Shown piece after piece: positions 1 to 64,000 of a DNA stretch of 64,000 nucleotides. The notes beneath the pieces are model-generated. The model saw nothing but the letters and a program-made list of their open reading frames with translations, was not told the origin of the DNA and searched no databases. The first letter of the stretch is position 1. Each line of letters begins with the position of its first letter. Both the position numbers and the translations under genes were made by a program. Origin of the DNA: Candidatus Aminicenantota bacterium (lineage in GTDB: Bacteria; Acidobacteriota; Aminicenantia; Aminicenantales; Aminicenantaceae); NCBI GenBank assembly GCA_020348385.1, contig CP070750.1:2594476-2658475 (forward strand). Reading direction: 5' to 3'.

Positions 1-1148
1 ATCGCAATACGGAAAAGTGGGTTTTAGCTCAAGAGAGATTTGAAAAAATACTGAAAGATAATCCCCTTTTATCTATTGATAACATCCTCCTTTTTTACAG
101 GGCTAAAGGCCAACACGAAAAGGCTCATGCCTTTATCGACACAAATAAAAACAGCTTCAGCGAAGTTTCCGATTATCATTTGTATAAAGGCATAATCCAT
201 TTCTACCAAAAAAATTTCGAGATCTCTCGTCTTGAATTGGAGAAGGCCTTATCCTTATCCCCTGATATACTAGATGCAAAAGAAATTTTGGGGCATCTAT
301 TTTTGATTCAAAATGACTTCGTGAAGGCAGAAAAGTATTATAAAACGATGATTGAGAGCGAATACCCAACCTCTCGGTTCTACGGACAGCTTTGGCTAAT
401 CAGCTTGCGCCTAGCCCAAGGTCGATATCTCGACTGCAAAAATGAGATTGTCAAAAGGATACAAGAATCCGAAAAAGACCAACTGGAATCCAACAAGCTG
501 AACTTTCTTAATTTTTTAGCCTATATCAACCTCAGAATGGGTTATCTCGAAGAAGCGCTCGAGGCTTCCGTACAGGCGCAGCAAATCGCGGCAGAGTTCA
601 AGTTCCACCTTGATAAAACAATCGCCATGCGTTTTCAGGGGCTTATCCTGCTGAGCATGAATAAAAGCGAAGAGGCAAAAAAAGCAGCTTCCCATCTCAA
701 GATCTATCTGGAAGGGATAGAAATCCCAAAATTCATGAGATACTATCATCATTTAGAAGGGGAAATCGCTCAACACGAAAATCGAGACTCTGTCGCCTTA
801 GATTATTATGCAAAGGCGATTTCTCTGTTATCTCATCAATATGATGCTTATAACGATCATGCTTTCTATTTTTATTCCCTCGCCATGGCCTATTACAATA
901 TGAACGATCTGGAGCAAGCCCAGAAACAATTGGAGAAAATCGTTGGACTTACGACCGGACGTTTGCAGTGGGGAGATATCTATGCCAAAAGTTTTTACTG
1001 CCTGGGAAAGATTCATCAGATGAGGGATCAGAAGCAAGAGGCGATCAGAAATTATGAAAAATTTCTTGAGCTCTGGAATGAGGCAGACTCTGACATCATT
1101 GAAATACAGGATGCCCAAAATCAAATCTCCAGCCTAAGGAAAGAATAG
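1..1148 (+). CDS. TPR-repeat protein, C-terminal part (5' truncated by window)
   Basis: The frame is open from the first complete codon at base 3 to the TAA/TAG-type stop at 1146-1148, so the gene starts outside the window; the TTG at 180 is internal. The visible 382 or so residues are soluble and helical, with many TPR-like pairs (for example YHLYKGIIHFYQ, AEKYYKTMIE, FYSLAMAYYNMNDLEQAQ, FYCLGKIHQMRDQKQEAIRN). The ending, an FLELW segment followed by an acidic stretch and a terminal short helix, is typical of the TPR tails of Acidobacteriota-type serine/threonine kinases or adenylate-cyclase-like regulators; this is family knowledge, and no catalytic domain is visible here. No signal peptide can be judged. 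It converges with the amidohydrolase at 1384. TPR tail is sure, the full identity is not. Confidence 0.85.
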   Translation, partial: RNTEKWVLAQERFEKILKDNPLLSIDNILLFYRAKGQHEKAHAFIDTNKNSFSEVSDYHLYKGIIHFYQKNFEISRLELEKALSLSPDILDAKEILGHLFLIQNDFVKAEKYYKTMIESEYPTSRFYGQLWLISLRLAQGRYLDCKNEIVKRIQESEKDQLESNKLNFLNFLAYINLRMGYLEEALEASVQAQQIAAEFKFHLDKTIAMRFQGLILLSMNKSEEAKKAASHLKIYLEGIEIPKFMRYYHHLEGEIAQHENRDSVALDYYAKAISLLSHQYDAYNDHAFYFYSLAMAYYNMNDLEQAQKQLEKIVGLTTGRLQWGDIYAKSFYCLGKIHQMRDQKQEAIRNYEKFLELWNEADSDIIEIQDAQNQISSLRKE

Positions 1149-1163
1149 CATGAAATTGAAGTC

Positions 1164-1181
1164 ATTCTTCCTTAAGAATGT
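1164..1181. terminator. Perfect 7-bp hairpin after the TPR gene
   Basis: CATTCTT at 1164-1170 and AAGAATG at 1175-1181 form a perfect stem with a CCTT loop, 16 bases after the TPR stop. There is no following T run, so a terminator role is weak. The rest of 1149-1383 holds no open frame I would support. Confidence 0.3.
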
Positions 1182-1383
1182 TACGATTCATTAAAAACTG
1201 GCGTTCCTGGACCAGCACAGCTGGGGAACATGATTCAAGGCAGAATTTACAAGAAATCCTCGATTGGGTGTGAGCAAAAATATAATTTTGCAGGAAACGA
1301 TAATACAATTCTGGATGAAAATGGGGAACCTTCCATGTCCGAGGCCTTCTGTGAAGAATGGATATTGAAATAAGGAATATCTA

Positions 1384-3093
1384 TCAATCGGATCGTTTGT
1401 AGACGATTTTTCCGCCGACGATTGTGTAATCGACCTTTGCCGACATGATCTGCTCTTCGGGGATGATCATCAGATCCTTGTCGAACATGACCACATCACC
1501 CAAATAGTTTTCCTTGATTTTACCTTTGCGGTCCTCCATGAATTCCGCATAGGCGGATCCTAACGTGTAAAGCTCGATCGCCTCTTCCATGGTCAGTTTC
1601 TGGTCGGCGAACCACCCTTCTCCCGGTTCTCCCGCCCGGTCTTTCCGGGTGACAGCCGCATACAACCCCTCCAAAGGATCGAGAGGCTCCACACCGTAAT
1701 CCGTCCCGAACGCTATCTTAGCACCTGTATCCAACAACCGCCTCCATGCATAGGCCCCCTTGCAGCGTTCGAGTCCTATTCTCTTCTCTGCAAACCGTTT
1801 GTCTGTAATGCAATGGGTGGGCTGCATCGAAGCGATCACCCCGAGCTCGGCAAAACGAGGAATATCCTCATCGATGAGCACCTGGGCATGCTCACTGCGG
1901 TGGCGGCTATCCCGTACACCGTTTACTTCACGAGCCTTTTCGATGGCGTTCAAGGTCAAATGATTTCCTTTGGACCCGATGGCATGGATGCCTATCTGGA
2001 AGCCCATTTCATCCGCCTCGACTATGATCCGCTCCAGCTCTTTGTATGATTGAAACGGAAGCCCGGATTTTTCGGGTTCATCCTCGAAAGGCTCAAAGAA
2101 CAGGGCTGTTCCTGAACCCAGAGTCCCGTCGATGTGCCCTTTGAGAAATCCGAACCGGATCCAGTCATTCTCCAGCGGGTACTTTTTCCGTAGATCTCCA
2201 TATTTCTGGAGCATCTCCTCCGTGAGCCCGTCCAGCCTCTGACCGACATAGGCTCGAAGAGTCAGTTTCCCCATGTCGCGGAATTTCTGGAACATTTCGA
2301 AATCACCCGGAGGGAGCTGAACTGTCGTCACTCCCAACTTGGCGGCCATATCAAACGCAGCCTGCCATTCCCGGATGCGCCGTTTTTCTTCCTCTTTGGG
2401 AGTTCGCTGGACTCTCACAGCCCCATATTTCAACAAGCGTCTGGCTAATTCTTTGATTATGCCAGTTGGCTCTCCTGTTTTCTTATCCTTCTGGATCTCG
2501 CCGCCCGGAGGATCAGGCGTGTCTTTTGTGATACCGGATAGGCGAAGCACAAAGCTGTTCACCAGCACCGAATGGCCATCGGCCCGGCTTAACACAACTG
2601 GATTGTCCGGTGAGATCGGATCGATCAACTCTTTAGTCGGCCACTTTTTATCGAAAAACATTTCGTGTTCCCAACGTCCACCCCTGACGAGTTCGCCAGG
2701 CTTTGCTTGAGCTACCTTTTCTGCGACTTTTTCAGTAATGATTTTGGGATCGGATATGTAACGCAAGTCGATGTAATCAGGGTCGATTCCGCCAAAATGG
2801 ACATGGGCATCATTGAACCCAGGAACCACAAGCCGTCCCCTTGCATCGATAACCTGCGTGGTAATTTCATCGATATACCGTTGGATTTTTTTATTTGTGG
2901 TCACCGCGATGATATGCTCCTGTTTGAACGCGATGGCTTCCGCCCTCGGATTGGCTTTGTCGATCGTAACCACCTTGGCATTTTTTATCACAAGGTCAGC
3001 CAGAACAGTTTTTTCCATCAGTCCACACCCGGCGATAATAAACAGAAACACAATGACAAAAAACAAAGTCACCCATTTCCAATTCATGTTCAT
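1384..3093 (-). CDS. Exported YtcJ-like amidohydrolase lipoprotein
   Basis: This is a 569-residue metal-dependent hydrolase of the amidohydrolase-3 (YtcJ/NfdA-like) group. The ATG at 3093 is chosen because a GGGAGGAG ribosome site lies about 8 bases upstream and because it puts the hydrophobic stretch and the lipobox IAGC at the true N-terminus, giving a lipoprotein of about residue 23 onward; longer starts up to 3165 are less likely. Seen motifs are HVH near residue 97 (metal ligands), GIHAIG and SEHAQ in the middle (metal His), and FGTDYGVEPLDP near the C-terminus (catalytic Asp). Family members hydrolyse N-substituted amides or formamides, but substrate cannot be read from sequence. It is divergent from the VOC lipoprotein at 3220, with which it shares a 126-base intergenic region. 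Confidence 0.92.
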   Translation of the reverse strand: MNMNWKWVTLFFVIVFLFIIAGCGLMEKTVLADLVIKNAKVVTIDKANPRAEAIAFKQEHIIAVTTNKKIQRYIDEITTQVIDARGRLVVPGFNDAHVHFGGIDPDYIDLRYISDPKIITEKVAEKVAQAKPGELVRGGRWEHEMFFDKKWPTKELIDPISPDNPVVLSRADGHSVLVNSFVLRLSGITKDTPDPPGGEIQKDKKTGEPTGIIKELARRLLKYGAVRVQRTPKEEEKRRIREWQAAFDMAAKLGVTTVQLPPGDFEMFQKFRDMGKLTLRAYVGQRLDGLTEEMLQKYGDLRKKYPLENDWIRFGFLKGHIDGTLGSGTALFFEPFEDEPEKSGLPFQSYKELERIIVEADEMGFQIGIHAIGSKGNHLTLNAIEKAREVNGVRDSRHRSEHAQVLIDEDIPRFAELGVIASMQPTHCITDKRFAEKRIGLERCKGAYAWRRLLDTGAKIAFGTDYGVEPLDPLEGLYAAVTRKDRAGEPGEGWFADQKLTMEEAIELYTLGSAYAEFMEDRKGKIKENYLGDVVMFDKDLMIIPEEQIMSAKVDYTIVGGKIVYKRSD

Positions 3094-3167
3094 ATGATAC
3101 TCTCCTCCCGCTGTTCCATGATTTTCGGATTTCATCATTGTGCCTTTTTTTTCCAAGCATTTCAACG

Positions 3168-3196
3168 TTGACTTTCTTTACGATTTGACCTTTAAT
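3168..3196 (+). promoter_or_regulatory. Sigma70-like promoter for the VOC lipoprotein
   Basis: TTGACT at 3168-3173, a 17-base spacer, and TTTAAT at 3191-3196 match the housekeeping consensus well. The ATG of the downstream gene is 24 bases further on, after a GGGAG ribosome site. Confidence 0.6.
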
Positions 3197-3219
3197 ATCG
3201 TTTTCGGCCGGGAGAAATC

Positions 3220-4173
3220 ATGAAAAAAATATGTGTTTTGACTGCGCTGGCAGTCTGTTTATTATTGAGCTATTGTCAAAAGGGAAAAGAACCGATGGAA
3301 AAAAGTCAAAGTGAAGTTTTGTCCATCCAAGCCAATCTGGTGTTTTTTTATTACCCCAGCCTCGAGGAAGCGGAAAAATTTTACGGGAACCTCATGGGAT
3401 TCGAAAAGGTTCTAGACTATGGATTTGCAAAAATTTTTCGTATATCCTCTTCCACTTTTATCGGCCTGGTGGACGAAACCAAGGGCATGCACGATCCCGA
3501 GGAACCAAAATCGGTCACCTTATCTTTTGCCACAGCCGAGATAGACCAGTGGTACCGCTACCTTACGGACCAAAAAGTCCCGATGCACCGGCCTTTGAGC
3601 GAAAGCGAGCGGATCCCGATAAAAGGATTTGTGGCACTGGATCCTGCAGGATATTTTTTGGAATTCGAGACTTTCCTGGCACATCCTCAAAACGAGCTGC
3701 TGCATGAGCATCTCGCCCCTGCACAGGCCCTGTATCCCCATCCACAGCAAGAAACGACCCGTCCGGCAGATTGTGGCATCCTGGCCAATGTTATCTGGCT
3801 TTATTACCGGGATATCCCAAAGGCCCAAGCATTCTACGAAAATAATTTCGGATTCAAACTGCTGGTGGATCAAGGGTTCGCGAAAGTATACTCTTCTTCT
3901 CCGACTGGATTCATCGGGCTGGTGGATGAATCTCAGGGGCTCCATCGTTACACCGCTGAAAAAGCCGTCAATGTCTGTTTTTTGACCGATCAAATCGATG
4001 ACTGGTATCGGCATTTCCAAACGAAAAAAGTGAACATCAAGGATGCCTTGGAAGAAGCGGGAAGTATCCCGGTCAAAGCCTTTGTGGCCTTTGACTCTGG
4101 CGGATACTTCATCGAATTCGATCATTTTTTGGAAGATATAAAAAATCAACGCATACGAAAACTGCTCCGCTGA
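3220..4173 (+). CDS. Tandem VOC (glyoxalase/bleomycin-resistance fold) lipoprotein
   Basis: The 317-residue product begins with a signal sequence ending in a lipobox-like LLSYC at about residues 15-19, so it is probably lipid-anchored outside the cytoplasm. Two homologous VOC domains follow, about residues 34-155 and 185-310; each has a ...FYxNxxGF... helix, a FIGLVDE(T/S)xG strand-turn and a GYFxEFxxFL end, so it is an internal duplication. VOC proteins are usually cytosolic dioxygenases, isomerases or drug-binding proteins and need His/Glu metal ligands; here the Glu of (L/I)EF is present in both halves but an obvious N-terminal His ligand is not, so a binding role is as likely as catalysis. 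It leads the plus-strand run into the amidohydrolase pair, with a 50-base gap. Confidence 0.85.
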   Translation: MKKICVLTALAVCLLLSYCQKGKEPMEKSQSEVLSIQANLVFFYYPSLEEAEKFYGNLMGFEKVLDYGFAKIFRISSSTFIGLVDETKGMHDPEEPKSVTLSFATAEIDQWYRYLTDQKVPMHRPLSESERIPIKGFVALDPAGYFLEFETFLAHPQNELLHEHLAPAQALYPHPQQETTRPADCGILANVIWLYYRDIPKAQAFYENNFGFKLLVDQGFAKVYSSSPTGFIGLVDESQGLHRYTAEKAVNVCFLTDQIDDWYRHFQTKKVNIKDALEEAGSIPVKAFVAFDSGGYFIEFDHFLEDIKNQRIRKLLR

Positions 4174-4223
4174 AAGATGGCTTGGAGCAAATAGGCTTTG
4201 ATTATACTTGGAAGGAGGTAAGC

Positions 4224-5480
4224 ATGGGTAAAAAGTTTCTCTTGATTCTGGCTGCAATGATTTTGATGGCACCCCACATATGGGCCCAGGATATTGCGCT
4301 CAAAGGCGGCACGATCCTGACCATCACAAACGGCACCATCGAAAACGGGACAATTGTGATCCAGAAGGGAAAGATCGCGTCCATGGGAAAGGATATCACA
4401 ATTCCTGATGGGATCCGGATCATCGACGTGACCGGGAAGTTTATCATGCCCGGCATCATCGACAGCCATACTCACATCGCCATAACGGATGGGAATGAAG
4501 CTACAGATCCAGTCACCCCTCAGATTTTGATGTGGGAAGCCCTTGATCCTGGATCGGATTCCATCCGCAAGACATTGGCCGGAGGGGTAACCACAGTCAA
4601 AACCATGCATGGGAGCGCCAACGTGATAGGTGGCGTCAACGTGTCGATCAAATTGAAATACGATCGGCCGATAGACGACGTGATCATCCCCGGTGTTCGT
4701 CAGCAACTCAAGATGGCCCTGGGTGAAAATCCCAAGCGTGTTTACGGAGAAAGGGGCCGCTCCCCTTCAACGCGGATGGGGAATGCCTATGTCGCCCGTA
4801 AAGCCTTTGTCGAAGCCCAGGAATACAAGGCCAAATGGGCCAAGTACGAGAAGGACAAAGCGGCTGGCAAAAAGGACCTGACACCCCCCAAAAAAGACCT
4901 CAAGATGGAAACCCTCAAGATGACGTTGGAGAAAAAATTCAGTATTGACTGCCACACCTACCGTGCAGAGGAGATTGTCTGGATCATCAATTTTTGCAAA
5001 GAGTTCGGTCTCGACCTTCTTCAGATCAGCCACTGCATCGACGGCTACAAAGTGGCAGACGTGATGGCCGAAGCTGGTGTTTTTTACGGTGGCTGGGTCG
5101 ACTCGTGGGGATTCAAGGAAGAGGCCTATGACGGATGTCCCTACGGGATGCAGATCATGTATGAGGCCGGCACCAAGATGGTGATCAACTCGGACAGCCC
5201 TGTTGTGGGGCGCTACCTTTTCCGGGAGGCCGCCAAGGTGTTGAAATACACCGATATACCGGAAAATGAAGCCCTAAAAATGATCACGCTGAACGCAGCA
5301 GAATCCATGGAACTGGATGACCGAATCGGAAGCCTGGAAAAGGGAAAGGACGGTGACATCGCCGTGTTCGACAAACACCCTTTGGATTCGACCACCAAAT
5401 GTTTGATGACCATCATCGAAGGGGAAATCTTTTTTGATTACGCCAAACAGAGTGTCACAGCTAAAGGAGGAAGCCGATGA
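4224..5480 (+). CDS. Secreted amidohydrolase, imidazolonepropionase/prolidase-like (catalytically complete)
   Basis: This 418-residue metal-dependent hydrolase has a Sec signal peptide (MGKKFLLILAAMILMAPHIWAQ). The ATG at 4224 follows a strong GGAGG site; the upstream in-frame extension to 4182 is not needed. Metal-site residues are visible: HTH at 82-84 after a MPG turn, a His at about 244 (DCHTY), a His at about 270 (QISHC) and the Asp at about 324 (NSDSP). A lysine-rich insertion lies at about 195-225. Relatives in the imidazolonepropionase-like group include secreted Xaa-Pro and Xaa-Arg dipeptidases, so peptide or amide turnover is a fair guess. Its TGA overlaps the ATG of the next gene by four bases (ATGA), implying coupled translation with a degenerate paralogue. 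Confidence 0.9.
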   Translation: MGKKFLLILAAMILMAPHIWAQDIALKGGTILTITNGTIENGTIVIQKGKIASMGKDITIPDGIRIIDVTGKFIMPGIIDSHTHIAITDGNEATDPVTPQILMWEALDPGSDSIRKTLAGGVTTVKTMHGSANVIGGVNVSIKLKYDRPIDDVIIPGVRQQLKMALGENPKRVYGERGRSPSTRMGNAYVARKAFVEAQEYKAKWAKYEKDKAAGKKDLTPPKKDLKMETLKMTLEKKFSIDCHTYRAEEIVWIINFCKEFGLDLLQISHCIDGYKVADVMAEAGVFYGGWVDSWGFKEEAYDGCPYGMQIMYEAGTKMVINSDSPVVGRYLFREAAKVLKYTDIPENEALKMITLNAAESMELDDRIGSLEKGKDGDIAVFDKHPLDSTTKCLMTIIEGEIFFDYAKQSVTAKGGSR

Positions 5481-6784
5481 AAAAATTCACTCATGTTTTT
5501 CTTGTGGTGTTTTTCCTTTTTGTGATCGCAACAGCAGGCTTGGCTAGCGATACCATTTTGATCAAAAACGGCACAATCATTCCCGTGAAGGGCGGTTCTT
5601 CTGGGGTCAGCGACCTCTTGATAGAAAACGGAAAAATCAGCCAAATACGAAAAAACATATCAGTTCCTACGGGGATAAAAGTCATCGACGCCACGGGTAA
5701 GTTTGTATATCCCGGTTTGGTGGCCGTGATGACAGCGATCGGTGTCACAGGCTATCCCCGCGCCGGAAACGATACCGATGAAGTAGGTACGTCTACCCCC
5801 CACATGGATCCCTACGATGCGATAAATCCGGAGGACGATTGTATCGAAGTGACACGCGTAGGCGGTGTGACCACAGTCCACACTGTAAGCGGAAGTCGAA
5901 GCGTGATCAACGGCAAGTCCGTCATACTGCACCTGGAAGGAACATTGGCCGAGGACATGATCATCAATCGTTATGTCGCACAGATTTTCAATATGGGTGC
6001 TACCGAACAGAACAAATACCCCTCGACCCGGCCTGGAGTCGTCTCCTATTTAAGAAACATGCTAAACCAGGCCAAAGACTACGCTAAAAAACAGAGCGAG
6101 AAGGATCAAAAGTCTGAGCAAGACAAAAAAAGCGAAAATGATAAAGAAGATTTTTCCAAGCGAGATCTGGCCATGGAAGCTCTCGTTCCCGTGGTCACAG
6201 GGAAAGTTCCTGTCGTATTCATCACGAACAGCGAGGTGACCATCCGCAACGCACTTTCCCTCATAGAGGAATACAAGCTCAACGGGATCATTCGAGCAGG
6301 ATCGGGAATATTGAAATATGCCGATCGGATCGCTGAAGCCAACATCCCGGTCATATGGGCAGGGACAGAAAGTGTTCCGCAGCGTTGGGAACCCCACGAT
6401 CTGAATTTTCACACAGCCGCGGTTTTGGCTGAAAAAGGCGTTTTGTTTACCTTCGATTCTGGCGGATACGGCCCGGGAAGCCGGAACGTGCGGAACATCA
6501 ATCGACCGGCGGCCATATCGGTTGCCCATGGGCTACAGGAAAAGGATGCGTTGGAAGCCCTGACTATCAATCCCGCCAGAATCCTCGGGATAGCTAATGA
6601 AGTCGGTTCTTTGGAAAAGGGAAAAGTCGCCAATGTCGCAATATGGACGGGCAGCCCGATCCAGGAACGCTCCCGAGTGGAAAGCGTGATCATCAAAGGC
6701 AAACTCATCCCGATGTCCAGTTTCCAAACCCGGCTTTTTGATAAGTTCCGGAAGATCGTCCATGAAAGGATGAAGAAAAAATAA
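5477..6784 (+). CDS. Secreted amidohydrolase-like protein lacking the HxH metal site
   Basis: The 435-residue product has a Sec signal (ends near LASD) and the same fold as its upstream partner: an N-terminal beta-sandwich with IKNGTIIPV, a PG turn near residue 79, a GGVTTV strand and a C-terminal LEKGKVANVAIW. At the place of the HTH motif it reads MTA (about residues 85-87), so the two N-terminal metal ligands are gone, and the C-terminal SDSP is replaced by TFDSGGYG. An acidic-lysine insertion rich in K, E, D and S sits at about 195-225. It overlaps the active paralogue by ATGA. Seen: loss of ligands. Inferred: a non-catalytic subunit or a substrate-binding partner of the upstream enzyme. 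Confidence 0.88.
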   Translation: MKKFTHVFLVVFFLFVIATAGLASDTILIKNGTIIPVKGGSSGVSDLLIENGKISQIRKNISVPTGIKVIDATGKFVYPGLVAVMTAIGVTGYPRAGNDTDEVGTSTPHMDPYDAINPEDDCIEVTRVGGVTTVHTVSGSRSVINGKSVILHLEGTLAEDMIINRYVAQIFNMGATEQNKYPSTRPGVVSYLRNMLNQAKDYAKKQSEKDQKSEQDKKSENDKEDFSKRDLAMEALVPVVTGKVPVVFITNSEVTIRNALSLIEEYKLNGIIRAGSGILKYADRIAEANIPVIWAGTESVPQRWEPHDLNFHTAAVLAEKGVLFTFDSGGYGPGSRNVRNINRPAAISVAHGLQEKDALEALTINPARILGIANEVGSLEKGKVANVAIWTGSPIQERSRVESVIIKGKLIPMSSFQTRLFDKFRKIVHERMKKK

Positions 6785-6795
6785 CATTCAAGCGG

Positions 6796-8226
6796 ATGAG
6801 AAAACGCCTTCTTTTTTTGTGTCTACTTCTTTGCACTCCTGTATTCCTCACCGGTAGTACACACCAAGAACTGGAAAAAGGGACAGTCATACCCAAAGTT
6901 ATATGCAAAGATAACCCAGAACACAGCTATGCTTTGTATCTCCCTTCCGCATACACACCGGAAAAGGAATGGCCGATCCTGTATGCTCTGGACCCGGGTG
7001 CTCGAGGCCATATTCCTGTCGAGCTATTCCTCCCCGCAGCAGAAGAATATAACTATATTCTGGCCGGATCGAACAATTCACGGAATGGTCCCTGGCAACA
7101 AGTCATCCAAGCACTGATTATCCTGTGGAATGATACAAGAGAGCAATTTTCCATCGACAAGAAAAGGATTTACGTGACCGGTTTTTCCGGTGGTTCCCGA
7201 GGCGCTTCCATTTTCTCACGGGTGATCATGCATCCTGTGGCAGGCATTATCGGATGTGGAGCCGGGATAGCGAAATCTATAATAAAGCCGGAACAGATCA
7301 AGCCGGCTTATTACCTGGGCATCGTGGGCATAACGGACTTCAATTACAGAGAGATGGCGATGCTGAAAGATCAGTTGGAACAACAGGATGTTGCCCACCG
7401 CCTCATCATTCATAAGGGAGGACATGACTGGCCACCAGCAAAAACGTGCCTTCAAGCCATCGAGTGGCTGGAAATCATCGGGATGCAAAAAAACATCCGG
7501 CCTAAGGATGACGAACTCGTCACAAAGATCTACGAAAAGGAGCTGGCAGAAGCACGATCTTTCGAATTGATAGGTGAATTTTCCCGAGCTTTATCAGCAT
7601 ACCAAATCATGGCACCTGTTTTTGAAGAATGGGTAGATACGAACGAGCTTCTTGTCAAAATCATGAGCATCCAAAGGAATGAGGAATACAAAGAGGAAAC
7701 AAGAGAAGAAAACAGAATACAAGAACAAGAAATGCAACATCTTCGCAAATTCAACCAGTTATTCAACCAGATCGATAATAACACTCCTCCCCTTAAAAAT
7801 ATCGAGAGAATCATCTCGAGTATGGGATTAAATGCATTGCGAGTGAAGGCTGACGACAAAACAGAGGATAAAGAATATGCCATGGCTATCCGCTTGCTTT
7901 GGGGACTAGAGATCGACGCAGGGAGCAAGGGATGGGACTTTTTCCAGAAAGGAGAGTTACCCAAAGCGATATTCTTTTTCGAGATTGCCGCACAAGGAGG
8001 GAGCAGGGATTCCCAGAGAAAAAAAAACATCTATTATTTTTTAGCCAGCGCTTATGCAAGAATTCCAAACAAAAAAAAAGCCCTGAGTTGCCTGCGGTTG
8101 GCTTTTGAAAATGGATTCGATAACATCCAACATCTGGAACAGGATGAAGACTTTACCTTGTTAAAAAAGACAGAGGAATATGGGAAAATCCTGAAGACTT
8201 TCAAAAGAAAAATTAACTCCAAATAA
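6796..8226 (+). CDS. Secreted alpha/beta hydrolase fused to C-terminal TPR-like domain
   Basis: The 476-residue protein has a Sec signal and possible cleavage near residue 20. Residues 25-230 form an esterase/PHB-depolymerase-like alpha/beta hydrolase: YALYLPSAY and LYALDPG near the start, GFSGGSRG with nucleophile Ser131, ITD with Asp181 and KGGHDW with His210. Residues about 230-470 are helical, with a charged coiled-coil-like stretch (about 285-325) and TPR-like pairs (KAIFFFEIAAQGG, YYFLASAYARIPNKKKALSCL). It follows the amidohydrolase pair by 11 bases and may be in the same operon. The ribosome site is poor (AAGCGG). An esterase role is likely; substrate is unknown. The TPR tail on an exported hydrolase is unusual and suggests anchoring to a partner. 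Confidence 0.85.
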   Translation: MRKRLLFLCLLLCTPVFLTGSTHQELEKGTVIPKVICKDNPEHSYALYLPSAYTPEKEWPILYALDPGARGHIPVELFLPAAEEYNYILAGSNNSRNGPWQQVIQALIILWNDTREQFSIDKKRIYVTGFSGGSRGASIFSRVIMHPVAGIIGCGAGIAKSIIKPEQIKPAYYLGIVGITDFNYREMAMLKDQLEQQDVAHRLIIHKGGHDWPPAKTCLQAIEWLEIIGMQKNIRPKDDELVTKIYEKELAEARSFELIGEFSRALSAYQIMAPVFEEWVDTNELLVKIMSIQRNEEYKEETREENRIQEQEMQHLRKFNQLFNQIDNNTPPLKNIERIISSMGLNALRVKADDKTEDKEYAMAIRLLWGLEIDAGSKGWDFFQKGELPKAIFFFEIAAQGGSRDSQRKKNIYYFLASAYARIPNKKKALSCLRLAFENGFDNIQHLEQDEDFTLLKKTEEYGKILKTFKRKINSK

Positions 8227-8264
8227 ATATTGTCCTGCATAATCATATGCGGTATATTAAACGG

Positions 8265-8274
8265 TTCTTAAGAA
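8265..8274. promoter_or_regulatory. 10-bp perfect palindrome before the M28 gene
   Basis: TTCTTAAGAA reads the same on both strands and sits 28 bases before the M28 start, just ahead of an AGGAGG ribosome site. It could be an operator or a chance AT-rich palindrome. Confidence 0.25.
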
Positions 8275-8302
8275 TCTTCACTACCCTTTTAGGAGGTATC
8301 GA

Positions 8303-10108
8303 ATGAAAAAAACTATGCTTTTTATCCTCATCATCAGTCTTTTGCCCTATTCCCTGGCGATCGGGCAACAGGAACAGGCCGAAGAAAAACCCGATCCGAT
8401 GAAGAATTTTTCCCTTGTCGACGAAACGCAACCTGTTACAGAAAAGCTAAAAGTGGGCTTTGAATCCATCACGGGTAATGACGCTGTCACCTACTTGAAG
8501 TTTATCTCCGATGACCTTTTGGAAGGAAGAGATACCGCCAGCGATGGGTACGACATCGCCGCCCTTTATGCCGCCACGATGTTCGAACTCTGGGGTATCA
8601 AACCAGCCGGTGATATGGAGCGCCCACGCATGGATTTTAGGAGAATGATGATGCAAGGAGGAAAACCTCCAGCACAGGGAAAACGAGGTTATTTTCAGAA
8701 CATAACCTTTTTGGAAACTTTAGGGAGCGAAGGCCAGGCTACAGTCACTTGGCAAAAGGGTCTGATGAAAAAGAAAAAATCTTTTTCGTCCGAAATGGAT
8801 TACACGTACATGGCGTCGGGGACTCAGTCCATTACGGCCCCTGTCGTTTTTGTGGGATATGGTATACAAGAATCCTCTTTGAAATTCGATGAGTATAAAA
8901 ATATAGATGTCAAAGGCAAATTCGTGATGATGCTGTCGGAAGCCCCGGGAAAAGGAGACCCTGAATCCCCGTTTAACAAAGGCGAGTTGAAAGAAAAATA
9001 TTATCCCGAGCGGCGTCCGATGATGAGACGAAGGCGCTCGACCTCTCCAAAATTCAAGGTTCCTACAGATATGGGTGCAGAGGCTGTACTTCTTATCGAG
9101 AACTCCCCAGAGGAAAATGGAGACGTGCCACGTCAATACCTCAATGCACAAAGGATTAACGATGAAAGACCGATCTACCCCGGGACTCGTCGCAGAATCT
9201 CTTTTGTCGACAACATCGGACGATCCATGTTCGGGGATTCCATCCCGACCATCCGGATCTCCCGCAAAATGGCCAACGATATTTTAGGGATGTTGGACCA
9301 AAACGTCGAATCGCTTAAAGAAAAAATCGAGGAGACCATCACAAGCCATTCTATGGTCCTTTCCGGTGTTACCCTCACGGTTGAAAACAAGACCGAAACC
9401 AAATTGGTCAACAGCATGAATGTCTTGGGTTACATCGAAGGATCGGATCCTGAATTGAAAAATGAAGCCGTTGTGATCGGAGCTCATTTGGATCATTTGG
9501 GCCGTCGAGGTGATTATATTTTTAATGGAGCGGATGATGACGGCTCCGGTTCTGTCGGGGTGATGGAGATCGCCGAAGCTTTTGCCAAAAATCCTGTCAA
9601 ACCCAAACGCTCGATAGTCTTCGCTCTCTGGACAGGTGAGGAAAAGGGATTGCTGGGATCCCGCTACTATGTGGCCCATCCGTTTATCGAAAAAACAGCG
9701 GCCAACCTGAACCTGGATATGATCAGCCGAGAATACGATAAAGAAACGCTAGCCAGGATGAGCCGGCGATTTGGAGTTGAGGTGGGAAAAGAGGTGCTGG
9801 AGAAAATCGACGCGAAAAAATTTGTCAGCTTCTCTTTCGATGCCAACACTCCAGCGATAGATGAAATCATGAGGAAGAACAATAACCATGTCGGCCTCCA
9901 CCTGAGGATAACAGGAAGTAAAGAGGCAACCGGCGGAAGCGATCATGCCCCATTCGGACAGGCCAAAATTCCGTGGGCGTTTTTTATCGCCGCCATGACC
10001 GAAGATTATCACCAACCCAGCGATTCTGTAGACAAGGTCAGCCCGGAGCTGATGGAAAAAATCATCCGGCTGGCTTATCTAGCCGCATTCGATCTGGCAG
10101 ATAAATAG
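8303..10108 (+). CDS. Secreted M28-family metallopeptidase with PA-domain insert
   Basis: A 601-residue zinc aminopeptidase/carboxypeptidase-type protein with a Sec signal ending near IGQQ. The PA-like insert spans roughly residues 150-330 (VVFVGYGI, VKGKFVMML). The M28 catalytic domain follows, with HLD at 395-397, Asp411 in GADDDGSG, Glu445-Glu446 in WTGEEKG, Asp472 in LNLDMIS and a His in EDYHQPSDS near residue 574; all five zinc ligands and the general base are present. A Lys/Arg/Met-rich stretch near 230-246 is unusual. An AGGAGG site six bases upstream fixes the start. The family removes N-terminal residues from peptides; here it would supply amino acids in the periplasm. Its stop codon is the first base of a large imperfect hairpin. 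Confidence 0.93.
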   Translation: MKKTMLFILIISLLPYSLAIGQQEQAEEKPDPMKNFSLVDETQPVTEKLKVGFESITGNDAVTYLKFISDDLLEGRDTASDGYDIAALYAATMFELWGIKPAGDMERPRMDFRRMMMQGGKPPAQGKRGYFQNITFLETLGSEGQATVTWQKGLMKKKKSFSSEMDYTYMASGTQSITAPVVFVGYGIQESSLKFDEYKNIDVKGKFVMMLSEAPGKGDPESPFNKGELKEKYYPERRPMMRRRRSTSPKFKVPTDMGAEAVLLIENSPEENGDVPRQYLNAQRINDERPIYPGTRRRISFVDNIGRSMFGDSIPTIRISRKMANDILGMLDQNVESLKEKIEETITSHSMVLSGVTLTVENKTETKLVNSMNVLGYIEGSDPELKNEAVVIGAHLDHLGRRGDYIFNGADDDGSGSVGVMEIAEAFAKNPVKPKRSIVFALWTGEEKGLLGSRYYVAHPFIEKTAANLNLDMISREYDKETLARMSRRFGVEVGKEVLEKIDAKKFVSFSFDANTPAIDEIMRKNNNHVGLHLRITGSKEATGGSDHAPFGQAKIPWAFFIAAMTEDYHQPSDSVDKVSPELMEKIIRLAYLAAFDLADK

Positions 10109-10187
10109 CCTGTTCAGGAACCACTTCCTTGCCACCAAGTTAATGGGTGAGAGGGGTGGGCTGGCATGGTTCGTGAATAGAACAGGC
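10108..10187 (+). repeat. 80-base nested inverted repeat between M28 and MBL genes
   Basis: GCCTGTTC at 10108-10115 pairs with GAACAGGC at 10180-10187; inside it GAACCA (10118-10123) pairs with TGGTTC (10167-10172), and TGCCA/TGGCA plus CCACC/GGTGG can extend the fold. It starts at the M28 stop. It could be a processing or attenuation hairpin or a short dispersed element. Confidence 0.55.
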
Positions 10188-10210
10188 CGAATTTAACAGG
10201 AGGCTTTACG

Positions 10211-11083
10211 ATGATCAAGAAAGCGAAAATCCTGGTTTTCCTGTTTTTTGCGTTTTTGCTCCTTTCATCAATCTCCTTTGCCCAGCAGCGTGAGATCCCG
10301 CCAGTTAAACTGGAAAAAATCTCGGATAATCTGTTTCAAATCCTGGATGGACGAGGAGCAAACGGAGGGTTTTACATCGGCGACAACGGAGTACTCGTGA
10401 TCGATTCTAAGATGACAAAAGAATCGGTGGACCAGACTTTAGCAGAGATCAAAAAAATCACCAACAAACCGATTAAATACCTTGTCAATACTCATAGCGA
10501 CGGCGACCACATCGCAGGGAATCCATTTTTTCCCCCGTCCGTGATAATCATTGCCCATGAGAAGTGTCGGGAAGAATTCCTACACCCACGAAGAGATGGA
10601 AAGCCTTCGGAATGGAGTGACCCAAAAATGGCTCCCTATCTTCCTACGTTGACCTATCGGGATAAAATGGATATCTACCTTGGGGAAAAGAAAGTCGAGT
10701 TGAGGTATTTTGGCGTCGGCCACACAAAGGGAGACACGGTAGTATACTTTCCGGAGGAAAAAACGGCTTTCCTTGGAGACCAGATCTTCATGGGCAGGCC
10801 TCAACTCATCCACTCTTACAAAGGGGGGAATTCCTTCGCGTACGTGAAAACTATGACAAAAATGCTGGAAAATATCGACGCTGAAACGTTCTGCAGCGGA
10901 CACGGCGATCCCATAGACCGAAACGCGGTTAAACATCATATCGCAGAGATGAAATCCATCCAGGCAAAGGTCAAATCTATTATGGAACAAAACAAGAGCC
11001 TAGAAGATGTAAAAAAAGAATTCCCGGAGAATCATAGCCGTCTGGTCGAATCCATTTTCAACGAGTTGAAAACTATGTCCTAG
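10211..11083 (+). CDS. Secreted metallo-beta-lactamase-fold hydrolase with altered HxHxDH motif
   Basis: The 290-residue protein has a Sec signal ending at SFAQQ and the MBL fold: GGFYIGDNGVLVID, NTHSDGDH at about residues 93-100, GVGHTKGDTVVY with the second His, FLGDQIF with the bridging Asp and CSGHGDP with the last His. The usual HxHxDH reads H95-S-D97-G-D99-H100, so the second zinc His is Asp. The other ligands remain, so a mono- or hetero-metal site is possible. Relatives are quinoprotein-relay hydrolases, lactonases and alkylsulfatase-like enzymes, and substrate is open. A GGAGG-type site precedes the ATG. It lies 102 bases after the M28 gene, separated by the structured repeat. Confidence 0.88.
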   Translation: MIKKAKILVFLFFAFLLLSSISFAQQREIPPVKLEKISDNLFQILDGRGANGGFYIGDNGVLVIDSKMTKESVDQTLAEIKKITNKPIKYLVNTHSDGDHIAGNPFFPPSVIIIAHEKCREEFLHPRRDGKPSEWSDPKMAPYLPTLTYRDKMDIYLGEKKVELRYFGVGHTKGDTVVYFPEEKTAFLGDQIFMGRPQLIHSYKGGNSFAYVKTMTKMLENIDAETFCSGHGDPIDRNAVKHHIAEMKSIQAKVKSIMEQNKSLEDVKKEFPENHSRLVESIFNELKTMS

Positions 11084-11117
11084 ACGATCCCCTGTTTCTT
11101 TTTCCTCGAGTATGCCT

Positions 11118-11123
11118 TATAAT
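11118..11123 (+). promoter_or_regulatory. Candidate -10 box for the TonB receptor
   Basis: A perfect TATAAT lies 92 bases before the receptor ATG. The matching -35 (TTTCTT at 11095-11100, 17-base spacing) is poor. It would place the next inverted repeat in the 5' leader. Confidence 0.4.
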
Positions 11124-11146
11124 AACAAGTTAATTATTATTATTTA

Positions 11147-11202
11147 TTTGGCAGAGATCGCAATCATTCTTGTCTAACATAATTTCCAGGAGCTCTGCCA
11201 AA
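11147..11202 (+). promoter_or_regulatory. 10-bp perfect inverted repeat in the TonB receptor leader
   Basis: TTTGGCAGAG at 11147-11156 and CTCTGCCAAA at 11193-11202 are perfect reverse complements with 36 bases between them. The right arm abuts the AAGGAAAAG ribosome site. This geometry could form an RNA hairpin or bind a dimeric repressor. Confidence 0.5.
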
Positions 11203-11214
11203 AGGAAAAGCTAA

Positions 11215-13452
11215 ATGAGAAAGAGTCTTCTCTCTATCTTAATAATTCTTTCTCTCACAGGTTTTGGTTTCTCCGCATCATCGAGAACCATCAAAGGAAG
11301 GGTTCTGGATGAAAAAGGGAATCCTCTTGCCAATGTGAAGGTAGAGGTACTTGATACAGCCATCTCCACCCATACAAAACCGAACGGTATATTTGTCTTG
11401 GAGAACTTGAAGAAGAAAAAAATATTCGTGATGTTCATCCATCCCGATTATGTAACACGGACGGTCGAATTGGCTATGGAAAAAAGCTCCGGTCAGATGA
11501 TCGAAATATCCCTCACGCCAAAAAATCCAATCCTTATGACCATCAAAGAGGAGATTTCTGTGACTGCCGAAGCCGATTCTATCATCGACATCAACCTCCC
11601 CTCCCACAGGACAATTCTTCCCAACTCAGTGCTTACAGAAATGGGAACGTCCAATATTGCCGAATCTGTGGACAAAGTTCCGGGTGTCGCCGCCGTAGGA
11701 AAAGGAGGCTACTCAATGGTGCCTGCCATCCGTGGGTTGGCCGAACACCGAACACTACTGCTCGTGGATGGAGTCCGGATCACTTCGGAAAGAAGACTCG
11801 GTGCCAGTGCATCATTCGTCAGCCTGGGTGCCATCGACCGGGTCGAAATCAACCGCGGTCCCTATTCTGTTTTTCATGGATCAGGAGCGCTGGGAGGCAT
11901 CATCAACATCATCACCAAATCTCCGGCTCCCAAATCTCCCTTCGAAGGCGACTTTCGTCTTGGTTACAACACAGTCCGAAACGAACGGGCGGGATCGGTA
12001 TCTCTCAGCGGTTCTTTAGGGAATTGGGGATTGATGTTCGGCTCCAACGGAAAAAAAGCCGATGACTACGCAGCCCCATCCGGCAAGATTGAATGGTCTC
12101 GTTACCAGGACTACGATCTGATGTTCAAAATCAACCGCCAGAGCAAAAAGTCTGAATTTTATGCCACAATATTCCACTATAACGGAACGGACATCGGAAA
12201 ACCCAGTCCGACCTCTTACCTGAAACCCAGGTGGTATCCCGATGAGACAAATTCACTTTTAATGGTGGGGTACAGAACAGAGAAATTTTGGATTTTGGAT
12301 AAAATAAATGCCAGTGTTTACGCCCTCCGATCTGTCCTTGAAACTCAAAAGGACAACTTGAGAGAAGAAACCTTATCTGTCGAAAAGAGAAATTTAGCCA
12401 GGGTGGAAGGCACAAACTTCGGGTTTAAAATTCGTGGTGGAAAGACATTGGGAAAGATACACACACTGAACTTCGGGATAGACTATTTCGGCCGTGCAAA
12501 CATAAACGACCAGAACACCGAATGGAAGTACGATGAAATGGGTAATGTCATAAGCCTAGCCGATGAGTCATCTCTTCAAGATGCCCGAAGAAACAATCTC
12601 GGATTTTATATCGACGACAAGATTAAGTTTTCTGATCTGGTGACTCTCAATGTCGGGACTCGTTTCGACACTGTCTCTACAAGCAATCTCACCCTTGAAG
12701 GAAATCGTATAACAAAAAACGATGAGTTTTTTTCTGCATACCTGGGTACGGTGTTCCAGATCACTCCTTATTTATCGTTCCTCGGCAATGTCGGCCATTC
12801 CTTCCGGTTCCCATCCGTGAGCGAGCTTTTCTACACAGGCTTGACCGGCCGAGGAACCGTCTTCGGCAATCCCGACTTAGAGCCTGAAAAAAGCCTGAAT
12901 TTGGATATCGGATTCCGGTACCTCCATGAAAAATTCTTTGCCTCTATTTACGGTTTCAGCAACTCGATAAACGACATGATCCAGAAATACGGCGGTTTCG
13001 AGGAGGAAGAATACTTCTACCGCAACCTGACCAGCGGCCAAATCTACGGATTCGAAGGAGAATTTTATCTCTCTCTGATGAAGAACGTTGAACTTTTCAT
13101 CAACTTTCATCATATGGTCGGGAAGGAAAAAGGCGAAAAAAACACGGACGCAGCGCTCAATTATATTCCTCCCTCACGTTTGACTTTCTGGGGAAAATAT
13201 TCACCGGGAAAGTTCTGGGTCGAACCGAGAGTCACCCTTACATCTGCGGTGAGAGATCCCGGCCCTCTGGAGATCGAGATAGATGGGTATGTGCTTTTCG
13301 ATACGATCTTTGGTTTGAAGATCAACGATAGTTTGACCCTCGTGGCCATCGCCCAGAATATTTTCGACCAGACCTACCGAGCCTCAGCGGATGAGGCGGG
13401 CGTCGATGCCCCTGGACAGGGATTTGTTTTCAAAGCAGAATATTCTTTCTAA
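11215..13452 (+). CDS. TonB-dependent outer-membrane receptor
   Basis: The 745-residue protein has a Sec signal (to about residue 20), a carboxypeptidase-regulatory-like domain (residues 22-90, IKGRVLDEKGNPLANVKVEV), a plug domain (about 120-240, with VDKVPGVAAVGKGG, PAIRGLAEHRTLLLVDG and GALGGIINIITK) and a C-terminal 22-strand-type barrel ending in phenylalanine (KAEYSF). It carries siderophores, cobalamin, metals or oligosaccharides in this family; the short length and single regulatory domain fit a non-SusC receptor. No SusD-like lipoprotein, TonB or ExbBD is beside it. It converges with the BNR protein at 13477 with only 24 bases between them. An inverted repeat and TATAAT lie upstream, so it probably has its own regulated promoter. 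Confidence 0.94.
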   Translation: MRKSLLSILIILSLTGFGFSASSRTIKGRVLDEKGNPLANVKVEVLDTAISTHTKPNGIFVLENLKKKKIFVMFIHPDYVTRTVELAMEKSSGQMIEISLTPKNPILMTIKEEISVTAEADSIIDINLPSHRTILPNSVLTEMGTSNIAESVDKVPGVAAVGKGGYSMVPAIRGLAEHRTLLLVDGVRITSERRLGASASFVSLGAIDRVEINRGPYSVFHGSGALGGIINIITKSPAPKSPFEGDFRLGYNTVRNERAGSVSLSGSLGNWGLMFGSNGKKADDYAAPSGKIEWSRYQDYDLMFKINRQSKKSEFYATIFHYNGTDIGKPSPTSYLKPRWYPDETNSLLMVGYRTEKFWILDKINASVYALRSVLETQKDNLREETLSVEKRNLARVEGTNFGFKIRGGKTLGKIHTLNFGIDYFGRANINDQNTEWKYDEMGNVISLADESSLQDARRNNLGFYIDDKIKFSDLVTLNVGTRFDTVSTSNLTLEGNRITKNDEFFSAYLGTVFQITPYLSFLGNVGHSFRFPSVSELFYTGLTGRGTVFGNPDLEPEKSLNLDIGFRYLHEKFFASIYGFSNSINDMIQKYGGFEEEEYFYRNLTSGQIYGFEGEFYLSLMKNVELFINFHHMVGKEKGEKNTDAALNYIPPSRLTFWGKYSPGKFWVEPRVTLTSAVRDPGPLEIEIDGYVLFDTIFGLKINDSLTLVAIAQNIFDQTYRASADEAGVDAPGQGFVFKAEYSF

Positions 13453-13476
13453 GGCTCTTTCTGAATTCTTAACCGG

Positions 13477-16452
13477 TCACTTGTCCGATAGCATAGGATC
13501 CTGGCGAACAGTAACTTTTCCTTTGTACGTTTTTCCATTGACCGAAAGCGTTACTATATATATTCCAGGTTCAGCTTCTGTTGCTCCCATCCCACGGCCT
13601 CTTCCGCGAAACCGCATGAACCCGCCGAATCCGATAGTTTCGAAAGCTTTCCTCTGAATCTCCGCCGCTTCCCTGTAAGTGAGCCCTGGCTGCTTGAGCT
13701 GTTCCAGCGCCTTTTGCACCGTTTTTTTCGGTTCTTCCTCCACCTCCGGTCGGGAAAGAATTCTGCCCATCATCTGCTGCATCTGGGCGAGATTCTGTTT
13801 CAACTGTTCGGCTGGAGGATCGAAGCGCAAATCCCACATCAGACGGCTTATGCCTGCCTTTGCCTCTTTAAGGGGAAAATTTGTCTTAAGGATTCCTGTC
13901 GCGTCAGATATTTCTATCTCAACCGGACTGTCAGGTTTGTCCTTGAGATAAAAGTTGATCGCCACGCCTGGAGCGGGATTTTCCCCAGCAAAGTAGAGGT
14001 TCCCGCGACCGTATCCTCCTCTTCCTAGGCTCAGCCAATGGGTTCCTGCACGGCCGTTTTCGAAAAGGTGAGCTTCCGCAGACAGGATCTTTTCTGTTGC
14101 TTGCTGCAGGGGCGTGATGTCATCCAGAATCCAGATGCCACGGCCGTGAGTCCCGGCAATAAGGTCGCTGTCGCGTGGATGGATCACAAGGTCATGAAAG
14201 GCCACTGTCGGCATGTTGAGATTCAGATTAGTCCAAGTGCCTCCTCCTTCTAAGGTGAAAAACACGGCAAATTCTGTTCCGACAAACAAAAGGTTTTTGT
14301 TCTTCAAGTCTTCGCGGATGACGTAAACCGGCCCATCATCCGGGAGGTCCCCGACGATATTCGTCCAGGTTTCGCCGTAATCGGTGGTTTTGAACACATA
14401 GGGCTTAAAACGATCGCTCCTGTGCCCGTCAAACGTAAGGTAACAGGTGCCCTCATTAAAACGGGAGGCTTCAACACGGCTCACCCAAATCCCTTCTGGA
14501 ACTTCCGGGACGTTTTTTCTCACATTGGTCCATGAACCACCGTCGTTGCGGGTAATCTGGACATTCCCGTCATCTGTGCCAACCCAGATTAGACCAGGTG
14601 TGATCGGGGATTCAGAAATGGTCGTGATGGTGCAGTGAGTTTCTGCACCTGTCTGATCCAGAGTGATGCCACCTGTGGGTTTGCTATGTTTATCCGGATT
14701 GTTGGTCGTAAGGTCAGGGCTTATGATCATCCAGTTGTCTCCCCTATTTATCGATTTGAACAGGTGGTCCCCCCCAAAATAAATTATCCGGGGATTGTGG
14801 GGAGAAATCAGGATGGGGGAACTCCAGTTTTGCCGGAATGGAGATCTCTGGCGGCCGAACATGCTTGGTTGCTGTTGCTGGGCTTCAGGTTTTTTCTTGG
14901 GTACCGGCGGTGTATGCTCTTTCCAGTTATAGGTTGTCTGTTGAGAGGGTCTTATCCGAGCCGACTCTCTGGTTTCCACATTGATCCTGAAGATATTGCC
15001 GCCCTGGCTTTCGCCGTAGGCGATGCGCCAATCTGTGGGATCGTTCTGCGTGTAAAACCCATCCCCTCCTCCGATATTGTACCAGAAATCGGTCAGGATC
15101 ATCCCTTCTCTGTGCATACTGGGACCGCACCAGGTGCCATTATCCTGCAATCCACCATAGACATAGTAAGGATCGCGCATATCCGCGCTTACAGCATAAA
15201 ATTGTGCCACACAGAGGTTATCGAACAAAATCCAGGTTTTCCCGTGGTCATGGGTAATAGATGCTCCCCCGTCCTGGCCCACATAAAAACGGTTTTTGTT
15301 CGTGGGATCCAGCCACATGGTATGGAAGTCCGGATGGAGTCCTTGAATGGTTTTAAAAGTCTTGCCTCCGTCCTCTGAATACTGCATGCTTGTTGCCAGG
15401 TAATACACCAATTTGTCATCGAATGGATTGATATATATATGGCTGTAGTAAAATGGACGGATATTCGTCCGATTTTGATACATCCAGGTTTCTCCCCCAT
15501 CTTCTGATCGGTAAATACCAGTTCCCAGTTTGGACATATCTTCATATTCTGGGTTGGGCTTTTGCGTCTGTCCCTCCCGGATCGAACGCTGAGGTTGGTA
15601 GCCATGTTCGACAACGGCCATCAGGACCTTAGGATTGCTGCGGGAAATGGCAAGACCTATCCTTCCCAAATCTCCCTCCGGAATCCCTTTGGTCAACTTG
15701 ATCCAGGTATCGCCAGCATCTGTGGTTTTATAAATTCCGCTGTTCGGTCCTCCCGAATCGAATCGCCAGGGCTGGCGTATTCGCTGCCAAAACCCGACGT
15801 AAAGGATACCCGGATTTTGGGGGTGCATAACAAGATCAATGGGGCCGGTTTTTCCATCATCCGGAAGTCCATTGGTCAGTTTCTGCCAGGTCTTCCCACC
15901 ATCTTCGGTCTTGAATAGACCTCGGTCTCCCGAATAGCCCCAGGTGTGCCCGGAGGCTGCCGCATAAACGATGTCTGGGCTGGTGGGATGAGTGAGGACA
16001 CGGGCGATCGTGTGTGTGCTTTTCAAACCCATATGGGTAAAGGTTTTCCCGCCGTCGATGGATTTGTAGATTCCGTCTCCCCAAGCAATGCTGTTGCGGC
16101 AGCATTCCTCTCCCGTACCGATCCAAATGATATTGGGATCCTTCTGGAAAAAAGCCACATCCCCGATGGATGCCGAGCCGTATTTATCAAAAATCGGCTC
16201 CCATGTTGTCCCCGCATTCACGGATTTCCAGACACCTCCTGAGGCGCTGGCCACAAGCACTTGGGTAAAGTCACTCTCGAGGGCTTCAAAATCCGAGATC
16301 CGGCCGATCATGTTGGCCGGTCCGATATTGCGCCATTTGAAGTCTTTGATAAGACTTTCTTGCGCTGTTTGCGAAAAGGCCAGACTTGTCAGGAATATAA
16401 TAAGGAAGAGAAGAAAAAACACCCTATGAGTTTTTTTTAGATTCAAAACCAT
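13477..16452 (-). CDS. Secreted sortilin/VPS10-like BNR-repeat beta-propeller protein
   Basis: This 991-residue protein has a Sec signal (FLTSLAFSQ). Residues about 30-780 are filled with BNR/Asp-box repeats such as GGVWKSVNAGTTW, DGGKTWQKL, DGGETWMYQ and NDGGSWTNV, which form one or two large propellers of the sortilin-N/photosystem II stability-factor type. The C-terminal 200 residues hold a helical part with a Gln/Met-rich stretch and a final Ig-like strand (PGIYIVTLSVNGKTYKGKV). Such proteins are abundant in Acidobacteriota and their role is unproven; some relatives act on glycans, and no catalytic site can be named here. A strong AGGAGGTG site precedes the ATG, and a promoter-like pair lies about 110-140 bases upstream. 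Confidence 0.9.
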   Translation of the reverse strand: MVLNLKKTHRVFFLLFLIIFLTSLAFSQTAQESLIKDFKWRNIGPANMIGRISDFEALESDFTQVLVASASGGVWKSVNAGTTWEPIFDKYGSASIGDVAFFQKDPNIIWIGTGEECCRNSIAWGDGIYKSIDGGKTFTHMGLKSTHTIARVLTHPTSPDIVYAAASGHTWGYSGDRGLFKTEDGGKTWQKLTNGLPDDGKTGPIDLVMHPQNPGILYVGFWQRIRQPWRFDSGGPNSGIYKTTDAGDTWIKLTKGIPEGDLGRIGLAISRSNPKVLMAVVEHGYQPQRSIREGQTQKPNPEYEDMSKLGTGIYRSEDGGETWMYQNRTNIRPFYYSHIYINPFDDKLVYYLATSMQYSEDGGKTFKTIQGLHPDFHTMWLDPTNKNRFYVGQDGGASITHDHGKTWILFDNLCVAQFYAVSADMRDPYYVYGGLQDNGTWCGPSMHREGMILTDFWYNIGGGDGFYTQNDPTDWRIAYGESQGGNIFRINVETRESARIRPSQQTTYNWKEHTPPVPKKKPEAQQQQPSMFGRQRSPFRQNWSSPILISPHNPRIIYFGGDHLFKSINRGDNWMIISPDLTTNNPDKHSKPTGGITLDQTGAETHCTITTISESPITPGLIWVGTDDGNVQITRNDGGSWTNVRKNVPEVPEGIWVSRVEASRFNEGTCYLTFDGHRSDRFKPYVFKTTDYGETWTNIVGDLPDDGPVYVIREDLKNKNLLFVGTEFAVFFTLEGGGTWTNLNLNMPTVAFHDLVIHPRDSDLIAGTHGRGIWILDDITPLQQATEKILSAEAHLFENGRAGTHWLSLGRGGYGRGNLYFAGENPAPGVAINFYLKDKPDSPVEIEISDATGILKTNFPLKEAKAGISRLMWDLRFDPPAEQLKQNLAQMQQMMGRILSRPEVEEEPKKTVQKALEQLKQPGLTYREAAEIQRKAFETIGFGGFMRFRGRGRGMGATEAEPGIYIVTLSVNGKTYKGKVTVRQDPMLSDK

Positions 16453-16561
16453 CGTTCACCTCCTGAATCTGTTCAGATGTTCTTTGAAAAACCAAGAACG
16501 GCAGAAAAATTGAATGGGAATGCAAATGAGGGATGAAAATACACATTCATAAAAACCCGAT

Positions 16562-16590
16562 ATTATACGGGAAAAAAAAGATTATGTACA
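16562..16590 (-). promoter_or_regulatory. Promoter for the sortilin-like gene (minus strand)
   Basis: On the minus strand TGTACA (16590-16585), a 17-base spacer that includes eight T, and TATAAT (16567-16562) lie directly after the PhoD-like stop. The same stretch has a small CCCG/CGGG stem followed by five T, which could also end the upstream transcript. Confidence 0.45.
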
Positions 16591-19242
16591 CTACGGAAAA
16601 ATCACCTCTAGCGGGCTAATGTCTTTTGATAATTTTGTCTGAATATCCCGAAATTCTTGCCACATGTTTTTATCCGGCTCGCCTATCTTTATGGTGTATA
16701 TGCCGGATTCGAATACTTTTGGCTGAAAAAACTGGCCATTTATCCGCAGGGCATACACCATCTCTTCTGTCTGTTGTCGATAGATCTGGATCACGGGGTC
16801 GATCAGGCCGGTGACTCGGACCTCAGGCAACCAAGCCCTGGCCTTTGTTCCGTAGTTATCCAGCTGATTGATCAGGATGGGCCATCCTGGAAAAGGCTTG
16901 TCTTCTGCCGGATCGGCCCAATAAGGCCAATTTGTCAATTCGATATCTCGGCTGTACTTGGAAAACGTGATAACACTGTAACCTGTGGCCAATTCATGGT
17001 GTCTTTCAGGTTGAATGGTCGTTTTCTGGGGATTGGCGATGGCATACACCGTGACCTTGTTTCCGAAGCCGTCCTCAAAATCACCGGTGTATTTTGGGCT
17101 GTCGGGTAGGCGGTTTTTTCCGGGTACGGGTGGCCACCATCTCCGCGGGAATAGGTTCCCGGTCGCAGGCGACACGATGACATATCCTGAATCACGCCAC
17201 TCCTCCACACCATACTGGCTGGTGTTGGCTAGGTGCTGGTCTCCTACGATGTGCGTGGCAAATGCCTTCCGGAATAGCCGGATGGCCTTATCCCGACCGA
17301 CTTGTGGCCATCCATTGGAATCAAAATCAGCGACTTGCTTATCCCCTTTCACATAGGCACCGGCATCAGGAATTTCCAGTCCAGGTACGACCCCATCGCT
17401 TGTGGCTGATTCCGGAAGAGTGGCCACATTGGAAAACAAGGTCTGGGACACAGCCACCTTCATCCAGGTCTGTTGGGACCAATCCCCTGCCCATTTTTCT
17501 AAAAATTTCAATTGGCGTTCCCCAAGGAGTACGGCATCTGCGATCCTTGATTTTTGTTTCACACTCCACTGAGGATTTTGAACCCAACCATTGATTATAT
17601 CTGCTTCGGGAAACATTTTTCTCGGGGCAGATTTGAACTTTCGGTCCTCGAGAACAGCGATGCTCAATCCCCCGATATTACACTCGGTAAAATAGACTCC
17701 GATTCCCTGTTCGACTGGCTGCGGATCAACCGGATCGGGCAGATGACTTGTCTGTGTGGTCTGGACCATATTCACGAACTCTGGAGACATCCTGTAGCCT
17801 CCGGAATCCTGGGCCTCGGCGCCTGTCAATCCGGGATCTGTCGCTTTTCCGCCGGCGCCCCAAACATTCCCGTGGTAAACGTCGTGGTCATCCGGGATAG
17901 CGATGGTCGGCACTCTGTTGGTGAGTTCTTTATTGGAAATGCACCAAAGATACCATTTATAAAGGTAGTCCAAAAAAGCATGTTCTCGGTCGGCCCGCGT
18001 GGGAGAGGAACCTTCATAAATCTGATCACCGGCAAAAAACAGCACATCCGGTTCGTGTTTTTTCAGGCATTCCTCCAGATCAGCATGGGGATACAGGATT
18101 CCCCAGTCCCAGGGATACCACTCCCCATCAATTCCGCTCCAGAAGCCACGACCTGGCTTGACAACCTGTTTCACACAGCTCATCGATATCATGACAAGCT
18201 TATCCTTATCGGTGGGATCTTTTTTAACGATCCCTTCCAAAATATATTTGTTTTCTTGCTCTCTATTGAGCGCATATTCCACACGAAAAGGCACATCCTT
18301 TTGATGGTTCCAGTTCTCGATCCGGAAAGGCACGGTATAGGATGGACGAAGAATCGCGGATGTGGCGGCGTGCTCCCAGTTGTCAGAAATCAGGAGGTAC
18401 AAATCGACCGTTTGGTTTTCCGATTTGGCAAGAGGCATAAACTGCACGGTCAGCTTAAGAGTGCCACGACTCAACGTGTACAGGGCCGTGACCATAGGGC
18501 CTAGGTTGCGATCCGGAAAGCATTCCAGTTTGGACCCGGAAATATCCCAGTCTTCAAACGCAAAACGATTGTCCGTTTCACTGGCATACCCCCCGTGAGA
18601 AACAAGGGCCACATTTCCAACAAACCGATCCGCAGGCAAGTCTTGGATGACTAATCGCGATAAAACGTCATTTTTGGCCAAATCCATTGCCTCTAACGTA
18701 AGCCTGTAACCCCTTTTTCCTGATTTTAATTTCAAATCCAGACGGATTTTATCCCAGTTCACAGCATTCTTTTCCTGGTAAATTAAATACTCATCTTTTT
18801 GCTCGTGATCACGGACAAACAGTTGCCCTTGTCCATCACACCCGACAAACAGCCCTGCCTGCTTACCGTAAGAATGATGGATAAGCGAAGCCGACCGGTA
18901 ATCCATATCCCCTCCTGCGCCCAGCAGATACCCTGCTGCCGCATCTGAGTCATTCCCTCCGGAGATCTTCTGTAGCAATACAGAGCTTTCCAGATCTCCC
19001 TCTGATTCATTTAATCTCATGGTTGTCAGATGAACGGTTCTCATAGGTAGAGAACTCAAACATTCCAACTTTCCATTGGCAACTTGCCAATCCTGGAGCC
19101 TATTGGCCCACAATTCCGGGCCTGTCCAAGGTCCATCGGGTGAAAATCCCCATTGGCTGCTGTATCCAGGTCCCTGGGAAACGGAACAAAAGGAAAAAAA
19201 TAAGACCAGACAAAAGATAGATATCTTGATAGAGACAGACAT
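16591..19242 (-). CDS. PhoD-like metallophosphatase, exported
   Basis: An 883-residue secreted protein. The ATG at 19242 has a GAGGTG site at good spacing, better than the GTG at 19248. A hydrophobic N-terminus ends with FSFC, which could be a weak lipobox. The first 330 residues are beta-rich and carry no motif I can name. The metallophosphatase core follows with DVLFFAGDQIYEG, AIPDDHDVYHGN, a QTLFSN region and HIVGDQHLAN, the residues that bind the two metals in PhoD. A C-terminal beta domain of about 120 residues ends it. PhoD enzymes hydrolyse phosphodiesters and phosphomonoesters. Far longer than classical PhoD (about 550), because of the N-terminal extension. It lies 77 bases after the GH20-like gene on the same strand. 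Confidence 0.87.
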   Translation of the reverse strand: MSVSIKISIFCLVLFFSFCSVSQGPGYSSQWGFSPDGPWTGPELWANRLQDWQVANGKLECLSSLPMRTVHLTTMRLNESEGDLESSVLLQKISGGNDSDAAAGYLLGAGGDMDYRSASLIHHSYGKQAGLFVGCDGQGQLFVRDHEQKDEYLIYQEKNAVNWDKIRLDLKLKSGKRGYRLTLEAMDLAKNDVLSRLVIQDLPADRFVGNVALVSHGGYASETDNRFAFEDWDISGSKLECFPDRNLGPMVTALYTLSRGTLKLTVQFMPLAKSENQTVDLYLLISDNWEHAATSAILRPSYTVPFRIENWNHQKDVPFRVEYALNREQENKYILEGIVKKDPTDKDKLVMISMSCVKQVVKPGRGFWSGIDGEWYPWDWGILYPHADLEECLKKHEPDVLFFAGDQIYEGSSPTRADREHAFLDYLYKWYLWCISNKELTNRVPTIAIPDDHDVYHGNVWGAGGKATDPGLTGAEAQDSGGYRMSPEFVNMVQTTQTSHLPDPVDPQPVEQGIGVYFTECNIGGLSIAVLEDRKFKSAPRKMFPEADIINGWVQNPQWSVKQKSRIADAVLLGERQLKFLEKWAGDWSQQTWMKVAVSQTLFSNVATLPESATSDGVVPGLEIPDAGAYVKGDKQVADFDSNGWPQVGRDKAIRLFRKAFATHIVGDQHLANTSQYGVEEWRDSGYVIVSPATGNLFPRRWWPPVPGKNRLPDSPKYTGDFEDGFGNKVTVYAIANPQKTTIQPERHHELATGYSVITFSKYSRDIELTNWPYWADPAEDKPFPGWPILINQLDNYGTKARAWLPEVRVTGLIDPVIQIYRQQTEEMVYALRINGQFFQPKVFESGIYTIKIGEPDKNMWQEFRDIQTKLSKDISPLEVIFP

Positions 19243-19319
19243 GTTCACCTCACCCCTTTAGTTTTACGTGACTTTGTAACAATCACAGGTTTAACGGCTA
19301 AATGCAATTTTCTGTTGGT

Positions 19320-20354
19320 TCATTTATCCAAAAGCAGCTTAAGGCCTTCTTCAAGCGGCTGATACTTCAGCCAATCGGTCTTTCCCCAGGAGGTAAAAAG
19401 ATGACCGAGCATCTTGGGATTTTTCAGCTTTTGACTGTACAGGATGAGCTCTTTTGTTGCGTCTACTTTTCGCCAACTTGTCGGAAGTACCCGAAATCCT
19501 TTTTCGATAAAAATGGGAAGGGATGGATAGGCTTTCATTTTTTCATAATGCCAAGGACAGATAATAATGTCTTTAGGAATCATGTCTATGGCAGAAGCTG
19601 TCCCGTTCAGGGAGGATTCCCATCTGCCGAATTCAAAATTTTTGCCATCAAACAAACGGTCGCCCCACATCAACATCTCGACGCCTCGACCTTTAACCAG
19701 ATGGTTGTACATATCATTGATGGCTTTCGCATACAGTTCACCCGGATCTTTTCCTTTCGTCGAAGGAGAATGCTCGCTTCCCAGCAGGAACACCTCATCC
19801 ATTCCGACATGAAAGGCATCGGCATTGAAAGCTTCGATTAATTCGTCCATCAATTCAAAGATCATGGAATTGACCTGCGGATTCAGCACGTCCCATTCGC
19901 GGCAGTAGATGCCCGTATTATCCGGAAAGGCCCCTGGAGTCAGGTCAAAGTGGGGAAATTCGACAAGCAGCGGAAAAGTCTCCTCTTCCCATGATTGATG
20001 CCCGACGCATTGAAATTCAGGAATGATCCGAATGCCGTTTTTTCTGCAGGTTTCTGCAAACCTATGCGATCCCTTTTGTGTTATGGGACTAGCTCCTCTT
20101 CTAAGTTCCGGATGGGAGTTGAAATTGAAATTGTAGTCGATTTCGAAAATAACCGTGTTTACACCCATTTCGGCCAATTTGGGGATGGTTTTTTCCAGTT
20201 CCCTCAATTCTCGATCGGTCTCATAACCCAAAAAGTGAACGGCCCGCCACGTTTCTCCTGGTCCTGGACCTGTTTTGATTTCGGTAGTGGACGATGTGCA
20301 TCCGACAATAAAAAGGAAACAAGCAAACAGGGGTAAAAAACGGAATGCTTTCAT
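19320..20354 (-). CDS. GH20-like beta-N-acetylhexosaminidase lipoprotein
   Basis: The ATG at 20354 follows AGGAGAGG and starts a lipoprotein signal with lipobox FIVGC; the in-frame extension to 20378 is rejected. The 344-residue product is essentially one TIM barrel: GVNTVIFEIDYNF near residue 70, RIIPEFQCVGHQ near 115 and the diagnostic catalytic pair in HVGMDEVF near residue 185 (family HxGxDE). It lacks the usual N-terminal GH20b domain, so it is shorter than classical enzymes of 500-800 residues. GH20 removes terminal GlcNAc or GalNAc by substrate-assisted catalysis. It is the third gene of a GH9/acyltransferase/GH20 run with a 30-base gap, so the substrate is probably an amino-sugar oligomer. 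Confidence 0.85.
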   Translation of the reverse strand: MKAFRFLPLFACFLFIVGCTSSTTEIKTGPGPGETWRAVHFLGYETDRELRELEKTIPKLAEMGVNTVIFEIDYNFNFNSHPELRRGASPITQKGSHRFAETCRKNGIRIIPEFQCVGHQSWEEETFPLLVEFPHFDLTPGAFPDNTGIYCREWDVLNPQVNSMIFELMDELIEAFNADAFHVGMDEVFLLGSEHSPSTKGKDPGELYAKAINDMYNHLVKGRGVEMLMWGDRLFDGKNFEFGRWESSLNGTASAIDMIPKDIIICPWHYEKMKAYPSLPIFIEKGFRVLPTSWRKVDATKELILYSQKLKNPKMLGHLFTSWGKTDWLKYQPLEEGLKLLLDK

Positions 20355-20384
20355 TTTAACCTCTCCTTTGGGGATCACATCCCT

Positions 20385-21620
20385 TTATAATTTTAGCTTA
20401 ATACCTATCCGGCTTAATCCGCCTGTCAACCAGGTCACCGCAAAAGCAAAAACCAGAGAACGCCACAATCCGGAGGAATAACCACTCCCGAGCCGAGAGT
20501 AAAATCCGGATCCACGAGGGGTTGCTTCTAACAGAGAAAATATTGAATAAATCAGGGGAGCTAAAATATAAGCGAATAGTGCATTTCTTCCGGCTGGTTT
20601 CAATACGACCGCCCATCCTTTCCATCCCTTCACATCTATGAGCCAGTATACCACTAACCAGCACCAAACCATAATCGCTGAACACCACAGACCCCAAGAG
20701 GGCGTCGCAAGATTTTTGTTTATTGTAAATATCCGGTGTATGTCATCAAAAGAATGAAGCAGAAAAGCTGCGGATGCCAGGCCGAGACCATAAAATAATC
20801 CCCAGCGCATTCGCTGGTTGTGAGTTTTTAAAGACGTATCAGGCATGATAATAATTCCTAGGATAACACCTGAAATGACGATCGCTCCATGGGAGCACAG
20901 GATTATGCCAAAGTTGGACCATGGCGTGATCCATAGCACCCCATAAAAAACGACTTCAATTACCATGTAAACACCGTAGAGAAGTGTCATGACTCCAATT
21001 AGCGCAGGCCATTGGCGTCGGAGCGGCAGGTAGGCTGAACATCCGACAAGATAAGCCCAGCCGATGAGTCCGAGGATACCCCACCAAGGCACGCGCATTT
21101 GGATAAGGCCTTGGGCCCCGTTTCCACGGTAGAGCAAAACCAGGATCATCAGAAGCAAGGCTCCTGAGATCTTCATTGCCAAGATAGCGGTTTTTTTTTG
21201 TTCCCTTCCGCGCAAAGGAGCGTTCCACGCCATGATGACCCCCACGTACATCAACAGGGCCCACACATGCGGATTGAGGATTCCTGGATCCGCATGCGAT
21301 TCGACATTTACCATATATACTCCGATAAAAAGCAGGCTGAAGGTTCGAAACAGGATGTGTTTCCAGATTTTCCCAGGGCTTTCTCTTCTCTCGATTCTTC
21401 GTCCTAGGGCAAGGGAAATAGACATGCCGACGATAAACAGGAAAGCCGGGAAAACGATATCGGCAAAAGTCATGCCATCTGCATCTGAAGGGGATATATG
21501 TTTCATCCAGGCTGGAGCTCCATCGACCCCCGCGATATCATTAACGAAAAGCATCGCCAGGATCGCGATCCCTCGCAGCGCATCAATGGATGCAATCCGC
21601 GGGGCCGGGTTTGATTTCAT
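20385..21620 (-). CDS. NagX/HGSNAT-like membrane acyltransferase (DUF5009 type)
   Basis: A polytopic membrane protein of 411 residues with about ten hydrophobic helices. The N-terminal motif RIASIDALRGIAI and the following FPAFLFIVGMSISLALGRR are characteristic of the DUF5009 group, related to heparan-alpha-glucosaminide N-acetyltransferase and the bacterial NagX protein. By family knowledge these move an acyl group across the membrane onto the amino group of terminal glucosamine. The ATG follows the TAG of the GH9 gene after one base, so translation is coupled. Position between GH9 and GH20-like genes supports amino-sugar processing. Enzyme function itself is not shown by sequence alone. Confidence 0.85.
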   Translation of the reverse strand: MKSNPAPRIASIDALRGIAILAMLFVNDIAGVDGAPAWMKHISPSDADGMTFADIVFPAFLFIVGMSISLALGRRIERRESPGKIWKHILFRTFSLLFIGVYMVNVESHADPGILNPHVWALLMYVGVIMAWNAPLRGREQKKTAILAMKISGALLLMILVLLYRGNGAQGLIQMRVPWWGILGLIGWAYLVGCSAYLPLRRQWPALIGVMTLLYGVYMVIEVVFYGVLWITPWSNFGIILCSHGAIVISGVILGIIIMPDTSLKTHNQRMRWGLFYGLGLASAAFLLHSFDDIHRIFTINKNLATPSWGLWCSAIMVWCWLVVYWLIDVKGWKGWAVVLKPAGRNALFAYILAPLIYSIFSLLEATPRGSGFYSRLGSGYSSGLWRSLVFAFAVTWLTGGLSRIGIKLKL

Positions 21621-21621
21621 C

Positions 21622-23472
21622 CTACCCTATTATCGAAATCGCAATTAAAAACCAGGAAGCATGCGGTAGCCACTGCTCTCCCCATCTCCAGTCATTATCC
21701 TTGCCTGTGACAGAGTGTGGCAGGTTGAAGTCAATGTCTTCATCACCGTCCAAACCGGCGGTTATGCCGTTACAGATGCCGCCAGGCGCGTTGGTGTACT
21801 GATAGGAGCCGAAAAACATGTACTCAGGATTGTTTCTCCCAGATCCGTGCAGCATACACGTGTCAAACGGATTCAAACCCAAGATCCAATTCAATTGATC
21901 CTGAGAAAAAACCTGTAACTTTTCATAAAAATCTGTATCCTGCTTAAAATATCTTGCCGTCATTCTGGCTGCAGCGGCCATAGAACCCAGTCTTGCATTT
22001 TCTCCCTGCCACCATGGAGCCGTTTCCGTGTCATGCGGGAAAAAAAAGCTGGTCCGCCTTCTGCCATCTTTGCTGCGGACAAGCTGGCGACTGTATCCAA
22101 AAGGGTTGGCGACTTCCTGGGTCACCTCGAGTTCAAATAGCAGAGATTTTTTAACCGTGACCAGGACTCTATTTTTAGTTTTTTCATCCGCAACACCCAG
22201 ATATAAGAGTAGGCTAACGACCGGAAATCCGGCATCAGAGGCATGAAAAAAAGGCCGGTCTCCATCATCGGCACGCCAGTAATTATTGTAGCCTCCACCG
22301 GATATCAAGCGATTCATTAGGCTAGAGGCCCTTCTATCGGCTGCCGTCCTGTATTTCATTTTGCCCGTCGCTTTATAAAGCTCAACAGATGCAGTCAAAG
22401 CGCAATAGTCATCCACAATATTTTCCTTTCCATCATTTGTGAAATTGAGGTTATTCTTTTCCAGATAGGCAAAAGCGTCTTCTGCAGCCTTGAGATAGTC
22501 GGCATTTTTAAACTCACCCGATACATCATAGGTGCTCGCGATGGCCAGGGCGGCAATGGACAGGCCACCCCCTGCTCTGTATCCGACTTCATAAGTGTGC
22601 GAAGCTGCCGGCATCTCCTCCTTTTTATTTTCCTTTAACAAATCGCTTTCTTCGGGTTTTTTCTCCTTTATTCTAAAACCCTTCATGGCAGGAGTAATAC
22701 GCCTGTCACCAGGCCTTTTCCCCGGGCCTATTCCTGAAACAGTCCGATAAAACGAGCCCCGAGGTTTTTTTACCCGAACGAGATAATCCGCGCCATACAT
22801 GGCTTCATCCAGAAGCCTCCGCTTAAACTGATTAAAATCCGGATCCCCTCTTTTTTCCAACGCTTCATAAGTCTTGAACAGACTCCATACAGTAAGCGGT
22901 GTTTGCTGAGGATTGAAATAACTGGAAAACGAAAGATGGGATAAATGTTTGCCGTAATCTCCGCTGGCGTCGTACCAGCCGCCATGAACATCGACCGTCC
23001 CCTCTTCACCTTCGGAAAATGTCATGTTCCCATCCGCCTTGTTTAGCAGTCCCGTACATCTTTGTCCCTTGAAATAAAAAATGACATCGGAAAGGGCGTG
23101 CCTTTCCAGGATGTTGTTCTGAATTCGGAAAGGAAAGGATCGGACGGTTCCTTTGCTTGTCAAACATTCGATATAAAACATCCCCTCGATGGTCACTTCA
23201 TCGAAGTCAATACTCCAGTAGTGCCATTCCTTCCAGTTCTGTACCCGTCCTGTTTTTTTAACAGGACCGGAAAGCACCTCTTTTCCTGTTTGATATTCCT
23301 TCACCTTGAATGTCGTTATGTTGTTTTCTTTGTATCCCTGGACAACAGCATGTTTTGGACCCGATGTTTCGTATCCAATATGATTGGTGAGGATTTTTAT
23401 GTTTCCTGCAAGGACAGCCGGAAAAATCAGGAGACACATCAATAAAATGAGAAATCCGGGAGTTTTTATCAT
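21622..23472 (-). CDS. Secreted GH9-family glycoside hydrolase
   Basis: The 616-residue product has a Sec signal (to about residue 22), a CelD_N-like immunoglobulin domain (about 23-120, with HIGYETSGPKHAVVQ) and a GH9 catalytic (alpha/alpha)6 barrel. The barrel shows GGWYDASGDYGKHLS (the DAxGD acid/base region), a conserved YEVGYRAGGG stretch, WILGLNPFDTCMLHG and a C-terminal WGEQWLPH with the likely catalytic Glu. A Lys/Glu-rich loop near 270-290 is unusual. GH9 includes endoglucanases and, in Vibrionaceae chitin clusters, exo-beta-D-glucosaminidases; the neighbours (NagX-like, GH20-like) favour the latter. It is divergent from the sulfatase-maturase gene at 23626. Confidence 0.9.
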   Translation of the reverse strand: MIKTPGFLILLMCLLIFPAVLAGNIKILTNHIGYETSGPKHAVVQGYKENNITTFKVKEYQTGKEVLSGPVKKTGRVQNWKEWHYWSIDFDEVTIEGMFYIECLTSKGTVRSFPFRIQNNILERHALSDVIFYFKGQRCTGLLNKADGNMTFSEGEEGTVDVHGGWYDASGDYGKHLSHLSFSSYFNPQQTPLTVWSLFKTYEALEKRGDPDFNQFKRRLLDEAMYGADYLVRVKKPRGSFYRTVSGIGPGKRPGDRRITPAMKGFRIKEKKPEESDLLKENKKEEMPAASHTYEVGYRAGGGLSIAALAIASTYDVSGEFKNADYLKAAEDAFAYLEKNNLNFTNDGKENIVDDYCALTASVELYKATGKMKYRTAADRRASSLMNRLISGGGYNNYWRADDGDRPFFHASDAGFPVVSLLLYLGVADEKTKNRVLVTVKKSLLFELEVTQEVANPFGYSRQLVRSKDGRRRTSFFFPHDTETAPWWQGENARLGSMAAAARMTARYFKQDTDFYEKLQVFSQDQLNWILGLNPFDTCMLHGSGRNNPEYMFFGSYQYTNAPGGICNGITAGLDGDEDIDFNLPHSVTGKDNDWRWGEQWLPHASWFLIAISIIG

Positions 23473-23559
23473 GAATAACTCTCCTCGAGATTAGGTTAAT
23501 TTCCATTCCATTCTATGGATTTTATCTGCATTAAGCAAATAAGGATGCTTGGTATTTCC

Positions 23560-23588
23560 TTGACCCAGACCTCTTGTTCCTCTATACT
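23560..23588 (+). promoter_or_regulatory. Strong sigma70-like promoter for the sulfatase maturase
   Basis: TTGACC at 23560-23565, a 17-base spacer and TATACT at 23583-23588. It lies inside the possible N-terminal extension of the maturase, which argues that the ATG at 23626 is the true start. Confidence 0.65.
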
Positions 23589-23625
23589 TTTCCCGACATT
23601 CCATCCGGAGTTGAGATACCGAATA

Positions 23626-24768
23626 ATGGCCAAAGCTTCTCGGGATTTTCAGGTATTTGCAAAGCCGGCAGGTCCCCTCTGCAACCTGGACTGCGCGTAT
23701 TGTTATTACTTAAAAAAAGACCAACTCTATCCCAAGGGAGAGTCCTTTTGCATGCCCGAAATCATCCTCGAGGAGTATATCGTTCAACACATCGAAGCAT
23801 CCACAGAACCTGTGATCCGCTTTTCCTGGCATGGAGGAGAACCGACCATCTTGGGGCTGGAATATTTCCACAAGGTCGTAAACCTCCAGCGCAAACATCA
23901 GCCCCCCAACCAACGCATTATGAATGGCATGCAGACGAATGGAACCCTCTTGGATGATGAATGGTGCCGGTTTTTGTTCGAAGAAGATTTTTCCGTTGGA
24001 CTGAGCCTAGACGGTCCGCAAGAAATGCATGACAGATACCGAAGGGACAAAGGAGGCAATCCCACGCATGAACTCACGATGCGAGGGTACAAACTGCTGG
24101 ATCATCATCGAGTCTCCACCGATATCTTGTGTGTGGTGAATGCTCACAACGTCCGATATCCATTGGAAGTCTATCGATTCTTCAAGCGGATCGGAGCCAG
24201 TTACGTGAGTTTTTTGCCGATGGTCGACCACCAACCAAAAGCTAAAAATGGTGTCAGTACTCTTACTGTTCCGTCAGATGCTTGGGGCACTTTTCTCTGC
24301 ACCATCTTCGATGAGTGGGTGAGCCAGGATATCGGGAAGATCAAAGTGCAAATTTTCGAAGAGGCTGCCCGAACAGCCTTTGAGCAGGAACATTCTCTTT
24401 GCATCTTCCGGCCCATCTGCGGGGATATTCCTGTCATAGAACACAACGGAGACTTTTACTCATGCGACCACTTTGTGGATGCAGAACATAAACTCGGAAA
24501 CATCATCGAAACTGTGCTTGCCCGGCTCCTCGAGAGTCCTGTGCAGCGAGCATTCGGGAAAACCAAGCTGGATTCCTTGCCCCGCTACTGTCGGGAGTGT
24601 GAAGTCAAGGCTATGTGTAATGGAGAGTGTCCGAAAAACAGATTCATCCGGACACCCGATGGAGAAGATGGATTGAATTACCTATGCGCTGGGTACAAAC
24701 GCTTTTTTTCCCATTGCATGCCTTTTATCGACGAGGTCGCTGCCGAATGGAAGAGGCAGGCTCCTTAA
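23626..24768 (+). CDS. Anaerobic sulfatase-maturating radical SAM enzyme (anSME)
   Basis: The 380-residue enzyme starts MAKASRDFQVFAKP. The radical SAM cluster motif CNLDCAYC lies at residues 19-26 and is followed by YYLKK, typical of anSME. SLDGPQEMHDRYRR carries the conserved region with a candidate catalytic Asp. The C-terminal SPASM domain has CGDIPVIEHNGDFYSCDHF and CRECEVKAMCNGECPKNRF, giving the auxiliary [4Fe-4S] clusters. By family knowledge it oxidises Cys or Ser in the CxPxR or SxPxR motif of sulfatases to formylglycine without oxygen. All three local sulfatases have Cys, so it can serve them in trans. Its own promoter (23560-23588) is divergent from the GH9 run. Its start codon has only a weak ribosome site. 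Confidence 0.95.
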   Translation: MAKASRDFQVFAKPAGPLCNLDCAYCYYLKKDQLYPKGESFCMPEIILEEYIVQHIEASTEPVIRFSWHGGEPTILGLEYFHKVVNLQRKHQPPNQRIMNGMQTNGTLLDDEWCRFLFEEDFSVGLSLDGPQEMHDRYRRDKGGNPTHELTMRGYKLLDHHRVSTDILCVVNAHNVRYPLEVYRFFKRIGASYVSFLPMVDHQPKAKNGVSTLTVPSDAWGTFLCTIFDEWVSQDIGKIKVQIFEEAARTAFEQEHSLCIFRPICGDIPVIEHNGDFYSCDHFVDAEHKLGNIIETVLARLLESPVQRAFGKTKLDSLPRYCRECEVKAMCNGECPKNRFIRTPDGEDGLNYLCAGYKRFFSHCMPFIDEVAAEWKRQAP

Positions 24769-24776
24769 TCGCAACA

Positions 24777-24813
24777 ACAGATAAAAATATCTGTCAGGTT
24801 TTGAGTTTTTCTT
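24777..24813 (+). terminator. Hairpin with T-rich tail between maturase and DLH
   Basis: ACAGATA (24777-24783) and TATCTGT (24788-24794) form a perfect 7-bp stem with an AAAA loop, followed by TTTT, TTTTT and TTT runs up to 24813. It fits a terminator for the plus-strand maturase and overlaps the last base of the convergent dienelactone hydrolase. Confidence 0.5.
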
Positions 24814-25684
24814 TAAAAAATGCGATCGTGCGTTCAAACGCCAATTCGGCTGCTTCTTTGTCGTATCGGGAACCGGTATCATTATGAAAAGCGTGCCCTG
24901 TTCCTTCGTAAATATAAATCTTGTAATCCACCGAGGCCTTCTTGAGAGCCTCTTCGAAAGCCGGGATTCCCGCATTGATCCGTTCGTCTTGACCCGCATA
25001 ATGGCAGAGCAAAGAGGCTTTGATCCTGGGGACATCTTCAACGGTAGGTTGCCTTCCGTAAAAGGGAACCACAGCCAATAGATCCGGAGAATTCACAGCC
25101 ATTTGGTTGACCATGCCTCCCCCCCAGCAGAAACCCATACAACCGACCTTTCCTGTGGATTGGGGATGCGTCATCAAGTACTTCACAGCAGCCACATTAT
25201 TCTTTATCGTGGTTTCACTATCCAGCTTCCGCATCAAGGATCTTGCCTCATCGAGATTATCCTTCGGCGTCCCCCCCAAAGGGGATAGGGCGTCGGTCGC
25301 AATGGCCAAAAATCCCTCCAAAGCCACACGCCGGCTCACGTCTTTGATATGGGGTTGAAGTCCTTTGTTTTCATGGATCACGATCACACCAGGGAGCTTT
25401 TCCTCTCCTTTCGGCCTTGCCAAATAGGCCCGCACATCGCCAGTTTCCCCGGGAAATTTCAAATATTCCGTATACAACCGAGAATCATCCTCGGCGACGA
25501 TTTGAGCTTCGGCATGGCTGTTTTCAAGAATAGGCAACAGGGCAAAAGCGGCAGCCGACCCCCCAGCTATTTTAGCCAATGTCTTGAGAAATTCCCTCCG
25601 GTTCAATCCTCCGTTTTTGTAATCCTCGTATAATCCTACAATTTTTGACTCCATGGACTTTTTCATGTTTTTTCCTCTTCTCAT
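24794..25684 (-). CDS. Dienelactone-hydrolase family protein with twin-arginine signal
   Basis: The 296-residue product starts at an ATG with a GGAGGG site seven bases upstream. Residues about 27-55 read LNRREFLKTLAKIAGGSAAAFALLP, a twin-arginine-type signal placed after a 25-residue polar leader. The alpha/beta hydrolase has VIVIHENKGL (oxyanion region), GFCWGG with nucleophilic Cys, AGQDERI with Asp and GTGHAF with His, which is the Cys-Asp-His triad of dienelactone hydrolases. Classical members open lactone rings; a polysaccharide-lactone or ester role in this operon is possible but not proven. It is the last gene of the minus-strand run, 70 bases after the sulfatase. Confidence 0.9.
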   Translation of the reverse strand: MRRGKNMKKSMESKIVGLYEDYKNGGLNRREFLKTLAKIAGGSAAAFALLPILENSHAEAQIVAEDDSRLYTEYLKFPGETGDVRAYLARPKGEEKLPGVIVIHENKGLQPHIKDVSRRVALEGFLAIATDALSPLGGTPKDNLDEARSLMRKLDSETTIKNNVAAVKYLMTHPQSTGKVGCMGFCWGGGMVNQMAVNSPDLLAVVPFYGRQPTVEDVPRIKASLLCHYAGQDERINAGIPAFEEALKKASVDYKIYIYEGTGHAFHNDTGSRYDKEAAELAFERTIAFFKEKLKT

Positions 25685-25754
25685 ATTTTCCCTCCTAAAC
25701 TGAGTTTATGAATCGCTTCGTTTCATTTGAAGTATCACATCTTTTCCCTATGTG

Positions 25755-27302
25755 TCAACGTGAATGGATAGGGGCACTCCGCCCTTCAGATTTGTATTTC
25801 TCGAGCAGAAGGGTTAATTGTTCCACTATGTCCGGATGTTTTTCCCAGAGATCATTCTTCTCGTTGGGATCGGATCCCAGATCATACAGCTGTCCTGGAG
25901 TATTTGGCTCAGGAGGCCCACCGACAGGTTCTACCCAACCTCCCGAAGTTTTATTGTCGCAGATGAGTTTCCAGTTACCCCGGCGAATGGCAAATGTTCC
26001 ATTCTCGGAATGGGAGACAAGGGAATCCCGGACTGGATATTCTCCCTTTTCCCCGAGCATGGCTGGCAGGATGTTATAGCTATCCGGCCCCGCTTCTGCG
26101 GGCAAATCTGTGGTCAGGATTGCCGCGCAAGTCGCCATCAGATCCGTTAGACAGACTATCTCATCGCATGTGGATCCTGGGTGGATTCTTCCTGGCCATC
26201 GAGCGATAAAAGGGACTCGATGCCCGCCTTCCCAGATATGGGATTTGTACCCGCGCAGCGATCCGGAAGACCGATGCCCCTCAGTTCCATGCCGAGGGCC
26301 GTTGTCGCTGGTCACGATAATCAATGTTTGGTCCGCTATTTTTAGCCGATCCAGGGCTTTGCAAACCTCACCCACGCACCAATCCACCAAATAGACCAGG
26401 TCTCCCCTCGGTCCATCCTGGCTTTTGCCTTTAACAAAATCAGGCGGAAGCCAAGGAGCATGGGGAGATGAAAGAGGGAGGTAGACAAAAAATGGCCGAT
26501 TGGGCATCTCCTTCTGCGTGTTTTCCATGAATGCGATGGCCTTCTCGGTAAAAGTGAGATCCACATCTTCTAGATCGAATCCCCGGGCCATCCATCCAGG
26601 ACGGGGCCTGAAGTCCGGATGTTTGCGCCCATCCACAAAAATGGGCTCATCGGGGATTCCCACGGTATATCTGTTTTGGATGTAGGCAAAGGGACCATCA
26701 ATCGTAGAACAGGCCGCTGTATAATAAGCTTCATCAAAACCGAGGTCCTCCGGTCCGCCTTGGACAGGCTTGCTGAAATCGACGTTCATCCCCTTTCCCG
26801 GATCTCCATCTTGCCAAGAACCTCGCCACATTTTTTTGGCATCTTTCCATGTGGGTGTGAATCCATTTTGCCGAGTCCAGCCCAAACCGATGTGCCACTT
26901 GCCGAAACATCCTGTCCTGTACCCATGCTGTTTTAATAATGACGCTATAGTCAGACGATCAGGTTCGATCAAAGGAGGGGTATAGCCTCCGACCACGCCC
27001 CTTTCCAACCACGTGCGCCAACAATATCTTCCTGTCAGAACGCCATATCGTGTGGGTGAGCAAACCGCAGATGGAGAATGGGCATCGGTGAAGCGGATCC
27101 CCTGATTTGCCAGTTGATCCATGTTGGGTGTGGGAATCTTGGACGCGGGATGGTAGCATTTCACATCCCCATAACCCATATCATCGGCCATTATAAAAAC
27201 GATATTCGGTTTTTTCTTCCTTTGATCAAAAACTTTGCAATCACTCCCCGCAAGCGTGGCTGCTCCCCATCCCAACATCTTTAAAAATTGTCGTCTAAAC
27301 AT
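25755..27302 (-). CDS. Twin-arginine-exported sulfatase (Cys-type, S1-like)
   Basis: A 515-residue arylsulfatase-fold enzyme. The N-terminus MFRRQFLKMLGW is a twin-arginine-type signal. Active-site elements are the metal-binding MADDMGYGD, the formylglycine motif with Cys81 in AVCSPTRYG, GKWHIGL, the second metal site in TSDNGPRHG and a C-terminal subdomain. Length is usual for the family. No clear ribosome site precedes the ATG (AATTTTAAAA), and it lies 15 bases after the LamG-1 stop, so translation may be coupled. It needs formylglycine formation, available from the anSME at 23626. Substrate is a sulfate ester on a sugar; regiospecificity cannot be told. Confidence 0.93.
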   Translation of the reverse strand: MFRRQFLKMLGWGAATLAGSDCKVFDQRKKKPNIVFIMADDMGYGDVKCYHPASKIPTPNMDQLANQGIRFTDAHSPSAVCSPTRYGVLTGRYCWRTWLERGVVGGYTPPLIEPDRLTIASLLKQHGYRTGCFGKWHIGLGWTRQNGFTPTWKDAKKMWRGSWQDGDPGKGMNVDFSKPVQGGPEDLGFDEAYYTAACSTIDGPFAYIQNRYTVGIPDEPIFVDGRKHPDFRPRPGWMARGFDLEDVDLTFTEKAIAFMENTQKEMPNRPFFVYLPLSSPHAPWLPPDFVKGKSQDGPRGDLVYLVDWCVGEVCKALDRLKIADQTLIIVTSDNGPRHGTEGHRSSGSLRGYKSHIWEGGHRVPFIARWPGRIHPGSTCDEIVCLTDLMATCAAILTTDLPAEAGPDSYNILPAMLGEKGEYPVRDSLVSHSENGTFAIRRGNWKLICDNKTSGGWVEPVGGPPEPNTPGQLYDLGSDPNEKNDLWEKHPDIVEQLTLLLEKYKSEGRSAPIHSR

Positions 27303-27317
27303 TTTTAAAATTCAGGA

Positions 27318-29471
27318 TCAATCCCCATCCACTGGGCTCAAGGAGATTTCGACAGTCTGATCAGTTTCCCGATGGAGCCAGACCACCAGGTCATATCGGT
27401 TAACCCGCCGGATGTGACCGTAGCGGAAGAACTTCCCTCGAGGAACCCGCTTCCCGTTCACATAGATTTCCGCATCACGATTTCCCCAATTTTCCACGAT
27501 AAATGCAGGGTTGATAATCGGAGAATCTGGATTGCCTTCTAAGATAAATTGAAGTTTCTTTTCGATTCCATTCTCAAATCCCAAAATCACATAACACCGT
27601 TGAGTCAGGTCATAAAGAGCTTCTTCTGATCCGTTTTCAACGATAAGCTTGGGAGGCAGAAGCCACGAACGTCCCAAGGGAACCAGAGATACAGCCTCAT
27701 CCTTCGTGGCGCCATACATCCAAGCCCACCAGTAGGTTTTCCCTTTTCCTTTATGAGCGGGTGGCCCTCCCCAGGCAAGCGAGAAATGGGATGCCCGGTC
27801 AGCGGCTTGGCAATAACGACCGTCAGAGGGCACTTGAGACACCGGCCAGTGATTCCACCAGGGGAAATGGGAAAAGCCTTTCCGATGCTCGTGGGCGAAT
27901 ATCGAAAACCGATTGGACGTTTCGAAAATTTGAAAGGGTTTACATTCCGATTTCATGTTGACTCGCATTATGACCGGTCTTTCTTCAGGCTCGGTGCCGA
28001 AGTGAAGATACTTATCTCCCTCTCTCACCTTTGGTGTAGTATCGGCCCAAGTGTAGGTGTGAGACTTTCCCTTGAGATTGACTAGAGTCATGGCCGAAAG
28101 CTCTACAACATCCTCCGGCGTTTGACCTGGTTGGCAAAGAGCGATCACTTCCTCAGGCCACAGGGAGCGTCCTTCGGAATGGAGCACGACCTTCCGGATG
28201 CCGACTTGATCGGGATAAAAAGTGTAATATTCGTCCACCCAATCTTCCCATCCTGAGATGGGATTGACCTGGGAGTGGTTTTTGTTGGCCGATGTGGGAC
28301 AATAACGCCAGTGGACAACGACCCGAGCCGGTGTGTTCTCGATGATTCGGACATGGGAAAAGCGGCAGCGGGGATCAAGCATGTGTTCAATACAACCATC
28401 CCGGTTGTTGAAGTTTTCGATGCTCTGGTCTGCCATCCACATATTATTTTTCATGACCCAAGCAGGTCCGTATCGCGTTCCCCGCCAAAAAACCACCCGC
28501 ACCGGCGAATCATCGAATTGGACCACGACATCTGGATCGGAGGAGACCGGCCAGAGCGCATCCCATTCGGGATAATACTGGAGGCGCATGTAGGATGCTC
28601 CGAAAACTCCAGGACCGGGTGGGCCCGATGGCATGATTCGTGCTGGAAGATCGGGTTTATCTTCCGGCGTGGACGCCTTGTAGTTTTCTGCGATCGTTTC
28701 TTCCTTTAGAGCATTGTTGTGAATCAAAACCTCGTCCAAAATTCCATCCAACGAATACCAGCAGGCCAATGTGGCGAACGCACGGACGGGATGCGTCGGT
28801 TCGAGCATCTGATGGGACATTCCCATCCTGAGATCTTCATCTTCCGCTTGACGAAATCTGCCGTCGATTTTCATTCCGCCAGCCTTTTGCCCGTCAACGT
28901 ACAGGACAACACCCTCGTCCTGATGGAACGTGGCTGCAACATGAGTCCAAGTGTGTAGCGGGATCTTCTTTTCTGTCCGGCAGACGTTCCACCCTTGGGC
29001 GCCGATGTGCAGCCCCAGGTACCCTTCCGGACTGATCCCAAAAAAGAATCCGGCCTTGGGCGAATTCACCACGATGTCGTCTGGCCAACAGACCATGTCC
29101 TGATTCGAGTTCATGCTGATGGTATTCTCCTGCGCAACGATGGGGGCCCAGTTCCAGGGATAGGCGCCCAAAGCAATCCAAGCCTCGAGGGTAAAATCCG
29201 GGCCAAACTTCGGAACATTGTCTGTCTGCTTAACAATACAAGTCGTGTATCCATCCATCACAATGGCCTGGCCTTTTACACCTTTAAGCAACCGGAATTT
29301 CCCCTCGATTGTATCTTTTTCACCGCTGATAATGTCTTGGACCTTCCCCTCCTCTACTCGATCAAAGCTCCATTGCGCAACCATCGTGTCATCTTGGGCC
29401 CTTGAGATGTTTGTCCCAGAGAAAACAACACATAGGATTAAAACCAAGAATTTCCATGCCTCTATTCTCAT
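27318..29471 (-). CDS. Secreted LamG protein, paralogue 1 of 3, with uncharacterised C-terminal region
   Basis: The ATG at 29471 follows AAAGGAGAG and starts a Sec signal (MRIEAWKFLVLILCVVF); 717 residues result. A LamG/concanavalin-like domain occupies roughly residues 30-260 (WSFDRVEEGKVQD, DGYTTCIVKQ, FTLEAWIALG, TWTHVAATFHQDEGVVLYVDG). Behind it comes a block conserved in all three paralogues: PSGPPGPGVFGASY, QFDDSPVRVVFWRG, CRFSHVRIIENTPARVVV and WVDEYYTFYPDQVGIRKV. The last 150 residues are beta-rich and end with a small Ig-like part. No known catalytic residue set can be assigned, although the conserved Trp, Asp, Arg, His and Tyr residues suggest carbohydrate binding or an enzyme. It lies between the sulfatase and zinc alcohol dehydrogenase genes. 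Confidence 0.85.
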   Translation of the reverse strand: MRIEAWKFLVLILCVVFSGTNISRAQDDTMVAQWSFDRVEEGKVQDIISGEKDTIEGKFRLLKGVKGQAIVMDGYTTCIVKQTDNVPKFGPDFTLEAWIALGAYPWNWAPIVAQENTISMNSNQDMVCWPDDIVVNSPKAGFFFGISPEGYLGLHIGAQGWNVCRTEKKIPLHTWTHVAATFHQDEGVVLYVDGQKAGGMKIDGRFRQAEDEDLRMGMSHQMLEPTHPVRAFATLACWYSLDGILDEVLIHNNALKEETIAENYKASTPEDKPDLPARIMPSGPPGPGVFGASYMRLQYYPEWDALWPVSSDPDVVVQFDDSPVRVVFWRGTRYGPAWVMKNNMWMADQSIENFNNRDGCIEHMLDPRCRFSHVRIIENTPARVVVHWRYCPTSANKNHSQVNPISGWEDWVDEYYTFYPDQVGIRKVVLHSEGRSLWPEEVIALCQPGQTPEDVVELSAMTLVNLKGKSHTYTWADTTPKVREGDKYLHFGTEPEERPVIMRVNMKSECKPFQIFETSNRFSIFAHEHRKGFSHFPWWNHWPVSQVPSDGRYCQAADRASHFSLAWGGPPAHKGKGKTYWWAWMYGATKDEAVSLVPLGRSWLLPPKLIVENGSEEALYDLTQRCYVILGFENGIEKKLQFILEGNPDSPIINPAFIVENWGNRDAEIYVNGKRVPRGKFFRYGHIRRVNRYDLVVWLHRETDQTVEISLSPVDGD

Positions 29472-29550
29472 ATTGCTCTCCTTTTTTTTCCCTAGATCTA
29501 TTTTATACAACCTGTTTCAAGCACCTCTGTATGCGACTATCACCCAAATG

Positions 29551-30570
29551 TCACAGATCTACCAGCACCTTCATCGTCTTGTCCTGGTGCTTTTCGATAA
29601 ATTCAAATGCTTTTGGGTAATCTTCGAAGGCAAAATGCTGACTGATCAAAGGATCAAGGTGGACATTCTTCGATTGTATCAAGTCGATCGCAATCCGATA
29701 GTCTTCGGCCCTGTACATCAGTGTTCCGATCATACGAAGTTCTTTATCTTGGACCAACCCGATATCCACTGATGGTTTTTCTCCGAATACGCCCACGACA
29801 ACAACGTCTGTTCCCTTCCGAGCCAAATGGATAGCGAACTCTATCGTTTCCTCTACCCCCACACACTCCAAGATGGCATCTGCTCCGTCACGGCCAAAAT
29901 ATTCCTCGACTTTTGTATCGAGGTTTTCAAACGAGACATTGACGGGATGGTCGATCCCACAGTTTTTGGCAACCTCCAAGCGGTAGTCGCTGATATCCGT
30001 TATCAAAACCGCCCTTGCCCCGAGACCTTTGGCAGATTGTGCTGTCAAGTTTCCGATCGGGCCGGCCCCGAGAATCAACAAATTCATCCCGCCGACATTT
30101 CCCAATCGCTTGACCGCATGCACACCGACCGCCACAGGCTCCACCATGGCCCCGTAATCCAGACTCATTCCTTCGGGCAGCTTCACAACCAACTTGTGGT
30201 CTACAGGGATGAATTCCCGGGCAGCTCCATCCTCCTGGCAACCGATCACTTTAAGAGCATTACAAATATGATAATTGCCGTGTGTGCAGGGATAACAATC
30301 TCCACACACCAATTGGGGCATGACTGTCACCCTGTCCCCCTCGGAAAATCCTTGGACCTTTTCGCCGACGCTGGCAATCTCACCGGAAAATTCGTGGCCC
30401 TGGACGATCGGACAGCTGATATAGGGATGTTTATCGTAGTATGCGTGAATGTCCGAACCGCAGATGCCGATCCTTTTCACTTTGATCAAAACTTGGTTTT
30501 CGGTGAATTCCGGTATATCCACCTCTTCCAAGATAAGCTTCTCCGGCTCGACCAATCTGGCTTGCCTCAT
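29551..30570 (-). CDS. Zinc-dependent medium-chain alcohol/sugar-alcohol dehydrogenase
   Basis: The ATG at 30570 follows AAAGGAGAAG; 339 residues result. GICGSDIHAY and GHEFSG (catalytic zinc Cys, His, Glu), the structural-zinc Cys set CGDCYPCTHGNYHIC and the NAD-binding ILGAGPIGNLTA are all visible. It is cytoplasmic. Close families are threonine dehydrogenase, sorbitol/xylitol dehydrogenase and L-galactonate-type 5-dehydrogenase; the operon context favours a sugar alcohol, sugar acid or sugar derivative. It lies between LamG paralogues 1 and 2. Confidence 0.92.
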   Translation of the reverse strand: MRQARLVEPEKLILEEVDIPEFTENQVLIKVKRIGICGSDIHAYYDKHPYISCPIVQGHEFSGEIASVGEKVQGFSEGDRVTVMPQLVCGDCYPCTHGNYHICNALKVIGCQEDGAAREFIPVDHKLVVKLPEGMSLDYGAMVEPVAVGVHAVKRLGNVGGMNLLILGAGPIGNLTAQSAKGLGARAVLITDISDYRLEVAKNCGIDHPVNVSFENLDTKVEEYFGRDGADAILECVGVEETIEFAIHLARKGTDVVVVGVFGEKPSVDIGLVQDKELRMIGTLMYRAEDYRIAIDLIQSKNVHLDPLISQHFAFEDYPKAFEFIEKHQDKTMKVLVDL

Positions 30571-30605
30571 CTTTCTTCTCCTTTTCTTGGGCAAAATTCT
30601 CGCAG

Positions 30606-32708
30606 TCAGATCTTCTGATTAGAAATCTTGATCTTCACTGGAATTACCGATTCTTTTTCGATCCAAACAACCAGGTTGCATCCTTCCAACGTCCGGATAT
30701 ATCCTATCCGGTACCCAAACCCCTTCTTCAAGGCTCGCCCATCAACTGCCACCACAACCTCTTCTTCTCCCCAGTTTTTGAGGATAAAACAACCATTCAT
30801 CATCGGGGAATCCGGACTCGCATCCATCATCAACTCTATAAAAGGCTCATCTGGTCCCTCATAGTTCAGTCGATAGGCCCGCTGGGAAAAATCATATCCA
30901 TCACTTCTTATGTTTCCAGAGATCACTTCCAGCTTTGGTGCCTGAACCCACGACTTGGCCAATGGAATCAGAAAGTCGAAAGATTTATCATTCATTCCGT
31001 ACAGGGAACTGATCCAAAGCCGGTCATCATCCGTATGTATAACCGGGTCCGTGATCGGAAACCCAAGGAAGCTGGCAGCTCTGTCGGTTGTCCATTGTGT
31101 GCGTCCATCGCAGCGCATCTGTCCAACGGGCCAGTGGCTGCAGGATCCCGGCCGGGATAGCGAATCGATATTCATGTCTTTGAGGTAGTGCATTCTCCCG
31201 CCCGGTTCAAATATGATGAAGGGCTTGTTTTCTGATTTCAGGTTGTGCATCTGTATCATCGGATTTTCAGGAATTGGTTTGTCTGTCTTTCTCGGTGGAT
31301 TTTGAATGTATGAAAACGTCTGCTTCTGCCCTTTCAAGTTGGCAATGGTGACATATTCTTCGTTGACCACATCCCCCTGCACCTGTCCAGGCCCTGTCAA
31401 AGGAATGGATTCTTGGAACTGTCGGGGCCTACCCAGAGATCCTTTCTCCCAGTTGTAATTCCGGATCCCTGTTTGATCAGGATAAATGTAGTAGTACTCA
31501 TCGACCCAGCAACCCCAGCTTGTCCGGGGATCGACATTCCGGAGGTTGTCAAAAGCGCTAACCGGCGCATATCGCCACTGGACAACTACCCGCGCAGGCG
31601 TGTTTTCGATGATCCGGACATGCGAATATCGACAGTGACGATCCTGCATATGCTCAAAACATCCCTCATCATCATTCCAGGCCTCCACACTTTGATCTGC
31701 CATCCAGAGATTGTTTTCAGTCACCCAGGCCGGCGAATACCGGGTTCCTCGCCAAAAAACGACTCGGACCGGAGAGTTGTCGAACTGGACGACCACGTCG
31801 GGATGATCGCCGATCCGCCACAAGTCATCCCACTCCCAGTAGTATTCAAGGTGGGTGTAATAAGCTCCAAACCGGCCAGGCCCAGCCGGACCGGATGGGA
31901 GCACACGGGGTGCGATATCTGGTTGGACAGGAAGCTTTTGGCCAGCTATGGATTTTGTGAAATTTTCCGCACCCAAAGCTTTGCCATGGATCTTGATCTC
32001 GTCCAGGATGGCATCCAGAGAATACCAATCGGGAATGGTCCCATGCTCTCTATGTATGTAGGCCGGCTTTTCTGGACCGGGAACCGAACCGATGATAAGT
32101 TCCGCTCGCCTTGGCAAGTTCATCCGCCCCTGGAATTCCAGCCGGGCCTGTTCTTGGCCATCAATAAAGACGGCAAGGCCTTTAGCCGGATCGAACACCC
32201 CGGCAACATGGGCCCAAGTACTAAGGGGTATTATATTATCAGATATACAAGTTCTCCACGCGCTCCCGGAGAAAACCTTCATAGCCAGCTCTCCGCCGGG
32301 GCCGATCTCCAGAGCATACCCTGCGCTGTTTCCGGCGTGGCTGATCACAGGACACCAGCTCCAGGGATAGGCTGCGATGGCAACCCATGCCTCGATGGTG
32401 AAAGCACCGGAAAGCACAGGCGCCTCGCCTGCTTTCCGTGTCACAATAGTGGTGTAGCCGTCAAATTTTATGGCCTCACCAGATACGCCGGACACAATCC
32501 GGAAATTTCCGCTGATCGGATCATCCAAGTTTTTGACTTTTTCCTGGACCGAATCGACAGTTTTCCCTTCAAACGCCCACCAAGCGACGGGTTTTGTCTC
32601 ATCGCATATTCCCTTCGATACAGAGAGGATTAAAATTAGCATAAAAGCTGCCGCGATGGAAAAACGCTGCCTCCCGGGATACGACCAATCAAAATATTCT
32701 TTTTTCAT
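30606..32708 (-). CDS. Secreted LamG protein, paralogue 2 of 3
   Basis: The ATG at 32708 has an AAGGGA site about eight bases upstream and is preferred to the upstream TTG at 32723. The 700-residue product has a signal peptide after a polar, basic leader (SIAAAFMLILILSVSKG). The LamG domain covers about 40-240 (WWAFEGKTVDS, AFTIEAWVAIAAYPWSW, STWAHVAGVFDPAKGLAVFIDG). The shared C-terminal block follows: PSGPAGPGRFGAYY, QFDNSPVRVVFWRG, CRYSHVRIIENTPARVVV, WVDEYYYIYPDQTGIRNY. It is closely related to paralogues 1 and 3; function is unknown. A 406-codon open frame on the other strand (31413-32633) is a composition artefact. Confidence 0.85.
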   Translation of the reverse strand: MKKEYFDWSYPGRQRFSIAAAFMLILILSVSKGICDETKPVAWWAFEGKTVDSVQEKVKNLDDPISGNFRIVSGVSGEAIKFDGYTTIVTRKAGEAPVLSGAFTIEAWVAIAAYPWSWCPVISHAGNSAGYALEIGPGGELAMKVFSGSAWRTCISDNIIPLSTWAHVAGVFDPAKGLAVFIDGQEQARLEFQGRMNLPRRAELIIGSVPGPEKPAYIHREHGTIPDWYSLDAILDEIKIHGKALGAENFTKSIAGQKLPVQPDIAPRVLPSGPAGPGRFGAYYTHLEYYWEWDDLWRIGDHPDVVVQFDNSPVRVVFWRGTRYSPAWVTENNLWMADQSVEAWNDDEGCFEHMQDRHCRYSHVRIIENTPARVVVQWRYAPVSAFDNLRNVDPRTSWGCWVDEYYYIYPDQTGIRNYNWEKGSLGRPRQFQESIPLTGPGQVQGDVVNEEYVTIANLKGQKQTFSYIQNPPRKTDKPIPENPMIQMHNLKSENKPFIIFEPGGRMHYLKDMNIDSLSRPGSCSHWPVGQMRCDGRTQWTTDRAASFLGFPITDPVIHTDDDRLWISSLYGMNDKSFDFLIPLAKSWVQAPKLEVISGNIRSDGYDFSQRAYRLNYEGPDEPFIELMMDASPDSPMMNGCFILKNWGEEEVVVAVDGRALKKGFGYRIGYIRTLEGCNLVVWIEKESVIPVKIKISNQKI

Positions 32709-32753
32709 CTCTTTTCCCTTCAAAAGACATATTATTCTTTTTTACTCCGTATT

Positions 32754-34901
32754 TTAATCTATTTTTTTAGTCAGAATCATTCTGACGGGAATTGTTGATG
32801 TTTTTTTGAGCCAGAGCAACAGATCAGTCCCATCGATGACTCTAACTGTTCCAATTCGGAAATCTCTTCCAGGGATTAGCCGTCGTCCTTCCAGCAAAAC
32901 CTCAGTCCCATACTCCTCCCAACCTTTGACAACCAAGCAAGCATTGACAAGGGGCGACTCTGAGCTGGCCAGGAATTCCAATTCCATCATAGCTGGATGT
33001 GACTCTGGGACACAGTGCACAATGTATGCCCGCTGAGAGATATCGTAGCCGCTGCTTGACGCATCTCCTTGAACGACTTTGAGTTCAGGAGGCCTGATCC
33101 AAGACTTAGCTAGAGGCAGCAATTCGGAAGCGCCTCCTAAAGTAGCACCATAGAACATAACCACCCATCTATTAGATCCTGCTCCAAGATGTCGTCGGGG
33201 TTGATTGTAAGAAATCGAGAAGCTCGTTGCCCGGTCTGCGGCCTGAACAAATCTTCCATCAGAGTGCACCTGACACACTGGCCAGTGATTGTAGGCAGGG
33301 AAATTGATCACTTTGCTCCGGACCCGGCCAACATAGACAACCGGTCTGTTTCCTGGCTCGAAAATAACAAAAGGCTTGGCCTTTGCTCTCATGTTTATCA
33401 CTTGGATAACCGGATTGTCTGGCCTGAGGTCGCGGACAATGCTCGGATCCCTAGGAAGGTTTCGCCTCTCCCGTGTATCAACGGTCTCATCGTCAGGCCA
33501 GGAATAAGTATGACTGAAACCCTCCAAGTTGAGTAATGTGAGCGCTTCGTGCTTTAGAACATCACCGGCATTCTGTCCTGGATGACAAAGGACACTCGTC
33601 TCTTGAATTTGGAGCCAGGGAAGTTCATGTCCGGATTCGGGTTGACGCCATAGGACTTTACGAATGCCTGTCCCATCTGGGTAAAATGTATAATATTCAT
33701 CTATCCACCAGGCCCACCCTGTCCTATCTTCAACCGTCCACAAGTTGTTTCGGGAACTGACGGGAGCATACCTCCAATGGACCACGGCTCGGGCGGGGGT
33801 GTTCTCTATAATCCGGACATGGGAATAGAGGCAATGGATATCCTGCATATGTTCTACACAGCCTTCATCATTCCCAGACTCGCCACTCTGATCAGCAAGC
33901 CATAGACCATTCTCCGTAATCCAAGCCGGGGAATAACGCAATCCTCGCCAGAATACCACTCGTACTGGAGAGTCATCAAATTGTACAATAACATCGGGAT
34001 GATCCGACACCGGCCAGAGAGCATCCCATTCTTCGTAATACCGAAGTCGAGTATAATATGCCCCAAAACGACCGGGTCCAGGAGGCCCTGAAGGCATGAC
34101 TCTGGGAGGAATATCTGGAAAAGCGGATGGTTGTTTTACAGAGTAGCTGTTTATAACCTCAAAAGGCGATAATTCTCTTTTGAAGATTTTGACCTCATCT
34201 AAAATCCCATCCAAGGAAAACCATGACGGAAGGGTTCCGGCGCCCGGAGGCACAGCATGGGAGGGCTTTTTTTTCTCGCGATTCATTCCAATCAAAAGAT
34301 CACGATCGAATGCCGGAGTAATCCGCCCCTTAACCAATAATTCACCCGAGATTTCTCCGTTTACGTAGAGTTTTATTCCGCTATCTGTATCGTATACAGC
34401 ACAAACATGAGTCCACTTCCTGAGAGGGATTCTTGCTTCGGAAATGCAGTTCTTCCATTCTCGATTAACTGCTGCATGGAATCCGACCTCTCCCTGAGGG
34501 CCAATTCCAAAAAAATAGCCCGCCTCGCCCTCTTTTTCCTGGGCAACAACGGGACACCAGTTCCAGGGATAAGCTGCGATCGCAATCCAAGCTTCAATAG
34601 AAAATGCCCCGGATAAGCGTGGAGATTTAGATGCTTCCCGGGTTACGACTGTCGTAAATCCATCCAGTTTGAGCGCATTCCCTTGAACTCCTGGTACATG
34701 CTTGAAATTTCCGGTGATGTCATCCTCGATCTGTCCAATACTATCCAAAGTCTTTCCCTCTCGGGAGTGCTCAAATTTCCACCAGGAAACTAGGTCTTGT
34801 TCATTACCAAAGGCATCGATCAGGAATATGCAACCAGCTAATAATAAACCCAATGCAACAATACTGAAGAAACTCGAATAAGCTGAATTTTTAGTTTTCA
34901 T
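32754..34901 (-). CDS. Exported LamG protein, paralogue 3 of 3 (possible lipoprotein)
   Basis: The 715-residue product has a hydrophobic signal with an LLAGC lipobox-like sequence near residue 24. If used it would make this the lipid-anchored member of the trio. LamG spans about 40-250 (WWKFEHSREGKTLDS, AFSIEAWIAIAAYPWNW, WTHVCAVYDTDSGIKLYVNG); the conserved block has PSGPPGPGRFGAYYTRL, QFDDSPVRVVFWRG, CLYSHVRIIENTPARAVV and WIDEYYTFYPDGTGIRKV. It contains a Glu/Arg-rich insertion near residue 490 absent from the others. It follows the iron alcohol dehydrogenase by 22 bases. Function is unknown. Confidence 0.85.
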   Translation of the reverse strand: MKTKNSAYSSFFSIVALGLLLAGCIFLIDAFGNEQDLVSWWKFEHSREGKTLDSIGQIEDDITGNFKHVPGVQGNALKLDGFTTVVTREASKSPRLSGAFSIEAWIAIAAYPWNWCPVVAQEKEGEAGYFFGIGPQGEVGFHAAVNREWKNCISEARIPLRKWTHVCAVYDTDSGIKLYVNGEISGELLVKGRITPAFDRDLLIGMNREKKKPSHAVPPGAGTLPSWFSLDGILDEVKIFKRELSPFEVINSYSVKQPSAFPDIPPRVMPSGPPGPGRFGAYYTRLRYYEEWDALWPVSDHPDVIVQFDDSPVRVVFWRGLRYSPAWITENGLWLADQSGESGNDEGCVEHMQDIHCLYSHVRIIENTPARAVVHWRYAPVSSRNNLWTVEDRTGWAWWIDEYYTFYPDGTGIRKVLWRQPESGHELPWLQIQETSVLCHPGQNAGDVLKHEALTLLNLEGFSHTYSWPDDETVDTRERRNLPRDPSIVRDLRPDNPVIQVINMRAKAKPFVIFEPGNRPVVYVGRVRSKVINFPAYNHWPVCQVHSDGRFVQAADRATSFSISYNQPRRHLGAGSNRWVVMFYGATLGGASELLPLAKSWIRPPELKVVQGDASSSGYDISQRAYIVHCVPESHPAMMELEFLASSESPLVNACLVVKGWEEYGTEVLLEGRRLIPGRDFRIGTVRVIDGTDLLLWLKKTSTIPVRMILTKKID

Positions 34902-34923
34902 CCCGATTGTGGCTCCCCTTGGA

Positions 34924-36090
34924 TCACAAACGACAGCTTTGTTTCAGCAACTTAAAGACTTCATCCAGAGTCGCAACTTTGGGATGGTTTTTGTAATCGG
35001 GAAGAACCAGAGAGGCCTCAGCAAGAACTTTCAGCTCCTCTTTTGGTATCTTTAGATCTTCAAAGCTGGTCAGCATGCCGATATCCTTGATGAAATCTTG
35101 TATAACATCACAAGATCTCTCAGCCGCCTCGTTGTCATCTATTTGATTCAATTTATTATCGAACAATCGCCCGACCGTGGCGAATTTTTCTAGGGCATGT
35201 TGATAGCTGTATCGCATAATCGCCGGATAAACAACCGCTAACGCTTCGCCATGCATAACATGAGGATACTTACCGCCTATCGCCATTCCGATACCATGAG
35301 GTAATGTCACACCAGAATTGGCGATGCAGAGACCAGCCAGTGTATCCGCCCACGCCATTTGCGTCCTTGCATCTAGAGCACTTCCATTATTTACAGCTGC
35401 AGGTAAGTTTTTAGCGGTAAGTCGAATCGCCTCAAGTGCCATTATATCCGTATAGGGAGACCCGTTCGGGTTGATGTAGCTTTCAAAAGCATGGGCAAAC
35501 ACATCAAAACCTGTAGAAGCAGTGATGTGTTCGGGGACCGTTAACATCAATTCAGGGTCCACAATACTCACCTTGGGATAGACAATGGAATTATATATGG
35601 CTGATTTGCATTTCTCTTCCGGGTTGGTTACAACCGCAACCTGTGTCACATGTGATCCAGTCCCAGATGTTGTCGTGATTGTGATCACAGGAAGAGTTTT
35701 TTCTGTGGGCTGAGTGTCACGAAAAAACAGGTAATCCCATGCTGTTCCCTCGTGTGTTGCCTCTACTGCAATTGCTTTGGCCGAATCCATGCTCGATCCT
35801 CCGCCTAAGCCGAGAACAACATCCGCATCGTGGGCCTTTGCTAGTTCTGCTCCTTTACTGACGATTTCAGTCGTCGGATTGGGGATGACTTTATCGAAAT
35901 GGGCGAACTCAACACCGCTGTTTCCCAAAGAATCTTTCACTTGGTTAAACATGGGTTCGATTTCGGAAAACGGAGGGACAGTCACGATCAAACAGCGCTT
36001 CCCATATTGAGAAACGACCTCACCGATCTCTCCCACTCTCCCGCGACCAAATCTAATCTCAGTCGGCTGATAATAATTGAATCCTTTCAT
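34924..36090 (-). CDS. Iron-containing alcohol dehydrogenase
   Basis: A cytoplasmic 388-residue enzyme. The NAD fold shows FGRGRVGEIGEVV and VVLGLGGGSSMDSAKAIAV; the iron site is in the conserved C-terminal half, with LPHGIGMAIGGKYPHVMHGEALA. An AAGGAG site seven bases before the ATG fixes the start. Members oxidise alcohols such as 1,3-propanediol, lactaldehyde or ethanol, or reduce aldehydes. In this operon a deoxy-sugar-derived lactaldehyde or a glycan-derived aldehyde is plausible but inferred. It lies between PfkB and LamG-3. Confidence 0.93.
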   Translation of the reverse strand: MKGFNYYQPTEIRFGRGRVGEIGEVVSQYGKRCLIVTVPPFSEIEPMFNQVKDSLGNSGVEFAHFDKVIPNPTTEIVSKGAELAKAHDADVVLGLGGGSSMDSAKAIAVEATHEGTAWDYLFFRDTQPTEKTLPVITITTTSGTGSHVTQVAVVTNPEEKCKSAIYNSIVYPKVSIVDPELMLTVPEHITASTGFDVFAHAFESYINPNGSPYTDIMALEAIRLTAKNLPAAVNNGSALDARTQMAWADTLAGLCIANSGVTLPHGIGMAIGGKYPHVMHGEALAVVYPAIMRYSYQHALEKFATVGRLFDNKLNQIDDNEAAERSCDVIQDFIKDIGMLTSFEDLKIPKEELKVLAEASLVLPDYKNHPKVATLDEVFKLLKQSCRL

Positions 36091-36126
36091 TCTAGCTCCT
36101 TAAAATCCATTTTTAAAATCTTACAT

Positions 36127-37026
36127 TCAACCATAAAAATTCGTGCTTAATTTTGACCAAGCTCCATCCTGGGTGCATACATTACTCGCCAATCGATTGG
36201 CATTCTCATTTATTCTATCCAAGTCATGGCCTTCCAACAATCCCAGCATCAATGCAGCTGTAAAAGAATCACCTGCTCCTACGGTGTCTTTTACTTCGAC
36301 AGGATAACCAGGATGAACAGATTCCCTCCCTTGGCTGAATAAAAGGCTTCCTCTTTCTCCTCTGGTCAGGGCGACTAAATCAAGAGAGAACCGTTCAAGC
36401 AGAACCTGGAGTATTTTAGTTTCGCCTCCTTGTATGGAGAGAAGCTGCGCAACGACTGATAATTCTTCCTCGTTGATTTTGAGGACATTCGAGAGTTTTA
36501 ACAAATAAGCAATAATCGCCTTGCTGTAATAGGGGTGCCTCAGGTTGATATCAAAAATCCGGAGACAACTCTTTCTGGAATGTCTTAAAAAACGTCGTAT
36601 TGTATCCTGCGATCTTTTCGACCGTTGGCCTAATGAGCCATAACAAACAGCATCTGCCAGGGATGCCAGCTTGGAAAGCCCCTGTGAGAATGCAATATAA
36701 TCCCATGCGACATCATCATGGATGATATAACAAGGAATACCTTTGCTATCAAGACTAACACTGACTGAACCTGTTGGACGAGTTTTATCGATGGATATGT
36801 AGCGTCGACTCAGTCCGAGTGACTTTAAATTGGACATGATCTTCTCACCAAAAGGATCATTGCCAACGCGGCTGACGATATATCCTTCTGCCCCTAAATT
36901 ATGGACATGGAAAACTACATTTGCAGGAGCTCCTCCTAACCTTTTTCCTGTTGGAAGCAGATCCCAAAGAATCTCACCAATCCCGACGATAACGAATTGT
37001 CGCAGATGATTTGGATCGATTTTCAT
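36127..37026 (-). CDS. PfkB-family sugar kinase
   Basis: A 299-residue cytoplasmic ribokinase/fructokinase-like protein. Visible motifs are the N-terminal GGAPANVVFHVHNLGA (substrate binding), the double-glycine region and the ATP/anion-hole motif VKDTVGAGDSFTAALM with the catalytic Asp. The ribosome site is weak (AAAAAAAG). The fructokinase type is suggested by GEILWDLLPTG at the start. It phosphorylates an imported hexose, pentose or ketose; the neighbouring symporter and dehydrogenases suit this. Confidence 0.9.
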   Translation of the reverse strand: MKIDPNHLRQFVIVGIGEILWDLLPTGKRLGGAPANVVFHVHNLGAEGYIVSRVGNDPFGEKIMSNLKSLGLSRRYISIDKTRPTGSVSVSLDSKGIPCYIIHDDVAWDYIAFSQGLSKLASLADAVCYGSLGQRSKRSQDTIRRFLRHSRKSCLRIFDINLRHPYYSKAIIAYLLKLSNVLKINEEELSVVAQLLSIQGGETKILQVLLERFSLDLVALTRGERGSLLFSQGRESVHPGYPVEVKDTVGAGDSFTAALMLGLLEGHDLDRINENANRLASNVCTQDGAWSKLSTNFYG

Positions 37027-37083
37027 TCTTTTTTTTTGAAATAAAACCTCTCATTTATTTTCGGTTAAACAAATCAGCCCAGA

Positions 37084-38709
37084 TTAACGCAACAAATAAT
37101 ACAAGACGATCATGATGGCCAGGAGAAAACCAGCCAAAAGTCGGGGATCACCGATCTTTTTGATTTTCCCTTGAGCCAGGACTCGAATGGGCTTATCCCA
37201 TGTCAGCCCTTGGATGCTTTTAGGATCGGGTTCAGGTGTCATCAAGCTCACGATGATAAAAAGAAGGCTGCATAAACAAAACATCCACCATGCCTGCATC
37301 ATAAACGGTATCCCCCACCCGTCTGTAATGACCTTAACATCTCCGATTACAGGCAAATCCACCAAAAAGGATATGGCACCCAACATAAATCCAAAGATAA
37401 GCGTTGTTAGTGCCGCCTGTTTTGTTCCTCTCCGCCAGAAAACTCCCCAGAGAAATACAGTGGTAATCGGGGGAGCCAGGTGAGCTGCGATGGCGTTTAT
37501 AGCTTCGAATATGCTGGAATACCTCCCTCCCTGGGTTGACCAGGCCATGGCCAAGATCATGACAACAACCGCGCTGATCCGACCGATCTGGACCTGTTTC
37601 TCATCCGAAATCTTTGGTTTGAAACGCTTCACGATATCCACGGCAACCAAGGTCGCCGAACTGTTCAGCGCAGCGGCAATCGTACTCATCAGAGCGGCCA
37701 ATAATCCTGCCGATATCAATCCTTTGAGGCCGGTGGGGATGAGTTGATTGATCAGCACAGGCAGGGTTTGGTTGCTGTCGGCACCAATAACATCCTTGAA
37801 AAGAACATACCCGATCACCCCAGGAAATACCATGATGAAGACTGGAAATATTTTTAACAGTCCGGCAAAAAGAGGCCCGATCTGGGCATCTCGTTGTGTC
37901 TTGGCACCAAGAACCCTTTGAACAATGGTCTGGTCTGAACACCAATACCAGATTCCCAGTATCGGGTAGCCTAAAAACACGGCATACCACGCAAGGCCCG
38001 CAGAATTCTCCGCTTGAAGCATGCTGAGCTGGTCAGGCTTCACCGCAGCTTTGAATTGAGACAGATTATGGATTCCTTGGTCAGGAAGAGCAAAGATGGC
38101 GAACAACGTCACAGCCACAGCTCCAAGCACTAGAATACCTGTCTGAATCGTCTCTGTGACCACCACAGCCTTGAGACCACCTAGAACAGTATAAATAGCT
38201 GTTACCACAGATATGATGAAGATGGATGTCACGACATCGATCCCGAAAAACTGCTTGAAAACTGCTGCCCCTGCATATAAGCTCATCCCGATGTGGATGA
38301 ATAAGGCCGCCACGATGGCCATGAATGCCAGGACCATCCGGGAACCTGGACCATAGCGTCGTTCTAAAAACTCAGGGAGGGTGGAAATCCGGCTTTTGAA
38401 ATAAAAGGGTGCAAAAACCAGGCCCAATAGAATCAGCGTGAATGTAGCCATCCATTCGAAATTGCCCCATACCAATCCCTCATTGTATCCAGAGGCTGCC
38501 AACCCGACAAGATGAATGGTGGAGATATTCGATGCAAAAAGGGCTGCTCCGACCATCCCCCATCGAAGCGACCGGCCAGCCAAAAAATATCCCTGGCTGG
38601 TCAGCTTCATCTTCCGGACGGACAAGATTCCGATGACCAAAATTCCCAGCAAATAGCTAACAATAATGATTAGATCTAGGACTGGTATGGCTAATTCAGA
38701 TCCAAACAT
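37084..38709 (-). CDS. Sodium:solute symporter (SSS/SGLT family), likely sugar
   Basis: The 541-residue integral membrane protein has about 13-14 hydrophobic segments. FLAGRSLRWGMVGAALFASNIS and GLAASGYNEGLVWGNFEW match the sodium/sugar branch (vSGLT-like); the C-terminal part has LAPPITTVFLWGVFWRRGTKQAA. It imports a solute with sodium. It starts three bases after the stop of the oxidoreductase upstream on the same strand, so the genes are coupled. The sugar identity is inferred from the operon only. Confidence 0.93.
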   Translation of the reverse strand: MFGSELAIPVLDLIIIVSYLLGILVIGILSVRKMKLTSQGYFLAGRSLRWGMVGAALFASNISTIHLVGLAASGYNEGLVWGNFEWMATFTLILLGLVFAPFYFKSRISTLPEFLERRYGPGSRMVLAFMAIVAALFIHIGMSLYAGAAVFKQFFGIDVVTSIFIISVVTAIYTVLGGLKAVVVTETIQTGILVLGAVAVTLFAIFALPDQGIHNLSQFKAAVKPDQLSMLQAENSAGLAWYAVFLGYPILGIWYWCSDQTIVQRVLGAKTQRDAQIGPLFAGLLKIFPVFIMVFPGVIGYVLFKDVIGADSNQTLPVLINQLIPTGLKGLISAGLLAALMSTIAAALNSSATLVAVDIVKRFKPKISDEKQVQIGRISAVVVMILAMAWSTQGGRYSSIFEAINAIAAHLAPPITTVFLWGVFWRRGTKQAALTTLIFGFMLGAISFLVDLPVIGDVKVITDGWGIPFMMQAWWMFCLCSLLFIIVSLMTPEPDPKSIQGLTWDKPIRVLAQGKIKKIGDPRLLAGFLLAIMIVLYYLLR

Positions 38710-38712
38710 AGA

Positions 38713-40062
38713 TCATAGGCTCCATCCATCGCGGTACTGACGGTGGATGAACTGGTCAGCTTCGGGATGGTTTGGGAATCGCAAGTTCTCAGCATCCCAG
38801 TAGAGCTTGGCATCGGCACGGATCGCTACATTTCCCAGTAGGACCGTTTCTGTCAGCGGGCCAGCGAAGTCAAAACCAGAGGCTGCCGGCTCTCCTCCTT
38901 TACAGGCTGCGATCCACTCCTTGTAGTGCCCGGGAGAACGAGAGATGGTTTTCGCAGGCCGTTGATATTCCTGCATGCGTTTTTCCGGCCAGATCCGTAA
39001 ACTGTTAGCACCATGAGATCCGCACAATATCATGCCTTTGTCCCCTATATATAAAGCCCCGCCATAGTCATCCCCCATTTTTATATCGTCAGGAATTTCC
39101 TCGGGACGAGATGGCATCAATCCGCCATCATACCATGTCAGGTGAAGGGGTGGAAATCCCGCCCGGGCGGGAAACTTATATGTGACGATGGATGCCCGGG
39201 GATAGGTCTCGGTATTTTTGGGTTTATCCCATGTTACTTTGGGAACAAAGATGGAATAGCTGGCCTCGATACTAGTTGGGGGACCTAGTTTCAAAGACCA
39301 CACGATGTGGTCGAAAATGTGGCAGCCCATGTCACCCAGACCACCGGTTCCAAAATCCCACCAACCTCTCCATAACTGGGGAAGATAACAGGGATGATAA
39401 GGGCGGAATGAGGCTGGACCCAGCCACAGGTCCCAACTCAGAGTTTCAGGGACAGGAAAAGTTTCCTTGGGCCGCTTGACTCCCTGGGGCCACACCGGGT
39501 GAGGAGTCCAAGCATGAACTCCGGTGACATTTCCAATGGCTCCATCCCATATCCATTCACAGAGAAGGCGGATGCTTTCCATGGCATGTCCCTGATTCCC
39601 CATCTGTGTGGCGACTCCGGCTTCCCGGGCAGCCTTTGTGAGTAACCGAGCCTCGTAGATGGTGTGGGTAAGCGGCTTTTCGCAAAAGACATGTTTCCCC
39701 AACTGCAATGCCGCCATAGTGGCAACGGTATGAACATGGTCAGGAGTTCCAACAACAACGGCATCGATATCTTTCCGCTTTTCAAGCATCACGCGGAAGT
39801 CGCGATAACGCGGAACATCGGGGTATTTTTTAAATGTCTTGGCTGCTCTCTCCCAATCGACATCACAGAGGGCCACGATGTTTTCACTCTCCATGCGCGA
39901 CAAGTCACCACCTCCCTGTCCGCCGACGCCGATTCCGGCGATGTTGAGCTTGTCACTGGGCGCCACATATTTTGTACCTCCGAGTACATGCCGCGGCACA
40001 ATCATCAAGGAGGATGCAGCAGCAGACAGGTTCAAAAACTTGCGTCGGGATATGTTCTTCAT
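38713..40062 (-). CDS. Twin-arginine-exported Gfo/Idh/MocA oxidoreductase
   Basis: The ATG at 40062 follows GGGAG and starts MKNISRRKFLNLSAAASS, a clear twin-arginine signal; the frame open to 40152 is too long for this. The 449-residue protein has an N-terminal NAD(P)-binding fold (IAGIGVGGQGGG), the EKP motif in VFCEKPLTHT and the C-terminal alpha/beta domain. It follows the pattern of exported Gfo/Idh/MocA dehydrogenases common in Planctomycetota and Acidobacteriota. They act on cyclitols or sugars with bound cofactor, and some GH109 members use NAD to hydrolyse glycosides; both are possible. It heads the ten-gene minus-strand run and is divergent from the sulfatase at 40389. Confidence 0.92.
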   Translation of the reverse strand: MKNISRRKFLNLSAAASSLMIVPRHVLGGTKYVAPSDKLNIAGIGVGGQGGGDLSRMESENIVALCDVDWERAAKTFKKYPDVPRYRDFRVMLEKRKDIDAVVVGTPDHVHTVATMAALQLGKHVFCEKPLTHTIYEARLLTKAAREAGVATQMGNQGHAMESIRLLCEWIWDGAIGNVTGVHAWTPHPVWPQGVKRPKETFPVPETLSWDLWLGPASFRPYHPCYLPQLWRGWWDFGTGGLGDMGCHIFDHIVWSLKLGPPTSIEASYSIFVPKVTWDKPKNTETYPRASIVTYKFPARAGFPPLHLTWYDGGLMPSRPEEIPDDIKMGDDYGGALYIGDKGMILCGSHGANSLRIWPEKRMQEYQRPAKTISRSPGHYKEWIAACKGGEPAASGFDFAGPLTETVLLGNVAIRADAKLYWDAENLRFPNHPEADQFIHRQYRDGWSL

Positions 40063-40388
40063 ATCAGGCTCCCTTTTTTTTGCATTTTTTTCCAGCTTAT
40101 CCAAACAAATAACAAAACTCAAGTTTAATGTTGCCTTAGCAGCAATACCCATAGGGCCTCATTTCCTGCTTAGATGTACCTTTTTTTTACTAAAATTGTT
40201 TCTCAAAAAAAATGGGGTTGCTTCAAATATGTAAAATCTATATCATTCCCTTGAAGTTCTTAAAAAATATCACCATTCTTAAAATGCGCTTTGTAGGCAC
40301 AAAATAAGTAATTTAACCTAATAGGAGGCAATATTTCAGCGTATTTATTTGGTTAATCGACATGCCAAAGCCAAGCAAGAGTTAGGAA
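40063..40388. promoter_or_regulatory. 326-base AT-rich divergent regulatory region
   Basis: No gene. It separates the minus-strand operon from a plus-strand sulfatase, so both promoters should lie here. A 9-bp direct repeat TTCTTAAAA occurs at 40257-40265 and 40276-40284, a 19-base period or nearly two turns. An orphan AGGAGG at 40323-40328 is followed only by a seven-codon frame (40362-40385). A weak TTGTAG-17-TAACCT pair precedes it. No riboswitch class is recognised. Confidence 0.5.
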
Positions 40389-42191
40389 TTGAAAAGTCAA
40401 ACCAGAAGGAATTTCTTGAAAAACCTCGGGGCCGCAACGGTGCTGGTCATGACCCGATGCTCATCAAAAAATAGGAAAAAGCCGAATGTGATCCTGGTCA
40501 TGACCGATGACCAAGGATATGGCGACATCGGAGCCCACGGCAGCCCTTATGTCAAGACACCGAATCTCGACCGGTTGCACAGAGAAAGCGTGCGGCTGAC
40601 CAACTTTCATGTCGATCCTTGCTGTTCTCCCACACGAGCATCGCTACTGACTGGACAATATTCCGCTCGAACAGGAGTGTGGCACACCATAGGGGGAAGA
40701 TCGCTATTGCGCAAAGATAAAATCACGATGGCCGATGTGTTCCGCTTCAATGGCTACAAAACAGCGATATTCGGCAAGTGGCATCTTGGCGACAACTATC
40801 CATTCAGGCCCCAGGATCGGGGATTCGAGGAGGTCTTGATCCACAAGAGCGGAGTGGCGGGAAACACGTGGGATTATTGGGGAAATGATTATTACGACGA
40901 TACGTATATCCGGAACGGAAAACCAGAAAAATTCGAGGGATACTGCAACTCTATTTGGTTCGATGAAGCCATCAAATTCATAAGAAAAAACCGTGAAAAA
41001 CCGTTCTTTTGCTTTCTTTCGACCAATATTCCTCATGCTCCGTTACGCGTGGACGATAAATATTCCGCACCTTACCGTTCTCATGTTTCAGAGCAGTTGG
41101 CCAACTATTACGGGATGATCTCCAAGTTTGACGAAGACATGGCCACTCTGCTAAAGGAATTAAAGGAATTAGAACTGGAAGAAAACACAATCCTCATTTT
41201 TATGTCCGACAACGGCCCTTGTCCCTGGTATGGAGGCATCAAAATCGACGATAACGGCTTTGTTGAGGAGGGTTATAGCGCCGGAATGCGCGGGGGAAAG
41301 ATATGGGGATACGAAAACGCTCATCGCGTACCTTGTTTTATCCGTTGGCCTGCCGGTAAAATCGTTGAGGGCAAGGATATAAAAAAGCTCACCGCCCATT
41401 TTGATCTGCTGCCTACGCTGATCGAAGCTTGCGGATTAGAAAAGCCGGATGATGCGGTTTTTGATGGAAAAAGCCTAATGCCTTTAATCACTCGCCAGGA
41501 GGTTCCTTGGCCGGAACGAACCCTGTTCGTGCATAACCAACGTGTGGATTTTCCGGAAAAATATAAAGATTATCAGGTTCTGACCGAACGTTGGCGCTTG
41601 ATCAAGCGCAACAACGAGGAGCTTTATGAGATTCAAAAAGATCCTGGGCAAAAATTCGATGTCGCTGCACAAAATCCAGACATCGTGCATGTATTGCATC
41701 AGAAATATGAAGAGTGGTGGGAGGATATTTCCCAGAATTTTGACGCGTATGATGAGATTATCATCGGTTCAGAATCTGAAAATCCCACCATTCTCTACTC
41801 TCATGACGCGCACAGAAGAAATAGCGACAGAGTTTGGGTGATAAATGTAGAAAGGAATGGGGAATATGAATTTAAAGCTTCCCGCTGGCCGGTAGAGGCA
41901 AACAAACGGATTGGAGAAAACAGAGAAGGCGATGTTACTTCAGTCATAAATCAGGCCCATCTTTCCATCGGGAACATCCAATCCGCTGTTTATGTGGAGC
42001 CGAATATGAAATTTGCCCGATTCATCATTCATCTAATAGCGGGAACAACTTGCATGCAGGCCTGGTTTCAAGATCAAAAGGATAATATGCTGGTTGCTGA
42101 ATTTGTTTCTGTCAAACGGCTGGGTCCAGCAGATCCAACAGAAATCGACAAATATCGACCCTCTGATCCAGATCAAAAACTAAAGGAATAA
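40389..42191 (+). CDS. Twin-arginine sulfatase with C-terminal beta domain (Cys-type)
   Basis: The 600-residue product uses a TTG start, because a TAG closes the frame two codons upstream and the signal MKSQTRRNFLKNLGAATVL begins right at it; the ribosome site is weak. The catalytic domain has MTDDQGYGDIGAHGSP, PCCSPTRASLLTG with formylglycine Cys79, GKWHLGD and MSDNGPC. Residues about 430-600 form an extra C-terminal region with EIIIGSESENPT, which is like the arylsulfatase/beta-sandwich tail of some S1 enzymes. It is transcribed away from the LamG operon from the same AT-rich region. Substrate is unknown. The usual ATG at residue 21 would remove the signal, so it is rejected. Confidence 0.9.
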   Translation: MKSQTRRNFLKNLGAATVLVMTRCSSKNRKKPNVILVMTDDQGYGDIGAHGSPYVKTPNLDRLHRESVRLTNFHVDPCCSPTRASLLTGQYSARTGVWHTIGGRSLLRKDKITMADVFRFNGYKTAIFGKWHLGDNYPFRPQDRGFEEVLIHKSGVAGNTWDYWGNDYYDDTYIRNGKPEKFEGYCNSIWFDEAIKFIRKNREKPFFCFLSTNIPHAPLRVDDKYSAPYRSHVSEQLANYYGMISKFDEDMATLLKELKELELEENTILIFMSDNGPCPWYGGIKIDDNGFVEEGYSAGMRGGKIWGYENAHRVPCFIRWPAGKIVEGKDIKKLTAHFDLLPTLIEACGLEKPDDAVFDGKSLMPLITRQEVPWPERTLFVHNQRVDFPEKYKDYQVLTERWRLIKRNNEELYEIQKDPGQKFDVAAQNPDIVHVLHQKYEEWWEDISQNFDAYDEIIIGSESENPTILYSHDAHRRNSDRVWVINVERNGEYEFKASRWPVEANKRIGENREGDVTSVINQAHLSIGNIQSAVYVEPNMKFARFIIHLIAGTTCMQAWFQDQKDNMLVAEFVSVKRLGPADPTEIDKYRPSDPDQKLKE

Positions 42192-42233
42192 CGAATAATT
42201 CATTCCGATGTATTTCTTCTTTTTAATCTTTGA

Positions 42234-42281
42234 CCTTGTTTTTTATCGTGCGATATATTCATTGATCGATAGAAAACAAGG
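42234..42281. terminator. 15-bp hairpin between convergent genes
   Basis: CCTTGTTTTTTATCG at 42234-42248 pairs with CGATAGAAAACAAGG at 42267-42281 with one U-G wobble and an 18-base loop. It lies between the sulfatase and the DPP-IV gene that end towards each other, so a shared bidirectional terminator is likely, though it is AT-rich. Confidence 0.55.
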
Positions 42282-42319
42282 GAATCAATAGCCGTGACAA
42301 AAAACGACATCGAGAGCTA

Positions 42320-44593
42320 TCAGGATTTGGGCGAATCCGGTGGCATATTCTCCAGCAAATACCGAGTCAACAGGTTAAATAGATGCCTTGTTGTATTTTC
42401 CCGTTCGGATATGCCGTGGGTTCGATTGGGATAGGACATCATAGTGAAGTGTTTGTTGTGTTTGATCAGTTCGTTAACCAATCGCTCGAAACTCTGGTAA
42501 TGGACATTGTCATCTGCAGTCCCGTGAACGATCAGGAGGTTTCCTTCAAGCCGATGTGCGTGGGTGATGGGGGAACCATTCGTGTAGCCCTCTTTGTTGT
42601 CATCAGGAAGACCCATATACCTCTCTTGATAGATGGTGTCGTACAGCCGCTGGTCGCTCACAAAAGCGATAGCCATGGCTGTGCTGTAGAGCTCGGGATA
42701 GCGGAAAATCATGTTGAGACTCATCTGACCTCCACCGCTCCATCCCCAGATACCAATCCTTTCGGGATCGATATACGGACGATCTTTAAGCATCTGACGC
42801 AGGGCTGCGGCCTGGTCCTTACAGGCCAGAATCCCGACTTGTCGGTAGATACTCTTCCGCCAGGCTCGGCCGCGAGGCACATTGGTGCCCCGGTTATCCA
42901 GACTGGCTATGATGTAGCCCTTTTGATTCAGCATCAAGTACCAGAGATAATTCCGGCCTCCCCAACTGTCACGGACCGTGGATCCGGCCGGTTCCCCGTA
43001 GATGTAGAACAGAAGAGGGTACTTCTTTTGTGCATCGAAGTTGGGTGGTTTCATCATCCATCCGTCAAGCTCCACATCCCCGATATCCACCCGAAAGAAT
43101 TCAGGCTCCCCTCTAGCTAGATTGTTTAGTTTATTGCGCAATTCATCATTGCTGGCAAGCATGCGAACTGATCGGTGCTCGGGGAGTACGACTATCTCAG
43201 TTCTCGGCGGATCACTGAAGGAACTCCAAGTGTGGATGGCCCACCGCGCATCCGATGAAATCTGATAGTTGTGGGAACCTCCTTCCTGTTTCGGAGTGAC
43301 ACGTTCGATCTTCGCTTTTCCGTCCAGTCTTGCCCTATACAAAAAGCGTTGGGTGGGATTGTCAGGACAGGCCATGAAGTAGACCCAGCCGTTTTTATCA
43401 TCCACCGAACTGATCGCGAGCACATCAAAATCACCCGGCGTCAACAGTCTTGCCTGCCCCGTGGCTCTGTCTACGCGGTAGAGATGCTGCCAGCCATCTC
43501 GTTCGCTCAGCCAGAGAAAAGATTGATCCTCGTCGATCCAGTTTATATCCTGAACGTCTACCCATGCCTTGTCTTTCTCTGTCAGGATAGTCCTGATTTC
43601 ACCCGTCAGGATATCACCCAGGATCACCAGATCGGTGTTCTGCAGGCGGTTCAGCCATTGGAACACAATCTCTCCTGGCCCCGCCCATTCCATCCTGGCG
43701 ATGTAATTTTCTCTGGAATTTCCTTTTGAAGGATCAAACCAGACAGGTTCTCCGCCATTTGAATCGACCACCCCTATCCGACAGGCAGAATTCGTGGTTC
43801 CCACCTTGGCATGCCGAAAAGTGATGATCTGGGGATACAGGGTATCCGTGTTGTTGATCATCCGGAACTCTCCGACACCACTGCTGTCTAAATTCCAGAA
43901 AGCGATGTGTCGGCCATCGGGGCTCCAACGGAATCCATCCCGAATACCGAATTCTTCTTCGTACGTCCAGTCAGAAGTCCCGTTGATGATGGTTTCTGAG
44001 CCATCAAAGGTCAACGGTTGGATTCTCCCCGTTTTCAGGTTCTCCACATAGATATTTTTTTTTACCACGTAAGCCACGCGGTCCCCCGCGGGGGAAAACT
44101 TAGCGAACATCAGAGTGGAAGGCTCGGCATCTCCGCCAAGCCTTAGTAGTTTTCCACTGGCCAAATCTAGCACCCAGTAGTCTCCCCGTGTGTTTCGACG
44201 CCACACCCTCTGGGTGTTGGTGAAGATCAGGAGTTTTTTCCCGTCCTGCGACCAAGAGTAATCCTGGATAGCCATGGGATCTGAACTTCCGGGAGGCACA
44301 AAACGATCGGCCGAGATCAAAACCTCCCGTTGGCCGGACGCAGGATTGACTTTCACCATGTCTCTTCCTCTGTCTGAAACCCGGGAAGGCTCTAGAGTCA
44401 CGTACCCGGTTCCGTCATCAAGCCACTGAACCCGCCCGAAGCGTTCCGTGGAAAACTCCCGTTCTACAAAAATACGATCCAGCGTTAAAAAAGAGGGATC
44501 ATCCCGATCTTGCCGGGAATTCATTCCTAAACAGAGAAAGGCAATGAAAACAGCCAATGAAGCAAAACATAATCGCAATATCATCTTTTTCAT
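42320..44593 (-). CDS. Exported DPP-IV-type S9 peptidase
   Basis: The ATG at 44593 follows GAAGGGAG and gives 757 residues with a signal peptide (MKKMILRLCFASLAVFIAFLCLG; the C may be lipidated). The N-terminal propeller (about 40-500) contains DWTYEEEF, the DPP-IV signature that binds the peptide N-terminus through a Glu pair. The C-terminal hydrolase has nucleophile Ser in GIWGWSGGGQMS, Asp in HGTADDNVHYQ and His in NRTHGISE. It is complete and of family length (about 740). It should remove Xaa-Pro or Xaa-Ala dipeptides from peptides in the periplasm. It converges with the sulfatase at 40389. Confidence 0.94.
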   Translation of the reverse strand: MKKMILRLCFASLAVFIAFLCLGMNSRQDRDDPSFLTLDRIFVEREFSTERFGRVQWLDDGTGYVTLEPSRVSDRGRDMVKVNPASGQREVLISADRFVPPGSSDPMAIQDYSWSQDGKKLLIFTNTQRVWRRNTRGDYWVLDLASGKLLRLGGDAEPSTLMFAKFSPAGDRVAYVVKKNIYVENLKTGRIQPLTFDGSETIINGTSDWTYEEEFGIRDGFRWSPDGRHIAFWNLDSSGVGEFRMINNTDTLYPQIITFRHAKVGTTNSACRIGVVDSNGGEPVWFDPSKGNSRENYIARMEWAGPGEIVFQWLNRLQNTDLVILGDILTGEIRTILTEKDKAWVDVQDINWIDEDQSFLWLSERDGWQHLYRVDRATGQARLLTPGDFDVLAISSVDDKNGWVYFMACPDNPTQRFLYRARLDGKAKIERVTPKQEGGSHNYQISSDARWAIHTWSSFSDPPRTEIVVLPEHRSVRMLASNDELRNKLNNLARGEPEFFRVDIGDVELDGWMMKPPNFDAQKKYPLLFYIYGEPAGSTVRDSWGGRNYLWYLMLNQKGYIIASLDNRGTNVPRGRAWRKSIYRQVGILACKDQAAALRQMLKDRPYIDPERIGIWGWSGGGQMSLNMIFRYPELYSTAMAIAFVSDQRLYDTIYQERYMGLPDDNKEGYTNGSPITHAHRLEGNLLIVHGTADDNVHYQSFERLVNELIKHNKHFTMMSYPNRTHGISERENTTRHLFNLLTRYLLENMPPDSPKS

Positions 44594-44837
44594 TTTAATA
44601 CTCCCTTCTCTAACTAACACAGCTCGGAAAGGTTGTCAAAAAGACAAGCTGAAAACTCCTCAGATTTGGAAAACAATGTCCAGCGCTGAAGACATTAAAA
44701 ATAATCTTATTTAAACTTTTATGATGACCATTTCGTATATCAGTTTGAATACACCGAAAATTTTTTGGATAGCAATTTTTAGTTATAAAACTAAGAATTG
44801 AAAAGTTATGAAATCCTAAAGGTAAAGGGAGAAAATC

Positions 44838-45239
44838 ATGAAACACAGGACAAGATTTGCACTCATTCTAGCATTGGGATTATGCTTGACGAGCAACCTG
44901 ACGGCACAGAAACCTGAGGACATGGCAGGGACCTGGGTGGGCTTAGCTACTCTCGAAGGAATGTCTGAGCCCAATGAACTCACTCTGGTACTGGAGCTGA
45001 AGGAAGGGAAGCTTGAAGGGCACATGACAGACCAGTACGGGACGATGGACGCGTCCCCTATCGATGAAATCAAGCTGGAAGAAGGAGTATTCAGTTTTTC
45101 TGTCGTGGGAATGGGTCCAGGAGGCCAGGAGATAACTTTAATATTAAAGATGAATGTTGATGGTGACTCCATGGAAGGGACTTTGGAAATAGCCGATATG
45201 GGGATGAATGGCACGTGGGAGGCGACAAAGCAAAAATAA
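44838..45239 (+). CDS. Small secreted lipocalin-like beta protein, unknown function
   Basis: A 133-residue protein with a Sec signal (MKHRTRFALILALGLCLTSNLTAQ). Mature residues alternate in short beta strands with acidic turns (GTWVGLATLEG, LTLVLELKEGKLEGHM, VFSFSVVGMGPGG, LILKMNVDGDSMEGTLEI), which suggests a small up-down beta barrel. An AAAGGGAG site precedes the ATG. There is no known catalytic motif. It stands alone, upstream of a terminator and a promoter for the propeller pair; a ligand-binding role is a guess. Confidence 0.75.
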   Translation: MKHRTRFALILALGLCLTSNLTAQKPEDMAGTWVGLATLEGMSEPNELTLVLELKEGKLEGHMTDQYGTMDASPIDEIKLEEGVFSFSVVGMGPGGQEITLILKMNVDGDSMEGTLEIADMGMNGTWEATKQK

Positions 45240-45266
45240 GTCTCATAAACTCGCAAACCCGCATGT

Positions 45267-45291
45267 AATCTGTCTCAAACACAGATTTTCT
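45267..45291 (+). terminator. Terminator after the small secreted protein
   Basis: AATCTGT (45267-45273) and ACAGATT (45281-45287) form a 7-bp perfect stem with a 7-base loop, with a following TTTTC that starts within the stem end. The structure lies 27 bases after the stop. Confidence 0.45.
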
Positions 45292-45312
45292 GTCCCGATT
45301 TACACCCTCATC

Positions 45313-45340
45313 TTGAAAATTCCTCCATCACAAGTATAAT
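45313..45340 (+). promoter_or_regulatory. Promoter for the propeller pair
   Basis: TTGAAA at 45313-45318 and perfect TATAAT at 45335-45340 with 16 bases between. It directs transcription into the genes at 45487 and 46860. Confidence 0.6.
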
Positions 45341-45369
45341 TGATTCAATAATGGAGAGGAGAAATCACC

Positions 45370-45414
45370 ATATCCACTAGCCGAAATCGGATGGAATGTG
45401 TCCGATTTGGATAT
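45370..45414. promoter_or_regulatory. Nested inverted repeat in the propeller-pair leader
   Basis: AAATCGGA at 45384-45391 and TCCGATTT at 45401-45408 are perfect complements (loop of 9), with outer ATATCC (45370-45375) and GGATAT (45409-45414) flanking. It lies about 25 bases after the -10 box, which fits an operator or leader hairpin. Confidence 0.45.
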
Positions 45415-45486
45415 GATGGAAAATTCTCGTCTTCCGTTCGACAACTTGTTATTAATTAAAAGATTCGATGAGGAGGGATTCGACAA

Positions 45487-46848
45487 ATGCAGCATAACAA
45501 ATTATTTCTCATAAGGACAATTCTCATGATCTTCATTTTACTGCCTCTCTGTGTTGGAAGCCTTGAGGCGGAACAGAAGATTGTCCGGATGGAATCCCGG
45601 ACGTTTCCCAATCCGATTGTGTGGGATTCCAACTACACCGCTCTGTTGGCTGCCTCTGATGGGCGTGTGTATGTTGGACTCAACCATCACGGGGCAGGAG
45701 CATCGGTGGCCATGTACGATCCTAAGACCGACACCATGAAACTTTTGGGAGATATGAACAAGATAGCCGGTCAAGAAAACCTCCCGGTAGAACCGCAAGC
45801 TAAGGTCCACACCCAGATTTGTGAGGGTTCGGACGGCAAGATCTATTTCGGCACACATCTTTCCGCCTTTTATGGATTCGCTAAGTTCACAAGCAATGAG
45901 GCTTTTCCTGGTGGCCATTGGATGGTCTACGACCCCACCACAGACACGGTCACTGACTTGGGCATCGCGCTAAAGGGAAACGGATTGCTCACAATGACGA
46001 TCGATCCCGATCGGGAAAAAGTCTATGCCCTCACCTACCCCCAGGCACACTTTTTGATCTATGACATCAAAACACAAAAAACGACGGATATGGGCCAGGT
46101 ACAAAACTGGGATGCCATAAGCCGCACTTTAGCTGTGGATGACATAGGAAGGGTTTACGGCTGCTGGGGCCGGGGCAAAATATGGCGGTTTGATCCGGAA
46201 AAAAATGCCATCGAAAACCTTCATATCCAACTTCCCCAACGTGAGGTCGGTGTCCCCACCCACCGTGCCTACTGGGAAACAGAGCAGACTTTCACAGCTG
46301 TCGCTCACTCACCTGACCACAAATTGATCTACTTTCTAGAGACAGGAAGCTCTTATTTGGTTGAATACGATCCCCATAAAGGCCCGGAGGGAACCATGCG
46401 GCTTCTCGACCAGATTTGTGCCGACCGCTACAAGGGCAAACGGGATGTCCCCTATGCCATGATCTCTTTCTGTCGAGGACAGGACAATGTCATCTACTAT
46501 GCATGCAATTCAGCCACAGCTGATGAGGAAGGAAGTCCCTACTGGGGCGGAGGCATGTCTGCAGCCATGGTCACCTATGACCTCAGCTCTGGAGAACGGG
46601 AAGACAGGGGACTAATCAGGGTGGAAGATGACCTGGTGGCTGTTCATCCCAATGCGGCAAGCGCTTCAGCCGATGGCACTGTTTATTTCATTGCCCACGT
46701 TCTTGAGCCCAAAGGGGAAGGTCGAGAGATATCAGGCACTCCGGCCGATCTCGTTCTCGAGAAGGAACCCGAACACAAAAAAAATTACCACGAAGGCCTG
46801 AGCTACTCGCTTCGACTTTTGATCTACCGTCCAGAAAACGACATCTAG
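45487..46848 (+). CDS. Secreted beta-propeller protein, first of a pair
   Basis: The 453-residue protein has a Sec signal (to about residue 27, ending SLEAEQ) and repeated propeller blades: GRVYVGLNHHG, GKIYFGTHLS, GRVYGCWGRGKIWRF, NVIYYACN and GTVYFIAHV, each preceded by a Asp-rich turn. This is a six- or seven-bladed architecture without recognisable catalytic residues. GAGGAGG is a strong ribosome site. It is coupled (11-base gap) to a similar gene at 46860. Such proteins are often near glycan genes and may bind or lyse acidic sugars; this is inference. Signal, promoter and leader repeat make it likely to be inducible. Confidence 0.8.
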   Translation: MQHNKLFLIRTILMIFILLPLCVGSLEAEQKIVRMESRTFPNPIVWDSNYTALLAASDGRVYVGLNHHGAGASVAMYDPKTDTMKLLGDMNKIAGQENLPVEPQAKVHTQICEGSDGKIYFGTHLSAFYGFAKFTSNEAFPGGHWMVYDPTTDTVTDLGIALKGNGLLTMTIDPDREKVYALTYPQAHFLIYDIKTQKTTDMGQVQNWDAISRTLAVDDIGRVYGCWGRGKIWRFDPEKNAIENLHIQLPQREVGVPTHRAYWETEQTFTAVAHSPDHKLIYFLETGSSYLVEYDPHKGPEGTMRLLDQICADRYKGKRDVPYAMISFCRGQDNVIYYACNSATADEEGSPYWGGGMSAAMVTYDLSSGEREDRGLIRVEDDLVAVHPNAASASADGTVYFIAHVLEPKGEGREISGTPADLVLEKEPEHKKNYHEGLSYSLRLLIYRPENDI

Positions 46849-46859
46849 GGAGAACACCT

Positions 46860-48113
46860 ATGAGAAAAAAAATAATTCGTGCCTTAACTATATTGGTGGC
46901 AATTTTTTGTGCATTGATGATTTCATTCAAAAGCAATCTACAGTGCCAGCAGACCAGAACCGTGTTTTCCAACCCTCTCCGGATCGACCTCAGAAACTTG
47001 GGCCACCCTCCTCTGGATGTGATCCCTCCCGGCGAATCCGCTATCACCTCTCTTGTGATCGGAGCAGATGGCTGTTTATACGGCGGAACCTCAGGAAAGC
47101 GCGCGCATCTTTTTGTTCTCGATCCGGCATGGGACCATGTCTTCCCGCTCGGTCACCTTCCTGGCGAAGAAAGCATCCTTCACAGCATGGCTGCGGCTCC
47201 CGATGGAACGATTTGGATCGGAACATCTCTGCTCCACAAGGGCCGCACAGCTGAGAGAGGCCGGGACATTCTGGCCCGTTATGAGGGCTATCCTGGGGGC
47301 CACATCTATAAATTCAACCCCATAAAAGAGCATGAAAGTCGTATGAGAATGCAAAGGCCTGATCCAAACCGACCTCTACCCTTCGTGACCGACTTTGGTA
47401 TAGCCATCAAAGGAGAAGGGATCATCTGCCTGGTCATCGGGAACCGGGAACTTTATGGTGTCACATTTCCCAATGGGCATTTTTTCGTCACAGATCTGGA
47501 AACCGGAAAGACCGTGGATAAAGGCCAAATCTGTGGTCTCCCGCTCAATGAAGAACCATTCCGCAGTATTCCCCGAAGCCTGTTGATCGACGCCAAGGGA
47601 CGTGTCTGGGGATCTGGAGATTATGGGGCCCTGTTTCACTATGATCCTGGTGTCGAAAAGATCATTCATCATCCCGAGCTTCGCCTGCCCAGTGAGTTGG
47701 GACGGGAGTTCAAGACCATCGTCGACGCCATGGTCTCGGGACCGAATGGACTCATCTATGGGGGGACATCCGATGGTTACATTTTCCGGTTCGATCCTGA
47801 GGCTAGAATGATCTCCAACCTAGGAAAACCCATCATGCAAAACCGCATCCGAGGATTGGCCTTCAGTCTTGATGGAAACCTATACGGTATGGGAGGGGAG
47901 CCAGGAGGAGCGGTTCGTCTTTTTGTTTACCGCTCAGCAGAAGGAAGTTACGAGAACCTGGGTTTGCTGGATGTCAACCGTTCTCCTTATTATGCCTGGT
48001 TGGCTTACGAGGCTGACTCGATGGTCACAGGACTGGACGGTACGATCTTCATCGGAGAGTCAGGGCGAATGTCTCATCTCTACATCCTGTATCCTTGGAA
48101 AAAAGTCGATTGA
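46860..48113 (+). CDS. Secreted beta-propeller protein, second of a pair
   Basis: A 417-residue paralogue of the upstream protein with a Sec-type N-terminus (MRKKIIRALTILVAIFCALM). Blades have matching signatures: GCLYGGTSGKRAHLFVLD, GTIWIGTSL, GRVWGSGDYGALFHYD, GLIYGGTSDGYIFRFD and GTIFIGESGRMSHLYI. Both share a pair of arrangements that read G-x-I/L-Y-G-G-T-S. An AGGGAGAA site lies in the 11-base gap. No catalytic motif is seen. The two proteins may form a complex or act on related ligands. It converges with the methyltransferase at 48135. Confidence 0.8.
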   Translation: MRKKIIRALTILVAIFCALMISFKSNLQCQQTRTVFSNPLRIDLRNLGHPPLDVIPPGESAITSLVIGADGCLYGGTSGKRAHLFVLDPAWDHVFPLGHLPGEESILHSMAAAPDGTIWIGTSLLHKGRTAERGRDILARYEGYPGGHIYKFNPIKEHESRMRMQRPDPNRPLPFVTDFGIAIKGEGIICLVIGNRELYGVTFPNGHFFVTDLETGKTVDKGQICGLPLNEEPFRSIPRSLLIDAKGRVWGSGDYGALFHYDPGVEKIIHHPELRLPSELGREFKTIVDAMVSGPNGLIYGGTSDGYIFRFDPEARMISNLGKPIMQNRIRGLAFSLDGNLYGMGGEPGGAVRLFVYRSAEGSYENLGLLDVNRSPYYAWLAYEADSMVTGLDGTIFIGESGRMSHLYILYPWKKVD

Positions 48114-48134
48114 AAGGGGCTATTCACACACTTG

Positions 48135-48968
48135 TCAGAGCTGCACGAGAACCATATTGTACAATCGTAAACGACCCGCTATTTTAATATCCCGGACTAG
48201 CTTTTTGCTCCATTCCTGTTTGATCGGCACCCTGGAAAACATCGGATATTCCTCTATAATCTTGATCGTATCCACCCATCTTCTGAGATGGGACGCTTTT
48301 TTCAAATGCCATTTGAGGCGAGCCGAAGAGTCCATTCCGCTTTTTTTAATGATGGCTCTGTTTGAAAACCATACTGTAAACCGTGACATCGCATCAAACA
48401 GAACGAAGGCTGAAGGATAAGAATCAGCAAGTTTTTTTAACAGGATCTCGACTTCGTTCGGTTCGAAGTAGCAAAGTACTCCAGCAGCCATTAACAACAA
48501 GGATCGGTCCTGCGTTTTTTGGGCGATGTCATCCATCCAAGTGAAATCGAGCACGGATTTGGCAATCGTTTTCTCCCGTTCCGAATCCGGGATTAGCTTC
48601 TGCCGCAAAGCCGCGACATTCGGCATTTCGATGTTGACCCAGAGCACACTCCCGTCATCAACGCGTTTGAAGGCAGTATCCAGACCTGCGCCGATGTTGA
48701 CGACCATTGATTTTTCATTGTTTTTAAGAAAATCTCTTACGCAGTTGTCAAAATTATAAGCCCTGATGGACCATACAAGTTGGTGGTTCTCCATGTACCT
48801 TGTCTCGATCTTAGAAAAGTCATAGTCGATTTTTGCGACAATGTCTCTCGCACAGGTATCATTAACGATGGGATCATTTTTCTCTGCATCTTTTGCCCTT
48901 GCCCAGAGCGGTATAACCAAAGTTTCCTCAACCGCCCCAAGATTGATTTTGAGATCTTGCTCATTCAT
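48135..48968 (-). CDS. SAM-dependent methyltransferase, LCM/TcmP-type
   Basis: The 277-residue cytoplasmic protein starts at the ATG 48968 (M-N-E-Q); the open frame to 49064 overlaps the sulfatase and is unlikely. The SAM site is MVVNIGAGLDTAFKRVDDG, followed by NIEMPNVAALRQKLI and an acidic DFTWMDDI, as in the leucine-carboxymethyltransferase/tetracenomycin O-methyltransferase (TcmP) family. The rest shows AAGVLCYFEPNEVEILL. It is probably a small-molecule O-methyltransferase. It lies 28 bases after an exported sulfatase on the same strand. Its start ribosome site (GGGGAAG) is weak. No product can be named. Confidence 0.88.
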   Translation of the reverse strand: MNEQDLKINLGAVEETLVIPLWARAKDAEKNDPIVNDTCARDIVAKIDYDFSKIETRYMENHQLVWSIRAYNFDNCVRDFLKNNEKSMVVNIGAGLDTAFKRVDDGSVLWVNIEMPNVAALRQKLIPDSEREKTIAKSVLDFTWMDDIAQKTQDRSLLLMAAGVLCYFEPNEVEILLKKLADSYPSAFVLFDAMSRFTVWFSNRAIIKKSGMDSSARLKWHLKKASHLRRWVDTIKIIEEYPMFSRVPIKQEWSKKLVRDIKIAGRLRLYNMVLVQL

Positions 48969-48996
48969 GTTCTTCCCCATAACACGCCGACATTCA

Positions 48997-50475
48997 TCAT
49001 TGGTTGAGTTTGTATGCAGCTCGATAAGGATACTCATCAAATAGGACAGGCCCATCCGAGGCACGGGGATCGGATGTGGCCTTCAGTTCATTCATGAGCC
49101 GGGTAGATATCTCAGATCTGATCCGACTGTAATCCGGGTCACGGGCAACATTGTTCACCTGGTCTGGATCTTTTTTTATTTCGTAAAGCTCCTCGGCTGG
49201 TCTCTTGGCAAAAGCCAATTTAAAGTATCGTTCGATCTCTTGATCCTCTCGATGATCCATCAGGAATAATTTGGTGGGGCCGTCATCACAGTCGGCAAAT
49301 CGTCGTATGGGATGGGTTGCCCCCTCCGGTACACCTGCTGGCCATCGTTCAGGGGCAAAGTTTCGGATATATAGGAAAGAATCGGTTCTTATTCCACGGC
49401 AGGGATATCCACCCATCTCCGGAGATTTCTGAGCCGGGACATGGCGCTCCTTGCCGAAAATAACAAAATCACGGCTCTTTTCAACCCGACCGGTCTGATC
49501 GGACTCTAGGATCGAAAGGAGTGACCTTCCACTCACCTGATTTGGTATTTCCAAGCCGGCTATCTCCAGAAAAGTAGGGGCAAAATCCACAAAAGAAATA
49601 AAATCTGTGACTCGCCGTCCGGCTTTTATCCGCTCCCCCCAACGTAAGGCCAGGGGAACACGTGCTCCCCAATCATAAATATTGCTCTTGCACCGAGGGA
49701 AGGGCATGCCGTGGTCACCCGTCATCACGATAATCGTGTTTTCTAATTCTCCTTCTTTCTCCAGGAGGGCTATAGCAGCTCCACAATCTGAATCGAATCT
49801 CTGGACCTCGAAGTAGTAATCAGCGATATCGGAGCGCACTTCAGGACTATCGGGAAAAAACTCCGGAACTCTGATTTGGGCAAGATCCAAGCCTGATGCC
49901 TTTCCTGAGCCGGGTTCATAGGGTCGATGGGGATCACTGCTTCCCAGCCAGAAACAAAAGGGTTTCCCCTCGGGACGATCGTCAAGGAATTGGACGAAAC
50001 CTTCGGGGTAACGCTTTCCCCCCGGGTACTTTTCGGCATATCCTCCGGCTTTGATGTCGCCTGGCCCCCAACATTTCCGCCAGTGCCCGACATGATAGCC
50101 GGCCTCTTCGATAAGGAGAGGAAAGACCGGAAACCTGATGTCCAGTGTGGACCATAAGTTGGCCCCCTCCTCCAACCGCCAGTGGTACTGACCCGTGAGG
50201 ATGGCATTCCGGCTGGGAGTGCAGGAAGGGCTGGACACAAAAGCATGGTCAAACAGAATCCCTTCCTGAGCGATTCGGTCAAACGAAGGTGTCAGGACAA
50301 CCGGATCACCATACACGCCAGCATGGGGCCAGCCCCAATCATCCGCTATGCAAAAAAGTATGTTGGGAGGAACATGGGTTTTTGAAATTCTGGGCTTGCA
50401 GGAATATCCCAATGCCAAACTTCCTATCCCGATGGTTTTGATGAATTCCCGCCTTCCGTAAACTCTGGTTTTCAT
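48997..50475 (-). CDS. Twin-arginine sulfatase, sulfamidase-like (Cys-type)
   Basis: The ATG at 50475 follows GGAGAG; the protein has 492 residues. MKTRVYGRREFIKTIGIGS is a twin-arginine-type signal. Active-site signs are CIADDWGWPHAGVYGDP, SPSCTPSRNAILTG with formylglycine Cys85, and TGDHGMPFP. The WGWPHAGVYG and GANLWSTL regions resemble N-sulfoglucosamine sulfohydrolase (heparan N-sulfatase, sulfamidase), but this assignment is tentative. It differs in motif (CTPSR) from the CSPTR of the other two. It is between GH2 and a methyltransferase on the same strand. Formylglycine must come from the anSME. Confidence 0.9.
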   Translation of the reverse strand: MKTRVYGRREFIKTIGIGSLALGYSCKPRISKTHVPPNILFCIADDWGWPHAGVYGDPVVLTPSFDRIAQEGILFDHAFVSSPSCTPSRNAILTGQYHWRLEEGANLWSTLDIRFPVFPLLIEEAGYHVGHWRKCWGPGDIKAGGYAEKYPGGKRYPEGFVQFLDDRPEGKPFCFWLGSSDPHRPYEPGSGKASGLDLAQIRVPEFFPDSPEVRSDIADYYFEVQRFDSDCGAAIALLEKEGELENTIIVMTGDHGMPFPRCKSNIYDWGARVPLALRWGERIKAGRRVTDFISFVDFAPTFLEIAGLEIPNQVSGRSLLSILESDQTGRVEKSRDFVIFGKERHVPAQKSPEMGGYPCRGIRTDSFLYIRNFAPERWPAGVPEGATHPIRRFADCDDGPTKLFLMDHREDQEIERYFKLAFAKRPAEELYEIKKDPDQVNNVARDPDYSRIRSEISTRLMNELKATSDPRASDGPVLFDEYPYRAAYKLNQ

Positions 50476-50520
50476 CGATCTCTCCATCAATTTATGCTAA
50501 CAAAGATTTTACATAGGTAT

Positions 50521-54568
<4,048 letters not shown>

Positions 54569-54700
54569 GTCATCCTTATACGTCAATTCATATTAGATAG
54601 CATTCGGCCATTTGTCAATCAGAGGAAGGCACGGTATTGACCAAAAACCCCATACTTGCCATGATAGAAGAGAATATGCGTCGAAAAAGGAGAATTGATC

Positions 54701-56110
54701 GTGTCTGATGTAGAATCATTTTTGGATCAGAGAGTCATCGATCTTGTCAATTCTTACATAACAAGTAATGCAAATCCGGAGACAAAAGTTACGCATCATC
54801 TCCCTCCGGAAAAACTGCGCTCCAAAATCGATCTGACTCTTCCGGAAAATGGATCTTCTCTTGATGAGCTGTATCTAACTATCGAGCAATACTTGAATTT
54901 CTCGGTCAGGACAGGTCATCGGCAGTTTTTCAACCAGCTTTGGTCGGGATTCACTCTCCCCGGATTTTTGGGTGAAATTATCGCTAGCCTGGCCAACACC
55001 TCCATGTACACCTACGAAGTGGCGCCCGTGGCAACTCTTATGGAAAAGGAACTGATAAAAAAATTGGGAAGCATTTGTGGCTTTAAAAACCCGGAAGGCA
55101 TGTTTGTAACAGGTGGAAGCAATGGGAATCTGCAAGCGATGATGATAGCCCGCAATCGCGCTCTCCCTTTTGTCAAAAGCCATGGATATAAAGACTCCCC
55201 CGAACTGATGGCATTCGTGTCCGAAGAGGCTCATTATTCGTTTGAAAAAAGCGCCAATATCCTGGGCCTGGGAAGCGCCAATCTTCGTAAGATCAAAACC
55301 GATGATAGGGGGCGGATGATCCCGGAAGAACTTGCCATGGCTATCGAGCAGAGTTCGCAGAAGGGAAAAGCGCCCTTTTTCGTAGGCGCGACAGCCGGAA
55401 CAACAGTCAAAGGGGCATTTGATCCTTTGACGGAGATCGCCTCGATCGCCCGACAACACGATCTCTGGTTTCACGTGGACGGATCTCTTGGAGGAACGGT
55501 GGTTCTCAGTGCCCGGCATCGACATCTTCTCAGGGACTTGGTAAAAGCCGATTCTTTTATCTGGAACGCCCATAAACTGATGGGGCTTCCCCTGATATGT
55601 TCGATCCTGCTGATCAGAGAAAAAGGGCACCTTCTGCAAACCAATTCTGTTACCGGAACAGACTATATATTTCACGACGAAGCTTACGGTGCTTGCGACT
55701 TGGGCCCCATGTCCTTGCAGTGCGGCCGCAGAGTCGACGCCCTGAAATTGTGGCTCTCCTGGAAATATTATGGGGATTTGGGCTATGCCGAGCGGGTTGA
55801 CCGCTTTTTTGAACTGGCCGCTTTTGCCGAGGACATCGTTAGCCGCACTCCTTCTCTGGAACTCATGGCCCCTCGGTCATCGGTAAACGTTTGTTTCCGC
55901 TATATCCCCAATACATCAGAAGACATCGACAAATTCAACCTCGATTTGCGGGAGGAACTGGCTAGAAAGGGCAAGGCTTTGGTCAATTTCGCTCGCTTGG
56001 GAGAAAATGTGGCCATCCGCCTGGTTATTGCTAATCACGAGCTTGCGCGTGAAGATATTTCTCGATTTTTTGACTATCTCATCCAAACCGCAGAGTCTTT
56101 GGATCGCTGA
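54701..56110 (+). CDS. PLP-dependent group II decarboxylase (Glu/aromatic/cysteine-sulfinate type)
   Basis: The start is the GTG at 54701, eight bases after an AAGGAGA site; a TTG at 54695 would be only two bases away. The protein has 469 residues of the group II decarboxylase fold: NQLWSGFTLPGFLGE near residue 70, TGGSNGNLQAMMIAR, AGTTVKGAFDP, FHVDGSLGG with the PLP-binding Asp, and FIWNAHKLMGLPL with the lysine that binds PLP. It most resembles glutamate/sulfinoalanine decarboxylases. It is cytoplasmic. It converges with the secreted protein at 56117 with six bases between them. The substrate is not determinable from sequence. Confidence 0.92.
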   Translation: MSDVESFLDQRVIDLVNSYITSNANPETKVTHHLPPEKLRSKIDLTLPENGSSLDELYLTIEQYLNFSVRTGHRQFFNQLWSGFTLPGFLGEIIASLANTSMYTYEVAPVATLMEKELIKKLGSICGFKNPEGMFVTGGSNGNLQAMMIARNRALPFVKSHGYKDSPELMAFVSEEAHYSFEKSANILGLGSANLRKIKTDDRGRMIPEELAMAIEQSSQKGKAPFFVGATAGTTVKGAFDPLTEIASIARQHDLWFHVDGSLGGTVVLSARHRHLLRDLVKADSFIWNAHKLMGLPLICSILLIREKGHLLQTNSVTGTDYIFHDEAYGACDLGPMSLQCGRRVDALKLWLSWKYYGDLGYAERVDRFFELAAFAEDIVSRTPSLELMAPRSSVNVCFRYIPNTSEDIDKFNLDLREELARKGKALVNFARLGENVAIRLVIANHELAREDISRFFDYLIQTAESLDR

Positions 56111-56116
56111 AGCCCA

Positions 56117-57913
56117 TTACCGAATCGGGAAAATACGGTTCTTGAACCATCTGCGGTATGATTCCATCCTTTGGCGCTGAGCTACAGGAGCTCTCCTCTT
56201 GCAGGAGGAAAATTCTTCGCTTCCTTCAGCCGCTCCCCAGCGCACTTCTACACCATCGTTGGGATTGTAGGCCATCTCCAGTTTTTCTCCTCGATTCAGA
56301 ATGTTGGTGAGGGTCAATGAATGAGGTAGGCTGTTGCTGCGTGTGTAAGTGATGGTAATTTCCTCAGCCCAAATCCTGTGAAGATTTTCCAGTTCGATCT
56401 TGAGATCTTCGAGTTTTTTGGATGCTGGATTGGCAAAGGCCTCCGGATTTCTCATCACTTTGTTGGGAAAATCTGTGAGCACATCCAACGCGATCAAAAG
56501 GCGCATGTCTCGGGCTGGAGTGGAATAATCTTCCCAAGGACCCGAGGTCTGGAATATCCTGGCCCCTGAGGGCATTGGGATAACTTCAAAGTTTGTCTCG
56601 ATCATGTATTTTTCCCCGTTGGCCACCGCCCTTGCCCTTGCTTGAAGGCGTTCTTGGACAGCATCATGGAGTTCTCGAAAGACTGTGATTGGGTCCAGTG
56701 GCCGAGGATTGATGAGGCGGTCCATGCTGTCATAAAACTCTTGAGGACTCATGTGCTGTTGATGAAGAGAAAAATTTCCGTAATCCTGCGAGTCGGCAAT
56801 TTCTTGATTCGTGAGAATTCGGAGCTGCCCGTTTTCTTGCCCGATAGGCCGGAAGGCTTTAAAGCCAGGTTCTCCGATCACTCGATTCGTAACAAAAAGA
56901 AATTGCCCCTTCCAAAATCTTCTGATTCCGATGGTTCCGTCAGGCTGGGCGTCAACGGCCAATAATTGTCCAGATTTATCCCCCCTTTGGGGAATCCAGC
57001 GCACGATCATCAAGGTGTGCCCATAAGGGTCAGCGAATATCGAACCAGGGCGTAATTCCTCACGTTGGAGAGGAAGGGGATACAGATCTGTGTTATTATC
57101 CGAGAATCCGGTGCGAGCGCTTCCCGAATGGATATTATTTTTGATGGTCCGCACAAAGCTTTGAAAAGCTTCGATGTCTTCTTGCCTTTCCTTCCGGAGA
57201 GCATGATTGGAAAACCACTGACCACATCGAGGGGCCCTTTGGGCATTGCCCCAATCACAGATATGATGCCCGTAAGGAAGGCCAAGTTTCCAGGCAAAAT
57301 AAGCGCGAAAAAAGAAGGGATTGTCCGCACAATCAGGGTCCAAAATTAAAGTTCCGTCCTCATTCAATCCCAAATGATTGTGCAAGAAATTGCCCTCACT
57401 ATCTCGTAGCACATGATGTAAGAAATCCCAGGAGCGGCCCTCCTCCTTATTCAGGAAAAGCCTCTCGATCCAGGCTGCGTAAAGGTTTTCGAACTGGCGT
57501 GTCCAAGAGTGTTCGGTCTGCCAGATGAAAGAGCTTGGTTTCAAGATCCGTGTTTTTTTGTCGATCGAGAAGCTTTTTTCAATCAGGCATGAATTTTCGT
57601 GCTCGAGCCATACTCTATAAGTTCCTTCCCCTTTTGCCACGAATTCAGCCGTCCACCAATAAGGGGGTCCTCCTCCTTGCTGCTGTCCTAGCATCGCCAG
57701 AGAACCAGAAGGGCCCACAGCTTTTAGTGTCGCTTGTGTGTTAGGTTTTTCTGACGCCACCAGGACACGAATGGCTTGGCCCGGGACGATTCTTTTTGGG
57801 GAAACGAGGACAGTGCAATCGCCGGATTTTTCAAGCCTCGGCGCTGCATTCAAAGAAAAACAAATCAGGAGCACAGAAAAAACCATCGTTTGAAAAATCC
57901 TGTTGGGCATCAT
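56117..57913 (-). CDS. Secreted multidomain protein with putative NlpC/P60-like core
   Basis: The 598-residue product has a signal peptide (MMPNRIFQTMVFSVLLICFSLNAAP) and an Ig-like N-terminal domain (residues 25-120; VSPKRIVPGQAIRVLVASEKP). The core has DPDCADNPFFFRAYFAWKLGLP near residue 190, DPYGHTLMIVRW near 290 and AVDAQPDGT near 310. A Cys followed by an FRAYFAWK helix, then His and Asp, looks like the Cys-His-Asp order of papain-like NlpC/P60 or transglutaminase-type enzymes. That is a fold guess. C-terminally there is a helical region and a beta domain. It is the last gene of the GH127 run, 11 bases downstream. Unknown substrate; a cell-wall or protein amidase is possible. Confidence 0.75.
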   Translation of the reverse strand: MMPNRIFQTMVFSVLLICFSLNAAPRLEKSGDCTVLVSPKRIVPGQAIRVLVASEKPNTQATLKAVGPSGSLAMLGQQQGGGPPYWWTAEFVAKGEGTYRVWLEHENSCLIEKSFSIDKKTRILKPSSFIWQTEHSWTRQFENLYAAWIERLFLNKEEGRSWDFLHHVLRDSEGNFLHNHLGLNEDGTLILDPDCADNPFFFRAYFAWKLGLPYGHHICDWGNAQRAPRCGQWFSNHALRKERQEDIEAFQSFVRTIKNNIHSGSARTGFSDNNTDLYPLPLQREELRPGSIFADPYGHTLMIVRWIPQRGDKSGQLLAVDAQPDGTIGIRRFWKGQFLFVTNRVIGEPGFKAFRPIGQENGQLRILTNQEIADSQDYGNFSLHQQHMSPQEFYDSMDRLINPRPLDPITVFRELHDAVQERLQARARAVANGEKYMIETNFEVIPMPSGARIFQTSGPWEDYSTPARDMRLLIALDVLTDFPNKVMRNPEAFANPASKKLEDLKIELENLHRIWAEEITITYTRSNSLPHSLTLTNILNRGEKLEMAYNPNDGVEVRWGAAEGSEEFSSCKRRAPVAQRQRMESYRRWFKNRIFPIR

Positions 57914-57924
57914 GTGCCTCTTTT

Positions 57925-59904
57925 TTATTTAAGTGTGGGGAATTCGGCGATGCGAAGGTTGGTGCAACCGTAGGGAATAAGGATAATTTCCTCCAAGTTG
58001 CCCGTGGTTGAGACAGGGCTTTGGGGAAGTTCACCGGCAGAGCCATTCTCCAATTTCCAGGCTTCGATCCTTATTCCCCTAACCTTCACGGACACCGGTG
58101 CGCCTTCGGGCGAAAAAGGCACGTCCCCTACAGGATGCTCCTCAAAATGCAGCCTATCCAGCTTATCTTGATCAAGGTCCAACGCATAATTCCATGGGGT
58201 GGTGGGATAGACTTCCCAATCGGCATGGGGTAGTTCCCGATTCGGTTTATCCGCATTAACCCGTCTCCACTTCTCCCCTATCTTGAGGGCATAGAGCAAC
58301 GGGCCTCTCTCCAAGGCAAGGGCATTGTTGTAGCGGCGGGTGATACGTGACTTCATCGGAAATTCAATCTCGACTTCCGTTATCCCGGACCAATCTCTCT
58401 CCAATACATAAAAAGAACCTGCCGAAGGAGTATGATGGCTGTTCCCGATGGTGATCGAAGCCTCATCAACCCATGCTGGAATCCGCAAATGGAGAGGAAA
58501 TCGAACAGCCTTATCGACGCTAACCTTCAATTGGATATCCTGCCGAAAAGGATAATCGGTGACGATCTCGATTGAAACGGGAATATCTTTTATTCGCGTG
58601 GAGACAATGTTCGGCGCATAAGCCACAGCTGCCAATCCCTTATCCTGTGTTTTCATCCACAGGTGAGCGGCGAATTTAGGCCATCCCTGACTGAAGTTAG
58701 AGGTACAGCAGCCGTAATTGGGTTCCAAACCGAAAATGTTGGATTCCGGGCCGTTCGTGGTCCAGAGCCTGTTCTCGCGGATAGTACATTCGACCTGATT
58801 GACCTGCTGATCGTACTGGTGGGACCACATATCCGGAGTAAAAGTGGCGGGGAGGGCATTATAAGTCACTTTTTCCAAGCGATCACCGAACGCAGGATCC
58901 CCCAGTATTGACAGCAACATCTCAAGAGAAAACTGATATTCCACCACCGCACACAGCTCTGTGCCCTGAGACGGATTTTTTCCTGCGAAGCATTCATCTC
59001 CGCTGAATATTCCCGCAGCTTGCCCGTGGTATTGATCCTGTTTTGCCATCATCTCATAGACCATGAGGCGGTCGGTTTCATCGCCGGTCAGGCGCCACCA
59101 TAAGCCGGGAGCTTTGACAGCCATGCCGTTATTGACCACATGGCCCATGTAGGTCCATTTCCCTTTGGGCGTGATCCCTGTAAGGGGAAAACGCCGGAAA
59201 AAGGAATCCCAATCGAAACCTTGAGCATGAAGTTTTACCGCCAGGTCCAGAAGCCAATCCTGTTGCGTCCTTTCATAAAGCCAGTATATGCTCAACAGTG
59301 ATTCAAACCAGCGGAATTTGCCCCAATTGAAGAGCGGGCGACGGTCGATATGTCCATCCACCCACTTCAACGTTTTTTCCACCACCTTGGGAATCCTTTC
59401 ATCGCCGGTGGCCTCATGGTATTGAATCAATGGTTTCAGCACCAAGAATATAGCCCAAAGATCATAGTTGGACGAAGATTCAGCTGGAGAGATCCAGCCG
59501 GATTCATCCTGATTGGCGATGATGTGATCTAGGTATTTTGCAATCCTTGTTTTCAGATCTTCATCATCCAACAAGAAGGCCAAAGGCACAACACCGTCCA
59601 GCCAATAGGGCGCCCTTTCCCAAGCATCCGACTCCCCACCAAACCAGGCACTGTCGCTGATGTCGGGCCAGAACTCATCCAAGTGTCCGCTGAGACCGTC
59701 AGCCTGAATCATCAGTTGATTTTTCAGCCACCCTTTGGGCTTGATCGTCCCCAAAGGCATCGGTTTCAGTTTAACCGGCTGGAGTGACAATTCCTCTGGA
59801 GACATACCCATCTCCTCCTCATCTATTGAGCTATGGCATGAATGAAGAACGGCAAAGATAATGATGATCAAGATCCCTGCAAGCATATGAAATCGTTTTT
59901 TCAT
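57925..59904 (-). CDS. GH127-family beta-L-arabinofuranosidase-like lipoprotein
   Basis: The 659-residue product begins with a signal and lipobox-like LHSC (about residue 20-23). The N-terminal (alpha/alpha)6 barrel has LGTIKPKGWLKNQL, WFGGESDAWERAPYWLDG and DGHIDRRPLFNWGKF. The GH127 hallmark is the cysteine cluster in NYGCCTSNFSQGWPK near residue 410, together with an upstream Glu (AVVEYQFSLEM), which bind zinc and place the nucleophile Cys. The C-terminal beta-sandwich ends it. GH127 (DUF1680) removes beta-L-arabinofuranose from plant or algal glycans. It lies between the putative NlpC-like gene and the dihaem cytochrome. A GGAGG site precedes the start. Confidence 0.9.
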   Translation of the reverse strand: MKKRFHMLAGILIIIIFAVLHSCHSSIDEEEMGMSPEELSLQPVKLKPMPLGTIKPKGWLKNQLMIQADGLSGHLDEFWPDISDSAWFGGESDAWERAPYWLDGVVPLAFLLDDEDLKTRIAKYLDHIIANQDESGWISPAESSSNYDLWAIFLVLKPLIQYHEATGDERIPKVVEKTLKWVDGHIDRRPLFNWGKFRWFESLLSIYWLYERTQQDWLLDLAVKLHAQGFDWDSFFRRFPLTGITPKGKWTYMGHVVNNGMAVKAPGLWWRLTGDETDRLMVYEMMAKQDQYHGQAAGIFSGDECFAGKNPSQGTELCAVVEYQFSLEMLLSILGDPAFGDRLEKVTYNALPATFTPDMWSHQYDQQVNQVECTIRENRLWTTNGPESNIFGLEPNYGCCTSNFSQGWPKFAAHLWMKTQDKGLAAVAYAPNIVSTRIKDIPVSIEIVTDYPFRQDIQLKVSVDKAVRFPLHLRIPAWVDEASITIGNSHHTPSAGSFYVLERDWSGITEVEIEFPMKSRITRRYNNALALERGPLLYALKIGEKWRRVNADKPNRELPHADWEVYPTTPWNYALDLDQDKLDRLHFEEHPVGDVPFSPEGAPVSVKVRGIRIEAWKLENGSAGELPQSPVSTTGNLEEIILIPYGCTNLRIAEFPTLK

Positions 59905-59927
59905 TTGCCCTCCTCTGAATTTTTGAT

Positions 59928-60803
59928 TTAGTTCCCCGGCCTCTTGCCGAGAAAATCCACGATGCTTTTTGTTTCCTTCTCGTTTAAGAAATCAGGATCG
60001 CGGACATGCTGTTGCATCCTCTCCACCGTGGCATACCATTCTTCGTCATTCTTTTGAGCCTGATAGATTCTATCAAGGTCATGACACATGGTGCATTTTT
60101 TTTCCAACAACGTCTTCCCGATTTCCTCCTCTACGACATCCTTTTGCGCGCCGATTCGGTTTTCCTGCTGTTTGATGAGGAAAAAGATGATCTGTTTGGC
60201 ATCATAATCCCGGATATTGGGTGTGTCGATCAACGCCATGCGATTGACAGTCTGGGTCCAGCCTTCCTCACCCTTTATCGAACGAAAAACCCTCTCCAAC
60301 GTGTGGCACTTGGCACATTTTTTGACGATGAGCTGACGCCCGATATCTTGATTCATCGTCTCCCTATCGATGGATGAGATCGTCACCTCTCTCACTTCCC
60401 CTTTATACAGATAATAATGTCCGGCGCTGATGGCGTTGAGCAAAAAAGCGAACAGGAATATCGTCGTGCCCAAGAAAAACAGCCGGGGCGTCAGGAGTTT
60501 GTACTTCCTGGCAACAATCCACTTAACTGTCAGCAAGGGCAAAAGGGAAAGGGCCAAGACCACGTGAAAGATGGCGCGTGGAGACAATTCATCCTGGTAA
60601 TAACTGATGCGGATGATCATGGTTACGACCATCAAAACATAAAGCACGATGAATAGATAGCCCAGGACTCTATGTGCCTGGACAAGAGTTTTGCCATGGG
60701 CTCGATCTTTGGATCTCCCTTTCAAATGAATCATGATAAAAGCTGCACCTGCTCCTATCAATGTGAATAAAACGCCTAACAATGCATTTATGAGTGGACT
60801 CAC
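59928..60803 (-). CDS. Membrane-anchored dihaem cytochrome c
   Basis: The GTG at 60803 shares one base with the TAG of the glutamate-synthase-like gene, so translation is coupled. Residues 1-135 have four membrane helices (conserved His in AHRVLGYLF and IFHVVLAL suggest haem b, DUF420-like). The soluble C-terminal part has two c-type haem sites, CAKCH at 163-167 and CTMCH at 237-241. It is probably exposed to the periplasm. It could shuttle electrons between the quinone pool and periplasmic partners. A redox gene between a glutamate-synthase-like and a GH127 gene is unusual. Confidence 0.85.
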   Translation of the reverse strand: MSPLINALLGVLFTLIGAGAAFIMIHLKGRSKDRAHGKTLVQAHRVLGYLFIVLYVLMVVTMIIRISYYQDELSPRAIFHVVLALSLLPLLTVKWIVARKYKLLTPRLFFLGTTIFLFAFLLNAISAGHYYLYKGEVREVTISSIDRETMNQDIGRQLIVKKCAKCHTLERVFRSIKGEEGWTQTVNRMALIDTPNIRDYDAKQIIFFLIKQQENRIGAQKDVVEEEIGKTLLEKKCTMCHDLDRIYQAQKNDEEWYATVERMQQHVRDPDFLNEKETKSIVDFLGKRPGN

Positions 60804-62143
60804 TATTCTCCTCCATTCGCCATCTCGACGCCGGTGACTCTAGCCAATTCCGGATTGATGGCTCTCAAATCCTTCCTGTCCAGTTTATGAATATCATTTT
60901 TTCCGCAGATGCGAGCAAAAGTTCTTAATTCTTCGGTAGCGGCATTGATGAATTTCGCTATTTTTTGGGCTGCCCGATCTACATCCAGTCGTTTTCTCAA
61001 GACTTTTGTCTGGGTGGCGATGCCATACGGGCATGTGCCGAGGTGGCATTCCCGGATATACTTGCACCCCATCGCTATTTTCAAGGCCCCGGCCATGTAA
61101 ACGGCCTCAGCGCCCAAAGCCAAGGCTTTGGCCACATCAGCTGAGTGCCTGAATCCTCCCGTCGCAATGAGCGTAATTTTTTCTCTTAATCCATTTTTAT
61201 CGATATATTCCACAACTCTCGGTAGCGCATACACAAGGGGAAGGCCGATATGGTCTTTTGTGAAAACAGGCGCGGCTCCTGTGCCTCCCTCACCCCCATC
61301 TATGACGATCACATCCGGGATATTTTCCTGGGAAAAGACCGCATCCAAATCCTCTTCAATGTGACCCCCCACGAATTTCAAAGAAATGGGCTTATGGTCG
61401 GTTATTTCCCTCAACCATGCAATCTTATTCGATAGATCTTGTGGTGTGTTTATGTCTTTGTGTCGTGAAGGTGATTCAGCCATCCGATGAGGAGGGAGTT
61501 CTCGAATTTGCGAGATCTCTTCGGTCACTTTGCTACCAGGCAACTTTCCTCCCATACTGGGTTTCGCTCCTTGGGAGATCTTGATCTCGATCATATCAGC
61601 CATTTTGAGTCGATCCTCACTCGCGCCGAACCGGCCGGAAGCGTACTGGAGAGTATAGCGATCGGCCAGCTCTCTTTCTTCATCCAGCATTCCCCCTTCT
61701 CCAGAATTGGCGATCCCCCCTACCATCCGGGAAGCTTTGGCCAACGCCATTTTCGCCTCTCGGCTCAATGCGCCAAATGACATCCCCGCATTCAGAATCG
61801 GAGTTTTGACTGTTATCGGATGAGAGGAAACCTTTCCTAGAATAATTTCTGTTGCTACAGGCTCGTCATCCAACAGAGGAGGTGCAGATATTTGGCCTGG
61901 CATAAACAACAAATCATCCATGTTTAAAAATTTTCTAGTGGTTCCTTTTCCTTCCAGATAATAGTGGCCGGTATCGGCCATGTGCTCGATCATGATTCGG
62001 GTTTTTGCATCCCAATGGGCAAAATTCTGGGCTGTAGGATCTCCTCGGAAGAGTTCTGCGGGTGTTTTACAGATCGGGCAAAAGTGGAAATCGATCTCCC
62101 CAATCTGAAGATACCCACAGACTGGGCATCTGTATATATTCAT
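60803..62143 (-). CDS. Rubredoxin-fused FMN glutamate synthase-like protein (GltB2 type)
   Basis: The ATG at 62143 follows GGAGGT; upstream codons to 62305 are rejected. A rubredoxin-like N-terminal zinc/iron ribbon (CPVCGYLQIGEIDFHFCPIC) of about 40 residues precedes the FMN-binding glutamate synthase core of 446 residues: MSFGALSREAKMALAKASR, GGEGGTGAAPVF with the flavin site, ATGGFRHSADVAKALALGA and the 3Fe-4S cysteines CKYIRECHLGTCPYGIA. It lacks the N-terminal amidotransferase. Such proteins are found in anaerobes and archaea; the electron donor is unclear, and the coupled dihaem cytochrome may be a partner. Cytoplasmic. Confidence 0.92.
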   Translation of the reverse strand: MNIYRCPVCGYLQIGEIDFHFCPICKTPAELFRGDPTAQNFAHWDAKTRIMIEHMADTGHYYLEGKGTTRKFLNMDDLLFMPGQISAPPLLDDEPVATEIILGKVSSHPITVKTPILNAGMSFGALSREAKMALAKASRMVGGIANSGEGGMLDEERELADRYTLQYASGRFGASEDRLKMADMIEIKISQGAKPSMGGKLPGSKVTEEISQIRELPPHRMAESPSRHKDINTPQDLSNKIAWLREITDHKPISLKFVGGHIEEDLDAVFSQENIPDVIVIDGGEGGTGAAPVFTKDHIGLPLVYALPRVVEYIDKNGLREKITLIATGGFRHSADVAKALALGAEAVYMAGALKIAMGCKYIRECHLGTCPYGIATQTKVLRKRLDVDRAAQKIAKFINAATEELRTFARICGKNDIHKLDRKDLRAINPELARVTGVEMANGGE

Positions 62144-62284
62144 TGTCCGATTACCTCCAAAAACACTATTTTTCCCATTGGAAGGTATCACATTCCCCCT
62201 TTTCTTTACAAGGTTAAGCAGTTGCTTCCAATTGGACAATAATCTGATAATGTGCAAAAATCGCATCAATAAAGGAGATCCGAA
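62144..62284. promoter_or_regulatory. Divergent promoter region with two CCAAT/ATTGG repeats
   Basis: Spacing between the GltB2-like and aminotransferase starts. ATTGGAAG near 62179 and CTTCCAAT near 62226 form an 8-bp inverted repeat about 40 bases apart, and the second is part of a TCCAATTGGA palindrome. Neither side has a convincing -35/-10 pair. Confidence 0.3.
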
Positions 62285-63583
62285 ATGAATAAACATGAAG
62301 GACATTTACTGAATGTGCATCTGAATCCCAATGTGAGCGGACTCAAACCGTCAGCCACCGTCGCGATCAATGACCTCTCTAACGAACTAAGACAACAGGG
62401 AAAGGAAGTCTATAAACTGGGTTTGGGCCAGTCTCCCTTTCCTGTCCCAAAGCCTGTTGTGGAAGCCCTGCAAAAGAATGCTTTTCAGAAAGACTACCTA
62501 CCCGTAAAAGGATTAAGAGAACTCCAGGAGGCTGTAGCCGAACACCACTGCCGAACATTTGGTATCGAAACTGAACCGGAGGATGTTCTTATAGGTCCAG
62601 GATCCAAGGAACTGATGTTCCTTCTCCAGCTGACCTACTATGGCGACCTGGTCATTCCTTCTCCCAGTTGGGTATCTTATGCCCCTCAGGCAAAGATCAT
62701 CGGACGGGAAATCCTCTTTTTTCCCACATCCATCGAAAACGACTGGCACTTGACCCCAGAGGAGTTGGAAAAACTCTGTCATATCAAAAAGGGAAGCCCT
62801 CGGCTTTTGATCCTGAACTATCCTCTCAATCCTTCCGGAACAACCATATCTCGCGACAGGCTGAAAGATTTGGCGGAGATCGCCGACAGGAACCGTGTTG
62901 TCCTTCTCTCGGATGAGATCTACGGCAAGATTCACCATGAAGGTCAGCATGAATCCATCGTTCCGTTTTATCCAGAAGGCACCATCTTTAGCGGAGGTTT
63001 GAGCAAGTGGTGCGGGGCAGGAGGATGGCGATTGGGCGTATTCGTTTTTCCCCGTCTTATGAGATGGCTGCTTGATGCCATGGCGGCGGTGGGGACCGAG
63101 ACATTCACGTCCACCAGTGCGCCCATACAGTATGCGGCCATCCGGGCCTTTAAGGAAGGGCCGGATATCGATGACTATCTAAAAAGGTCACGTCGGATCG
63201 TGAAAGCCCTGGGGAATCACATATCTCGAAAACTCGAGGATGTCGGCGCGATGATAAGATATCCTCATGGTGGTTTCTACATCTTTCCCGACTTTTCATC
63301 TTTCAAGGAAAAATTTATGACAAGAAAAATCCGCACAAGCGAAGAAATGTGCCGGCGTTTGCTGGAGGACACAGGAGTTGCGATGTTGCCCGGGAGCAAT
63401 TTTGGGCGTCAACCTGAGGAGATGACCGCCCGTATCGCTTACGTCGATTTTGATGGAAAATCGGCCCTGGAAGCTGTAAAATCCGTTCCTGAGGATCGAC
63501 CTCCAAACGAGGAATTCCTCAAAACATACTGCAGAAATGTTTTGAAAGCTATAGATAGAATGATAGAGTGGATTCATACATGA
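62285..63583 (+). CDS. Class I/II PLP aminotransferase
   Basis: A 432-residue cytoplasmic enzyme with ATG at 62285 after AAAGGAG. Motifs seen are KLGLGQSPFPVP, a GSKELMFLL strand, NYPLNPSGT, VVLLSDEIYGKI with PLP-contacting Tyr, and GGLSKWCGAGGWRLG with the PLP lysine; the arginine that binds the alpha-carboxylate is in the C-terminal part. It may transaminate aspartate, aromatic or branched amino acids. A divergent arrangement with the GltB2-like gene links it to ammonia or glutamate metabolism, though not proof. Confidence 0.92.
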   Translation: MNKHEGHLLNVHLNPNVSGLKPSATVAINDLSNELRQQGKEVYKLGLGQSPFPVPKPVVEALQKNAFQKDYLPVKGLRELQEAVAEHHCRTFGIETEPEDVLIGPGSKELMFLLQLTYYGDLVIPSPSWVSYAPQAKIIGREILFFPTSIENDWHLTPEELEKLCHIKKGSPRLLILNYPLNPSGTTISRDRLKDLAEIADRNRVVLLSDEIYGKIHHEGQHESIVPFYPEGTIFSGGLSKWCGAGGWRLGVFVFPRLMRWLLDAMAAVGTETFTSTSAPIQYAAIRAFKEGPDIDDYLKRSRRIVKALGNHISRKLEDVGAMIRYPHGGFYIFPDFSSFKEKFMTRKIRTSEEMCRRLLEDTGVAMLPGSNFGRQPEEMTARIAYVDFDGKSALEAVKSVPEDRPPNEEFLKTYCRNVLKAIDRMIEWIHT

Positions 63584-63723
63584 TTACTTTTGAACCAGTC
63601 GTTTGCTCCACACTGCTGTTTGTGTTTGACGGGTCTTATCCCTTTGCCAGATAGCATCCACGCTTCAGAAATGGGTCGGCAAGTCATTGCAGATCTGATT
63701 AGCGCCACAGGTTATGAACCGCT
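63584..63723. other. 140-base convergent intergenic region
   Basis: Plus-strand frame from about 63588 to 63725 can be read as ...PDSIHASEMGRQVIADL... then TAA. It lacks an ATG and ribosome site, so I cannot support a gene. No terminator hairpin is clear. Confidence 0.3.
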
Positions 63724-64000
63724 TTAAACGTTCTCGAGAAAACCGACCAGCTCCAGGGCCCTGGATCGGACATCGAAACCGAGAGCGCATTGGACGGGAC
63801 AGACGGCACAATCCCTGCAGGCCAATTCGGCTGAACTCAAGCCCCTCAGCGTCTCCAGGGCTTTGTCCGGTTTTTTATGGCCAAAAGTATACATATAAGC
63901 ACGCATGATTCCAGGAATTTCGAGACCGGCTGGGCATTGGGGCTGACACTGCCGGCACTGTTGACAGAACAGCCCCGCAAGTCCAAGATCTGTTCCGAGT
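63724..64000 (-). CDS. C-terminal ferredoxin domain of an aldo/keto reductase (3' end only)
   Basis: The minus-strand frame is open to the window edge and ends in TAA at 63724; the gene starts outside. The visible 90 or so residues contain two cysteine clusters: CQQCRQCQPQCP near the edge and CRDCAVCPVQC further on, each a [4Fe-4S] ligand set. GLEIPGIMRAYMYTFGH and ALGFDVRSRALEL match the C-terminal dicluster extension of aldo/keto reductases (the 4Fe-4S dicluster group, often with twin-arginine signals). The reductase domain is not in the window, so the assignment rests on the tail alone. Internal ATG codons at 63906 are not starts. Confidence 0.8.
   Translation of the reverse strand, partial: LGTDLGLAGLFCQQCRQCQPQCPAGLEIPGIMRAYMYTFGHKKPDKALETLRGLSSAELACRDCAVCPVQCALGFDVRSRALELVGFLENV

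Follow-up and report, generated by a model that had tools for sequence, protein, structure and literature searches.

Three LamG-supersandwich proteins in a conserved sugar operon of an Aminicenantota bacterium: candidate exported enzymes for fucosylated or sulfated glycans

Introduction

Little is understood of how fucose-rich and sulfated glycans are broken down, and there is demand for enzymes that do so. Among described systems, sugar-utilisation clusters with GH95 alpha-L-fucosidases provide the closest genomic parallel to the locus analyzed here, the common context being a symporter, a kinase, dehydrogenases, a sulfatase and an outer-membrane receptor. At the protein level, the closest parallels are the Laminin_G_3 (PF13385) proteins with their concanavalin A-like LamG domain, and proteins with a galactose-mutarotase-like supersandwich. 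In OpgG and OpgD (MdoG), a supersandwich is combined with an Ig-like domain, a domain order similar to that of the C-terminal part described below.

We analyzed a 64,000-nucleotide stretch of a Candidatus Aminicenantota genome (the window), in which an initial annotation had singled out three genes for LamG proteins with a conserved, uncharacterised C-terminal part. We integrated profile searches, structure prediction and phylogeny with a comparison of gene neighbourhoods. The proteins constitute an undescribed, probably exported family, and no description of LamG-supersandwich proteins was found in the literature.

Gene architecture and operon context

The three open reading frames (Table 1) comprise 730, 705 and 715 codons in coordinate order when read from the first start codon, and a better ATG brings them to the 717, 700 and 715 codons annotated initially. 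Pairwise identities of the paralogues are 43–47% along almost the full length; two of the pairs aligned over about 710 residues at 46% and 43% (E = 0). The three motifs quoted as near-invariant, including WVDEYYTFYPD, recur in every copy with at most a few substitutions. All three proteins are predicted to be exported on the strength of visible signal sequences. No fourth copy was found in the source genome, which is rated about 83% complete.

Table 1. Genes of the LamG directon, in order of transcription, and the convergent maturase gene (window positions)
Feature	Coordinates	Strand	Remarks
Gfo/Idh/MocA oxidoreductase	38713..40152	-	BT_2158-like, below cut-off; heads directon
Sodium/solute symporter (SSF)	37084..38709	-	conserved operon partner
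PfkB sugar kinase	36127..37026	-	best PDB sequence match 2qhp, fructokinase; conserved partner
Iron ADH	34924..36090	-	conserved partner; 4 bp (median) from LamG gene in loci having it
LamG-supersandwich paralogue 1	32754..34901	-	715 aa; lipobox-like LLAGC within signal sequence
LamG-supersandwich paralogue 2	30606..32723	-	700 aa counted from ATG
Zinc ADH, sorbitol/threonine-DH type	29551..30594	-	conserved operon partner
LamG-supersandwich paralogue 3	27318..29510	-	717 aa counted from ATG
Sulfatase A	25755..27302	-	CSPTR motif; downstream in directon
Dienelactone-hydrolase-like protein (DLH, YghX-like)	24794..25684	-	closes directon
Anaerobic sulfatase maturase (radical SAM)	23515..24768	+	convergent neighbour; TIGR03942 above cut-off

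The genes form a minus-strand directon that spans 40152 to 24794, with neighbours no more than about 70 bp apart, in the order Gfo/Idh, SSF, PfkB, iron ADH, LamG1, LamG2, zinc ADH, LamG3, sulfatase and DLH. The carbohydrate context reported initially (three sulfatases, a maturase, a symporter and sugar enzymes) is all present nearby, and the zinc ADH does separate the first two LamG genes in coordinate order. Close homologues of sulfatase A adjoin LamG genes in several other loci. GH95 is absent from the window: the nearest copy in the source genome is about 6 kb beyond its edge and roughly 30 kb away from the operon. The Gfo/Idh/MocA gene scored 525 bits against the BT_2158 glycoside 3-dehydrogenase model (cut-off 750); it was weighed as a clue to 3-keto-glycoside chemistry and set aside, since the other LamG loci compared showed no homologue.

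Elsewhere in the window, a DPP4-like peptidase is encoded near the operon (42320–44620), and two adjacent plus-strand proteins of 453 and 417 aa (45487–48113), possibly a duplicated pair, both show weak two-component-regulator-propeller repeats. With a GH127-like (beta-L-arabinofuranosidase) protein (57925–59904) and GH9, GH2 and GH20-like genes, glycan enzymes abound across the window.

To place the operon in a wider context, we compared the window genes with 20 genomic regions chosen solely for holding a LamG protein, plus the loci L005–L007. Many carry part of a recurring order (ROK regulator, SSF, PfkB, iron ADH, LamG protein, zinc ADH, in some cases a DPP4-like peptidase, and GH95), with partners present in varying subsets. 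Within 6 kb and on the same strand as 28 LamG genes, we found zinc ADH (13/28), GH95 (13/28), iron ADH (12/28), SSF (9/28), PfkB (8/28) and sulfatase (7/28), counts that are inflated by the mutual relatedness of the loci and do not represent independent events. Where an iron ADH is present, it precedes the LamG gene by a median of only 4 bp. Two loci of other lineages by their titles (L005 and L007) have the symporter and zinc ADH nearby and an aldo-keto reductase, with no iron ADH. A parallel layout is seen in one region (L085, genome G015), which has three LamG copies plus a sulfatase of the window's type. The LamG genes thus belong to a conserved sugar uptake and metabolism operon; it is the most informative fact about them and was absent from the initial annotation.

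GH95 was seen in 10 of the 23 regions; three loci carry GH78 and a single one GH31. Together with the sulfatases and the maturase, these genes suggest that the target glycans are rich in fucose or deoxysugars and partly sulfated. In several relatives, the zinc ADH and GH95 genes of the operon are separated by a close homologue of the DPP4-like peptidase. At four loci from one family of the order (L075:17182-19759, L078:8508-11053, L079:4950-7495 and L087:4534-7279), GH95 is followed by genes for an ornithine-cyclodeaminase-like protein and a serine dehydratase, and in three of the four the pair precedes a second LamG copy. Such genes, with DPP4, are hints of glycopeptide substrates.

Fold and domain structure

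In paralogue 1, LamG occupies about residues 30–250, the supersandwich about 277–605 and a small C-terminal beta domain about 607–715. The LamG assignment made initially is borne out in all three paralogues: Laminin_G_3 matched the N-terminal ~155 residues of each (E 1.5e-17 to 5e-21; 64.6–75.8 bits against a curated cut-off of 27.6), and Pfam detected LamG in 42 of 44 aligned family members. The C-terminal ~460 residues matched no Pfam or NCBIfam family in any paralogue and no PDB sequence convincingly; NCBIfam gave sub-threshold, weak matches alone, confined to the LamG region. None of the 44 members matched a catalytic GH or PL family of Pfam, and weak matches other than LamG were of jelly-roll type or sporadic. 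A weak PDB sequence match to AgCarC2 (E 0.06–0.3) was treated as chance.

Structure prediction and a fold search of the C-terminal half, proposed in the initial annotation, gave confident models and pointed to a fold typical of carbohydrate-active proteins. AlphaFold2, run on the 44-sequence alignment, modelled the full-length protein with pLDDT 90 and pTM 0.91, and the C-terminal part alone with pLDDT 86 and pTM 0.90. The model is nearly all beta, with LamG followed by a large and a small beta domain. When LamG was left out of the query, Foldseek ranked a GH38 mannosidase, LacZ and galactose mutarotase at the top of its PDB matches, with E-values of 2.6e-5 to 7e-4, TM-scores of 0.17–0.37 depending on normalisation and rmsd of 8.5–15 Å. 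We read the large domain of the model as a galactose-mutarotase-like supersandwich, a fold class and not a family assignment because the TM-scores are low. Most full-length fold matches were to clostridial neurotoxin receptor-binding domains (query TM about 0.25, rmsd 16–20 Å, 9–14% identity) and were discarded as generic LamG jelly-roll resemblance. A search of a viral fold library found nothing.

The match to galactose mutarotase raises the alternative of an exported mutarotase- or epimerase-like enzyme, which would interconvert anomers (or epimers) of a sugar freed outside and so feed a stereospecific symporter. The tight operon with a symporter and a sugar kinase is in keeping with this, and a canonical aldose 1-epimerase (PF01263) was not found in the source genome, although this absence is weak evidence at about 83% completeness. 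Profile comparison argues otherwise: hhalign against 16 GalM sequences gave a probability of 0.1%, showing no sequence relation, and PF01263 matched none of the 44 family members by Pfam. Moreover, three diverged copies of ~700 aa with LamG, some beside sulfatases, seem excessive for such a task, and we regard it as improbable.

Sequence conservation and a LamG-less relative

The second half had been described as more conserved than LamG. This holds for the middle ~330 residues, the supersandwich (mean pairwise identity 49%, against 40% for LamG), and fails for the last ~110 (33%). Polar residues near-invariant among 38 near-full-length members (numbered as in paralogue 1) include E350, D354, R363, E366, R371, R377, E402, D409, R414, H539, R550 and D556. 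The C-terminal block also occurs without LamG, a check suggested initially for which one case was found: a 398-aa protein (L144:1324-2520), rare in the phylum and without a Pfam match, consists of the supersandwich alone and aligns with the LamG family (hhalign E 9e-11, 97% probability). By this alignment it keeps E350, R371, W376, Y378, E402, R414, E434 and HWP at 539–541. Its gene has a metallo-beta-lactamase-fold gene and a prolyl-oligopeptidase-like gene as neighbours. In genome G026 (L072 and L071), a 926-aa frame has a partial supersandwich segment preceding a complete LamG-supersandwich protein, possibly a fusion of neighbouring LamG copies.

These patterns bear on whether the proteins merely bind glycans. 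Non-catalytic surface proteins could capture glycan for neighbouring fucosidases and sulfatases in a SusD/SusE-like role; the LamG fold is of binding type, small beta domains and supersandwiches are often non-catalytic, and multiple copies of different specificity suit capture proteins. However, a core that outconserves LamG and holds invariant Glu, Asp, Arg and His is more typical of an active site, as is the retention of several of these positions in the LamG-less relative. We therefore consider a purely binding role rather unlikely, if a serious contender.

Distribution and history of the copies

Relatives were found in 26 of 142 genomes of the source class and in 13 of 396 sampled genomes of the phylum, a patchy distribution that does not match the initial description of the family as common in Planctomycetota-like genomes. 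Further relatives lie on three contigs titled Alphaproteobacteria, Vicinamibacteria and Acidobacteria; plasmids and viral contigs, also searched, yielded none. In the maximum-likelihood tree, each window copy joins copies from other genomes in a clade of its own, and all three clades are strongly supported. On this evidence the three are old paralogues kept together, so the label 'tandem paralogues' is apt for their position and misleading as to recent duplication. Recent local duplication with redundant function would fit copies that are adjacent and similar in length, yet the clustering of each with sequences of other genomes makes it hardly credible. The age and separation of the clades instead argue for different roles, and suggest differing substrates or specificities. 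With three ancient subfamilies in a single operon, specificities can readily be compared.

Proposed function

Our leading reading, in which we place about even confidence, is that the LamG proteins are exported glycan-active enzymes, members of an undescribed and perhaps CAZyme-like family, which help release sugar from a fucosylated and/or sulfated glycan. In its favour we count the visible signal sequences, the confident models, the top C-terminal fold matches, all of them carbohydrate-active proteins, the recurring operon partners, the near-invariant polar residues, some of them kept in the LamG-less relative, and the old, separate clades. Against it stand the lack of any catalytic family match, the low TM-scores, the location of GH95 outside the window and the fact that the supersandwich is non-catalytic in many enzymes, including LacZ and GH38. 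The glycan lyase or hydrolase proposed initially is plausible, but no catalytic family was matched.

Under this leading reading, the LamG jelly-roll would bind the glycan and the supersandwich would probably be the catalytic part, acting outside the cytoplasm to help free the sugar, together with the sulfatases and with the GH95 alpha-L-fucosidase that many relatives have. The symporter would take in the freed sugar. Inside, an aldose would pass through alditol and ketose to ketose phosphate by the action of the iron ADH (an aldo-keto reductase in some relatives), the polyol-type zinc ADH and the PfkB ketokinase. We infer this aldose reductase, polyol dehydrogenase and ketokinase route from the nearest solved relatives and from loci in which an aldo-keto reductase seems to stand in for the iron ADH. 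Because the iron ADH is about equally close to lactaldehyde reductases and to others, the operon's ADHs and PfkB could serve a lactaldehyde-type branch instead. A bolder version, which we hold as doubtful, is a new CAZyme family with its catalytic site in a supersandwich that has neither alpha-toroid nor TIM barrel, and which would supply an oxidoreductive aldose-alditol-ketose pathway for fucose or a related sugar. As a presumably exported protein of unassigned role central to a conserved operon, the LamG protein is a candidate for a missing activity that can be tested directly.

Comparison with known systems

The C-terminal part appears to share its overall all-beta fold with galactose mutarotase, LacZ and GH38 alpha-mannosidase, but the TM-scores are low (at most 0.37), LamG stands in front and no TIM barrel or alpha domain is attached; to the mutarotases it also lacks a sequence relation. 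Unlike OpgG and OpgD, the family members have no Pfam match to MdoG (PF04349), nor was one seen in 99 sampled genomes of the phylum. With Laminin_G_3 proteins the three paralogues have their N-terminal ~155 residues in common, whereas their conserved C-terminal 460 residues lie outside any Pfam or NCBIfam family. Compared with GH95 sugar-utilisation clusters, whose context it shares, the operon contributes the LamG-supersandwich protein as an extra component without an annotated role.
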